DNA from: Costus lasius
Taxonomy: Eukaryota; Streptophyta; Magnoliopsida; Zingiberales; Costaceae
DNA: 64,000 bases
Direction: 5' to 3'
Assembly: GCA_027563935.2 (NCBI GenBank)
Contig: CM050454.1
Span: 18,845,501 to 18,909,500 of the forward strand
The translations under genes and the position numbers were made by a program. Positions 1 through 64,000 of the stretch are shown here, piece after piece (position 1 is the first letter of the stretch; every line of letters starts with the position of its first letter). Below the pieces are notes generated by a model. The model made no database searches and was not told where the DNA came from. It saw only the letters and a program-made list of their open reading frames with translations.

Positions 1-457
1 ACATCTGCGCATATGTACTAACATGATAATGTCCCTAGAGACAGATTGGATCTGGGCTCGAACTATAATCCCCAGTCGATGTACCTTAGTGGATATGGGA
101 CAGCTATGGTACTTGTGAGACTGGTATGTGGGCTGGTTAGGACGCAGACACATGGGTATATCATTGGAGGATATACTGGATAGACCCGCTGTGAGGCTAT
201 GACTTGGTGTCATGAGTTATCCTCACAAGTGACAGGAGATGCATTGATCCCTTGACTTGAGGTCATTGACCATTCTATATGGTTAGGGACTTGCTTTGAT
301 ACAACTTAACACCTCGCCGTAGTTGGGAGGTCATAACGGTTGTCATTGAGCATGTCACGACCCATATGAGAAGGTCAATGGACAGACATAGGATTTTCCC
401 CTTCCTTAGGGAAGTATGATATCCATGGAGCTCCTCTATGGTTCTATGACTGAGAGT

Positions 458-469
458 GTATGGCCATAC
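458..469. promoter_or_regulatory. U3 palindrome P1, copia A
   Basis: Perfect 12-bp palindrome GTATGGCCATAC in the U3 part of the LTR. The same slot in other families holds GTATGGCCATAC (28206-28217, 12068-12079, 29895-29906, 37311-37322) or GTGTGGCCACAC (14340-14355, 21474-21489, 3513-3526, 10531-10544). A hairpin-forming segment follows at 503-540. Function unknown. Confidence 0.6.
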
Positions 470-502
470 CCAGGTAAGAACCTATTTTAGTCATAGCCTT
501 GT

Positions 503-540
503 GATTGGATGAAAACAAGTGGTGACACACTTGTCCAATC
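503..540. promoter_or_regulatory. U3 hairpin P2, copia A
   Basis: Inverted repeat with outer arms GATTGG/CCAATC and inner arms ACAAGTG/CACTTGT, a 6-nt one-sided bulge and loop GTGACA. In copia C (54719-54758) the inner arms are ACAAAGTG/CACTTTGT, one base longer on both sides. This would be folded in the 3' UTR of the element RNA, or act as DNA. Confidence 0.55.
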
Positions 541-1323
541 GGATATCAGTTCGGCAAAGAGACTGTAATGCATCTGTACCTAGTTGCGATGATGGAGATG
601 TCGATGTCGATATCCATTCCGATGACTTGGGTAGCAGCGATGCACTGCTAGGTGCCACTCACTGCTTGTGGTGACATTTGGTCAGCACTGCCAATGTCAG
701 AGGGACCTACAGGGTCGCACACCTTGATACTTGAGTTCTCGTATTGATCAGAAAGCCTTATGATCGAGTTATTGGATAACTCAGATCTAATTGAGAGATT
801 TCATCAGCGCCAATGGGCCTGATGAGATGGAAGAATATTATTGGAGCCAAACTTCATTATTGGCAGGTTGACCCGTATTTGACCATGGTTGGTCACATTT
901 GGATTAGGGTTCCATTGGATTGGATCCAAGTGCTTAATCAACCCATGTAATGGAGTTTGGGCTAGCTCATTATCCAATGAGGCCCAATAATAAGTTGTCA
1001 TGAAGAGAAGAAGGGCTAGAAGGGTATAATGGGGACAAATCTTCTCCCCTAGGCGCCTATGGGCATAATGGGGAGAAGTGGCATAATTTGCTTCATAAGG
1101 AAGCAATTGGCGCCTCCCCCTTTATCCCTTATGGTATGAATGCCTATATGGCATTGCTTGGGGTGCAAGGCAAGGCCTTGGCGCACAAAGAAAGGCATGG
1201 GCACAAAAGGAATGGTTGAATGAGAATTATGGAAATGTCTTGGAGACTTTCCTTGTCTCAAACCTTCTCATCCTAGCCGCCCACTTGTCTTGATCCTAGC
1301 ATTTCATAAACCGCCTCTTGCCC

Positions 1324-1331
1324 TATAAAAG
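1324..1331 (+). promoter_or_regulatory. TATA box of copia A 5' LTR
   Basis: TATAAAAG, about 250 bp upstream of the shared LTR motif GAGGCTAGCACCG (around 1580). Same box in the 3' LTR at 38202-38209, in element III at 15652-15659 and 22786-22793, and in copia C at 48702-48709 and 55615-55622. It probably sets the start of R. Confidence 0.6.
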
Positions 1332-1845
1332 AGCACCTAGCCGACCCCTCTTATGAGTGATTAATGCTTGAAGGCGTGAACACAAGAAGAGGGGCGAGTG
1401 CTAGAAGCAAGGGCGCATCTTCCTTCTTCCATAGCCGCAAGCCTCTCCCTCCTTTCCTCTTGGTGCAAGGAGCTTTGGTGCTTGGCGGCTTGGGTTGTTT
1501 CCTTCTTCTCTTGGCGCATCCTTTCTCTTGGTGGCGCAAGTGAAGTGGAGCATCTCCCTAAGGCTTTGATCTTCTTCCCGAGGCTAGCACCGGGCGTGGA
1601 AGAAGAGAACTCAAGAGATCCGTGTGTGTGAGACTGCAGAGGGCGCACACTTGGGCGTCTACATCGGCATCACTCCAAATCGCTCTTAAGGTATTTCTTA
1701 ACTTATCGTGTCGACTCTCTTGCTTGCGATCTTCACTGGGTTTTTGGGACCGGCCAGTTTCGGGGACATTCTTCCGCTGTGCAATGAATGTATGTATGTC
1801 TATAACTCTGAAAATTTGTAAAATGTCCCCGGGGTTTCCCAACAG

Positions 1846-1857
1846 TGGTATCAGAGC
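1846..1857 (+). promoter_or_regulatory. Primer-binding site, copia A
   Basis: TGGTATCAGAGC one base after the LTR end, complementary to the 3' end of plant initiator tRNA-Met. It primes minus-strand cDNA. The leader continues to 1883, where element I is inserted. Confidence 0.9.
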
Positions 1858-1883
1858 GGCTTGCAAGACTCGAACGATGTTTT

Positions 1884-4119
1884 TGTTAGAGAATGCCGGG
1901 TGTAATTTAAAATTTTGCAGTCCCAGGACGCAGCGGAAGAAGCATTACACCCGAAACACATTCCTTTCCCAAGGATCCATGCGAGTGAGTACACACAAGG
2001 ATGTGATAGAGATGTACCTCTTTTGCTTGTCTAGATGTCGAAGCAATGTTGAAGGCGCCCAAGTGTTCACCCTCTACAAGTATCCACGCGTTGACTCCTT
2101 GATCGTTGCTCCCTTCCACGCTCGGTGCTAGCCTCGGGAAGAGAATCAAGCCTTCACTCCACTTGCGCCACTTTCAAGAGAAGTTGCGCCAAGGAGGGAA
2201 TAGGGAAGATATCGCCAAGAACTTCCCTCTTCTTCTTTGCTTGCGCCACCTTCAAGCAAGATGCGCCAATGGCTATGAGAGGGAGAGGGCTTGCGACAAT
2301 AGAAGGAGAAGCCACCAAGCCCAATTTCTCTTTGCGCCAAGAAGAGGAGAATAAGAAAGGATGTCTTTCGGCCACTTGGAAGAAGGGTTGCGCCAAGCCT
2401 TTGTTGTTGTCACCCTTTGCCCTTGCTCACGCCTCTCTATGTATGTTCACGCCTCCTAGAAGTCAAACATTGGAAGGGGCGGTAAGGGGTCCTATAAATA
2501 GGACAAGAGGCAGCAAGGACAATGGCTAGGATCATGCCAAGTGGGCGGCTAGGATAAAAGAGTCTTGAGGTAAGGAAAGTCTCCAAGACTTTACCATAAA
2601 CCTCATTCAACCTATCCTAATTTGCCCAATGGCCATATCAGCCTAAGACATGCCTTAGAGGCATTCTTTCCATCCAAGGAGAAGGGCTAGGCGCAACATG
2701 AAGAATTCGACTAGGGCAAGGGTTTGGGTGCATGTAGGGTTCATAAGGAAAGTCTCCAAGACTTTACCATAAACATCTTCCTACTTGTCATATGCACCCA
2801 AGCTCTTTCCAAAAGAGTCCTCAAGCCATATCAGCCCCAAGACTTGCCTTAGAGGCAAGTATTCCATCCAAGGAAGAAGGGCTAGGCGCCCTTTACTTCC
2901 ATAATGAAGCAAAGGCGCCTCCCTCACCCCATTATGCCCCTAGGCGCCAATGGGGTGAGATTTCTCCCCATTATACCCTTTTAAGCCAATTCCTCTTCAT
3001 GACAACTAATTATTGGGTCTCATTGGATAATGAGCTAGCCCAAACTTCATGGCATGGGTTGATTAAGCCATTGGATCTAATCCAATGCAACCCTAATCCA
3101 AATGTGACCAATCTAGGTCAATTTCGGGTCAACCTGCCAAAAATGAAGTTTGGCTCCAATAACTTTCTTCCAACTCATCAGGCCCATTGGCGCTGATGAA
3201 TTCTTCCAAATGGATCCAAGTTATCCAATAACTTGATCCTAAGGCTTCTGATTAAAGCAACGTCAAGAGTCTATTGCGTGTGACCCCGTAGGATCCATAT
3301 GACGATGGCAATGATGTAAACATCATAAGCAATGAGGGGTATCTAGCAACACATCACTACTACCCATGTCATAGGACTTAAGTCATTATGGCAACAACTC
3401 CTAACAAGCAACGAGGATTCCTATTGCATTACAGATCCCTTTGCATAAGCTGATATCCTGCCATTGGATTAGTCTCAAGTTTATTATCCAATGCATTGGT
3501 CATGACTCAACAAGTGTGGCCACACTCTCCTGTCATGCACCAATAAGGTGGGGCGCCCCGAGGTGGATATCATACTTCCTCTGAAGGAAGGGGCAAATCC
3601 TACTATTGGTCATCCATGTCTCTACATAACTTATGACATGCCCAATGACAGTCGTTTTGATCTCCCAGTTACGGAGAGACGTAAGACTGTATTAAAGCAT
3701 ACCCATCATAAAATCTAGACATGAATACCTCAAGTCTAAGGATCAATACAAAACCTCTTGCATGTGAGATTGACTTGTTGACTAGACAAGTCAATCCTCA
3801 CGGTGGATCACTCCAGTGCATCCAATGCACCTGTATGTCTGCGTTACTGTGCCCCGCACCTAACCAGCCCATACACCAGTCTCACATGTACCAAAGCTGT
3901 CCCATATCTGCTAAGGTACCTTGTCTGGGGATAGCTTATGAGAATGGATCCAATCCAAACTCCTGGGACATTATTTATGCAACTTAATACATCAACGCAG
4001 GTAGAGAAGTCTGCATAATAACGACCATGCCTATAAAAAGAGTAATAGTTCTATCAAAGTACATTCAAACAATGCCTGACCATGTCCATACATTGGTCTT
4101 TAGGGCATATACACCAACA
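1884..4119 (-). repeat. Element I 3' LTR
   Basis: 2236 bp, plus-strand TGTTAGAG...CCAACA. It carries 9 bp near 2161-2169 that the other LTR (8911-11137) lacks. Plus-strand GC-rich reading frames inside it are LTR sequence, not genes. It holds palindrome P1 at 3513-3526 and the shared GCTAGCACCG motif on the minus strand around 2123-2137. Confidence 0.93.
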
Positions 4120-4135
4120 ATCTCCCACTTGCACT
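4120..4135 (-). promoter_or_regulatory. Polypurine tract, element I
   Basis: On the minus strand AGTGCAAGTGGGAGAT abuts the 3' LTR. The identical 16-mer precedes the 3' LTR of copia A, copia C and elements III and IV, showing that these are one lineage. It primes plus-strand synthesis. Confidence 0.85.
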
Positions 4136-6837
4136 AAGACCAAGGACAACTGGTGTTTAGCCAGTTCCAATGTCTCTAGTATGACCTATTTAGCTTCTGC
4201 TGCGCCAGAGGCTAGGTCAGTGGGGTTTTCCAGATTGCTATCTGTGTTTATTTTAACAAATTTGATCATCATCCTTATTCATGATCTCTAAGATCAGATG
4301 ATATGCTGCAGTACATACTTGAGCATTAAGTTCATTCTCCTATGCTATGGTCCCAGTAAGAACTATACTGGACCATCAAGCACTATGAACTAGATCAAGT
4401 TCAAATGAATGAAGCTGCCTCCTTGGCTGTCACAAGGAGCTGCAATGTACTCAGCCTTATTTGTAGAATCTTGCCGCTTTGGTTTGCATAATGCTTTTTC
4501 AGCATATAACACCATAATAAGGCAAAGCGCAAATCTTGGCTGTGATCAATAGTCACTAGACTGGAACGAAGTGTCAGTGTACCCCTGTACACAAAATTCT
4601 TCCCTGTCTATCATAGACTAGACTCCAATCCTTTATACTTCCTAAGTATATATATATAAGGATGGCTTTCACAGCTATCTAGTGTTAAACACTAAGATCT
4701 GATTGAAACTTGCTGGCTATGCTCCAAGCAATTGTCACAAATGGTCTTGAGTATATTATTCAAAACATGATCCATCCTACACACCATGTATCAGGATTTT
4801 AGATCCATGTTATTACTCTCTATCTGTGTCAAAGGACACAAGATCTTTGAGAGAATCAGACCATATCTTTCTGGAAGGTATTAATATTTGGAATCATTCA
4901 AAATAAACCTCTCCAGAAACTCTTGGATGAACATAGATTGACTAAAGGGCAATGACTTTCTTGGATCTCTATTTATAGATCCTCATGCCTAGGATGTAGG
5001 CATCATTCCCTAGATCATTCTTCTTGGAATACATATCTTCCTTTTCTTCACCATGTGAAGAGCTGAGATGTCATTCCATGTGAGGAGAATATCATCAATC
5101 ATCTAGAATAAGAAATACTATTAAGGTGCTCCCACTGATCTTCTTGTAAACACAGGCTTTTTTCAACCATGCTTGCATAACATCATGCATATCTATATGG
5201 CCTTGATATGAGAACCTTCTGGCTATTTCCTTATAGATATCTTTTCAGATGTCCATGCAAGAAAAGCAGTTATCATAACAACATGCCATGATTGATCATG
5301 CAATTATAACAAGCAGATCCCTAATGGACTTAAAGCTCAGCTATTGGTGAAAATTTCATCATTGTCCACCCAGTGGATTTGCCTGAAATTATCGTTCACT
5401 AGCTTGCCTTTTAAGGTAACAATGTTACCTTCCATGTCTATCTTCCCAGAAGATTTATTTTACAGCCTGTGGGAGTTACCCCTTTTGGCAGCTCATCCAA
5501 GTCCCAGACTTGATTAGCAGACATGGAGTCTATTATGGTTCTCATGGCCCTTAGCCATTTCTTGGAATCTTGTCCACCGACCGCTTCCATTTCCTCATAA
5601 GTCTTAGGTTCATGCTTGATGAAAAATTCGTCATGCCCAGCATATCGAATCGATCCTAGACTTATGTTATTCCTGTGTTACTTGAACCTCAGGTTGACTT
5701 TCAACCTGTATGTGAGATTTTGCTCTCCATCTGTGTCTAATTATATTGTGGTTGATTCTGGACCTTGTCCAAATCAGATCTACTCCCACTGGCTTCTTTC
5801 AAGAGAAATACTTTCTCAATAGAGACAGCAGTTTGAGCAACAAATATTTTGTTCTCCTTGGGATAGAATTAGCACTCTATAGTGCACCACAAACACATAC
5901 TTTTTGAATCACTGAACATTACATTCCCAATTCCATTGAAGAAATGGGATATTTGCAGTTCTTAACTCAAAAGCTAACTTAGACATTTTCTTATGGAGTA
6001 GCAGTACTTCTGTTTGCATGGCATCATAGTAGTATATTTGCATGACTACTCAAAGATGGAACCACATCCAATGTGTTCCTTTTCTTTCTTTGAAATTCAC
6101 CACACAGTGGTGAGCTAAGAAAGCTGTGAGGTCACTCCACACTTCTTAGGACAGTCATCAAATTCTCCACTAATTATCTTGATCCAATCAAGGTGCTTTA
6201 ATAGATCCTTCAATTTGACTCAATACTTCATTTGTGAACTTCTTGGATTTTTCCAAAGTTCTTGGGTTGCGTAAGGCATACCCACACCTAAATGAAGTAT
6301 ATATAACTCCTCTTAGAGCTTGTTTACATGGGCCTACTTACATTTTGTGTATTAGATCCAACAAGCCAACAGTCCTTCCATGAAGGCAGCATCTGTCATA
6401 TTGTTCCTTTGAACTAGGCTCACATGTATCATAATCCTGAAAGGATAATGATCCCAATAGTCCATGGAATTTTGGATGTGACCATTGTTCTATGGTTCAA
6501 GAGACAATGCTATAAGAGGAATTTTATTGAATCATTAGATCTGATCTTGTGTTACATATAGAACCATAAACTATTGTCAATTGTATCACTTCAATAGAAC
6601 ATCTCAGATTAAAGAAATATTATTTATTATTTCAAACTGAAGTCCTTTCCAAAAGGAATGATGTTCTAATACATAAGCTGATACAATAATAGCAAAGTTC
6701 TATATAAAGTCTTCAAGGCAGTGAGATGATATCAACAACAACATCCAATGCTCCGTTCCTGACCCGAGAGTCGATCCCATCAAGCCTCCTCGTCCTACTT
6801 CTTTTGAGCTCCTGCACATGTAAAACATATGTGAGCC
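4136..6837 (-). pseudogene. Element I decayed pol remnant
   Basis: Minus-strand remnant of a copia pol, in no sustained reading frame. Recognisable debris includes the linker before RT (around 5460-5600, a relic of the motif SMSANQVWDL) and short RT and RNase H stretches matching those of 18441-20857 in element III. Integrase is mostly gone. Many stops and frameshifts; no catalytic box is readable. The same pattern in element III shows the decay predates the spread of this family. Confidence 0.75.
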
Positions 6838-7401
6838 TCACATACGGTGCCCAGTACCCATGAATAAGAAGTAGACAAAAGACCTCGGTAACACAATACC
6901 TGAAGCGGATGGATTACATCCCTTCCTCTTTGCCATGCTCTTCTTGGCCATCAATCCTCTTCGAAATACCCATGCATTCCCAGTCTTCCGAAGTATTAGC
7001 TTCGAAGATACAGAACCATGGTCTTTCTCAGATTCAGGCACACATTCTGAAGATCCAACAGAACTCTCCTGATCATTGTCTATAGAGCATGGTGTGAAGA
7101 GACCTTTGAGATGTATGATTAGATCATAGATCCCCATCTCATCACATTCAACCTTGACCTCTGGGGTCATGCACTCTAAGACAAGAGCAGTGTACTGTTC
7201 GTTATCTTCACAATGTTCAAGATAGACATTCCACTCCCAGTCATTAGTGAAATATACACTAGGCTGGGATGGAGGTCTTTCAAGAAGATGCACCTTATTT
7301 TCTTGTTCCAGTATTTTGGACAAAATCTTGAACCATTTTGTCCAATTTGTCCCATCCAGTTTATTTTTATAGAGTTTCAATCTTAGATCAGGAGATGCCA
7401 T
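6838..7401 (-). CDS. gag: Element I short gag-like ORF (187 aa)
   Basis: Open from ATG at 7401, immediately after the acceptor-like TTGTAG. The N-terminal ~100 residues match the N-terminal capsid region of copia gag: a LDGTNWTKWF motif followed by a LLERPP segment, aligning with the LVGSNLKDWY...VLEKPIP region of copia A. The C-terminal gag and CCHC zinc knuckle are absent; after about residue 165 the frame runs into degenerate protease-leader sequence. Element III carries the same ORF with one nonsense change. Gag would form the particle shell. Whether this short form assembles, or only marks the RNA for packaging by a helper, is unknown. Confidence 0.7.
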   Translation of the reverse strand: MASPDLRLKLYKNKLDGTNWTKWFKILSKILEQENKVHLLERPPSQPSVYFTNDWEWNVYLEHCEDNEQYTALVLECMTPEVKVECDEMGIYDLIIHLKGLFTPCSIDNDQESSVGSSECVPESEKDHGSVSSKLILRKTGNAWVFRRGLMAKKSMAKRKGCNPSASGIVLPRSFVYFLFMGTGHRM

Positions 7402-8897
7402 CTACAATAAGCAAATAAGTAAAATAAGTACTATGATAAAACATTTAACAAGGACTTTAAATTAAATGCTATGCTCCTACTACTTCCAAAACAAGTTGAG
7501 AACTCTCTAACTCAACATGGAGATAAGTGAGTAGGATCCTAATTTCACATAAGGTCTCCGCGACTCACGAGGGTGAGTTGAGATGCACAGAGAGTCTCAT
7601 GCTTCCTTAGGTAGGCATGCCAGCCAATTGTGCCATGCACAATTCCTCTTAGTTAAGACAGACTAGGCGCCCTGTGTCCAGCGAGGGCTGGATATAACAC
7701 AAAACCCTACCCTCTCAACAGCTGCCTCTAGTAATTCATCATGTCAATGACATATGAAAAACCAGTCAAGTCTGGTCCTAACCGTTATGCCCAGGGCCAA
7801 CAAATTTCCTTGCGAAGGCACGCCCAGGTTAAAACTGGACTGGGGAAATCATTGTCACCACACACCTTCTAAAGATAAGTGGGTGTGTCCCACGAGGGTG
7901 GGAAACAGTTCACAACACCACCGATCGATAGTTTGATGAGGGCTACGCGTTAGAAGGCTATCGACTTGATATTGAATTGAGAGTTTTTGCATGTTTGTTT
8001 TATTCTTTTCTAGCATGCAGTTTTCCTATGGTTCAGGCAGCAAAGGAAAAGCATCACGGGCATGCTATGGACAAATAATAAACCATCACAGGCATGCTAA
8101 TTTGGTCAATATGGTCATAGCCCTTTTCATACACATAACTTGTCACGAGCCATGTGACATGTTATTGTGCATCCAAGGGTTGCGAGTCCCTGAAGCAAAT
8201 CAGCCCATGCCAGAAGCCGAAAGCTAGTGTCCTTCCTTCAGCCGCAAGTCCATCACCAAGCTTTCAAAGCTGGCGCCACTCTGATATCGGTTGAAGAAGA
8301 CACCTTGTTGTCTTTGATGAACCTTAACCTATCTCATGCAAACAATTCTACATCTATTCTAAGGAAAGATGAAAATTTTACATCAAGAAGGGGAGAACCA
8401 CACGCAGGTGGTAGAAAGATTTTACAAGCATTCGTCACAGGTGGAAACATGCTTCCACATCACAACACAGGAGGGCACTCGCTATGACCATATCAACCCA
8501 TGAAAGAGACAAGTGGCGCATATATAAAATTTGAAAAACCGTAATAATCAAATTTTATCCCCTTATGCGCCAACTCCATCCAAAGCACTCTCTTTATCAA
8601 ATTTATGCTAAAATTAGGATCAAGTTTCATGATGATTTCATGGACCCTATCGGCTGGCAATTTTGTCAGATCAAGAGACCTGGCCAGTCCGAAGACTCAA
8701 TGCCCGTCCTACTTGACAAAACTACGTGCGCCTTTGGTCTTAAATCCATCATAAACACAATCCAAATTTCGGCCATAAAAATTGATGAAAGAAGTTTGGA
8801 TGAAAGCGCCTTCTAGGTTAAACGCGCATGGATGAACGAAAAATTTTCCAAAAATTTTTCACACAAGCAAATGTACACCTTGTGTTTCTCGCAAGTA
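7402..8897 (-). other. Element I leader with hairpin array
   Basis: Untranslated leader (minus strand) between PBS and gag. It contains hairpins H1 (7888-7903), H2 (7670-7704) and H3 (7563-7578), each with a CCTC loop on the sense strand, and an inverted repeat TTTTGTCA/TGACAAAA at 8661-8721. It ends with TACTTAT plus a T-rich run and TTGTAG (AG at 7402-7403), like a 3' splice site. No gene seen. Confidence 0.75.
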
Positions 8898-8909
8898 CCT
8901 CTGATACCA
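8898..8909 (-). promoter_or_regulatory. Primer-binding site, element I
   Basis: Minus strand TGGTATCAGAGG, one base from the 5' LTR edge (8911). One mismatch at the last base from the usual TGGTATCAGAGC. Confidence 0.85.
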
Positions 8910-8910
8910 C

Positions 8911-11137
8911 TGTTAGGGAATGCCAGGTGTAATTTAAAATTTTACAGTCCTAGGACGCAGCGGAAGAAGCATTACACCCGAAACACATTCCTTTCCCAAG
9001 GATCCATGCGAGTGAGTACACACAAGGATGTGATAGAGATGTACCTCTTTTGCTTGTCTAGATGTCGAAGCCATGTTGAAGGCACCCAAGTGTTCGACCT
9101 CTACAAGTATCCATGCGTCGACTCCTTGATCGTTGCTCCCTTCCATGCTCGGTGCTAGCCTCGCGAAGAGAATCAAGCCTTCACTCCACTTTCAAGAGAA
9201 GTTGCGCCAAGGAGGGAATAGGGAAGATATCGCCAAGAACTTCCCTCTTCTTCTTTGCTTGCGCCACCTTCAAGCAAGATGCGCCAATGGCTATGAGAGG
9301 GAGAGGGCTTGCGACAATAGAAGGAGAAGCCACCAAGCCCAATTTCTCTTTGCGCCAAGAAGAGGAGAAGAAGAAAGGATGTCTTTCGGCCACTTGGAAG
9401 AAGGGTTGCGCCAAGCCTTTGTTGTTGTCACCCTTTGCCCTTGCTCACGCCTCTCTATGTATGTTCACGTCTCCTAGAAGTCGAACATTGGAAGGGGCGG
9501 TAAGGGGTCCTATAAATAGGACAAGAGGCAGCAAGGACAATGGCTAGGATCATGCCAAGTGGGCGGCTAGGATAAAAGAGTCTTGAGGTAAGGAAAGTCT
9601 CCAAGACTTTACCATAAACCTCATTCAACCTATCCTAATTTGCCCAATGGCCATATCAGCCTAAGACATGCCTTAGAGGCATTCTTTCCATCCAAGGAGA
9701 AGGGCTAGGCGCAACATGAAGAATTCGACTAGGGCAAGGGTTTGGGTGCATGTAGGGTTCATAAGGAAAGTCTCCAAGACTTTACCATAAACATCTTCCT
9801 ACTTGTCATATGCGCCCAAGCTCTTTCCAAAAGAGTCCTCAAGCCATATCAGCCCCAAGACTTGCCTTAGAGGCAAGTATTCCATCCAAGGAAGAAGGGC
9901 TAGGCGCCCTTTACTTCCATAATGAAGCAAAGGCGCCTCCCTCACCCCATTACGCCCCTAGGCGCCAATGGGGTGAGATTTCTCCCCATTATACCCTTTT
10001 AAGCCAATTCCTCTTCATGACAACTAATTATTGGGCCTCATTGGATAATGAGCTATCCCAAACTTCATGGCATGGGTTGATTAAGCCATTGGATCTAATC
10101 CAATGCAACCCTAATCCAAATGTGACCAATCTAGGTCAATTTCGGGTCAACCTACCAAAAATGAAGTTTGGCTCCAATAACTTTCTTCCAACTCATCAGG
10201 CCCATTGGCGCTGATGAATTCTTCCAAATGGATCCAAGTTATCCAATAACTTGATCCTAAGGCTTCTGATTAAAGCAACGTCAAGAGTCTATTGCATGTG
10301 ACCCCGTAGGATCCATATGACGATGGCAATGATGTAAACATCATAAGCACTGAGGGGTATCTAGCAACACATCACTACTACCCATGTCATAGGACTTAAG
10401 TCATTATGGCAACAACTCCTTACAAGCAACGAGTATTCCTATTGCATTACAGATCCCTTTGCCTAAGCTGATATCCTGCCATTGGATTAGTCTCAAGTTT
10501 ATTATCCAATGCATTAGTCATGACTCAACAAGTGTGGCCACACTCTCCTGTCATGCACCAATAAGGTGGGGCGCCCCGAGTTGGATATCATACTTCCTCT
10601 GAAGGAAGGGGCAAATCCTACTATTGGTCATCCATGTCTCTATATGACTTATGACATGCCCAATGACAGTCGTTTTGATCTCCCAGTTACGGAGAGACGT
10701 AAGACTGTATTAAAGCATACCCATCATCAAATCTAGACATGAATACCTCAAGTCTAAGGATCAATACAAAACCTCTTGCATGTGAGATTGACTTGTTGAC
10801 TAGACAAGTCAATCCTCACGGTGGATCACTCCAGTGCATCCAATGCACCTGTATGTCTGCGTTACTGTGCCCCGCACCTAACCAGCCCATACACCAGTCT
10901 CACATGTACCAAAGCTGTCCCATATCTGCTAAGGTACCTTGTCTGGGGATAGCTTATGAGAATGGATCCAATCCAAACTCCTGGGACATTATTTATGCAA
11001 CTTAATACATCAAAGCAGGTAGAGAAGTCCTCATAATAACGACCATGCCTATAAAAAGAGTAATAGTTCTATCAAAGTACATTCAAACAATGTCTGACCA
11101 TGTCCATACATTGGTCTTTAGGGCATATACACCAACA
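8911..11137 (-). repeat. Element I 5' LTR
   Basis: 2227 bp, plus-strand TGTTAGGG...CCAACA, paired with 1884-4119. It contains palindrome P1 at 10531-10544. It is followed by the target duplication GTTTT and the resumed copia A leader. Confidence 0.93.
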
Positions 11138-11142
11138 GTTTT

Positions 11143-11478
11143 TATGCTTCTCTTTCATGCTCACATGCCATATCTCTATTTTCGTAAATAGCATGATGCA
11201 TGGCAAACGATTTTTCTAAAGTAGGAAAAATTAGGGTTTCTTGTTTCTATCATCCTCTCAATCTCTTTTGGATTTTTGGACTATTTTTCTTGTTTGATTT
11301 AAAGATCAAAGGCGCACGTAATTTTGTCAAGTAGGACGGGCATTGTGTCTTCGGACTGGCCAAGTCTCTTAATCTGACAAAATTGCCAGCCGAAAGGATC
11401 TCTGAAATCATCATGAAAAATAAATCGCAATTGACCAAAAGATTTGTGAGAAGAAGATGAGAAAAAAAGACTTGTTTT
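11143..11478 (+). other. Copia A leader, segment 1
   Basis: Continuation of the copia A leader after element I, colinear in part with copia C at about 49190-49560. It holds a 10-bp perfect inverted repeat AATTTTGTCA/TGACAAAATT (11320-11329 and 11375-11384) around a ~45-nt loop. That block is shared with the leaders of elements I and III but replaced by unrelated sequence in copia C. No coding sequence. Confidence 0.75.
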
Positions 11479-13164
11479 TGTTGGGTATGCCCTTAAGGCT
11501 AATGTTTGAGGCCTTGGGATTCTTTCAGTATCATGTATAAACTCTTATGTTTATAAAGGCGATGGTTGTTATTCAGTTTGTTACATTGTCTACTGCAATA
11601 AGTGTGCTTCTGAATAATGTCTCAATGCTGTTCAGCTAGGCTGACATGCTCTATGTCCTTAGTCGAGATATCTTGGTGAACATGAGACAGCCTTGATATG
11701 ATTGAGACTAATATGTGTTCTAATCTTATAGGATGCTTCGAGCATGGAATAAGATGTAGACTCATGGGTACATTGGATGTACTGGACAGACCCTACTAGG
11801 ATATTCAATTGCTTGTCACAATGTGAATAATCCTTGTTTGCAACAAGTGGCACATGTCCTCTGACTTGAGATCACTTGTGTTTCTAAATGATGATTGTCA
11901 TTGTTTTGAGGTAGTTCAATATCATTTGAAACATAATGGTTATAGACTATCTTGGATAATGATCATGAGTCAGGTTAGGGCACTAGTGATAGATATAGGA
12001 TTGCCGTCTCCTTGATTGGAGTGTGATGTTCTAAAGGGGCCCCCTCGAATGAGATGATTGAGAAAGTGTATGGCCATACCCAGGTGACTATGATCATCTG
12101 ATCTAATCATGCTCATCATATTGGAGCTACAGGCTTGACACGCTTGTCCAATAAGAACATCCAGTGGCAAAGGAAACATGTATGCCTCGTGAAGTGGATT
12201 CACACTTGTGCTGTGGTTTGGGTGTAGTCTTGGAAGACTCTTTCCTTTATATCGGGAGACAGTGATGTGTTGCTAGATACCCCTCACTGATCGTGATAAC
12301 GTAAGTTATCGTTACCGACATTTAAAGGAAACCCTTAGGGTCGCACAATTTGATGATATGGCTTACTCATGTCAGATCGTGTGGACTGAATTGTTTTGGT
12401 TCAGTTTAAAGGGATTTAAACTCTGATTGTAAGTGAGATCTGGTCTGATCATGTTTGATTGATTAGGACTTGAGATCGGTAAGCTTCGATCGAGAGAGAT
12501 GATTCTAGATCGGTGAGATCAGGAACATTAAGAGATGAACGGTCAGATCTGGAACCTTAGGGTTTAATTTGATCTGGACTAAAGGCTTGGCTTGATTGGT
12601 TTTTGAACCAAACCAATATGAACCGGCTCATACGTGAGCGCATGGTTCAAAGGGGAGAAGAATGTGCGTTCGGTTCACTTGGGTGAACGCATCAACGCAT
12701 GAAGTGAAGGCTTGCTATTTTTGGAAGTGGCGGTTTCCAAAATAGTCTCTCAACGCCTCACGTTCACTTCTCTTTGCTAAAAAATTGGTCGCCCATTCCT
12801 CTTGACGCATACACTCTCGTGTGATCGAAGGGGTTGACGACAAGGAGCTCTCGGCCAAGAAAAAACATCTCCTCTTCCCTTCCATTCGACAAGGAGACTT
12901 GAAGATCTTTGCTAGCACAAGGATCAACAAGGAGGCGCCATCTATCTTCTTGTGTGCGGTACCTTCGGAGGAGAGCCCTTTTGCGATCTTCTTCCAAAGC
13001 TCCATCAAAGCGATGGCCATGGTATGAATCTTTTCTGATCTATACTAGTTCATGAAAGTTGATCATATGACATGCAAAAGATCATGAGAAACCCTTGCTT
13101 CCGCTCAAAATTTTTGTTATGCGCCTATCTAGGGTTTCGCTCCCCCTTGAAGGGGACCCTTACA
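11479..13164 (+). mobile_element. Solo LTR II (family of element IV)
   Basis: 1686-bp LTR in plus orientation, TGTTGGGTATGCCC...CCTTACA, flanked by perfect GTTTT duplications (11474-11478 and 13165-13169). It matches the 1.71-kb LTRs of element IV along its length. No internal region remains, so it is the product of LTR-LTR recombination. It has P1 at 12068-12079 and a GCTAGCAC motif near 12911-12920. The ORFs at about 12715-13027 are LTR sequence. Confidence 0.92.
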
Positions 13165-13169
13165 GTTTT

Positions 13170-13739
13170 ATGAAAAAGTAAAATTTCAGATTTTATGTTT
13201 TTCATGAGCATGTAGAATTGCATGAGTAAATACCTTGATTGTGCATGATATTGTGATCATTAGTCAAGCCCCCCTTTGCATGCCTGTGATGTATCCTCGT
13301 GAGGCCTGCGTGCCGCTTTTCTTTTTGCTTTTAACTAAGATGAAGATTAGGGTGGTGCATGTACTTGGAACTTGGCGCATGCATACCTTGGATAGTGGCG
13401 CAACAAGCATCAAAAAAAGAGGCGCAAGCCTGCTTAGTGGCGCAAGTTAGGCATGGCCGAACCCTTGGGTTTGAGAGCTAGCTAACTTGGCTTCTTGCAT
13501 TGTGGCGCATCCTCATTGGAGGAAGACCATGGCATTGGCCGAACCTATGGGGAACTTTTAAAGTGTACCTCTAGGGTTTGAGAGCTAAACCATGAGAGAA
13601 GGACCTTGGAGCCAACCTTGAAGTTCAAGCTAGAGGTCGGCTAGGCTAGGTCTAGTTTTTGGGGCTTGAGTTCTAGGATAAGAGTTGAACCTCTTTCATG
13701 GCATGGATTGGTTCAATGTCTTGAATAGGATATGATCAC
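13170..13739 (+). other. Copia A leader, segment 2
   Basis: Leader sequence colinear with copia C at about 49580-50070 (phrases such as GCATGCCTGTGATG and GGCCTGCGTGCC). It ends at the ATCAC target duplication of element III and resumes at 23309. No gene seen; the small ORF at 13235-13450 has no recognisable product. Confidence 0.8.
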
Positions 13740-14768
13740 TGTTGGTGTATATGCCCTGCAGACCAATGTATGGACATGGTCAGGCATTGTTTAAATGTAC
13801 TTCGATAGAATTAATGAAATTGATATAATCAATAAAGGCATGGTCGTTATTATGCAGATTGCTTTACCTGCGTTGATGTATTGAATTGCATAGATAATGT
13901 CCCAGGAGTTTGGATTGGATCCATTCTCATAAGTAATCCCCGGTCAAGGTGCCTTAGCCGATATGGGACAGCTTTGGTACATATGAGACTGGTGTATGGG
14001 CTGGTTAGGTGCGGGGCACAGTAACGCAGACATACAGGTGCATTGGATGCACTGGAGTGATCCACCGTGAGGATTGACTTGTCTAGTCAACAAGTCAATC
14101 TCACATGCAAGAGGTTTGCATTGATCCTTAGACTTGAGGTATTCATGTCTAGATATGATGATGGGTATGTTTTGATACAGTCTTACGTCTCTCCGTAAAT
14201 GGGTGATCAAAATGACTGTCATTGAGCATGTCATAAGTCATGTAGAGACATGGATGACCAATAGTAGGATTTGCCCCTTCCTTCCGAGGAAGCATGATAT
14301 CCACCTCGGGGCGCCCCACCTTATTGGTGCATGACAGGAAAGTGTGGCCACACTTGTTGAGTCATGACGAATGCATTGGATAATAAACTTGAGACTAATC
14401 CAATGGCAGGATATCAATTTAGGCAAAGGGATCTAGAATGCATGGGAATCCTCGTTGCTTGTTAGGGAGTTGTTGCCAGATGACTTAAGTCCTATGACAT
14501 GGGTAGTAGTGATGTGTTGCTAGATACCTCTCACTACTTATGATGATATTCAATCATCATTTCTATCGTCATTAGGATCCTACCGGGTCACACGCAATAG
14601 ACTCTTGACGTTGTTTTATGATCTAGAAATCTTGGAATATATTTGAGTTCATTATTCTGAGTCCAAGACAGATTCATGGTTGAATCTGAGTCCAATTGGG
14701 ATTCATGAGTTTGTATATGTATCCTAGTCAAGTTGGACTTGAACAAAGGATTATATACCATGTTGGAT

Positions 14769-15062
14769 TCGAATCCTAATCTAATTAGGAGTTGGAATCC
14801 TAATCCTATTAGGAATTGGAATCCTAATCCAACTAGGAGTTGGAATCCTAATCTAATTAGGAGTTGGAATCCTAACCCTATTAGGAATTGGAATCCTAAT
14901 CCAACTAGGAGTTGGAATCCTAATTTAATTAGGAGTTAGAATCCTAACCCTATTGGGAAATAGAGTCCTATTCCAACTAGGAGTTGGAATCCTAATTCAA
15001 TTAGGAGTTGGAATTCTAATTCTACTAGAAATGAGAATCCTAATCTAATTAGGATTCAAATC
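14769..15062 (+). repeat. 24-bp tandem array in LTR
   Basis: About a dozen imperfect 24-bp units of the type GGAATCCTAATC-YAAYTAGGAGTT. Each unit is itself close to a palindrome (TCCTAAT...ATTAGGA). Because 24 is a multiple of 3, one frame reads an artificial 8-residue repeat (WNPNxxRS); this is not a gene. Second copy at 21903-22196. Absent from the LTR of element I. Confidence 0.9.
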
Positions 15063-15651
15063 CTAATGAGAATTAGATTTGGATAAGGCCCATAGTGGTT
15101 GGGCGCAAATCCTAATCCAACTAGGATTCAAATCCTAAAGAGAATTGGATTTGGATAAGGCTCATTGTGTTGGGCGCAAATCCTAATCCAATAAGGATTT
15201 ATTTCCATGGGCCTAATTAGTGTTGAGATCCAAATCCAATTAGGGATTGTGGATCAAATCTAATTGAGGCAAGTTTGAATCCTAATAGGAGTTGGAAATA
15301 CACTTGGCGCATGGGATAATTCCATATATGGAATTTGCACCAATTGGGGTGTATGAATCCTTTTGGAAAGTTGTTTCCTCAAGTGGAAACTATCTTGGAC
15401 GTATGGGGCTGATATGTTGGCAAATATGGCTTGATTTATTCAAGCAATGATTTGGTCAATCATATATGGAAAGTCCTAATTGAATTGGAACTCAAATTAC
15501 CTCTCTTGATAAGGCAAGAAGCTAGATTCTTTCCATGCTTCATGTTGCGCCTATTCAAGAGAGGATGTGGCTGAACTCTTATGGCAATTCCTTGGAGGAA
15601 TTGTGCCAAGAGCATAGAAGGAAAGAGAGGTGGCGGTTTGGCTTTGTCGGT

Positions 15652-15659
15652 TATAAAAG
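15652..15659 (+). promoter_or_regulatory. TATA box of element III 5' LTR
   Basis: TATAAAAG, about 260 bp upstream of the GAGGCTAGCACCG-type motif. Copy in the 3' LTR at 22786-22793. Confidence 0.55.
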
Positions 15660-16170
15660 AAGGGGTATGCGCCCCCTCTTGTGATGACGATTTGATGATC
15701 ATTGGATGAACATTAAGTGCAGAATTCTTCTTGAGGAAAAGGCAACTTGGAGTTGCGCAAGCCCTAGAATTCAAGCCGCCCTCTTCTTCTTGTGGAGCGC
15801 CACCCTCTCTTCTCTTCCTCTTGTCTTTGGCCGAGAGTCTCCAAGCAAGGAGACAAGTTGGCGTGAAGAGCAAGGAGGAAGGAGAAGGAGATTCCGAGAG
15901 GTGATCTTCTCTTCCCAAGGCTAGCACCGAGCGTGGAAGGGAGCAACGTTGAGAAGGTCGACGCGTGGATACTTGTAGAGGACGAGCACGTGAGCGTCTT
16001 CAACTTGGCACCTTCATCCTAACAAGCAATAGAGGTACTAACCCTAACACATCCTTGTGTTCTCTCTCTCGCATGGATCCTTGGGAAAGGAATGTGTTTC
16101 GGGTGTAATGCTTCTTCCGCTGTGTCCTGGGACTGCAAAATTTTAAATTACACCCGGCATTCCCCAACAG

Positions 16171-16182
16171 TGGTATCAGAGC
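16171..16182 (+). promoter_or_regulatory. Primer-binding site, element III
   Basis: TGGTATCAGAGC one base after the 5' LTR end. Confidence 0.92.
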
Positions 16183-17678
16183 TACTTGCGAGAAACACAA
16201 GGTGTACGTTTGCTTGTGTGAAAAATTTTTGGAAAATTTTTCGTTCATCCATGCGCGTTTCACCTAGAAGGCGCTTTCATCCAAACTTCTTTTATCAATT
16301 TTTATGGCCGAAATTTGGATTGTGTTTATGATGGATTTAAGACCAAAGGCACACGTAGTTTTGTCAAGTAGGACGGGCATTGTGTCTTCGGACTGGCCGG
16401 GTTTCTTGATCTGACAAAATTGCCAGCCGATAGGGTCCATGAAATCATCATGAAACTTGATCCCAATTTTAGCATAAATTTGATTGAGAGAGTGCTTTGG
16501 ATGAAGTTGGCGCATAAGGGGATAAAATTTGATTTTTCCGGTTTTTCAAATTTTATATATGCGCCACTTGTCTCTTCCTTGGGTTAATATGGTCATAGCG
16601 GGTGCCCTCCTGTGTTGTGATGTGGAAGCATGTTTCCACCTGTGATGAATGCTTGTAAAATCTTTTTGCCACCTGCGTGTGGTTCTCCCCCTTCTTGATG
16701 TAAAATTTTCATCTTTCCTTAGAATAGATGTAGAACTGTTTACATAAGATAGGTTAAGGTTCATCAAAGACAACAAGGTGTCTTCTTCAACCGATATCAG
16801 AGTGGCGCCAGCTTTGGAAGCTTGGTGATGGACTTGCGGCTGAAGGAAGGACACTAGCTTTCGGCTTCTGGCATGGGCTGATTTGCTTCAGGGACTCACA
16901 ACCCTTGGATGTACGATAACATGTCACATGGCTCGTGACAAGTTATATGTATGAAAAGGGCTATGACCATATCGACCAAACTAGCATGCCTGTGATGGTT
17001 TATTATTTTGTCCATAGCATGCCTGTGATGTTTTTCCTTTGCTGCCATAACCATAGGAAAACTGCATGCTAGAAAAGAATAAAAACATGCAAAAACTCTC
17101 AATACAATATCAAGTCGATAGCCTTCTAACGCGTAGCCCTCATCAAACTATCGATCGGTGGTGTTGTGAACTGTTTCCCACCCTCGTGGGACACACCCAC
17201 TTATCTTTAGAAGGTGTGTGGTGACAATGATTTCCCCAGTCCAGTTTTAACCTGGGCGTGCCTTCGCAAGGAAATTCGTTGGCCCTGGGCATAACGGTTA
17301 GGACCAGACTTGACTAGTTTTTCATATGTCATTGACATGATGAATTACTAGAGGCAGCTGTTGAGAGGATAGGGTCCTGTGTTGTATCCAGCCCTCGCTG
17401 GACACAGGCCGCCTAGTCTGTCTTAACTAAGAGGAATTGTGCATGGCACAATTGGCTGGCATGCCTACCTAAGGAAGTATGAGACTCTCTGTGCATCTCA
17501 ACTCACCCTCGTGAGTCGCGGAGACCTCGCGTGAAATTAGGATCCTACTCACGTATTTCCAAGTTGAGTTTTGAGAGTTATCAACTTGTTAAGGAAATAG
17601 TGGGAGCATAGCATTTAATTTAAAGTCCTTGTTAAATGCTTTATCAAAGTACTTATTTTGCTTGTTTGCTTATTGTAG
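16183..17678 (+). other. Element III leader with hairpin array
   Basis: 1.5-kb untranslated leader. TTTTGTCA/TGACAAAA inverted repeat at 16359-16419. H1 17176-17191 (TCCCAC, loop CCTC, GTGGGA). H2 17376-17408 (outer CCTGTG/CACAGG, 5' bulge TTGTA, inner TCCAGC/GCTGGA, loop CCTC). H3 17501-17516 (ACTCAC, loop CCTC, GTGAGT). The end has TACTTAT at 17650-17656 and a T-rich run to TTGTAG at 17678, directly abutting the gag ATG. This looks like a 3' splice site. Confidence 0.8.
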
Positions 17679-18440
17679 ATGATTCCATCTCCTGAACCTA
17701 GATTGAAACTTCTTAAAAATAAACTGGATGGAACAAATTGGACAAGATGGTTCAGACTTTTGTCCAAACTTCTAGAACATGAGAATATGGTATATCTTCT
17801 TGAAAGACCTCCAACCCAGCCCTATATATATTTCTGTACAGAGTGGGAGTGGAATGTCTATCTTGAACATTGTGTGGATAATGAACATTACACTACTCTT
17901 GTTTTGAGGTGCTTGACCCCTGAGGTCTAGGTTGAGTGTGAAGAGATGGGGATCTATGATATGATCATACATCTTCGACGTCTCTTCACACCAGGCACTT
18001 CAAATAGTGATCTAGAGAGTGTTGTTGGATCTTCTGGGTGTTTGCCTGAATCTAGGAATGACTATGGTTCCGTATCTTCGAAGCTAAAACTTCGGAAGAC
18101 TGGGAATGCATGGAAATTTCAGGATGGATTAAGGCCCAGGAAGAGCATGGCACAAAAGAAGGGATGTTATCCATCTGCTTCAGGTATTGTGTTACTGAGG
18201 TCTTTATGTCTACTTCTTATTCATGGGTACTGGGTACCGCATGTGGAGCTTACATATGTTTTTCATATGCAGGGGCTCACAAGAAGTAGGACAATGAGGC
18301 TTGGTGGGATCGACATTCGAGTCAGGGACGGAGCATTGGATGCTGCTGTTGATGTCATCTCACTACCTTCAAAGACTTCAACTAGAACTTTGCTATTATG
18401 TACTAGCTTTTGTATTAGAACATTATGTCCATTATTTTGA
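17679..18440 (+). pseudogene. gag: Element III gag-like ORF with one stop
   Basis: ATG at 17679 opens 83 codons (LDGTNWTRWF motif, LLERPP segment), then TAG at 17928-17930, after which the same frame is open to 18440. In element I the corresponding codon is lysine (AAG), so a single A-to-T change made this stop. Beyond the stop the frame passes into a relic of the protease region (GYWVPHVEL resembling the SWVLDTACGAH region of relatives). No zinc knuckle. It is otherwise the orthologue of 6838-7401. Confidence 0.75.
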
Positions 18441-20857
18441 ATGGATTTTCAGTTTGAAATAAATTGGTATTTCTTTATATCTGGAATGTTCTATAGTAGT
18501 GGTACAATTGATGATAGCTTGTAGTTCTGTGTGTAACACTGAATAGATCAAATCCAATGATTCAATCAATACCATCTCTTTGCATTGTCTCTTGGGCCAT
18601 AAGACAAAAGTCACATCCAAAAGTCCATGGACTATTGGGATCATTATCCTTTCAGGGTTATGATGTATGTGAGCCTTGTCTAATGGACAAGATGACAGAT
18701 GCTACCTTCATTTAGGAAGGAGAGAGAGGTTAGATGCTTGTTGGATCTAGTACACAGCAATGTGTGTAGACCCATGGAGACAAGCACCAAGTGGTATATT
18801 TCATTAAGTTGGGATATGTTATATCCAACACGTAACTTTGGAGAAATCCAAGAAGTTAAAAGAATGAAGTATAGAATCGAATTGGAGAATCTATTAAAAC
18901 CCTTTGATTGGATCAAAGTGGGAAGTGAAAAATGTGATGACTATCTTGAGGAGTGTGGGGTTGTCTCACAGCTTACTTGGAACACCACAACTGTGTGGTG
19001 AAATTCAAAGAAAGAAAAGGGAACACATTGGATGTGGTTCCATCTTTGAATATTCATGCAAATTTACTTCTTTACAGGCCATGCAAGCAACTGTTCTGAC
19101 ACTCCATAGTGTGTATTTGTGGGGCACTGAGAGTGCTACTTCTATCCCGATGAGAACAAAAATATTTGTTGCTCAAACTGCTGTCTTTCTTGAGGAGATA
19201 TTTTTTTGAAAGAAGCTGGTGGGAGTAGATTTGATTAGGACAAGGTCCAAAAATCAACCACAATACAGTTAGACACAAATGGAGAGTAGATTCACACATG
19301 CAGGTTGAAAAGTCAACCTGAGGTTCAAGTAACACAGGAATCACATGAGTCTGAATGGATTCGAAATACTCTCACAGGTTGTGGGCATGACGAATTTTTC
19401 ATCTAGGATGAACCTAAAGACTTATGAGGAAATGGAAGCGGTCAGTGGACCAGATTCCAAGAAATGGCTGAGCGCCATAAGAACCATAATGGACTCCATG
19501 TCTGCTAATCAAGTGTGGGACTTGATTGAGCCGCCAAAGGGGTAACACCCAGAGGCTGTATGTGGATCTTCTTGGAAGATAGACATGAAAGGTAACATTG
19601 TTACCTATGATGACAAGCTAGTGAATGAAATTTCGGATAAGTCCACTGGGTGGATAGTGATGAAATTTTTCACCGATAGCTTTGTTTGAGTCCATTAGGT
19701 ATCTACTTGTTATAATTGCATGTTCTGTTATAGCGTGTTGTTATGAAAATTTCTTTTCTTAATGGACGTCTGGAAGAGGATGTCTAGATGGAAATAGCCA
19801 AAATATTTTCATACAGTCGCCATAAAGATATGTATGGTATTATACAAGTATCCTGTGTTTACAAGAAGATCAGTGGGAGCATCATAATGTTTCTTGTTCT
19901 AATTGATTGACGATATTCTCCTCACTTGAAATGACATCCCAGCTCTTCACGCGGTGAAGTACAGGCTTGGAATGTATTTCGAGAAGAATGACCTAGGGAA
20001 TGCAGCCTACATCCTAGGCATGTGGATCAACTGGGATCCAAGAAAGTCATTGCCCTTTAGTTAATCTACGTTCATCCAAGAGATTCTGGAGAGGTTCATA
20101 TTGGATCATTCCAAAGGATGATACCTTCCAGAGAGACATGGTCTGATTCTCTCCATGATGCAATGTCTTTTGACACAGCAGGAGAGAGACAACATGATTC
20201 TATAGTCCTAATACATTGGGTATAGGATAGATCATGTTTTGTGCAACTAGCACAAGACTATGTGTGGCGAATGCTTGGAGCATGGCCAGTAAGTTTCAAT
20301 CAGATCCTAGTGTTCAAACACTGGATAGCTGTGAAAGCAATCCTTCGTACTTGGGAAGTATAAAGGATTGAATTTTAGTCTGTGATAGACAGGAAGAACT
20401 TTGTGTACTGGGTACACTGACACTTCGTTCCGGTCTAATGACTATCGTTCACAGTCAGGATTTGCTTTTTGCCTTGATGTGGTGTTGTTGGCTGAAAGAG
20501 CTTTATGCAAACTGCAGTGGCAAATTCTACAATAAGGCTGAGTACATTGCAGCTTCTTGTGGTAGCCAAGGAAGCAGCTTCATTCATTTGAACTTGATTT
20601 AGTCCCTGATGCTTGATGGTCCAGTATAGTTCTTACTGGGGCTGTAAGCATGTGTAAAGGAACTTAGCACTCAAGTATGTACTGCAGCGATATCATATGA
20701 TCTTAGAGATCATGGATAAAGATGATGATTCAAACTTGTTAAAATAAACACAGATAGCAATCTGGAAAAACCCACGGACATAGCCTCTGGCGCAGCAGAA
20801 GCTAAATATGTCATACTAGAGACATGGGACTGAATGAATTCAGTTGCCCTTGGTCTT
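18441..20857 (+). pseudogene. Element III decayed pol remnant
   Basis: Relics of copia integrase C-terminus, RT and RNase H in changing frames. The clearest is 19345-19545, with SGPDSKKWLSAIRTIMDSMS, the linker that precedes RT in copia A and IV. Further scraps match RT around 19580-20130 and RNase H around 20400-20580. Integrase core is nearly all lost. No catalytic motif survives in frame. The minus-strand copy in element I (4136-6837) has the same content. Confidence 0.75.
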
Positions 20858-20873
20858 AGTGCAAGTGGGAGAT
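20858..20873 (+). promoter_or_regulatory. Polypurine tract, element III
   Basis: AGTGCAAGTGGGAGAT directly before the 3' LTR. Confidence 0.88.
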
Positions 20874-23303
20874 TGTTGGTGTATATGCCCTGCAGACCAA
20901 TGTATGGACATGGTCAGGCATTGTTTAAATGTACTTCGATAGAATTAATGAAATTGATATAATCAATAAAGGCATGGTCGTTATTATGCAGATTGCTTTA
21001 CCTGCGTTGATGTATTGAATTGCATAGATAATGTCCCAGGAGTTTGGATTGGATCCATTCTCATAAGTAATCCCCGGTCAAGGTGCCTTAGCCGATATGG
21101 GACAGCTTTGGTACATATGAGACTGGTGTATGGGCTGGTTAGGTGCGGGGCACAGTAACGCAGACATACAGGTGCATTGGATGCACTAGAGTGATCCACC
21201 GTGAGGATTGACTTATCTAGTCAACAAGTCAATCTCACATGCAAGAGGTTTGCATTGATCCTTAGACTTGAGGTATTCATGTCTAGATATGATGATGGGT
21301 ATGTTTTGATACAGTCTTACGTCTCTCCGTAAATGGGTGATCAAAACGACTGTCATTGAGCATGTCATAAGTCATGTAGAGACATGGATGACCAATAGTA
21401 GGATTTGCCCCTTCCTTCCGAGGAAGCATGATATCCACCTCGGGGCGCCCCACCTTATTGGTGCATGACAGGAAAGTGTGGCCACACTTGTTGAGTCATG
21501 ACGAATGCATTGGATAATAAACTTGAGACTAATCCAATGGCAGGATATCAGTTTAGGCAAAGGGATCTAGAATGCATGGGAATCCTCGTTGCTTGTTAGG
21601 GAGTTGTTGCCAGATGACTTAAGTCCTATGACATGGGTAGTAGTGATGTGTTGCTAGATACCTCTCACTACTTATGATGATATTCAATCATCATTTCTAT
21701 CGTCATTAGGATCCTACCGGGTCACACGCAATAGACTCTTGACGTTGTTTTATGATCTGGAAATCTTGGAATATATTTGAGTTCATTATTCTGAGTCCAA
21801 GACAGATTCATGGTTGAATCTGAGTCCAATTGGGATTCATGAGTTTGTATATGTATCCTAGTCAAGTTGGACTTGAACAAAGGATTATATACCATGTTGG
21901 ATTCGAATCCTAATCTAATTAGGAGTTGGAATCCTAATCCTATTAGGAATTGGAATCCTAATCCAACTAGGAGTTGGAATCCTAATCTAATTAGGAGTTG
22001 GAATCCTAACCCTATTAGGAATTGGAATCCTAATCCAACTAGGAGTTGGAATCCTAATTTAATTAGGAGTTAGAATCCTAACCCTATTGGGAAATAGAGT
22101 CCTATTCCAACTAGGAGTTGGAATCCTAATTCAATTAGGAGTTGGAATTCTAATTCTACTAGAAATGAGAATCCTAATCTAATTAGGATTCAAATCCTAA
22201 TGAGAATTAGATTTGGATAAGGCCCATAGTGGTTGGGCGCAAATCCTAATCCAACTAGGATTCAAATCCTAAAGAGAATTGGATTTGGATAAGGCTCATT
22301 GTGTTGGGCGCAAATCCTAATCCAATAAGGATTTATTTCCATGGGCCTAATTAGTGTTGAGATCCAAATCCAATTAGGGATTGTGGATTAAATCTAATTG
22401 AGGCAAGTTTGAATCCTAATAGGAGTTGGAAATACACTTGGCGCATGGGATAATTCCATATATGGAATTTGCGCCAATTGGGGTGTATGAATCCTTTTGG
22501 AAAGTTGTTTCCTCAAGTGGAAACTATCTTGGACGTATGGGGCTGATATGTTGGCAAATATGGCTTGATTTATTCAAGCAATGATTTGGTCAATCATATA
22601 TGGAAAGTCCTAATTGAATTGGAACTCAAATTAACTCTCTTGATAAGGCAAGAAGCTAGATTCTTTCCATGCTTCATGTTGCGCCTATTCAAGAGAGGAT
22701 GTGGCTGAACTCTTATGGCAATTCCTTGGAGGAATTGCGCCAAGAGCATAGAAGGAAAGAGAGGTGGCGGTTTGGCTTGGTCGGTTATAAAAGAAGGGGT
22801 ATGCGCCCCCTCTTGTGATGACGATTTGATGATCATTGGATGAACATTAAGTGCAGAATTCTTCTTGAGGAAAAGGCAACTTGGAGTTGCGCAAGCCCTA
22901 GAATTCAAGCCGCCCTCTTCTTCTTGTGGAGCGCCACCCTCTCTTCTCTTCCTCTTGTCTTTGGCCGAGAGTCTCCAAGCAAGGAGACAAGTTGGCGTGA
23001 AGAGCAAGGAGGAAGGAGAAGGAGATTCCGAGAGGTGATCTTCTCTTCCCGAGGCTAGCACCGAGCGTGGAAGGGAGCAACGTTGAGAAGGTCGACGCGT
23101 GGATACTTGTAGAGGACGAGCACGTGAGCGTCTTCAACTTGGCACCTTCATCCTAACAAGCAATAGAGGTACTAACCCTAACACATCCTTGTGTTCTCTC
23201 TCTCGCATGGATCCTTGGGAAAGGAATGTGTTTCGGGTGTAATGCTTCTTCCGCTGCGTCCTGGGACTGCAAAATTTTAAATTACACCCGGCATTCCCCA
23301 ACA
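20874..23303 (+). repeat. Element III 3' LTR
   Basis: 2430 bp, same length as the 5' LTR. It contains the second 24-bp array (21903-22196), P1 at 21474-21489 and TATAAAAG at 22786-22793. The target duplication ATCAC follows at 23304-23308. Confidence 0.95.
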
Positions 23304-24021
23304 ATCACATCATTCTTTACTGCTTTTATTATCTGCAGAAGCATGCCTGTAATGTTTTATCGTTATAGGATTGCATGCCTGTAATGATAGACATAAGATA
23401 AATCTGAGATGATGAGACCTTAAACAAAACCCTCAATTAAAATATCAAGTCTGGTAGCCTTCTAAGGCGTAGCCCTCACTAAGCTATCGATCAGTGGAGT
23501 TGTGAATTGTTTCCCACCCTCGTGGGACACACCCACTTATCTTTAGAAAGTGCGTGGTGGCAATGGTTTCCCCAGTCCAGTTATAACCTAGGCGTGCCTT
23601 CGCAAGGAAACTCGTTGGCCCTGGGCATAACGGTTAGGAATGGACTTGACTAGAAGTTCACATGTGCTGGGCACATGGTGAAAGTCTAGAGGCATCGTTG
23701 AGAGGTAAAGGTTTCATGTTGTATCCAGCCCTCGCTGGACATGAAATGCCCAGACTGTCTCAACAAGGGGAGTTGCATGGAGCAACCGGCCGGCGCGCCC
23801 ACCTTAGGAAACATGGGTTACTTTATGCATATCATCCCACCCTCGTGGGGCGCGAAGCCTCATGTGAAATAAGGATCCCATCTCACTAGGAAGTCTTAAA
23901 CTTCTCGATTGACTTTGTGGGTTGTCAATTCGAATAGTGGGAGCAGTAATCATTTAAAACAAGTCCAGTTTAAATGATTCGAAGTAGTACTAATCTGCTA
24001 TTTCTTGGTTATTGTAGAACA
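23304..24021 (+). other. Copia A leader, segment 3, with hairpins and acceptor-like end
   Basis: Last part of the copia A leader. H1 23512-23527 (TCCCAC/GTGGGA, loop CCTC). H2 23712-23746 (outer TTTCATG/CATGAAA, bulge TTGTA, inner TCCAGC/GCTGGA, loop CCTC). H3 23835-23850 (TCCCAC/GTGGGG, one T-G pair, loop CCTC). TACTAAT at 23988-23994 is a plant branch-point match and TTGTAG ends at 24017, five bases before the gag ATG at 24022. The upstream in-frame ATG at 23974 lies in this leader and is not supported by the other copies. Confidence 0.8.
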
Positions 24022-27000
24022 ATGGCTGTGAACAATGGCAGATGGTCACTGCGATCTACCCTGGAAAGGGATAAGTTGGTTGGATCCAACTTAAAGGATT
24101 GGTATATGAACTTGAGAATTGTGCTCAAGCTCGAAAGGAAGCTATATGTCCTTGAGAAGCCAATTCCTGAGCCACTTCCATGCTTGGCCTCAGCGGCTGA
24201 GAAGGATGCTTATGATAAGCATCAAGCTGATACTTTGGAGGTTGCACGACTGATGCTAACCAACATGTCGCCCGAGCTTAGAGGGCAATATGAATCTAAG
24301 AGTGCCTCTGAAATTATTTCTAATCTAAGGCAGCTCTTTGATGCATTGGTTGAGCTCAACCCTCCTAAAGTAGACATTCAGTGTATTGAGCCTAAAGGCT
24401 TAACTAATACATTGAAGACAAAGATGGAAAGAGTCAGGAATAATAAGTGCTACTCATGTGAAGGACTACCTCACATGATAAAGGACATAGTACGACTTCA
24501 GAATGAGAAGAAGAGAGGCAAGGCTTCGTCTTCATACTCAGGTATCTATATTACAGAAGTCAATCTTTCTACTTCTATGTCATGGGTATTGGATACCGCA
24601 TATGGAGCTCATATTTGTACAAATATGCAGGGGCTCAAGAAAAGTAGATCGGTGCGGCTTGGAGAGATTGACCTACGCGTTGGAAACGGGGCACAGGTTG
24701 CTGCTGTTGCTGTAGGCGTTTTGACTCTCTTCTTGCCTTCTGGACTTCAATTAGAACTAGATAATTGCTTTTGTGTACCTTCACTTACTAAGAACATTGT
24801 ATCCATTCCTTGCTTAGCAAAGAAAGGATTTAAATTTGAAATAAATAAGAACTCTTGTTCTTTTTCATTTGCAAATATGTTCTATGGGAAGGGTACTTTG
24901 TGCAATGGTCTATATATCTTGGATATGGAAAGTTCTATTTGTAACATAAGTAATAAAAGGACCAAACTGAGTGGTTCAGTTGGTGCTTTCCTATGGCACT
25001 GTCAATTAGCCCATATAAACAAGAATCGCATCCAACAACTCCATGCAAATGGATTGTTAGATTCAAGTTCCTTGGAGGAATTTGATACTTGTGAACCTTG
25101 TTTATTAGGGAAAATGACAAAGGCGCCCTTCACCAAGATTGGTGAAAGGGCAGAAGGTTTATTAGATCTCATACATACTGATGTGTGTGGGCCCTTCAAT
25201 AAACAAGCCAGAGGAGGGTACAACTACTTCATTACCTTCACTGATGACTTCAGTAGGTATGGCTGTCTACTTAATGAGACATAAATCTGAGTCCTTTGAG
25301 AAATTCAAGGAGTTCAAGAATGAAGTAGAGAACCAGCTTGGAAGATCCATTAAAGCTCTTCGATCAGATCGAGGTGGAGAATACCTGAGCGGTGAGTTCT
25401 TTAACTATCTGAGAGAGTGTGGGATCATATCCCAACTCACTCCTCCTAGAGCACCTCAATGGAATGGTGTGTCTGAAAGGAGAAATCGAACTTTATTGGA
25501 TATGGTTCGATCTATGATGAGTCATGCAACTCTACCTTCATCATTCTGGGGGCATGCACTAGAAACAACTTCTCTAATACTGAATAATGTTCCATCTAAG
25601 AGTGTCTCCAAAATACCATACGAGATGTGGAGTGGGAGACGCCCTAATCTCACTTTTATCAAGATCTGGGGATGTGAGGCTTATATCAAACGTCAGGATT
25701 CTAGCAAGCTAGAACCTAGATCTGATAAATGTGTGTTTGTGGGGTATCCTAAGGAAACTAAAGGATACTACTTCTATGTCCCAACCGAGAACAAACTTTT
25801 TGTTGCTCGGGGTGCTGTCTTTCTAGAGAAAGAATTTCTTATGAAAGAAGTTAGTGGGAGGAAGTTTGACTTGGATGAGGTCCAAGTGCAAGCACAAGAC
25901 AAAGAGATGGAATCTGAGCCACCTGCACCGGTTGCTAGCCAACCTGAAGCTCAGACACAGGTCCTGCGTAGGTCTGGGAGAATTCGTCGTGCACCTGAAA
26001 GGTATGGGTCGCTGCCGACCCAACATGATGGGATCTTCATCATTGAGGATGAACCCAGAACCTATGATGAGGCGGTCAGTGGACCGGACTCCGAGAGATG
26101 GCTTGACGCCATGCGATCCGAGATGGATTCCATGTCGGCTAACCAAGTCTGGGATTTGGTTGAGCTGCCTGATGGGGTAAAACCCATAGGGTGTAAATGA
26201 GTCTTCAAGAGGAAGACAGACATGGATGGCAATATAGTTACCTATAAGGGTAGACTAGTGGCTAAAGGATTTAAACAAGTCCACGGGGTGGACTATGATG
26301 AAACCTTCTCGCCAGTTGCCATGATTAAATCCATTCGAATTCTGCTTGCTATAGCTACATATCATGACTATGAGATATGGCAGATGGATGTGAAGACAGC
26401 GTTCCTTAACGGGAAGCTGACTAAGGATGTGTATATGTCACAACCTGATGGCTTCATCCATCCTACAGAGGCTAATAAGGTCTGCAGGCTGAAGAGATCC
26501 ATTTATGGATTAAAACAAGCATCTCGAAGTTGGAATCTTCGATTTGATGAAGCCGTGAGAGATTATGGCTTTATCAAAAGCGAAGATGACGTCTGTGTAT
26601 ACAGAAAATTCAGTGGGACCTTGGTGATTTTTCTGGTCTTGTATGTTGATGACATACTGCTCATCGGAAACGACATCCCTAGTCTTCAAGCTGTGAAGAC
26701 ATGGTTGGGGAAGTGTTTCGAGATGAAAGACTTAGGGGAGGCCGCCTATATTCTAGGCGTAAGGATCTACCGGGATAGATCCAAGAGGCTTCTGGCCCTA
26801 AGTCAGAGTACCTACATTGATAAGGTACTGGAGAGGTTCAACATGGAGCAATCCAAGAAAGGATACCTTCCAATGAGACATGGCCTTACTCTCTCAAAGA
26901 GCCAGTGTCCTACAACACAGGCTGAGAGAGACGACATGAGTCGAATTCCTTATGCTTCGGCAGTAGGATCGATCATGTATGCATTGTTGTGTACTAGATC

Positions 27001-27625
27001 AGATGTGGCATATGCTGTGAGCATAACCAGCCGATACCAATCCAATCCAGGTCTACAGCACTGGGTGGCTGTAAAGAACATCCTAAAGTATCTGAGAAGA
27101 ACTAAGGATCTGTTCTTGGTCTATGGGGGACAGGAAGAGCTCAGTATGCAGGGCTATACTGATGCATCGTTCCAGTCTGACCCTGATGACTTTAGATCAC
27201 AAGCCGGCTATGTGTTCAAGATAAATGGAGGCGTTGTATGTTGGAAGAGCTTCAAGCAATCCACCATAGCAGATTCTACAACCGAGGCTGAGTATGTGGC
27301 TGCTTCTGAGGCAGCCAAGGAAGCCGTTTGGATAAGGAAGTTCTTATGTGATCTTCAGGTGGTACCTAGTTCAATGGATCCCATTGAACTCTACTGTGAC
27401 AACAATGGAGCAATTGCACAAGCCAAGGAACCACGGTCTCATCAAAGATCCAAACACATACTCAGAAGATTTCACCTGATCAGAGAGATCATTGACAGAG
27501 GTGATGTCAAGATTAGCAGAGTAGACACAGAGAACAATCTGGCAGACCCATTGACCAAGGCTTTGGCGCAGCAGAAGCATGATGGTCACGCTAGAGATAT
27601 GGGGTTGAGATTCCTCAACTTCTAG
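24022..27625 (+). pseudogene. gag-pol: Copia A gag-pol polyprotein (frameshift, one stop, gag deletion)
   Basis: Ty1/copia polyprotein in the order gag, protease (SWVLDTAYGAHIC), integrase, RT, RNase H. Integrase retains the HHCC zinc-binding region (WHCQLAHINKNRI ... CEPC), D in HTDVCGP, D in RSDRGGEY and E in VSERRNR. RT has the YVDD box around 26640-26660; RNase H has DASFQSD and TTEAEYV. Defects: a 2-bp deletion near 25263 in integrase shifts frame 1 (24022-25284) to the frame open to 26200; TGG to TGA stop at 26198-26200; RT and RNase H are open again from 26201 to 27625. The gag is internally shortened after about residue 100 and its zinc knuckle is reduced to a partial CYSC...H, unlike element IV. 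Not functional as one protein. Confidence 0.92.
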
Positions 27626-27630
27626 GTCTT

Positions 27631-27646
27631 AGTGCAAGTGGGAGAT
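27631..27646 (+). promoter_or_regulatory. Polypurine tract, copia A
   Basis: AGTGCAAGTGGGAGAT, 5 bp after the polyprotein stop and abutting the 3' LTR. Confidence 0.9.
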
Positions 27647-28789
27647 TGTTGGTGTATATGCCCTAGGACCTAGTTTTGGTCAACTTATGTACTACTTGAC
27701 TTTGATATTTATATATCATTCTGGCATTGTCATTATCTATGTTTGTTTACATCTGCGCATATGTACTAACATGATAATGTCCCTAGAGACAGATTGGATC
27801 TGTGCTCGACCTATAATCCCCAGTCGATGTACCTTAGTGGATATGGGATAGCTATGGTACTTGTGAGACTGGTATGTGGGCTGGTTAGGACGCAGACACA
27901 TGGGTATATCATTGGAGGATATACTGGATAGACCCGCTGTGAGGCTATGACTTGGTGTCATGAGTTATCCTCACAAGTGACAAGAGATGCATTGATCCCT
28001 TGACTTGAGGTCATTGACCATTCTATATGGTTAGGGACTTGCTTTGATACAACTTAACACCTCGCCGTAGTTGGGAGGTCATAACGGTTGTCATTGAGCA
28101 TGTCACGACCCATATGAGAAGGTCAATGGACACACATAGGATTTGCCCCTTCCTTAGGGAAGTATGATATCCATGGAGCTCCTCTATGGTTCTATGACTG
28201 AGAGTGTATGGCCATACCCAGGTAAGAACCTGTTTTAGTCATAGCCATGTGATTGGATGAAAACAAGTGGTGACACACTTGTCCAATCGGATATCAGTTT
28301 GGCAAAGAGACTGTAATGCATCTGTACCTAGTTGCGATGATGGAGATGTCGATGTCGATATCCATTCTGATGACTTGGGTAGCAGCGATGCACTGCTAGG
28401 TGCCACTCACTGCTTGTGGTGACATTTGGTCAGCACTGCCAACGTCAGAGGGACCTACAGGGTCGTACACCTTGATACTTGAGTTCTCGTATTGATCGGG
28501 AAGCCTTATGATCGAGTTATTGGATAACTCAGATCTAATTGAGAGATTTCATCAACGCCAATGGGCCTAATGAGATGGAAGAATTTTATTGGAGCCAAAC
28601 TTCATTTTTGGCAGGTTGACCCGTATTTGACCATGGTTGGTCACATTTGGATTAGGGTTGCATTGGATTGGATTCAAGTGCTTAATCAACCCATGTAATG
28701 GAGTTTGGGCTAGCTCATTATCCAATGAGGCCCAATAATAAGTTGTCATGAAGAGAAGAAGGGCTAGAAGGGTATAATGGGGACAAATC
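27647..28789 (+). repeat. Copia A 3' LTR, part 1
   Basis: First 1143 bp of the 3' LTR (TGTTGGTGTATATGCCC start), interrupted by element IV at its AAATC target site. It matches 1-1041 from 27749 onward. P1 at 28206-28217. Confidence 0.95.
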
Positions 28790-30498
28790 TGAAGAGTCCC
28801 CTTCAAGGGGGAGCGCAAGCAGATGAAACCCCTTTCAAGAGGGGGGCAAAAAACCCTTAAGGGTGGCGCATAAAATTGCAAGCGGAAGCAAGGGTTTTTC
28901 ATGGATCTTAGCAAGATAATATGATCAACTTGATGAAGTTTAGATCCATACCAAAGCCATGAGGAAGATGGCGACTTGGAAGAGAAAGATCGAAAGGGAT
29001 CTTCTCCCTAGTTGACGCACACAAGATGATGTGCTTGCTCCTTGGAGATCCTTGTGCTAGCAAGGTCCTTCAAGGGTCCCTCTCGTATGGTAAGGAAATG
29101 AGAGATGATGTCTAGGCTTGCCGAACCTCCACCAAGACCTCGCCTTCTCCACGCCAAAGTCTCGTCAAGCAAGAGCAAGGAGACGAGAGTTGAATGGAGC
29201 GTTCAAGTCATTTGGCGTTCAAGGGAACATGCGCTAAATGACTTTCCAAAATTGGAAAATCCATTAAGCCATGCGTTCATGATCACTAAATCGATCAAAA
29301 CGCCAAAACAATGAACCATACGTTCAAGCTCTTGAACCGGTTCAAAGTAAATGTGTTCGGTCCAAAGGCCAAACCAAGCCAGCCCAAGCCAATCGGTCTA
29401 GATCAACTAAACCCTATGGTTTCCAATCTAACCGTTCATCTCATGATGCTCTTGATCTCACCGATCTAGCATCATCTCTCTCGATCGAAGCTTACCGATC
29501 TCAAGCCCTAATCAATCAAACATGATCAGACCAGATCTCACTTACAATCAGAGATTAAATCCCTTTAAACTGAACCCAAACAATTCAGTCCACACGATCT
29601 GACTCAAGTAAGCCATATCATCAAATTGTGCGACCCTAAGGGTTTCCTTTAAATGTCGGTAACAATAACTTACATTATCACGATCAGTGAGGGGTATCTA
29701 GCAACACATCACTGTCTCCTGATATAAAGGAAAGAGTCTTCCAAGACTACACCCAAACCATAGCACAAGTGTGAATCCACTTCACAAGGCATGCATGTAT
29801 CCTTTGCCACTGGATGTTCTTATTGGACAAGCGTGTCAAGCCTGTGACTCCAATACGATGAGCATGATTAAATCAGATGAACATAGTCATCTGGGTATGG
29901 CCATACACTTTCTCAATCATCTCATATAGGGGGCCCCTATAGAACACCACACTCCTTCAACAAGGAGACGGCAATCCTCTATCTATCACTAGTGCCCTAA
30001 CCTGACTCATGATCATTATCCAAGATAGTCTATAACCATTATGTTTCAAATGATATTGAACTACCTCAAAACAATGACAATCATCATTTAGAAACACAAG
30101 TGATCTCAAGTCAGAGGACATGTGCCACTTGTAGCATACAAGGATTATTCACATTGTGACAAGCAATTGAATATCCTAGTAGGGTCTGTCCAGTACATCC
30201 AATGTACCCATGAGTCTACATCTTATTCCATGCTCGAACCATCCTATAAGATTAGAACACATATTAGTCTCAATCATATCAAGGCTGTCTCATGTTCACC
30301 AAGATATCTCGACTAAGGACTTTATAGCATGTCAGCCTAGCTGAACAGCATTGAGACATTATTCAGAAGTACGCTTATTACAGCAGACAAGGTAACAACC
30401 TGAATAATAACCATGCCTTTATAAACACAAGAGTTTATTATATGATACTGATACAATCCCAAGGCCTCAAACATTAGCCTTAAGGGCATACCCCAACA
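28790..30498 (-). repeat. Element IV 3' LTR
   Basis: 1709 bp; minus-strand TGTTGGGGTATGCCC...GACTCTTCA. P1 palindrome at 29895-29906. The ORF at 29105-29314 and others in this interval are LTR sequence repeated at 36521-36730. Confidence 0.95.
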
Positions 30499-30514
30499 AT
30501 CTCCCACTTGCACT
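30499..30514 (-). promoter_or_regulatory. Polypurine tract, element IV
   Basis: Minus strand AGTGCAAGTGGGAGAT abutting the 3' LTR, four bases beyond the end of the polyprotein stop codon. Confidence 0.9.
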
Positions 30515-30518
30515 TAAT

Positions 30519-32186
30519 CTAATGGTTGAGAAATCTCAAACCCATGTTATTACAGTGCTTCTCATGCTTCTGCTGCGCCAGAGGCTTGGTAAGCGGGTCA
30601 GCCAGATTGTCGTCTATATGAACCTTGCATATTTTGATCTCGCCACGATCTATGATCTCCCGGATCAAGTGAAACCGTCTCTGTATGTGCTTGGACTTCT
30701 GGTGCGACCGTGGTTCCTTTGCTTGTGCGATGGCTCCAGTGTTATCACAGAAGATAACCAAAGGATCGACACTCGAAGGAACAACACCAAGTTCTCTCAC
30801 GAACTTACGAATCCACACTGCCTCCTTGGATGCTTCCGAGGCTGCAACATACTCGGCTTCTGTTGTGGAATCAGCAACAGTTGACTGTTTGAAACTTTTC
30901 CACACCACCGCTCCACCATTCAAGCTAAAAACATAGCTTGATTGCGATCGGAAATCATCCTGGTCCGACTGGAACGAAGCGTCAGTATATCCTTCTATAC
31001 TGAGTTCTTCCTGACCACCATATATCAAGAACATATCTTTGGTCCTCCGCAGATATTTTATAATGTTCTTGACTGCAATCCAGTGCGCCATACCTGGATT
31101 ACTTTGGAACCGACTGGTCACGCTTAACCCGTAAGCGACGTCTGGGCGAGTACACAACATCGCATACATTATGGACCCAATAGCCGAAGCATAAGGCGTA
31201 TTGTCCATTTCATCTTTCTCAGTCTGTGTTTGTGGACACTGACTCTTCGAAAGATTCAGACCATGTCTGACTGGAAGATATCCTCTTTTAGAATTCTCTA
31301 AATGGAATCTCTCCAGGACTTTATCGATGTAAGTACTCTGGCACAGCCCGAGAAGCCTCTTAGATCTATCCCTGTAGATCTTCACACCTAATACATAGGC
31401 TGCTTCTCCTAAATCTTTCATCTGGAAACATTTCCTTAGCCATGCCTTAACCGCATGCATTTCTGGAATATCATTTCCAATGATCAAGATGTCATCGACA
31501 TAGAGGACTAGGAATGTAATCACGCTCCCACTAAACCTCTTATACACACACGGGTCATCTTCGTTCTTGATGAAACCAAACTCAGAGATTGATTCATCAA
31601 AACGAATATTCCAGCTTCTAGATGCTTGTTTCAGTCCATAAATGGACTTCTTTAGTTTGCATATTTTATGATGATCTGATGGATTAGTGAAACCTTCAGG
31701 TTGTGTCATATACACATCCTCATCCAGATTTCCATTAAGGAAAGCTGTTTTCACATCCATCTGCCAGATCTCATAATCGTAATATGCTGCTATCGCGAAA
31801 AGAATCCGAATAGACTTGAACATGGCTACAGGAGAGAAAGTTTCATCATAATCTATCCCGTAGATTTGTTTGAAACCTTTCGCAACTAGCCTGCCTTTAT
31901 AGGTAACCACGTTACCATCCATGTCAATCTTCTTCTTGAAGATCCATTTACAGCCTATAGGGATTACTCCCGGAGGCGGATCAACCAAATCCCAGACTTG
32001 GTTATCTGACATGGAGTCCATCTCGGCTCGCATAGCTTCAAGCCATCTAGCTGACTCCGGTCCACTGACCGCATCCGCATAAGTAAGGGGTTCATCATTA
32101 TCAATGATGTAGACTCCGTCATAGCGCTCAGGCTGACGACGGATCCTTCCCGATCTACGCGGTTCCCGTGATATCTGAGCCTCAGG
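30519..32186 (-). CDS. pol: Element IV pol, RT-RNase H half
   Basis: Continues in the same frame as the upstream gag-integrase ORF after its TAA. The first ATG in this half is at 32033. The region before it encodes an arginine-rich linker (RRSGRIRRQPERY) and the SGPESARWLEAM segment found in relatives. RT follows with QMDVKTAFLNGN and the YVDD catalytic box, then RNase H with the DASFQSD, TTEAEYV and FCDNTGA motifs, ending GLRFLNH just before the PPT. All expected RT and RNase H acidic residues are visible. Without readthrough or repair of the stop it would not be made from the full-length RNA. Confidence 0.92.
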   Translation of the reverse strand, partial: PEAQISREPRRSGRIRRQPERYDGVYIIDNDEPLTYADAVSGPESARWLEAMRAEMDSMSDNQVWDLVDPPPGVIPIGCKWIFKKKIDMDGNVVTYKGRLVAKGFKQIYGIDYDETFSPVAMFKSIRILFAIAAYYDYEIWQMDVKTAFLNGNLDEDVYMTQPEGFTNPSDHHKICKLKKSIYGLKQASRSWNIRFDESISEFGFIKNEDDPCVYKRFSGSVITFLVLYVDDILIIGNDIPEMHAVKAWLRKCFQMKDLGEAAYVLGVKIYRDRSKRLLGLCQSTYIDKVLERFHLENSKRGYLPVRHGLNLSKSQCPQTQTEKDEMDNTPYASAIGSIMYAMLCTRPDVAYGLSVTSRFQSNPGMAHWIAVKNIIKYLRRTKDMFLIYGGQEELSIEGYTDASFQSDQDDFRSQSSYVFSLNGGAVVWKSFKQSTVADSTTEAEYVAASEASKEAVWIRKFVRELGVVPSSVDPLVIFCDNTGAIAQAKEPRSHQKSKHIQRRFHLIREIIDRGEIKICKVHIDDNLADPLTKPLAQQKHEKHCNNMGLRFLNH

Positions 32187-34403
32187 TTATTCAATAACCT
32201 GATCCACCGGCTCAGGCTCATCCAACTGTGCTTGACTACTTTGTCCTTCCTTTGGATTCTCATCCAGCTTTATTTCTCTCCCACTGGCTTCTTGCAGAAG
32301 AAACTCCTTCTCAAGAAATATGGTCGTCCGAGCAACAAATACTTTGTTCTCTTTGGGATCGTAGAAATAATAACCCTTAGTTTCCTTAGGGTAACCGACA
32401 AAGACGCATTTCTCAGATCTGTTCTCCAGTTTCCCAGAGGCGAGCTTTTTGACATAAGCCTCGCAACCCCAGATCCTGATAAATGTCAAGCTCGGCTGTT
32501 TCCCATACCATAATTCATATGGCGTCTTTGAAACGGCCTTGGATGGCACTCGGTTTAGTACCTTTGCAGCTGTTTCCAGTGCAAATCCCCAAAAGGAATA
32601 TGGAAGAGTAGCCTGACTCATCATAGAACGAACCATATCAAGTAACGTTCTATTTCTCCTCTCGGACACACCATTCCATTGCGGTGTTCCTGGCGGAGTG
32701 AGCTGTGAGATAATCCCACACTCTTTTAGATAGTCAGTAAACGCATGACTCAAGTATTCTCCACCTCGATCAGAACGAAGTGCCTTGATATTTCGGCCTA
32801 GCTGATTCTGTACTTCATTCTTGAACTCTTTGAACTTGTCAAAGGATTCACTCTTATGTCTCATTAGATAGACATAACCATATCTACTGAAATCATCAGT
32901 AAATGTAATGAAGTACTGATAGCCACCTCTGGCATGTTTACTAAACGGCCCACACACATCACTGTGTATAAGGTTAAGTAAACCTGAAGCCCTTTGACCT
33001 TTGTTAGGAAAAGGTGACTTCGTCATTTTACCCATCAAACAAGCTTTGCATGTATCAATCTCCTCATAGGAGAATGATCCCAGCAGTCCATGATCATGTA
33101 ACCGCTTAATGCGCTTCTTGTTAATATGGCCTAAACGACTATGCCATAACAAGGTGCTGTCTTCAGCATACTTGGCTTTCTTATTATCAATGTTTTGTAT
33201 AGAATATTCCATGTCCAACATGAATAACCCATTGTTAATTGAACCAGTAGCATAAACAATATTATCAAGAGAAAGTACACACTTTGAAATATTGCATTCA
33301 AAGGCAAATCCTTTCCTGACAAGAGCAGGAATAGAGATAATATTCTTGGTTATACTGGGTACAAAATAACAATTGTTTAATTCTAATACAATGCCAGATG
33401 GTAATGAGATGAAATAGTCTCCTACAGCAACAGCAGCAACCCGTGCCCCGTTTCCAACGCGTAGGTCTACCTCATGCTGTCCCACCTGCCTTCTTCTCTT
33501 GAGTTCCTGCACATTTGAACAAATGTGAACTCCACATGCAGTGTCCAACACCCATGAAATAGAAGAAGAAGATAACATGACCTCAGTCACATATATACCT
33601 GTGCCAGAAGCGATGCTTCCCCTCTTATCTCCTTGGAGCGCTTTACAGTCCTTTTTCCAGTGACCCAGCTGGCCACAGTGGAAACACCTGTTGTCCTTCG
33701 ACCGCTTAACCTTTTGTTTCAGAGCCTTACTGTAGTTCTTGACAGGGGCTTTGCCCTTCTTCCCCTTCTTCTTGTTCCTAGAAGGAACCATTAAGACAGA
33801 GGTTGAAGGCTTTCCCTTCAGAGTCTCCTCAGTTGTCAAGAGCATATTCAGCAGCTCTGCCGGAGTACAATCGATCTTGTTCATATTAAAATTAATAATG
33901 AACGCATCGAAAGAGGGCGGGAGAGACTGCAGAATAATGTCTACAGCAAGCTCCTGGTTGATGGTATGCCCCAGTTTCTCCAGAGCCTCCTTGTGCCCAA
34001 TCATCTTGAGCACGTGAGCTCCCACTGGGCTCCCTTCAGCCAGTTTGCTCTGAAAGAAAAGCTTTGTCAGATTATAGCGTTCTGTCCTCGCCTGTGCAGC
34101 ATACAGCATCTTGAGGTTCGCTATAATTTCTATAGCCGACATATCCTCATGCTGACGCTGCAGCGGTGGCGTCATAGACGCTAGCATCAGGCAAGCGACA
34201 TCAATGCTATCATTGACGTGCTTTTCATAAGCATCACGAACCGCCCTTGCGGCGTTCGCAGCGGGTTGAGGCGGCACAGCCGTCTCGAGGACATATAGTT
34301 TCCTCTCTGCCTTAAGAACAATCTTAAGGTGTCCGAACCAGTCTGAGAAGTTTGGCCCAGCAAACTTCTCCCTTTCCAGTAGGGATCGCACATTGAAGCT
34401 CAT
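32187..34403 (-). CDS. gag-pol: Element IV gag-protease-integrase ORF (738 aa)
   Basis: Starts at ATG 34403, 21 nt after a TTGTAG acceptor-like end. Residues 1-200 are copia gag (REKFAGPNFSDWF; LTKLFFQSKL). A CCHC zinc knuckle CFHCGQLGHWKKDC lies at about 240-253, an aspartic protease motif SWVLDTACGVHIC near 284-296, the integrase HHCC region at about 421-455, and integrase core acids at about D482, D545 and E581. The frame ends at a TAA (32187-32189) in the variable linker before RT; the same frame then stays open through RNase H. The stop is a single-codon defect in an otherwise complete polyprotein. Copia A and C have no stop at this codon. Confidence 0.95.
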   Translation of the reverse strand: MSFNVRSLLEREKFAGPNFSDWFGHLKIVLKAERKLYVLETAVPPQPAANAARAVRDAYEKHVNDSIDVACLMLASMTPPLQRQHEDMSAIEIIANLKMLYAAQARTERYNLTKLFFQSKLAEGSPVGAHVLKMIGHKEALEKLGHTINQELAVDIILQSLPPSFDAFIINFNMNKIDCTPAELLNMLLTTEETLKGKPSTSVLMVPSRNKKKGKKGKAPVKNYSKALKQKVKRSKDNRCFHCGQLGHWKKDCKALQGDKRGSIASGTGIYVTEVMLSSSSISWVLDTACGVHICSNVQELKRRRQVGQHEVDLRVGNGARVAAVAVGDYFISLPSGIVLELNNCYFVPSITKNIISIPALVRKGFAFECNISKCVLSLDNIVYATGSINNGLFMLDMEYSIQNIDNKKAKYAEDSTLLWHSRLGHINKKRIKRLHDHGLLGSFSYEEIDTCKACLMGKMTKSPFPNKGQRASGLLNLIHSDVCGPFSKHARGGYQYFITFTDDFSRYGYVYLMRHKSESFDKFKEFKNEVQNQLGRNIKALRSDRGGEYLSHAFTDYLKECGIISQLTPPGTPQWNGVSERRNRTLLDMVRSMMSQATLPYSFWGFALETAAKVLNRVPSKAVSKTPYELWYGKQPSLTFIRIWGCEAYVKKLASGKLENRSEKCVFVGYPKETKGYYFYDPKENKVFVARTTIFLEKEFLLQEASGREIKLDENPKEGQSSQAQLDEPEPVDQVIE

Positions 34404-36190
34404 GGTGTTCGTTGCTGCAGGAATCTACAACAATGCAAGAACAGCAAGGTCAGTATCAATGTATAGAATCAATCCAGGACTTAAGAAAGATTCTTTTTCT
34501 CACTATTTTATCTGGCTGAAAAATCCAGCAAAACAGCCCGAAAGAGTGGAACTCTTTTAGTGAGATGGGATCCAGATTTCATACTTGGTCTCCGCGTCCC
34601 GCTCAGGCGAGATAAGATGCACAGAGATGACAAGCACTAATTTCTGGTAGGCTGTCCCAGCCAATCGCCAACCCATGCGATTCCCCTTCACCTGGGCAAT
34701 CCAGCAGACTGTGCCAACTGAGTTGGTACAACACAGTCTCTGATCCCTCAGATGGCTGCCTCCATGCGCTACCATATGCGCCACATATGTAGCCTACATG
34801 GTCAAGCTGACCCGACCTACTCCCTGGACCACCACGTGCTATGCTGAGCAACGAGAAGCGATAAATCCCTTCTCTGTAACACGCAGGTGAAATCCCACAC
34901 CGTCTGAAGATAGATGGACGTGCCCACTGAGTGGGTACAACACGGCTCCAACGATAGTCAGAACAGTGAGGTTTCGCGTCAGAAGGCATTACGTGCTTGA
35001 TATTTTAGCGTTTGGATTTTAACGGTCTTTTATCTTCTTACTATCAGGCAAATCCTATGGCTATAGCAGAAGATAAATAAATCATGCTGTTCTACTTATT
35101 TAAACAATAAAAGAAAGCATGCATCTTATGTGGTAAAAGCCCATAGCCTAAGTAAGACCTTAAGATACTTAAGTCTTCACTTGCTCTTCTTGGGTCTTTA
35201 GCATCTCATCTGGTCCAACCCAGGGCCCTTGCGCCAAGAGCACCTCAGGTGCGCCACCAGCTGAATGCCCCTCTGGGATGTGTGCCTTTGTGCTCTTGTC
35301 TAATCAAAATACATTTTGATCTATCTAGACAAGTTTGACTCGCAGGGCAATTATACAATAAATTAATTAAAAAGTGATTCGCAGATCACAATAATATTAA
35401 TTTACAGGTTTAATTCCAGGCACGCAGGCCCCAGCACAGCACACATTTAACATGGGCAGCCCACATAAGAATAAATAAACAAGCATAGGCATCAAACAAC
35501 ATGTGATCCAATTAAAAGAAAATAAATTTTGAAAACCCCATTGGCATCAATTTTAATTTTCTTATGTGCCCTACAACCTTACAATGGTCCATTGATAGGG
35601 ATCCACTCATTCATCTAGTCAGATCCTCTGCCCCTTGCATGCACCAAGTCCTAACTGACTCGAGTTGACCTAATGGTCAACCATGCATGCGCCAAGGGCT
35701 GAACAACCCTCATGAGGTCTGGCAAGCGGGTGTGACCCCGGGCCTAACTCATGTGTGTTCAATGGTTGTCTCAACCAGACCTCGCTACACGCCTAAGATG
35801 CAATCGACCTATAGCCACCTCGTGCTTGCGCACAGGTGCCATCTGGTCGATCCATCTCGGCTGTCAGATGGTCTGATCAGACTATTGGATCTAACCTAGA
35901 GGTGACTTCAACCCCATCAACCCATCTAAGGGTTTATAGTAGGCGCCACTTAGATCTAGTCATAGGCGCGCATGTTAGGTTTTTGATAAAATAACATGAA
36001 CTAAGCGCCAACACAAGACATGCGACAAGATGAACAAACAACATGCGCCAACATAAGGTAAACATCTTACTTTCGCATGAAGAAATAACATGTAAGTTTC
36101 GCATGTCAACAAGATCTAAGCATACATGTAAATGCGCAACCAAGGATCACAAAATATACCAAGCAATCATATTACATGCTTGAACCGCAT
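34404..36190 (-). other. Element IV leader with hairpin array
   Basis: 1.8-kb untranslated leader on the minus strand. H1 34923-34935 (CCCAC/GTGGG, loop TCA, with outer CGTG/CACG and a TTGTA bulge). H2 34706-34739 (outer AGACTGTG/CACAGTCT, bulge TTGTA, inner CCAAC/GTTGG, loop TCA). H3 34597-34612 (TCTCGC/GCGGGA, loop CTGA). The end shows TACTGAC (34449-34455), a pyrimidine-rich stretch and TTGTAG (AG at 34425-34426). Small ORFs here have no recognisable product. Confidence 0.8.
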
Positions 36191-36202
36191 GCTCTGATAC
36201 CA
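36191..36202 (-). promoter_or_regulatory. Primer-binding site, element IV
   Basis: Minus strand TGGTATCAGAGC, two bases from the 5' LTR. Confidence 0.93.
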
Positions 36203-36204
36203 AT

Positions 36205-37914
36205 TGAAGAGTCCCCTTCAAGGGGGAGCGCAAGCAGATGAAACCCCTTTCAAGAGGGGGGGCGAAAAACCCTTAAGGGTGGCGCATAAAATTGCAAGCG
36301 GAAGCAAGGGTTTTTCATGGATCTTAGCAAGATAATATGATCAACTTTATGAAGTTTAGATCCATACCAAAGCCATGAGGAAGATGGCGACTTGGAAGAG
36401 AAAGATCGAAAGGGATCTTCTCCCTAGTTGACGCACACAAGATGATGTGCTTGCTCCTTGGAGATCCTTGTGCTAGCAAGGTCCTTCAAGGGTCCCTCTC
36501 GTATGGTAAGGAAATGAGAGATGATGTCTAGGCTTGCCGAACCTCCACCAAGACCTCGCCTTCTCCACGCCAAAGTCTCGTCAAGCAAGAGCAAGGAGAC
36601 GAGAGTTGAATGGAGCGTTCAAGTCATTTGGCGTTCAAGGGAACATGCGCTAAATGACTTTCCAAAATTGGAAAATCCATTAAGCCATGCGTTCATGATC
36701 ACTAAATCGATCAAAACACCAAAACAATGAACCATACGTTCAAGCTCTTGAACCGGTTCAAAGTAAATGTGTTCGGTCCAAAGGCCAAACCAAGCCAGCC
36801 CAAGCCAATCGGTCTAGATCAACTAAACCCTAAGGTTTCCAATCTAACCGTTCATCTCATGATGCTCTTGATCTCACCGATCTAGCATCATCTCTCTCGA
36901 TCGAAGCTTACCGATCTCAAGCCCTAATCAATCAAACATGATCAGACCAGATCTCACTTACAATCAGAGATTAATTCCCTTTAAACTGAACCCAAACAAT
37001 TCAGTCCACACGATCTGACTCAAGTAAGCCATATCATCAAATTGTGCGACCCTAAGGGTTTCCTTTAAATGTCGGTAACAATAACTTACATTATCACGAT
37101 CAGTGAGGGGTATCTAGCAACACATCACTGTCTCCCGATATAAAGGAAAGAGTCTTCCAAGACTACACCCAAACCATAGCACAAGTGTGAATCCACTTCA
37201 CAAGGCATGCATGTATCCTTTGCCACTGGATGTTCTTATTGGACAAGCGTGTCAAGCCTGTGACTCCAATACGATGAGCATGATTAAATCAGATGAACAT
37301 AGTCATCTGGGTATGGCCATACACTTTCTCAATCATCTCATATAGGGGGCCCCTATAGAACACCACACTCCTTCAACAAGGAGACGGCAATCCTCTATCT
37401 ATCACTAGTGCCCTAACCTGACTCATGATCATTATCCAAGATAGTCTATAACCATTATGTTTCAAATGATATTGAACTACCTCAAAACAATGACAATCAT
37501 CATTTAGAAACACAAGTGATCTCAAGTCAGAGGACATGTGCCACTTGTAGCATACAAGGATTATTCACATTGTGACAAGCAATTGAATATCCTAGTAGGG
37601 TCTGTCCAGTACATCCAATGTACCCATGAGTCTACATCTTATTCCATGCTCGAACCATCCTATAAGATTAGAACACATATTAGTCTCAATCATATCAAGG
37701 CTGTCTCATGTTCACCAAGATATCTCGACTAAGGACTTTATAGCATGTCAGCCTAGCTGAACAGCATTGAGACATTATTCAGAAGTACGCTTATTACAGC
37801 AGACAAGGTAACAACCTGAATAATAACCATGCCTTTATAAACACAAGAGTTTATTACATGATACTGATACAATCCCAAGGCCTCAAACATTAGCCTTAAG
37901 GGCATACCCCAACA
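36205..37914 (-). repeat. Element IV 5' LTR
   Basis: 1710 bp, nearly identical to 28790-30498. P1 palindrome at 37311-37322. Followed on the plus strand by the AAATC duplication and the rest of the copia A 3' LTR. Confidence 0.95.
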
Positions 37915-38722
37915 AAATCTTCTCCCCTAGGCGCCTATGGGCATAATGGGGAGAAGTGGCACAATTTGCTTCATAAGGAAGCAATTGACGCCTCCCCCTT
38001 TATCCCTTATGGTATGAATGCCTATATGGCATTGCTTGGGGCGCAAGGCAAGGCCTTGGCGCACAAAGAAAGGCATGGGCACAAAAGGAATGGTTGAATG
38101 AGAATTATGGAAATGTCTTAGAGACTTTCCTTGTCTCAAACCTTCTCATCCTAGCCGCCCACTTGTCTTGATCCTAGCATTTCATAAACCGCCTCTTACC
38201 CTATAAAAGAGCACCTAGCCGACCCCTCTTATGAGTGATTAATGCTTGAAGGCGTGAACACAAGAAGAGGGACGAGTGCTAGAAGCAAGGGCGCATCTTC
38301 CTTCTTCCATAGCCACAAGCCTCTCCCTCCTTTCCTCTTGGTGCAAGGAGCTTTGGTGCTTGGTGGCTTGGGTTGTTTCCTTCTTCTCTTGGCGCATCCT
38401 TTCTCTTGGTGGCGCAAGTGAAGTGGAGCATCTCCCTAAGGCTTTGATCTTGTTCCCGAGGCTAGCACCGGGTGTGGAAGAAGAGAACTCAAGAGATCCG
38501 TGTGTGTGAGACTGCAGAGGGCGCACACTTGGGCGCCTACATCAGCATCACTCCAAATCGCTCTTAAGGTATTTCTTAACTCATCGTGTCGACTCTCTTA
38601 CTTGCGATCTTCACTGGGTTTTTGGGACCGGCCTGTTTCGGGGACATTCTTCCGCTGTGCAATGAATGTATGTATGTCTATAACTCTAAAAAATTGTAAA
38701 ATGTCCCTGGGGTTTCCCAACA
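37915..38722 (+). repeat. Copia A 3' LTR, part 2
   Basis: Second part of the 3' LTR after element IV, including the repeated AAATC. It holds TATAAAAG at 38202-38209 and the GAGGCTAGCACCG motif near 38458, and ends CCCAACA at 38722. The sequence changes at 38723 to gypsy gag, so a read-through ORF across this junction (38500-38985) is a chimera, not a gene. Confidence 0.95.
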
Positions 38723-40024
38723 GGAACTATCCAAATTTTTCATATAGAAACAATCCAAACCCAGTTCCTCAACAGACGTATAGACAACCCCCCGGATTTC
38801 AACCCCAACCTCGACCTTATGCACAGCAGCAACCACAACAGCCACAGAAATCTCAACTGGAAGAAATCATGGAGACTTTCATTTCTTCTCAGACGAAGAC
38901 AGATGAAACAGACAATGATATGATGAGATACGTCACCACAAGGCTTGAAGCCATAGAAAGCCATAACAAACAAATAGACACCTAGTTAGCAAACTTAGCC
39001 ACTTCCATAGCTAGAGCTCCAGGAAAGTTACCCTCCCAACCTGAACCAAACCCGAGGGAGCACATTAATGCTATTACCACTCAAAGTGGTAAACAACTAG
39101 AGGAGCCTAGGGTGCCTAATTCTGAAGTCGAAGTTGAGCTACCATCCCAATCTGAATCTGTCAAAAAGGGAGAAGAAAAAGAACCTGAAGTGAAAGAACC
39201 AACTTATATCCCTCCCCCTGCCTACAAGCCACCTGTACCATTTCCCTAAAGATTGGCTAAGGCAAAGTTAGATAAACAGTTTGGAAAGTTTTTGGATATT
39301 TTGAATAAACTGTATATTAATATTTCGTTTACTGAAGCAATTTTGCAGATGCCCACATATGTTAAGTTTCTAAAGGACATCCTTTCGAATAGGCGGAAGT
39401 TGGAATAACCGGGGACCGTTGCACTCACTGAGGAGTGTAGCGCCATAATCCAGAACAAGCTTCCACAAAAGATGAAGAATCCGGGCAGCTTCTCAATCCC
39501 TTGCCAAATCGGGGATCTCTCTTTTGATCACGCACTATGAGACTTGGGAGCAAGCGTCAGTCTTATGCCTTCTTCCCTTTTCAAGCGACTTGACATTGGT
39601 GACGTGAAAGTAACACCGATTTCGTTGCAGCTAGCTGACCGCTAGGTGCGGAAACCTATGGGAATTCTAGAAGATGTCCCGATCAAAGTCGGTGACTTCT
39701 TCATCCCAGTGGACTTTGTTGTTCTTGAAATGGAAGAGGATGTTAAGTTGCCGATAATTCTGACCGTTCCTTGCCACAGCTAGAGCGGTCATTGATGTGA
39801 AAAAGGGAAAAGTAGCATTGAATATCGGTAATGACGCTATAGAGTTTGATTTATCTTCGAGTCTGAAAAAGCCTTTTGTTGCAGGATCTTGTTGTAGTGT
39901 GGACATCATAGATGATGTGGTAGAAGATCTTACGCACATTAGCTCCAGCACTGACCCGCTAGAGGTCACTCTTTTGGAGAGTCCACATACCGAAGACAAT
40001 GAGTAAGCCATAAGATATGCACAA
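38723..40024 (+). pseudogene. gag: Athila gag C-terminus and protease remnant
   Basis: Starts mid-gag with a P/Q-rich stretch (PPGFQPQPRPYAQQQ) and an LEEIMETFI segment, then SGKQLEEP and a YIPPPAYKPPVPFP linker, typical of the Athila gag-protease junction. The protease region has KNPGSFSIPCQIG and DLGASVSLMPSSLF (active-site-like DLGAS near 39540). Broken by stops at about 38983, 39247, 39407, 39538 and 39643; several look like CAG to TAG or CAA to TAA changes. A frameshift lies near 39765-39775, after which the frame reads ATARAVIDVKKGK into the RT ORF region. Confidence 0.85.
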
Positions 40025-40027
40025 TTG

Positions 40028-43000
40028 ATGGATATGACTGGAACATTTCATTCAGAGAAGGTGAATTCTGAAAATCTCCATGATAAAACACCAATTGAGA
40101 GTAAGGAAAAGAAGATTGAACTGAAATCACTTCCTGAGAATCTTAAATATGAATTTCTTGGTGCAAATTCGACTTTACCTGTTATAGTGAATGCTAACTT
40201 GTCTGAAGAGCAGATTGAACTTTTACTTGCTAAACTAAGACTTCATAGGAAAGTCATAGGCTATTCGTTGGATGATATTCAAGGACTGAACTCATCTGTG
40301 TGTATGCACAGAATACTTTTGGAAGAGGGGAGTAGGCCCTCAGTGGAGTTTCAGCGAAGGTTGAACCCAAGTATGAAAGAAGTCGTTAAAAAGGAAATTC
40401 TCAAGCTTCTGGATGCGGGGGTCATTTACCCCATCTCTGACAGCCAATGGGTTAGTCCCATTCATGTAGTTCCAAAAAAAGGAGGGGTCACTGTAGTTAA
40501 GAACGATCAGAATGAGCTCATTCCGGTACTCACCGTAAGTGGATGGAGAATGTGTATAGATTACCGGAAATTGAACAAAGCAACGCGGAAGGACCATTTT
40601 CCTTTGCCCTTCATCGATCAAATGCTTGAGCGTCGGGCTCATAATTCTTATTTATGTTTTCTTGACGGTTTTTCTAGTTTTTTGCAGATACCTATTCACC
40701 CGGAAGATCAAGAGAAGACCACATTTACCTGTCCATATGGCACTTTTGCATACCGACGAATGCCATTCGGATTGTGCAATGCTCCAGCTACATTCCAGCA
40801 TTGCATGATGGCGATTTTCTCTGACTATAATAAGGACTTTATGGACATTTTTATGGACAATTTTTCTGTTTATGGTCATTCTTTTGAAAAATGTTTATCT
40901 AACTTGGTGAAAGTTTTACAGCGATGCGAGGAAGTGAACCTCGTCCTCAACTGGGAAAAGTGTCATTTTATGGCACAAGAGGGCATTGTACAAGGACACC
41001 TAATTTCTGAACGCGGGATCGAAGTCGATCAAGTGAAGGTCCAAGTTATTGAGAAGATGAAGCCACCCAACTCCGTAAAAGGAATCCGCAGCTTCCTTGG
41101 GCACGCGGGTTTCTACAGAAGATTTATCAAAGACTTCTCAAAGATAGCCCGACCACTCACGAATTTGCTTTCAAAAGATTCTGAATTCTGCTTTGATAAA
41201 GATTGTTTATTAGCATTTGAAAAACTAAAGTTGGCTTTAATTTCTGCCCCTGTTACGCAGCCTCCAGATTGGAGTCTTCCTTTCGAATTAATGTGCAATG
41301 CAAGCGACTTCGCTGTGGGAGCTGTACTGGGACAGCGAAAGGACAACAAGCTCCATGCCATCTATTACGCGAGTCGCACTTTAGACGAGGCGCAGATTAA
41401 TTATGCTACGACGGAGAAGGAGCTACTTGCCATCGTCTTCACTTTTGATAAGTTTCGGTCATATTTGATTAATTCTAAAATAATCGTTTTTACTGACCAT
41501 GCAGCGATCAAATATCTGATGAGTAAGAAAGATGCGAAGCCGAGACTTATTTGATGGATCCTTCTCTTACAAGAGTTCGACCTGGAAATTTGGGATAAGA
41601 AAGGAGCAGAAAACTCGGTGACAGATCACCTATCCCAACTGATTCATGAGAAAGAAGAACAGACCGGAGATGATCTTGAGATCAATGATACTTTTCCTGA
41701 AGAGCAACTGCTCGCCATTATGGCGCAAGATACGCCATGGTACGCGGACTTTGTAAATGTTTTGGCTACTAATATCCTTCCACATGATTTGACATTTCAG
41801 ATGAAAAAGAAATTCTTATTTGATGTACGACACTACTATTGGGATGATCCATACCTCTACCGACGATGTGCTGACGGGCTTTTTAGAAGATGTATACCAG
41901 ATTCAGAAATTTCTGATGTACTTTTGCAATGTCATTCTTCACCCTATGGTGGACATTGTAGCGCTGAAAAAACAACATTCAAAGTTTTACAGTCAGGACT
42001 ATATTGGCCCACCATTTTCAGAGATGCTCAAAATTTTATTCAGAGATGTGATAATTGCCAAAGGAGTGGCAACATTTCTAAACGAGACGAACTCCCCCTC
42101 AACTACATTTTGGAAGTTGAAATATTCGATGTCTGGGGGATAGACTTTATGGGGCCATTTCCATCGTCGTGCGGCAACAAGTATATTCTAGTAGCTGTGG
42201 ATTACGTCTCGAAATGGGTTGAAGCTGCTGCTGCTGCAACTTGTGATTCTCGAGTGGTATCAAGGATGCTAAAGAAGATAATATTTCCACGATTTGGGGT
42301 CCCGAGGGTATTGATAAGCGACGGGGGATCCCACTTTATTGAACAAAAGTTTGAGGCTCTATTGAGAAAGTATGGGGTGAAGCATAAAGTTGCAACACCA
42401 TATCACCCCCAAACTAGCGGGCAGGTCGAAGTCTCAAACCGTGAGATTAAACGTATACTTGAGAGGACAGTTTCTATATCGAGAAAGGATTGGGCCCTTA
42501 AATTGGATGATGCTTTATGGGCCTATAGGATGGCATTTAAGACTCCATTGGGAATGTCACCATTTCAGCTTATCTATGGCAAATCTTGCCATCTGCCAGT
42601 GGAGATAGAGCACAGAGCGCATTGGGCTGTTAAATTGCTGAACTATGATTTGAAATCTGCAGAAGAGAGGAGGAAATTCCAGCTAAATGAGTTAGATGAA
42701 GTGAGAATGTTTGCTTATGAGAACTCCAAATTGTACAAGGAAAGAACAAAATTTTGGCATGACCGGCAAATTAGGAAGAAAGAATTTAAAGAAGGAGACC
42801 AGGTTCTCCTATTCAATTCACGTCTCAGGCTCTTCCCTGGAAAGCTTAGGACACGTTGGTCAGGATCCTTTGTGATTCAAAAGGTTTATCCTCATGGAGC
42901 TATAATGATATGGAGTGAACATTCAAGGAGTTTCACTGTCAATGGACAAAGGCTGAAGATTTACTATGAATCTGAGTCGATTGAAAAGGGGAGTACTCAA

Positions 43001-43030
43001 GCTCTCCTAGAACCTCCATCCTCTAACTGA
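40028..43030 (+). pseudogene. pol: Athila pol: RT, RNase H, integrase (one stop, altered RT box)
   Basis: One frame from 40028 to 43030 with a single TGA at 41552-41554, where relatives have arginine (CGA). [34 protein letters not shown], then FMDNFSVYG at about 40850-40875, where the family has FMDDFSVYG; the second catalytic aspartate is now asparagine (AAT, 40859-40861). RNase H: the [16 protein letters not shown] box reads [27 protein letters not shown] and [10 protein letters not shown] follow. Integrase: HSSPYGGH...CDNCQ zinc finger, D in GIDFMGPF, D in [10 protein letters not shown] in [10 protein letters not shown]. The product would be inactive for reverse transcription. Confidence 0.92.
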
Positions 43031-44156
43031 TAAACTTATTGGTCGAGCTACCGACCTAAAAGTAGCGCTTCTTGGGAGGCAACCCAAGTATCTGATGCTT
43101 AGTGTGTTTTGTTGTTTATAGCTTTTATCTATCTCCTTGTGTTTCTTTGTAATATAGTTTCCTATGCTTAGTGAGCATTTTTGTTCATTTCTTTGCTTCA
43201 TTCTGAAGAACTTTATCTCATGGTGAATGTAGGAATGATATGCAGGAAGCTGGGAGCTGAAAAAAAAAAACTCAATTTCAAGGACTTATATGACAATACG
43301 GGCTGGCTGTGAAATGAGATACGGCCGTATTTTGGAATTTCAGCATGTGGAAGTTTTCCGCCGAGAAGAGCACAGCCGCGCCCGTGAAATGATTTCTGGC
43401 CATTCTTTGAAAACTTATTTTTCGCTGAGAGAAATACGGCCAGGCCGTGCTACACTACACGGGTGTAATTTGAGTGACTGTTTTCTGCCGAGGATTACAC
43501 AACCACACCTGTGCTTCATAACATGGGCGTATTCTTCTGAGCCTATTTTTCGCCGAGAACAATACAGCTGGTGCCGTATCAAAGTTACACCCGTATCTTC
43601 AAAGTTCGAACTTAACACCTGCAGCTGTATTTTCTTTCTTGGGCATTCTTCTTCAACCAAGTTTTTCGCCGAGAGAAATACGGGCATAGGTGTACTAAGG
43701 TATACGCCCGTAACTTCATCACTCATGCAGGTCAAAGCTGGTCAACATCCTTTCATTTAAACACACCGCCTAGGGTTTTCACGACTTCCCCCGTGCCCTA
43801 GACCACACCAGCAACCGCCGCGGCCCCTCTTCCCATTCTTCTCCGTCGCCGATCGGCGTCTCCAGCCTTCCAGCGAGTTCACCGGAGTTCCTACTACTGC
43901 CATTGCCATTATTGTTCCCCCTCTCTGCACAAACAGCTTCCGGCGTGCGACATTGAAGGGATTTGTGTCCTGTGCCATCCTCTCTGCTCCACGATGCTTC
44001 TCCCATTAGGCAACTCTCTGATCTATTCTTTATCTCCAATGCGATGAAATTGGTTCTAGCTTGATCGACATTGAAGGCGTTGATTCTATCTTCTGTTTTG
44101 TACTGAGATTTCTCTGCTTTTCTCTGTTTTTGGGTTTCTCTGTTTCTGGGATATCA
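43031..44156 (+). repeat. Athila pol-to-ORF3 spacer with degenerate hairpin repeats
   Basis: Non-coding spacer. From about 43290 to 43715 a degenerate unit recurs about five times: TTTTTCGCCGAGA followed by AATACGGCC and GGCCGT-type inverted segments and ACGGGTGTAATTT. Clear unit starts lie near 43360, 43420, 43484, 43550 and 43663. Related sequence recurs in the element's LTR at about 46935-47185. The rest of the spacer to 44156 is C/T-rich and reads like a 5' UTR for the next ORF. Confidence 0.7.
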
Positions 44157-45596
44157 ATGGCACCCAAACGAAAAGTTATGGCAAAGAAGCACACCTCCCG
44201 TGCTGGCACTTCCTCATCAAAGGGTCCTTCTTCATCTCGTTCAGGCCAACAACGGCAACCCCCTGCCGAAGCTCAACCAGCTGCCGCATCATATGGTTTT
44301 CCACTTCATAATGCTGCCCAAGAGTCTGCTTGCGCTCTTATTCTACAACGCCAGATCATCAACACGCGCTATCTTGATACAAAAGCAATGAGTAGGTTGG
44401 GACTTTATGAAGATTTTCAGTGGATCTATGTAAATATTGGATGGCAGCAGTTCTTTGGATTACATCATGCCACATATATACCACTGACGTTGGAATTCTT
44501 TAGTTCCTTAGATGTCCAAGTGAATACATACGACAATGTAGATAAAGGCCGAATTTCATTCCGGTTACAAGGCAAGGAATTCTCACTGACACTCCAAAAT
44601 TTAAATCAAATTTTTGGTTTTCCTGAGGATGGTACGCGACGGGCACCTCCGGATTATAACGAGAATCAATTTTGGAAGCTCATTAGCCATGACCTCTACT
44701 ATGCCTCCAAGACAGCTCGTGTCAATTCCATAAGTAACCCCGTACTCCGATACGTACATAGGGTGTTGGCACACTCTATCTTTGGTAGAGGTGAAAGTGA
44801 CAGCATGGTACGCTCCACCGAGGTCCTCTTCATCTGGGCAATGCTGCATGGATTTAAATTGAACTCTGCTTACTTTCTGGTCAAGCAACTATATAAGGTA
44901 GCACGAGCCCATAAAGGAATGGTCATCATGGGTGGACTCGTTACACACATTGCCTTAGCTTTAGGAGTCGACCCTACTGCTATGCCTAAAGACAAAGGGC
45001 GTAACCGCATTGATTTGGACTCTTGCATTTCTATGAAGTTGATAGTTAAAGAGGGTGATGACTATTGTCTGATTTTCAAGGGCAGTGATACTACTATGCG
45101 ACTACCTAATCAAAGGCGCACCACTATACGTGATAAACAAAATTGGACCTTAGGGCCTGAGGTAGTTGAGGAGATCCCTACCCCGGTTTCTACAGCTGCA
45201 CCGATACCACCAGCTGGAAGTTCATTTAGTTATGGAGCCTTCACTCCCTCCTCTGCTCCATACGTGGAGGGACGATGGAGTCGTATTGAAGAAAAGTTGG
45301 ACCGCCTACTTACTGTCACAGCAGGTATTGAAGACACCTTGGCACATCTGCGCTTTGATATGTCTAGCCTCCATGACGAAAATCGCGGGCTTAGTGATGA
45401 ACTAAAATGCCAAGCCAAATTTATGAGTTCTTTCTGGGCATCATTCAATGATCTCAAGACAAAATTGCAGTCCGACCTTGGTGATGGTGATTCTGATGAC
45501 ATCCGGGGAGACGGCGATGATGATGAAGATGAGGCTCAAGAACTAGGCGCAGAGATGAGCACAGACGAGGATGATGGTGGTGATGGCGCCTCTTAG
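44157..45596 (+). CDS. Athila 3' ORF (ATHILA ORF-1-like protein), 479 aa
   Basis: Intact reading frame downstream of pol in the position of the Athila env-like ORF. The ATG at 44157 (MAPKRK) is the first in frame; a longer frame upstream has no ATG start. The N-terminus is basic and S/T-rich with MAPKRKVMAKKH resembling a nuclear-localisation signal. About residues 50-300 hold the conserved ATHILA-family region (LGLYEDFQWI, IGWQQFFGLHHATYIPLTLE, FRLQGKEFSLTLQNLNQIFG). Residues ~370-430 look coiled-coil (WSRIEEKLDRLL; LRFDMSSLHDENRGL). The C-terminus is highly acidic (DDIRGDGDDDEDEAQE). I see no signal peptide or transmembrane segment after the ATG, so an envelope role is unsupported. Function unknown; it is the only undamaged ORF of this element. 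Confidence 0.85.
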   Translation: MAPKRKVMAKKHTSRAGTSSSKGPSSSRSGQQRQPPAEAQPAAASYGFPLHNAAQESACALILQRQIINTRYLDTKAMSRLGLYEDFQWIYVNIGWQQFFGLHHATYIPLTLEFFSSLDVQVNTYDNVDKGRISFRLQGKEFSLTLQNLNQIFGFPEDGTRRAPPDYNENQFWKLISHDLYYASKTARVNSISNPVLRYVHRVLAHSIFGRGESDSMVRSTEVLFIWAMLHGFKLNSAYFLVKQLYKVARAHKGMVIMGGLVTHIALALGVDPTAMPKDKGRNRIDLDSCISMKLIVKEGDDYCLIFKGSDTTMRLPNQRRTTIRDKQNWTLGPEVVEEIPTPVSTAAPIPPAGSSFSYGAFTPSSAPYVEGRWSRIEEKLDRLLTVTAGIEDTLAHLRFDMSSLHDENRGLSDELKCQAKFMSSFWASFNDLKTKLQSDLGDGDSDDIRGDGDDDEDEAQELGAEMSTDEDDGGDGAS

Positions 45597-46681
45597 TTTT
45601 TGTGAGTATCTTACCCCACATTTTCCAACTTTTGTGTAATTATTCCTCATGGCATAGAGGACTGTGCTACATTTAGTCTAGGAGATATGTAGGGTATTCT
45701 GATGCTATTTTATGTTTTGTGAAATTGTTTTATGATGCTATTTTGTTGTCTCCATGATGATATTTTGTATACTATTTTGTGATGCTATTTTGTGTAACTA
45801 TTCTGATGCTATTTTGTTGTATCTGATGATGGAATGTTCTTGAAATTTTTTGTTTATGAATTATGATTTCACATGATGAATATTCAGGATGCCATGGTAT
45901 GAATGACATTGTTCTTTGTTTCAACTTGTCTCCTTGGATGCCAACTGTGATTAAGATAGATAGGTTCTTGTAATTAGTTTATTCGATGGATGACAATTCA
46001 TGGGGAACAAGTTCAATTTTATTAAGGTTTTCAAAACTTATGTGATGTTTTTGTTCTTCTGGTTAAGTGGATTGCTTTTTTTATCTATGCGGTTTACCTG
46101 GTTGCTTGTTGGTATGGAAACTCAATGCATAACCCTAGTCACTTCACTATACAATTATCCTATCATATTCAAATCATTTGCCCTCCACACTACAATTTAG
46201 GGCAATCATTTCAAAAAAAAAAAAAGAAAAAATTTATTGGAAAAGATTCTCTAACAAAAGTTTAGAGACACAAAAAAAAAGGAAACACAAACACAAGACA
46301 CAAAAAAAAACAGACACAAAAATAAAAGGGGGTTTCTTTCATCCAGTTTTCCATTACAACCAGCTTTCTACGCCAGCATTGAGTTTTTCATCCCAATTAG
46401 TAATCTTGGTAAGCTTAAATGGGCAGATGAAGTTTATTTATAAGATCGGAGTTCATTGCATTGCATAGGTTGCGAGTCCTTCTTGATCTTGGATTGTGGG
46501 ACCTTCTTGATTTGACTTTTGACAATTTACTAGTTACTTTGAATTTTGAAGCTTAGCATGGTTTATTCTTGGTGAATATTTCCCTGGAGACAAGTTATAA
46601 GCTAAGATCATTTTCTATCATATCTGGTTTTCTGTTTTCTGATTTTCATTGCTTGCCCATTGCTTGAGGGCAAGTAAGGAT
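45597..46681 (+). other. Athila 3' untranslated region
   Basis: Non-coding. 45700-45830 repeats a TGATGCTATTTTGT phrase several times. A-rich runs lie at 46211-46330. Just before the LTR is a TTTTAGTCTGGGAGATT stretch typical of Athila polypurine tracts. Small ORFs carry no recognisable domains. Confidence 0.7.
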
Positions 46682-46697
46682 TTTAGTCTGGGAGATT
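46682..46697 (+). promoter_or_regulatory. Polypurine tract, Athila element
   Basis: TTTAGTCTGGGAGATT immediately before the LTR start TGATAC. The purine core GGGAGA is short. Confidence 0.65.
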
Positions 46698-48182
46698 TGA
46701 TACCTTGTCGTATGTTGTATTTCCTGATATATTTATTTCACGAATCAAGGCCTATTTTGTTACTTTTGTATCTCTTTCAGCACTTATTTCCTTGTTATTT
46801 TTGGAATCTACACATTTCTTTGTCTTTCATGTGTTTCAGGTTAAATCCCTTATCTATGGAGCTTAAAACTGGAAATTATGGTTAAGGATGAAAAGATGAA
46901 GCTTCCCACCAATTTTCAGCTCAAACGGAAATTGTTACCGAAAATACGGTCTGCCCTTGAAAGTGTTCACGGCCGTATTTCTGAGGACGAATATTTCATA
47001 TCATTTTCTAGCCGTGATCGAAGACACGACCATGAAACGCAGGAATGAAATTTTGGAATTTTGTTCGCTGAGAAGAATACGTCTAGCCCGTGAAACAGAA
47101 TACGCCCATGAAGTCTACTGAAGGCGCAACGCAGAATTCCGCCGAGAGCTTCACGGGCCAGCCCAATAAACGCTTCACGCCCATATTTTTATACACAGAT
47201 CGCGACACTTGGCATTTCTCCCTCGTTTCAAGTCAGATTTGGGGGATCTTGGTGTCAAAACAATGGGAATTAGAAGGGCTACACATCAGAAACAAGAGGA
47301 AGTGGATCAGACATATAAAAGGAAAGATTTTGGGGGAAAAACGGATCGACTCCGAGAGGACACCGAGGAGAAGGAGAACAAGGAAGAAGACAATGCTTGG
47401 AACCAGATCTAGGGGGGGGGGAAGTTTGCATTTTTCTCCTCTATTTTCATCTTGTACCTCTTCTGCCTTGTGTATTCCTTCATATGAAAGAGATTTTAAT
47501 CGAAACTATGCAAGTTGTAGCGTAAACACTAAATCGGATTTTTGGGCGTAGCCCACTTTTCAATCTATGAACTGATTTGTGTTGCTTCTATGGGATTTTC
47601 TTGACTCTACTCGATCTTCACTGTGTTTATTCTGTAATCTTCGACTTGATCAATCGAATTTTACTCTAGTCGTCACGAGAAGTACTTAAAGGGAAAATTG
47701 TGACAACTGATTTGTTTTGATTGGGCTGGTGGGTTTTGCCACGAAAGTAGGTAAAACGTGCCTGCGGAATTTATATTCTCCTGCACTCATTGGATCGACC
47801 CGGTTCGTTCTATCACGAAAGTAGAAGGACAGTCGGGTTTGATACCAAGTTACACCGCCGAAAGGGGGTAATTTGTAAACTCGAGAATTTCCGTGGTTTC
47901 AGATTATCTCTTGCAACGCTTTTCATTTAGTTCCTGATTGTTGGTGTGGTGAACCCCTTAAATTTGATTTTTCTCATAACAACTGTCTTTCTTCTGTTTT
48001 CGCTGTCAATTGGAGTTGTTTTAGTTGTGTACTTTATTTTGAACGTTAAACCAATAACACCCTCAGTTACAAAGTCGTTTAGCTATTGAAATTAAGAATT
48101 ATTGGTACTTGACTCAACTGTCCTCGTGGGAACGATACTATATACTACCGCGATAAAGCCGTTATGCTTGCGGCGAGTATCA
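46698..48182 (+). repeat. Athila 3' LTR
   Basis: 1485 bp from TGATAC to GTATCA, a 6-bp inverted terminal repeat. TATAAAAGG at 47314-47322 is a likely promoter box. 46935-47185 carries the same ACGGCC/GCCGAGA hairpin-like units as the spacer at 43290-43715. The terminal CTCGTGGGAACGATACTATA phrase is characteristic of Athila LTR ends. No second LTR in the window, so boundaries rest on the terminal repeat and on the change to copia C sequence. Confidence 0.82.
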
Positions 48183-49154
48183 TAGGCCAAATGGGCCCAA
48201 TAGGCCATTTGGGCCAAATGGGCAAATGAAGTCTAGCATGGAGCATGGACCAATGGGCCTCCTAGCCCAATGGGCGTGAAGCCCAGTTGGGGCGTAAGGC
48301 CTAATGGGCCTTGAGGCCCAATAGGCCGTCGGGCCTAATGGGCCTTGAGGCCCAATAGGCCGTCGGGCCTAATGGGCCATGACAATAAGTTGTCTGGGCC
48401 CAATAGACATCATGGTGAATTAAATCATGTATTTAATTCTGGGAATTAAATCCTGCATTTAATTCTGTAATTAATTCTAAGATTAATGTTGAATTTAATT
48501 TTGAATTTGAAGAGTCACATCATTAATGATCATTATGAGACTTTAATACAAAGTTTTAATGGGTCATTATGAGACTTTAATTCAGAGTTTAATTCTATAA
48601 TTAATTCTGGAATTAATTTTATAATTAATGGTGAATTAATTCAGAGATTAATTGCGGAATTCCAAAGGTCTCAGTGGAATTCCAAGGGTTACCATGTTTT
48701 CTATAAAAGAACAGAGGGAGAGGAGTTGGCGCTGACTTGGTCTTTTGGAAGAAATTCTCCCAGGCGCCTCCTCTCTTCTTCCCTCTCCTTTGGGCGGCTG
48801 CAAGGTTGGACCTTGGCAGCATTCTTCCATCCTTCTACTCCTCTTGACGCATTCACTGTGTGGGTGGCGCAAGATCTTGAGAAAGTCTCCCAGGGGCGTG
48901 GATCTTCTTCCCGAGGCTAGCACTGGGCGTGGAAGAAGAGAACTCGAGCGTCGGCTATGTGCGAGACTGCAGAGGGCGAACTTTTGGGCGCCTGCATTGC
49001 ATCCTTTATCTACGCTGCAAGGTATCATCTCCTACTCACCGTGTCGATTCCTTCGCAAGACTCGATCTTCTAGGTTTTTAGGACTAGCCTGTTTCAGGGA
49101 TTGCTTCCACTGTGCATGTCTTTAAAATTTTAAAATCTCCGGGGTCTCCCAACA
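48183..49154 (+). repeat. Copia C 5' LTR, right part
   Basis: Matches the right half of 54136-56067; its left half lies beyond the gypsy insertion, off-window. It begins in a GGCCCA-rich stretch with a 34-bp perfect tandem duplication (48302-48335, 48336-48369) not in the 3' LTR, then an AT-rich AATTAATTCTG tract (48410-48660), TATAAAAG (48702-48709) and the GAGGCTAGCAC motif near 48913. It ends CCCAACA. Roughly 5% different by eye from the 3' LTR. Confidence 0.9.
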
Positions 49155-49155
49155 G

Positions 49156-49167
49156 TGGTATCAGAGC
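49156..49167 (+). promoter_or_regulatory. Primer-binding site, copia C
   Basis: TGGTATCAGAGC one base after the LTR end. Confidence 0.92.
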
Positions 49168-50787
49168 CATCTTGCGAACTCGAACGGTGTTTTATGCTTT
49201 GATTGTATGCTCACATGCCATCTGAAATTTTTCAAAAATTTGCATATGCGCATGGATTTTTCTAAGTAGGAAAAATCGTAAGTTTTTCGTTAATAACATC
49301 TATTCGATCTCTTTGGTTTTTTTCTTTCTTCACATGGTGGGATAGACCCATATGTGAGAGAATTAATTTCTCCCCACGCATATAGGATAGACCTACTGTG
49401 TGGGACTTGTCAAAGATTATGGGGCATGGTGATTGTCCTAATCTTGGCAGGTTATGGATTACAAGGGTGCTTGGAGCATGCATGCGCCACTTGTAGACTC
49501 CCGAGAGAAACGAAAAATCCTAGATTTATGAACGGACATTGAGGTTGAAAGACTTGTTTTCTAAGAAACTAAAACTAAAGTTTTATGTTTTCATGAGCAT
49601 ATAGAAAAGCATGAGATGATTGTGCATCGTGTTGTGGTCATAGTCAAGCCCCTTGTATGCCTGTGATGTGTTCTGTGTGAGGCCTGCGTGCCATTTTTTT
49701 TCTTTTTGTTTTGTAAACGAATAAAGAAGATTAAGGGTGCATCCCTCTTGGAGCTTACATCTTAGCGCATCAACCATGATGGCACATCTTGCTTGGTGGC
49801 GCAAGTAAGGGCTTGGCTGAACCTTAGGGTTTGTGTGCTATCCCTCTTGGCATAAGCATGATGGCGCATCATGCATGCAGGAGCCATCAAGGTCTTGGCC
49901 GAACCCTTGGGTTTATGTGCTATGCCTTGGTTTGGAGGACCTTGAAGCCGCACTTGAAGATAAAGCTTAGTGGCGGCTAGGTTAGGTCTTGTTGGGGCTT
50001 GTCACCTAGGTCAAGCATTGAACATCCTTTGGCATGTGATGGTTCAACGTGTTGATTAGGCTATGACCACATCGCTTGTTTACTGCTTTCGCATGCCTGG
50101 ATGTGTTTTATCACTTTGTTATCACTATAGGATTGCATGCCTATAATGTTAGACAAAAGATAAAACTAAGAGGATGAGACCTCAAAAACCCTCAAAATAA
50201 TATCAAGTCTGAAATAGCCTTATGACGCGTAGCCCTCGTCAAACTATCGATCGATGGTGCTGTGCATTGTTTCCACCCTAGTGGACACACCCATCTATCT
50301 TTAGGAGGCGTGCGGTGACAATGTTTTCCCCAATCCAGTTAAAATCCTGGACGTGCCTTTGCAAGGAATTCGTTGGCCCTGGGCATAACGGTCAGGATGG
50401 ACTTGACTAGTTTTTCATATGTAGTGGCCACATGATGGAACTCTAGAGGCAGCCTCGAGAAGTTAGGGTTTTGTGTTGTTCCAGCACTAGCTGGGCACAA
50501 AATGCTTGAATTGTCTTGAGAAGGGGAATTGCCAAGTTGCAATTGGTCGGCGTGCCTACCTTGGGATATATGCGTCACCTCATGCAGTACATCCTGCCCT
50601 AGCGGGACGCGAGGCCGTATGAGGAACAAGGATCCCATCTCACTAGGAAATCTTGGATTTCCCGATTGACTTTGTGGGTTGTCAATTTGATTAAAATAGT
50701 GGGAGCCATAATCATTTAATACAAGTCCAGATTAAATGATTTAAAGTAGTACTAATCTACTATCTTGGTTGTTGTAGATCAATAGCT
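49168..50787 (+). other. Copia C leader with hairpin array
   Basis: Untranslated leader. GTAAGT at 49278-49283 is a candidate 5' splice site. H1 50272-50285 (TCCAC/GTGGA, loop CCTA). H2 50469-50502 (outer TTTTGTG/CACAAAA, bulge TTGT, inner TCCAGC/GCTGGG, loop ACTA). H3 50592-50607 (TCCTGC/GCGGGA, loop CCTA). TACTAAT at 50750-50756 and TTGTAG ending at 50777 precede the gag ATG at 50788. ORFs here are shadows. Confidence 0.8.
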
Positions 50788-53700
50788 ATGACCAACTTAA
50801 TGGACTGGTATCGGAACTTGAGGATGGTCCTCAAGCTCGAGAGGAAGCTATATGTCCTTGAGTAGCCTATTCCTGAGCCACTTCCATGCTCGGCCTCAGC
50901 GGCTGAGAAGGATGCTTTTAATGTGCATCAGGAACAATAGGTGCTATTCATGTGAAGTGCCAACTCACATGATTGACATAGTGCAACATCAGAATGGGGA
51001 GAAGAGAAGCAAGGCTTCGTCTTCTGGCTCAAGTATTTATGTTACCGAAGTCAACCTTTCTAATTCTATGTCATGGGTATTGGATACCGCATGCAGAGCT
51101 CATATTTGTACAAATATGCAAGGGCTCAAGAGAAGTAGATCGGTGCGGCCTAGAGAGATTGACCTACGAGTTGGAAACGAAGCACAGGTTGCTGCTGTTG
51201 CTGTAGGACTTTTGACTCTCTCCTTGCCTTCTGGACTTCAGTTAGAATTAGATCATTGCTACTATGTACCTTCCCTTACCAAAACATTGTATCTATTTCT
51301 TGCTTGGCAAGGAAAGGATTTAAATTTAAAATAAAAAAGGACTCTTGTTCTTTTTCATTTGCAAATGTGTTTTATGGGAAGGGTACCTTGAGCAATGGAT
51401 TATATGTCTTGGACATGGATAACTCTATTTGTAACATAAATCATAAAAGGATCAAACTGAGTGGTTCAATTGGTGCGTACCTTTGACATTGTCGATTAAC
51501 CCATATAAACAAGAATCACATTCAACAACTCCATGCAAATGGATTGTTAGATTCAACCTCCTTGGAGGAGTTTGATACTTGTGAGCCTTGTTTATTAGGG
51601 AAGATGACAAAAGTGCCCTTCACCAAGATTGGTGAGAGGGCAGGAGGTTTGTTGGATCTCATACATAGTGATGTGTGTGGGCCATTCAGTAAATAAGCCA
51701 GAGGAGGGTACAACTACTTCATCACATTTACTGATGATTTCAGTAGATATGGTTATGTCTATTTGATGAAACATAAGTCTGAATCCTTTGAGAAATTTAA
51801 GGAGTTCAGACATGAAGTAGAGAACCAGCTTGGTAGATCTATTAAGACTCTTCGATCAGATCATGGTGGAGAGTACCTGAGTGGTGAGTTTGTTGACTAT
51901 CTTAGAGAGTGTGGGATTCTTTCCCAACTCACTCCTCCTGGAACACCTCAATGGAATAGTGTGTCTGAGAGGAGAAATCAAACTTTGTTGGACATGGTTC
52001 GATCTATGATGAGTCATGCAACTCTACCACCTTTGTTTTGGGGTCATGCACTTGAGACAGCTTCTCTCATACTGAATAATATTCCATTCAAGAGTGTCTC
52101 CAAGATTCCATACAAGGTATGGAGTGGGAGATGCCCGAATCTCTCCTTTATCAGAGTCTAGGGATGTGAGGCTTATGTCAAACGTTAGGATTCTAGCAAG
52201 CTAGAACCCAGATCTAATAAATGCGTGTTTGTGGGGTATCCTAAGGAAACTAAAGATATTACTTCTATATTCCCACCAAGAACAAAGTTTTTGTTGCTCG
52301 GGGTGCTGTCTTTCTTGAGAAAGAATTTCTCATGAAAAAAGTTAGTGGGAGGAAGTTTGACTTGGACAAGGTCCAAGTGCAACCACAAGGCACTGAGATG
52401 GAACCTGAGCCTCCTGCACCGGTTGCTAGGCATCTGGAGGCTCATACACAGGCCCTGCGTAGGTCTAGATGGATTCGTCGTGCACCTGAGAGGTACGGGT
52501 CGCTGCCGACCCAACACGATGAGATCTTCATCATTGAGGATGAACCCAGGACCTATGATGAGGCGGTCGCTGGACCGGACTCCGAGAAATGGCTTGAGGC
52601 CATGAGATCCGAGATGGATTCCATGTCGGCTAACCAAGTCTGGGATTTGGTTGAGTTACCTGATGGGGTAAAACCTATAAGGTGTACATGGGTCTTCAAG
52701 AGGAAGACTGACATGGATGGCAATATAGTTACCTATAAGGGTAGACTTGTGGCTAAAGGATTCAGACCAGTCCACGGGGTAGACTATGATGAAACCTTTT
52801 CGTCAGTTGCCATGTTCAAGTCCATTCGAATCTTGCTTGCTATAGCTGCATATCACAATTATGAGATATGGCAGATGGATGTAAAGACAGCATTCCTTAA
52901 CGGAAAGCAGATAGAGGATGTGTATATGACACAACCGGATGACTTCATCCATCCTGTAGAGGCCAATAAGGTCTGCAGGCTAAAGAGATCCATTTATGGA
53001 TTAAAGCAAGCATCTCGAAGTTGGAATCTTCGATTTGATGAGGCAGTAAGAGATTACGGCTTTATCAAGAGTGAAGATAACGCCTGTGTATACAAAAAAT
53101 TCAATGGGAGCTTGGTGACATTTCTGGTCTTGTATGTCGATGACATACTACTCATCGGAAACGACATCCCTAGTCTTCAAGCTGTGAAGACATGGTTGAG
53201 GAAGTGTTTTGAGATGAAAGACTTAGGGGAGGCCGCCTATATCCTAGGAGTGAGGATCTACTGGGATAGATCCAAGAAGCTCCTTGCCCTTAGTCAGAAT
53301 ACTTACATTGATAAGGTCCTGGAGAGGTTCAACTTGGAGCAATCCAAGAAAGGATACGTTCCAGTGAGATATGGTCTTATTCTCTCCAAGAGCTAGTGGC
53401 CCGCGACACAGGCTGAGAGGGACGACATGAGTCGAGTGCCCTATGCTTCGGCAGTAGGTTCGATCATGTATGCGATGTTGTGTACTAGACTAGACGTGGC
53501 TTATGCTAGGAGCATAACCAGCAGATACCAATCTAATCCAGGTATGCAGCACTGGGTGGCTATAAAGAACATTCTGTGTTTCTGAAAAGAACTAATGAGT
53601 GGTTCTTGGTCTATGGGGGACAGGAAGAGCTTAGTGTTCAGGGCTATACTAAGGCATCATTCCAGTCAGACCCTGATGACTTAAGATCGCAGGCAGGCTA

Positions 53701-54115
53701 TGTGTTCAGATTAAGTGGAGGTGCTATGAGCTGAGAGAGCTCTAAGCAGTCCATTGTAGCTGATTCTACGACCGAGGCTGAGTATGTCGTTGCTTCTGAG
53801 GCAGCCATTGAAGCCGTTAGGATTCGAAAGTTCATTTCTGAACTTCAGGTGGTTCCAACTGTTGTAGATCCGATTGAGCTATATTGTGACAACAATAAAG
53901 TGATGGCACAGGCAAAGGAACCACGGTCTCATCAAAAATCCAAACACATACTAGTAGATTTCACCTGTTCTGGGAGATCATTGGCAGAAGTGATGTCAAG
54001 ATAAGTAGATTTGACACAGATAGCAATCTGGTAGACCCACTGACCATGGCTTTGGCACAGCAGAAGCGTATTGGTCATACGAGGGACATGAGGTTGAGAT
54101 TTCTCAACAACTAAG
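50788..54115 (+). pseudogene. gag-pol: Copia C gag-pol, heavily degraded
   Basis: Same lineage as copia A. Gag is reduced to a short N-terminal piece (RNLRMVLKLERKLYVLE, then a stop near 50862) and a fragment with CYSC. Protease SWVLDTACRAHIC near 51070; integrase HHCC region with a stop near 51485; core TDDFSRYGYVYLM...RSDHGGEY...SVSERRNQ around 51650-52010. Further stops near 51694, 52158 and 52189 and a frameshift near 52255. The stretch 52332-53396 is open and covers the IN-RT linker and RT with the YVDD box. After a stop at 53394-53396 the RNase H part is broken again near 53580 and 53735. Decay exceeds that of copia A, in line with the greater LTR divergence. Confidence 0.9.
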
Positions 54116-54119
54116 TCTA

Positions 54120-54135
54120 AGTGCAAGTGGGAGAT
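54120..54135 (+). promoter_or_regulatory. Polypurine tract, copia C
   Basis: AGTGCAAGTGGGAGAT abutting the 3' LTR; identical to the PPTs of A, I, III and IV. Confidence 0.9.
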
Positions 54136-56067
54136 TGTTGGTGTATATGCCCTTGGACCCATTGTTGGTCCATCTTGTACTACTTGACTTTTATATTTAA
54201 TATATCATTCTGGCATTGTCGTTATTATGCTATGTTTACATCTGCGATTATGTACATGGATAATAATGTCCCTAGAGACAGATTGTATCTGTGCTCAAAC
54301 GATGTGTCCCCAGTCGAGTACCTGAGTAGATAAGGGACATCTCTGGTACATGTGAGACTGGTATATGGGCTGGTTAGGCACCGGGTGCTAATGCAGGCAT
54401 ATGGGTATATCAGTGATGGATATACTGGACCGACCCGCTGTGAGGCTCTAACTTGGTGTCATGAGTTAAGCTCACAAGTGACAGGAGATGCATTGATCCC
54501 TTGACTTGAGGTCATTGACTCTTAACACCTCGCCGTAGCAGGGAGGTCATAACGGTTGTCATTGGGTATGTCACGACCCATATGAGAAGATCAATGGACA
54601 GACATAGGATTTGCCCCATCCTGCGGGAAGCTTGATATCCATGGGACCCCCCTATGGTAGCATGACTGAAAGTGTGTGACCACACCCAGGTGAAAGCCTG
54701 ATTTAGTCGTGACCATGAGATTGGGTGAAAACAAAGTGGTGACACACTTTGTCCAATCGGATATCAGTTTGGCAAAGAGATTGTAATGCATCGGTATCTT
54801 GTTGTGATGATGGGGATGTCGATGCTGATATCCATTCCGAAGACTTGGGTAGCAATGATGCACTGCTAGGTGCCACTCACTGCTTGTGATGACCTGAGTT
54901 CATCACTGCCAACGTCAGAGGAACCTACAGGGTCGCACAACTTGAAACTCGGGTTCTCATATTGATCGGGTAGCCTATTGATCGAGTTATTGGATAACTC
55001 AGATCTGTTTGAGAGAATCCATCAGTGCCATTGTGCCTGATGAGATGGAAGGGACTTATTGGAGCTAACTTTATTTTTGAGCCAGATGGGCCAAATGGGC
55101 TCAGTAGGCCAAATGGGCCAAATGGGCTAAATGGGCCCAATAGGCCATTTGGGCCAAATGCGCAAATGAAGTCTAGCATAGAGCATGGACCAATGGGCCT
55201 CCTAGCCCAATGGGCGTGAAGCCCAGTTGGGGCGTAAGGCCTAATGGGCCTTAAGGCCTAATGGGCCATGACAATAAGTTGCCTGGGCCCAATAGACAAC
55301 ATGGTGAATTAAATCATGTATTTAATTCTAGGAATTAAATCCTGCATTTAATTCTGTAATTAATTCTGAGATTAATGTTGAATTTAATTCTGAATTTAAT
55401 TTTGAATTTAATTCTGAATTTGAAGAGTCACATCATTAATGATCATTATGAGACTTTAATACAAAGTTTTAATGGGTCATTATGAGACTTTAATTCAGAG
55501 TTTAATTCTATAATTAATTCTGGATTTAATTTTATAATTAATGGTGAATTAATTCAGAGATTAATTGCAGAATTCAAAAGGTCTCAGTAGAATTCCAAGG
55601 GTCACCATGTTTTCTATAAAAGAAGAGGGGGAGAGGAGTTGGCGCTGACTTGGTCTTTTGGAAGAAATTCTCCTAGGCGCCTCCTCTCTTCTTCCCTCTC
55701 CTTTGGGCGGCTGCAAGGTTGGACCTTGGCAGCATTCTTCCATCCTTCTACTCCTCTTGACGCATTCACTGTGTGGGTGGCGCAAGATCTTAAGGAAGTC
55801 TCCCAGGGGCGTGGATCATCTTCCCGAGGCTAGCATCGGGCATGAAAGAAGAGAACTCGAGCGTCGACTGTGTACGAGACTGCAGAGGGCGAATATTTGG
55901 GCGCCTACATCGCATCCTTTATCTACGGTGCTAGGTATCATCTCCTACTCACCGTGTCAATTCCTTCGCAAGACTCGATCTTCTGGGTTTTTGGGACTGG
56001 CCTGTTTTAGGGATTTCTTCCGCTGTGCATGTCTTTACAATTTTAAAATCCCCGAGGTTTCCCAACA
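54136..56067 (+). repeat. Copia C 3' LTR
   Basis: 1932 bp, TGTTGGTGTATATGCCC...CCCAACA. P1-like GTGTGACCACAC at 54674-54685 (one central mismatch), hairpin P2 at 54719-54758, GGGCCAAAT-type repeats at about 55085-55170, an AT-rich TTTAATTCTGAA tract at 55310-55560, TATAAAAG at 55615-55622 and the GAGGCTAGCATCG motif near 55830. Confidence 0.93.
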
Positions 56068-56846
56068 CTTGCCCCAGCTGCACTGCTCGTCACTCCGCTG
56101 CTCTTCCTCACCCCGGCTTCACTGCTCATCCTCGCCTTGCCTAGTCGTCCTCACCGCCGCTGCTTATCCTCATTGCTATTGCTCAAACACACCGCTGCTG
56201 AGAGTCTTCGCTGTAAGCTTCTCGTCCTCACCACCTGAGAGTCCTCGCCGTAAGCAAGGATAATTTTAGCTACTTCCCTTTTTTTTTCCTCCCTGTTTTT
56301 GCTTACTTCCGCCACTGTTGTCTTCCCCTATTTTTTTATCACTCCCGTGATCCGTGAATGGAGTTAACACTTGTTGAGAAGATAGAAACATGCATCTTAG
56401 ACCTCTACAAATCATTGGTCATCAGAAAATTATTTGCACCACATGCACAGTTGTTGATGAAGTTAAAAAAATGAAAGCATTTCATCTTAGTCAAATATAA
56501 CAATATATGGCCAATTAAATTATTAGTTCTACTGCAACGCCATTCTACTATAGTCTCATCCTATTGACTCTATTTACTTGTATATCTAGGACCGATACCT
56601 TAGCAACTGGTGTAATATTTTTTCTTCATCTACTGTTTGCTTCACATTACTATGGAAGATATAATGAACTATTATTGATGAATTTGGAGAATTGAAGATT
56701 AAATAAGGTTGAGGATGCCAGATAATGGTGTCATACTGCTTGGAGGAATATAGACATGAAATAAAAGAACCACCTCTGGTTGTGGTTGTCTCAAAGTTGT
56801 TTCTCAATTTTATCTGAAGCATTGAAGCTTATTAATGTTCAAGCAG
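56068..56846. other. Low-copy-looking sequence right of the nest
   Basis: The first ~200 bp are C/T-rich with repeated CTGCT, CCTCACC and GAGAGTC(C/T)TCGC phrases ending in CCGTAAGCAAGG, which resembles an exon end with a GTAAGC donor. I find no convincing coding frame. The remainder is AT-rich without recognisable content. It may be the target locus of the copia C insertion or an old gene fragment. Confidence 0.4.
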
Positions 56847-56851
56847 ATAGT

Positions 56852-58714
56852 TGTTGTAGTTCGCAAGTGCACGGATACTTGAAGTAATAAAGAAAGATAT
56901 CGAACCACAGAGACCTACGTGTTAATTACCAAATAGTTGTATTCTTACTAGCTAAGCAATCGATTATAATGCAATTAAACGATAAGAAGAGCGTAGAGAT
57001 AATCAGAGAGAAACTGGGACTAAGGTTTTATCCACCTTAATTTCAATGACTAGATATGCATAAAAGGTCATCAGTCTAATTTTATCATGATAAAGATATA
57101 ATTTACTTCATAAAAGAATTATCTCACTTTCATGCAGACAATCATGCAGGGACCGATCCTCGCTTTCACGCAAGATCTATCCCAAGCTGAAAATAAGTAA
57201 ATCATCAATCAAAGAACTCAAGGATCACTTTCGTGAATCTGAATCCTAAGTTGAACATCTCAAGTGGAATCTCAAGGATCACTTTCGTGCATCCGAGTCT
57301 CAACACAGATTCTACTTATGGTTCTCCAACGCTCCGATCCTCACTTTCGCACAAGATCTTTACGTTTAACAAAATAACTCAATCCTAGATTCAAATTATC
57401 AAACATGGCAATTATTCTACTAAAATCAAGAAATAAGAACTAACCTAATTTCTTACGGTGAGTTCATAATATTCAATTTTAGGGTTCCAAGTTATTAAGC
57501 AAATTACCTTTCAGTCCATATTGCAAAAACTCTAAAGCATGCATGATAATAAGAAAACTATGGAGAATTATAAGCAATCATCTCATGAGTAAAATTATCA
57601 TACTAAAATTATACTTGACGAAATAAAAGTTATCTAATCATATAAAATCAAGGGGATTACACCCTATGTCCCATAAAAGGTTTACGCTAGTATAGAAAAA
57701 GTGTTACAATAAACCATAATGTCAGAAGATTAGAAATTGAAGGGAAAAGGGAAAACAACTTTACAGCACGGCTGTAATAGAAATAACAGCCGTAATTTGC
57801 TTGAAGAACCCACGGTGAACAGTGTCGGCGCCCACTCTTTTGTTGATTTCTTCTCCGATCGATCTCTTTTCGCTCTGAAACTTCTGGGGTATCATCTACT
57901 CCTCCAAGCGCAGCTTCCACTGAAATTTTACGGCCGAAGATGCGTTGTACGCTTCCCGGCGGTGAAACCTAGGGCGTGGTGAAAAACTCGATTTCTCCCT
58001 CGACAGTGGATGAAAATTAGGGCTTTCGCCCTCGGCATGTTCTCCTCCTCGGAGGCTCCCCTTTTCCTTCTTACCGCGTTGGGTTCAAAGGCCTGGATCG
58101 TCCACAATTGATCGTGCAAAAATTGGGCTTCAATTTGACCATGGAAGTAGCGAGCCATAAATAGAATTACGGCCGTGGTTTCTGTTACGGTATTGCCGTA
58201 TTTTCTTTAAGTTCTTCTGTACAGGATTCGACCAGAATTACAGTACTGTGGAAATGATTACGGCAATGCCATAATTTCTGGAAATCTTTCGGGTGGAAAA
58301 TTGACTCAAAATATTGCCCGTGGTTTTCATTACGGCGGTGCCGTAATTTCTAGAAAACTTTCTGTATGAAAATCACTCAAAATACGGCAGAGCTCGAAAT
58401 TACGGTAGTACTGTGAAAATACGGTACCATAATCTTAATTATGACACAGCCGTAATTTGGTTTGTGGCTTCGATTTGCGTGAAATTTGTCCTGTACTCTC
58501 TTCTTGATGATGTAAATTCTTCTATGTATCTGATTTTGCTTGAAAATGCCTTATAATCGTGTCTTTTTACCTGAAAATCATCAAAAACCAAAATGGAAGT
58601 AGATTCTGTAATATTTGATAAAAAAAAGGCATAAAAATAAGCAAAGGAGTATAAATATGACATAAAAATACTAGTGAAATGACACAAAATATACTATGAA
58701 TTTTGATGTCATCA
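56852..58714 (-). mobile_element. Gypsy (Athila-like) solo LTR
   Basis: 1863 bp between perfect ATAGT duplications (56847-56851, 58715-58719), with plus-strand ends TGTTGTAG and GATGTCATCA. On the minus strand it ends with a phrase typical of Athila LTR ends (GTGGTTCGATATC, AAGTATCCGTGCACTTGCG). No internal domain remains, so it arose by LTR recombination. It contains many TTACGG/CCGTAA inverted units at 58150-58460 and a perfect 8-bp stem ACGGCTGT/ACAGCCGT at 57768-57793. The ORFs at 57687-58158 are LTR sequence. Confidence 0.85.
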
Positions 58715-59729
58715 ATAGTTAACTAAAAAAATAGAAATAGAAAGTTATTTGTTGCTCAAAATATGGTTTCTAGATTTTTTTGCACTTTACGATGAATCTA
58801 TTGTTTCATGTTATAAGATGGAGGGAATGATAAAAAAAAAAGATATTGACAAGTTTTTGACGTCACTGTTCTGGATATGCTTTGGACACAAGATTACTTG
58901 AACGCTTGAAGCTATTAGTGAATGAAATCTAGTAGTCCATAGGATGAATGATCATTGAGTTAAATCTGGAGAAAATGATTTCCACCTTGAATAAGATTGA
59001 GCATTTGAGCTGCAACAAATTATAAGTGACTATTTTATGTATTCATACTGTATTTTGGCATTCCTTGGACTTATGAAAGCCTTGAAATCTTATCCTTGAA
59101 ATTAAGGATACGTAAGCAATGTTAATATACCGGTTTGAATCAGGATACCGGTTGGTACCAACGGTACTAATAGTATGGGCCGATTCTATAACCATGTCTT
59201 GCATTTGCTTATGTTCTTCTAATTAGATTGTTAAATCTTCAGCTTTTCATTGTTTTGTACTATCATCAATATTGCTCATTTGATGTTCTTCTAATTAGTT
59301 GTACTTCTTGGATTAATATACACTACAGGCCTTAATATTTACTACAGGCATTTTCTTATGTTCTTCTAATTAGATTATTGAAGCTTAGTCTAGTGACCTT
59401 AATCTAATCCGACTTCTTGGATTAATCTAAAATCCAATCTTGCTAAAAAAACCATGTAAAAAAGATGCAGTCTATAGGATGCTTGTTTTACTTTATTCAA
59501 TCCAAACTAGTTCGAGTCACATTATTGGATATTTGTTGTATTCCTTCTACTGGAACCACAGCAGGATGACTCATGCGCTAAGAATTTTAGAAATTAAAAT
59601 TCTACTGCAATCTTTCCATGGATCACATACTATAGATAAAAAAATAGATAAACAAATGAAAACACATCACATAGCTATACTCATCTAATAAGAGAAAGGT
59701 GAGAAAGGGTGGGAAAGACATGGTTGGGT

Positions 59730-59746
59730 GGGGGGGGGGGGGGGGG
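59730..59746 (+). repeat. Homopolymer G17
   Basis: Seventeen consecutive G, preceded by GGTTGG. It may form a G-quadruplex, or be of uncertain length in the assembly. Confidence 0.9.
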
Positions 59747-60260
59747 TGATAATTGACTTGGTATGTACATTAACTCACACTTGGATTGCATAGTTGACAT
59801 GGTATTTCTTTTCATTTATAGGTTTTATTTGAATGGTTCGAATGAGTAACAGAAACAAGAGATTTGTTCAAATGCGCAAATGAGTGTATGATCAAATAGT
59901 TTGCTGATGATTATTAGGAGAGAGAGAGAGAAAGACAAAAAGAGATACAGAAAGGAAAAGAACCAGAAAAAGAAAAGTACAAAAAAAAAGAGATATATGA
60001 GGAGTTGCAGAAGATTGGTGTGCCCCAGTATCGAATAGTTCGTGCATATGTGATTTTGGGAAGTGATAAAGAGAAGTCTAGTCTCTTTTTTTCTGCACGG
60101 AAGAAATTCGCTTAGCTGTTCTAAATGAATTGATGGACATGTCTAATTAGTGATGTGATATGACTTTTTAAATATTTATAGACTTGTTATGATATAAGGG
60201 TATTAAATGTTTTGACTTTTTGATGTTATGATATAAGGGTATTAAAAAATATTTAATAAT

Positions 60261-60478
60261 TTTATGGTATTTAATAATATTAAATAATATTTAGTAATTT
60301 TTATGCTTTTTAATAGTATTAAATAATATTTAGTAAATTTTATGGTATTTAATACTATGAAATAATATTTCATAAACTTATGGTATTTAATAATATTAAA
60401 TAATATTTAGTAATTTTTATGGTATTTAATAGTATGAAATAAGATTTCATAATTTTATGGTATTAATAGTATTTATGT
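60261..60478 (+). repeat. ~39-bp AT-rich tandem repeat
   Basis: About five and a half imperfect units starting TTTATGGTATTTAATA and containing TATTAAATAATATTTAGTAAT. Alternate units vary at TAATATTAA versus AGTATGAAA. Confidence 0.8.
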
Positions 60479-60872
60479 AATAAGAGTGAAAAAAATAGAA
60501 TTTGGAGTGTATATAACAATCCTTCAAGCTTTCTTTCCTTCTAAGTAAACACAAGGAAGGAAAGTCTATAACACATTCCATCCATCTATTTTTCCTTTCT
60601 TTCTTTCTTTCTTTTCCTTTGGACTTTCCATCCGTCCGAGTAAACACAGCGTTAATCTGGACTTGTATTAAATGATCATGACTCATACTATTTTAATCGA
60701 ATTGATAACCCACAAAATCAATCAGAAAATCTGAGATTTCCTAGTGAGATGAGATTCTTATTCCACGTGAGGCTTCACGTCCCACAAGGGTGGGATGAGA
60801 TGCACAAAGTGACTCATGCTTCTTAAGGTGGGCACGCTAGCCGATTGCACTTGGCAATTCCCCTTATCGAGA

Positions 60873-62453
60873 TAGGGGTGGGCAATCGGGTTCGGTATAT
60901 TCGGTATTTACCGATTTACTGAAATTTTTTGTAAATTCGGTTTGGTAAAAATGGTATCGGTATATATATTTTATATAATCGGTAATCGATTTCGGTATTG
61001 GTAAAAAATTTTCGGCTCGGTAAAATATCGATTTTACCGATATATATTAGTTAATATAATTTATATATTAGGCAAAACTGATTTTACATAATATACCGAA
61101 TACCGATTAATTTACTCCATAGTTCTCACTTCCCACCTTCTTCTTCTTTCTCCTTCGTCCCGGCTCCACTCAAGCTCGTCCCTCGATGCCCGATGAGGTG
61201 AGTCTCCGAGCCTTCATCGAAGCTCTTCAACTCGGTATGAATTATTTTTGATTTGTGCTTGGGAGGTTTTCGATCCAAATTGGTTGTGAAGGGAACTCTG
61301 CTCTGTCCCTCGTACGTTCTGCCTCGCCAAAACCTAGAACTAGGTTTTCGTTGAAGAGTGAGGGAATTGCTGGTGTGCGAAGGTCAAGGCGAAAAGCCCC
61401 TTTTCAGGTACCACACTTTTAATCTTTTGGTGTGCGAAGCTTTTCTTTTTTAAAAAAGCCTTCGATAGTAAAGATTGGATTTCCGTGAGGCTCTTTTGCC
61501 TGTAGACAGTGACATCCGAGTGGAATTATTGTGTGCTGCCTATCCAATTAACAAAGATAATAGGAAGAAAATTGTGCTGCCCTTTGAGAAATCAGAAATT
61601 TTTATCAAATGTAGATTTGTATCTTTCTCGTGGGATATGATGTTTCTGTATTATTGTGTTTGACTTTTGAGCTACTAAGTGCCTGTGGTATCGCATATTG
61701 TCCTTGAAGATTAATGCCAACTGTAACTATTCTCAAATTATTGTACTGTTCTTCAGTTCAGATCAGAGGATTTTCTGTGTGGTTGATGACTTATTTTCTA
61801 ATTTTACAGCTTCATTTGTTGCGTGTATTAAATTATTTATGCTACTGTGTGATTGCCGGCATGTTTTGCTTTCTGTGGTCTTCGTGTCTGTGTTTAAGGA
61901 CATGACTAAAATTAGTGCATTTTTTCAGCGGCTAAAACTGCAATGCATTTCTTTAATCATATGCCGGAAGTGACAAACCGAGAGAAGGAAAGGGAACTTA
62001 TGACAGCATGCACAGAGCCGGAGTTGGTCGCGGCGATTGTAAGCAATGTGAAGATTATAGCTCCAAGTTTGACACAGTTGAAGTAGAAACAGAAGAAGGG
62101 TAAAAAATCCAACATCCTTCAGTTTTACTATTAAGCATATGAAATTTAGGATGTATGATATAATTTTTTTTCTAAGCCAAGGATAAGGATGAGAAAAATT
62201 AAAAAATCAAGACAAATATTAAAAACAAAAAAGATCAACAACTCAATGCAAAATATCATAAGTAAAAAATTTTATTTTTAATATTCGGTAATTTACCGAA
62301 TTTATCGAAAAACAATCGGTAAATTCGGTTCGGTATAGGTTCGGCAATTTATTTAATCGGTTTGGTATTGGTTTTTAAAAAATCGATAAATTTTTAATCG
62401 GTAAATCTTAATCGGTATATTCGGTTTCGGTAAAAACCGATTGCCGACCCCTA
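60873..62453. mobile_element. hAT-like non-autonomous DNA transposon
   Basis: 1581 bp with imperfect terminal inverted repeats: left TAGGGGTGGGCAATCGG, right complement TAGGGGTCGGCAATCGG. AGGGGTG...CAA is a common hAT end. Subterminal arrays of CGGTA/TACCG motifs fill about 60885-61110 and 62280-62445. No transposase seen. No clean 8-bp duplication (best alignment about 5 of 8); about 25 bp of copia D leader is missing at the site, which could explain this. Confidence 0.7.
61187..62085 (+). pseudogene. Exon-like segments inside the hAT-like element (unrecognised)
   Basis: Between the subterminal repeats the base composition changes. ATGCCCGATGAG followed by GTGAGT (61187-61204) looks like a first exon with a donor. 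61475-61600 contains a frame with SDIRVELLCAAYPINKD. At about 61921-61928 TTTTTTCAG looks like an acceptor, followed by an open stretch to a TAG near 62083, with AAKTAMHFFNHMPEV and REKERELMTACTEPELVAAI. I do not recognise the protein. It may be a host gene fragment captured by the transposon; the exon-intron reading is inference. Confidence 0.4.
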
Positions 62454-63743
62454 TAGTGAGGGCTGGATACAGCTTGAAACTCTAACCTCTCAACGATGCC
62501 TCTAAAGTTCCATCATGTGCCCAGCACATATGAAAAACTAGTCAAGTTCATTCCTAACCGTTATGCCTAGGGCCAACAAGTTTCATTGCGAAGGCACGTC
62601 CAGGTTTAAAACTGGACTAGGGAAACCATTGTCACCACACACATTCTAAAGATAAGTGGGTGTGTCCCACGAGGGTGGGAAACAGTGCACAACACCACTG
62701 ATCGATAGCTTGATGAGGGCTACAAGTTAGAGGACTACTAGACTTGATATTTTGATTGAGGGTTTTTGAGGTCTCATCCTCTTAGTTTTATTGTTTGTCT
62801 AACATTACAGGCATACAATCCTATAGTGATAAGAATAAGATAAAATATCACAGGCATGCTTTAGCAGATATGGAAAGTGGCAAATAAGTGATGTGGTCAT
62901 GGCCTAATCAACATATTGAACCAATACATACCACAAGTGTTCAATACTTGACCTAGGTGACACGCCCCAAGACAAGACATAACCTAGCCGCCACTAACAT
63001 CTTTGTCCAGGTTCGGCTTCAAGGTCCTCCAATCTAAGGGATAGCTCTCAAACCCTAGAAGCACCTCTAGGAAACCTAGAAGCACTTCTTGAGGTTCGGC
63101 CAAGCCCTTTTTGATGCTGCCACCTTCAAGTTGCTCCAAGCAAGGTGAATGCCCCCATCAACCTTAATCTTCAATTTTTAAAAAACAAAGAAAAAGAAAG
63201 AGCAGCACGCAGGTCTCACACAAGGACATCATAGGCATACAAGGGGCTTGACTATGACTACAACACAATGCACAAGCAAGATACCTATCTCATGCTTTTC
63301 TATATGCTCATGAAAAACATAAAATCTAAATTTTAATTTTTCATCAAAACATGTTGCTTTTCCTCAACCTCTTATCACAAATCTTTTAGTTATTTGTTTC
63401 TCTCAGGAGTCTACAAGTGGCATACCCTTTGCCCTTCTTACAATCCTTAACCTGCTGAGATTAGGGCAATCACCTAGTCCATGCCCCGTATAATCTCAAC
63501 AAGTCTCTCATGATGGGTCTATCCCACCATAAGATGAGAAATTATTTCTTCCACATATGGGTCTATCCCAGTCATATGAAGAAAGCAGAAAACCGAAAGA
63601 AATCGAATAGAGGATATGAACAAGAAACTTACAATTTTCCTACTTAGAAAACCGTGAGCCATCATATGCATAATTTTCAAAAAATAACATATAACATGGG
63701 ATCATACAAGAAAGCATAGAACACCATTCGAGTCTCTCAAGTA

Positions 63744-63755
63744 CCTTTGATACCA
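63744..63755 (-). promoter_or_regulatory. Primer-binding site, copia D
   Basis: Minus strand TGGTATCAAAGG one base from the LTR; two differences from the consensus TGGTATCAGAGC. Confidence 0.8.
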
Positions 63756-63756
63756 C

Positions 63757-64000
63757 TGTTGGGAAACCCCGGGGATTTTAAAATTTTTACATACAAACAT
63801 AGATACATATAGCGGAAGCAAATCCCTGAAACAAGCTAGTCCCAAAAACCCAATGGATCGATTCAAGTGAGGGAGTCGACACAGTGTGATAGAGATAGTA
63901 CCTCAAAGCAATTGATGGAGAAGATGTTGTAGGTGCCCAAGATTTCGCCCTCTGCAGTCTCGCACACAACCGATGCTTGAGTTCTCTTCTTCCACGCCCT
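63757..64000 (-). repeat. Copia D 5' LTR, end only
   Basis: Plus strand starts TGTTGGGAAACCCCGGGG. It aligns in reverse to the R/U5 ends of copia A and C, including GAGACTGCAGAGGGCG and the start of the GGCGTGGAAGAAGAG block at the window edge. The remainder is off-window. Confidence 0.88.

Follow-up and report, generated by a model that had tools for sequence, protein, structure and literature searches.

In a set of plant Ty1/copia elements, the gag-proximal ~600 nt of the leader that follows the PBS form a folded RNA domain that is kept by selection, as shown by covariation. The domain carries three hairpins of one design, H1, H2 and H3, which expose the same or a nearly identical loop within most elements, and it is a real, selected RNA structure, richer than first described. 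Its most likely role would be the marking of genomic RNA for recognition by Gag, possibly limited to unspliced RNA. Copia elements make up a large share of many plant genomes, yet little is known about what distinguishes their genomic RNA from mRNA.

The analyzed window, a 64,000-nt stretch of the Costus lasius genome (C9:18845501-18909500), is crowded with nested Ty1/copia elements, comprising I, III and IV as well as the older A, C and D. Element III (plus strand; LTRs 13740-16169 and 20874-23303) and element IV (minus strand; LTRs 28790-30499 and 36205-37915) each possess LTRs that are 99.5% alike, and those of element I (minus strand; 1884-4119 and 8911-11137) are 98.1% alike. Both LTRs of III contain an array of 24-nt tandem repeats (14696-15150 and 21830-22284) that can itself form repeated hairpins. 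Positions 1-1845 match 27749-28790 plus 37915-38723, and the PBS of A lies at 1846; judging from these repeats, A probably harbors I, III and IV, with III located in its leader. Element IV still has long ORFs, in which copia gag, zinc knuckle, integrase and RT domains are recognized; the CCHC zinc knuckle (PF00098), a usual RNA-binding module, is situated in its gag ORF. The IV protein has 454 relatives; among the 120 listed, the named ones were mostly plant polyproteins (from Hibiscus, Trifolium, Oryza, Euphorbia and others) and the remaining named ones were some metagenomes and records labelled bacterial. A PF14223 profile search of the plant's own genome (1,278,925,522 bases, 269 contigs) returned 38975 candidates, of which 150 were scored (104.5-138.7 bits), the top ones being gag copies far above the IV ORF (57.1 bits); these copies were left aside when leaders were collected.

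The PBS of III, TGGTATCAGAGC (16171-16182, plus strand), directly follows the 5' LTR (13740-16169) and recurs at 36202 in IV and, with one mismatch, at 8909 in I; the hairpins lie 3' of the PBS and 5' of gag. In the five elements measured, this leader spans 1.5-1.8 kb and contains 27-49 ATGs. Leaders of I and III are 96% identical, those of III, A and C share 75-80% among themselves and that of IV shares 55% with the rest, D being outside this comparison. Because I and III are closely related, the six copies represent only some five lineages, with I/III counted as one beside A, C, D and IV.

All three hairpins follow a common plan of an outer stem, a 5-7-nt bulge on the 5' side only, an inner stem and a 3-4-nt loop. 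In III (plus strand), H1 (17157-17201) consists of a lower stem GGTGG/CCACT, an upper outer stem TGTG/CACA, the 5' bulge AACTGTT and an inner hairpin at 17176-17191 with stem TCCCAC/GTGGGA and loop CCTC. H2 (17360-17427) has an interrupted 22-bp outer stem, the 5' bulge TTGTA, a 6-bp inner stem TCCAGC/GCTGGA and again the loop CCTC, while H3 (17486-17524) combines an outer stem TCTCTGTG/CGCGGAGA with the 5' bulge CATCTCA, the inner stem ACTCAC/GTGAGT and the loop CCTC. The initial annotation had assigned the one-sided 5' bulge to H2 alone, which proved incorrect, as H1 and H3 also have such a bulge. The arms that it quoted for H2 were found in III (17376-17408), A (23711-23747, plus strand), C (50468-50503, plus strand), IV (34739-34706, minus strand) and I (7705-7669, minus strand), and those of H1 and H3 were present as quoted; with 22 outer and 6 inner pairs, H2 is longer than it had been described.

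In I (minus strand), the H1 inner hairpin occupies 7888-7903 and H3 7555-7593. The corresponding features of IV (minus strand) are H1 at 34919-34944 (CGTG, bulge TTGTA, CCCAC(TCA)GTGGG, CACG), H2 at 34706-34739 and H3 at 34589-34627 with loop CTGA. The inner hairpins of H1 and H3 lie at 23512-23527 and 23835-23850 in A (plus strand) and at 50272-50285 and 50592-50607 in C (plus strand), where the loops of H1, H2 and H3 are CCTA, ACTA and CCTA, respectively. An array in six copies had been proposed, which holds for H1 and H3, both found in D (minus strand; inner hairpins at 62680-62665 with loop CCTC and 60795-60780 with loop CCTT). H2 is complete in five copies rather than six because an insertion of ~1.6 kb splits that of D: leader matches lie on either side (62757-62454 and 60874-60652), and the H3 inner hairpin is beyond the insertion. 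The inserted segment (62454-60874) has abundant ACCGAA/CCGATT repeats at its ends and resembles a DNA transposon or MITE.

We assessed covariation in each hairpin separately. For H2, aligned across the five complete window copies, 14 of the 28 pairs showed at least one double compensatory change and 94.9% of 137 cells were paired; none of 500 shuffles reached any of five measures. Sliding the partner by 1-3 columns left one to three double-change pairs, a control biased in favor of the structure, which was derived from the same alignment. Among the 13 pairs of H3, present in six copies, 5 had double changes, and pairing was intact in 97.4% of 78 cells. Here, shuffles attained the pair count in 37 of 500 cases and further pair types in 413 of 500, and none attained the paired cells, double-change cells or score. 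H1 was aligned by hand, MAFFT having misaligned IV; in these six rows, four of them distinct, 83 of 84 cells were paired and 5 of 14 pairs showed double changes, all contributed by C or IV and one (in C) possibly reflecting loss of a whole base pair.

The signal extends well beyond the single hairpins. In a whole-leader alignment of 640-odd columns from five copies (III, A, C, IV and I), RNAalifold predicted a structure of 173 pairs, of which 54 carried double changes. When branch-specific substitutions were replayed at other columns as a null, a mean of 19.8 double-change pairs was obtained (maximum 28 in 150), and a second null, shuffling columns within the same pattern, gave 21.1 (maximum 30 in 67). 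The RNAalifold covariation bonus, for which positive values are favorable, was +12.0 for the leader versus -5.2 and -2.9 in the two nulls. As a control, a coding stretch of the same elements yielded 22 double-change pairs versus 12.1 (60 nulls) and 11.6 (70 nulls), a small excess; the null maximum was 22 in both and the bonus -1.3. The sense strand was favored, as expected for RNA with G-U pairs: in the antisense leader, symmetry preserved 49 double-change pairs, and the bonus was -2.5 compared to +12.0 and the energy -96 compared to -133. RNAalifold energy was rejected as a line of evidence since the coding control beats its nulls likewise (-125 versus -72 and -56). Since the sequence varies while pairing stays, the fold is under selection; the earlier suggestion of selection on RNA structure is, thus, well supported by H2, H3 and H1 individually and by the leader as a whole.

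Within this fold, H1 belongs to a domain at 17121-17355 (III, plus strand) that also contains covarying hairpins at 17239-17257, 17297-17314 and 17315-17350. It is closed by the helix GCCTT/GAGGC, which is invariant and, therefore, outside the reach of the covariation test. A second domain at 17432-17546 (plus strand) comprises a hairpin at 17436-17452 together with H3, itself carried by a covarying stem (17468-17472/17537-17541); this domain is closed by AGGA/TCCT and by CCTAA/TTAGG, the latter with double changes in two of five pairs. The three-hairpin array originally reported is, thus, real and was understated, being part of a larger covarying fold at about 17121-17546. A palindrome at 17458-17465 and equivalent positions (GGCATGCC in I and III, GGCGCGCC in A, GGCGTGCC in C; absent in IV) was additionally observed as a candidate dimer contact.

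The shared plan of the hairpins emerged unprompted, as RNAalifold applied to the five full copies returned a 6-bp inner stem with a tetraloop and no 3' bulge. IV is an exception in that its H1 and H2 have 5-bp inner stems and 3-nt loops, and both carry the bulge TTGTA. An H2 covariance model matched H1 of IV (22.3 bits, E 0.0059) and also H1 of a second IV copy (L015), with weak matches in the H1 regions of A and of a further copy, L019 (E 0.46 and 0.75). The design descriptor identified three hairpins each in the leaders of III, I and IV, two in A, one in C and one in the first half of D, compared to means of 0.03-0.33 per leader in dinucleotide shuffles (60 each). Across the whole window, leaders included, it matched 0.47 (plus strand) and 0.43 (minus strand) times per 600 nt, and 8 of 25 matches scoring at least 30 were in these leaders, so that the design is not unique to them.

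The loops vary between elements and largely agree within them: CCTC occurs three times in each of III, I and A, C has CCTA/ACTA/CCTA, IV has TCA/TCA/CTGA and D has CCTC (H1) and CCTT (H3). In each of III, I and A, three hairpins have loop and closing pair in common, a result obtained in none of 200 shuffles per element; as these elements are relatives, the common loop does not represent three independent events. Sharing by two hairpins, as in C and IV, was reached by 10 and 11 of 200 shuffles and is not rare. The statistic is not specific alone because it also fires outside leaders, namely in the LTR of III, at its 24-nt tandem repeat (five copies), and in one coding piece (two copies, 5 of 100 shuffles).

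We then followed the stems into further copies from the same genome. First-look searches with the III and IV leaders gave 2072 and 1004 candidates, respectively, with 40 scored from each. The 27 further copies comprised 7 of 8 cut out from the III-leader search, the other one being III of the window itself, 18 short places from both candidate lists (10 IV-type and 4 III-type from the lower list ends and 4 III-type from mid-list) and 2 from neighboring DNA, the ~190 kb adjoining the window containing only two more leaders. L004, L012 and L013 were left out as duplicates and III, I and IV of the window were added. In this set, 881 of 888 cells were paired. All pairs were kept in 10 of 10 (H1), 16 of 18 (H2) and 7 of 10 (H3) III-type sequences, with 100/100, 214/216 and 137/140 cells paired, eight short III-type places not spanning H1 and H3 whole. 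The corresponding IV-type values were 11 of 12, 12 of 12 and 11 of 12, with 107/108, 156/156 and 167/168 cells. Failure of the stems to persist in further copies had been named as grounds for abandoning the structure, and they do persist; as these copies are 94-99% identical to the reference, the data demonstrate persistence and not independent covariation.

More distant elements came from a scan of genome contigs with a gag-pol alignment, in which 19 stretches matched and three copia contigs in bacterial assemblies (L001, L002 and L003) were confirmed. L002, presumably from another plant, is 44% identical in its best segment and has a leader with four hairpins, each placed on an outer stem and with CCA(T)CCCTTCGGTGG cores. 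Three of the four have an identical loop and closing pair, CCCTTCG, a degree of sharing seen in 0 of 200 shuffles. The shared-loop array was absent from the L003 leader, and L001 contains too little leader to judge. The H2 covariance model found no match in L001-L003 at E up to 1, which, together with the lack of an array in L003, indicates that the motif is family-specific or absent outside its family. Arrays of like hairpins are, thus, not universal, and at least one distant family (L002) has one that is built on another motif. Copia contigs were present in the GTDB bacterial assemblies of Labilibacter sediminis and Streptomyces clavifer, and partial copia elements were noted on plasmid records of Streptomyces camelliae and Kitasatospora cathayae; all of these are probably plant contamination. 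The plasmid search gave three partial polyprotein matches, two starting at the record end and, therefore, without a leader and the third 24% identical. Among viral contigs, DNA patterns of the leader and of the L002 hairpin gave no exact matches, and neither the gag protein nor the gag-pol alignment gave a confirmed one; phages gave none.

The leader domain may be a cis-acting mark of the genomic RNA that is recognized by the element's own Gag for packaging, a reading for which we weigh belief and doubt about equally. Own Gag or nucleocapsid, present in many copies, would bind the repeated bulge-and-loop sites, so that the right RNA would be packaged. Consistent with a Psi domain, the fold is situated between PBS and gag, its structure covaries and the same exposed loop recurs (in three hairpins each of III, I, A and L002 and in two each of C and IV, with no such repeat in L003).

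The ends of the leader add a possible link to splicing. In III, a splice-donor-like pattern, ATAGAG↓GTACTA (16029-16040, plus strand), lies in the LTR 136 nt before the PBS, and a splice-acceptor-like U-rich end, TTTGCTTATTGTAG (17665-17681, plus strand), directly precedes the gag ATG at 17679, both being assigned by pattern only. Donor-like AG↓GTA was found 134-195 nt 5' of the PBS in five of seven places (16029-16040, 9039-9050, 49016-49027, 1685-1696 and L002:423-434, representing five elements). The strict form was missing in IV, which has a looser G↓GTATGG ~165 nt before the PBS, and in L003, a contig beginning only 31 nt before the PBS and, thus, too near to judge. Such patterns are common by chance, with about 0.4 estimated per 260 nt from composition. 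All eight leaders whose end was inspected (I, III, A, C, IV and L001-L003) have a pyrimidine-rich YAG located at or up to 22 nt before the gag ATG. From these splice-like patterns, the leader may be an intron that unspliced RNA alone retains. A leader intron may even be present in published data: 13 of 15 GAG RNAs in triticale were reported to contain a single intron, the place of which is not stated in section 3.4 of that report.

Removal of the leader, including PBS and hairpins, might rid the gag mRNA of its 27-49 upstream AUGs, and only unspliced RNA might then carry the packaging mark. We offer as a tentative and distinctly doubtful model that splicing gates copia packaging. The leader would be a facultative intron that extends from U5 to the gag AUG and holds the PBS and element-specific bulged hairpins; spliced RNA would be translated, and unspliced RNA alone would bear the primer site and the Gag-recognized array. 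The loop would serve as a family-specific address that changes in step across the hairpins of one element.

Alternatively, the fold might act in translation as an IRES or shunt that takes ribosomes past the upstream AUGs to gag, which we consider unlikely. The 27-49 ATGs in five leaders and a structured, conserved fold, lying about 155-520 nt before gag in III, would suit this role, but it would be superfluous if the leader is spliced out, and repeated hairpins with the same loop are not a known mark of IRESs. Quite unlikely, in our assessment, is a primary role in splicing or export, in which the hairpins would fold a facultative leader intron and tune the unspliced fraction or its nuclear exit. 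Besides the YAG ends in eight of eight leaders and AG↓GTA in five of seven places, this idea draws on an invariant run, AATATCAAG, that can pair with the acceptor region; however, that pairing lacks covariation (0 of 12 pairs with double changes), and donor patterns occur at the chance rate estimated above.

Very unlikely is a dimerization signal, in which loops or a palindrome would kiss between two genomic RNAs. Features read by eye point in this direction: CUAG in the loops of C is self-complementary, the IV H1/H2 loop CUCAG is the reverse complement of the IV H3 loop CUGAG, and I, III and A have a GC-rich palindrome (GGCATGCC/GGCGCGCC) between H2 and H3. Against it, the loops CCUC (I, III, A and H1 of D) and CCUU (H3 of D) are not self-complementary, IV has no palindrome and no form is conserved across all families. 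In I, III and A, where H1-H3 have the loop CCUC, none of these hairpins shows a conserved palindromic kissing loop, the usual mark of dimerization, leaving dimerization through these loops unsupported there. Kissing between H1, H2 and H3 was also set aside as not conserved. That the signal reflects chance inverted repeats, DNA-level structure or an alignment artefact without RNA function is hardly credible: the structure was derived from the copies used to test it and energy alone beats nulls in the coding control too, but 54 double-change pairs against null maxima of 28 and 30, the covariation bonus, the strand preference and the loss of signal in H2 and H3 upon slides of 1-3 columns all argue otherwise.

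Comparison to Rfam gave no match at gathering score in the window and, for the leader at 16170-17690 with E up to 1, a single sub-threshold CrcZ match (15 bits versus 95). In the literature searched, which mostly lay outside subscription journals, no description of a covarying leader structure in plant copia elements was found. The accessible text of a 2025 review (PMC12786077) contains 'packaging' eight times and 'secondary structure', 'dimeriz' and 'hairpin' zero times. With a repeated-hairpin domain and an explicit covariance model, the genomic-RNA question becomes directly testable, and the group gains a structural marker.

Among known systems, retroviral Psi and dimerization leaders include the paired tetraloop hairpins of gammaretroviruses and SL1-SL4 of HIV-1. 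The copia leaders resemble them in that the hairpins lie between PBS and gag, that several expose the same loop and that their stems covary. They differ in that each hairpin has a one-sided 5-7-nt 5' bulge, the loops are pyrimidine-rich (CCUC, CCUA) rather than purine-rich, the hairpins are much further from the PBS (~1 kb) and the elements are Ty1/copia in a plant host, with Gag binding putative. The layout of outer stem, one-sided 5' bulge, inner stem and loop is shared with the hepadnavirus epsilon stem-loop, which marks RNA for packaging. Unlike the copia array, epsilon is a single structure that binds polymerase and templates priming, and there is no relation between the two.

Closer in host range, a Sirevirus paper on non-coding motifs places, in the part available, a stem-loop at the PPT and not in the leader (PMC2829016). 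Conserved dimerization and packaging signals are mentioned for the barley copia element BARE2 (PMC3735527). BARE1 and BARE2 are likewise plant copia elements with a long leader and a genomic RNA kept apart from translated RNA; the passages concerned give no letters of the BARE signals (PMC3735527). The BARE RNA pools are described as arising from two promoters (PMC3735527, PMC12786077), and splicing of BARE1 yields a Gag-only RNA (PMC3735527). In EVD/Copia93, splicing similarly divides a plant copia RNA pool, with full-length RNA unspliced, as may also hold for the elements studied here; according to the sections available, the EVD intron, which separates exons 1 and 2 of GAG, is coupled to premature polyadenylation (PMC8892269), whereas here the leader itself would be removed.
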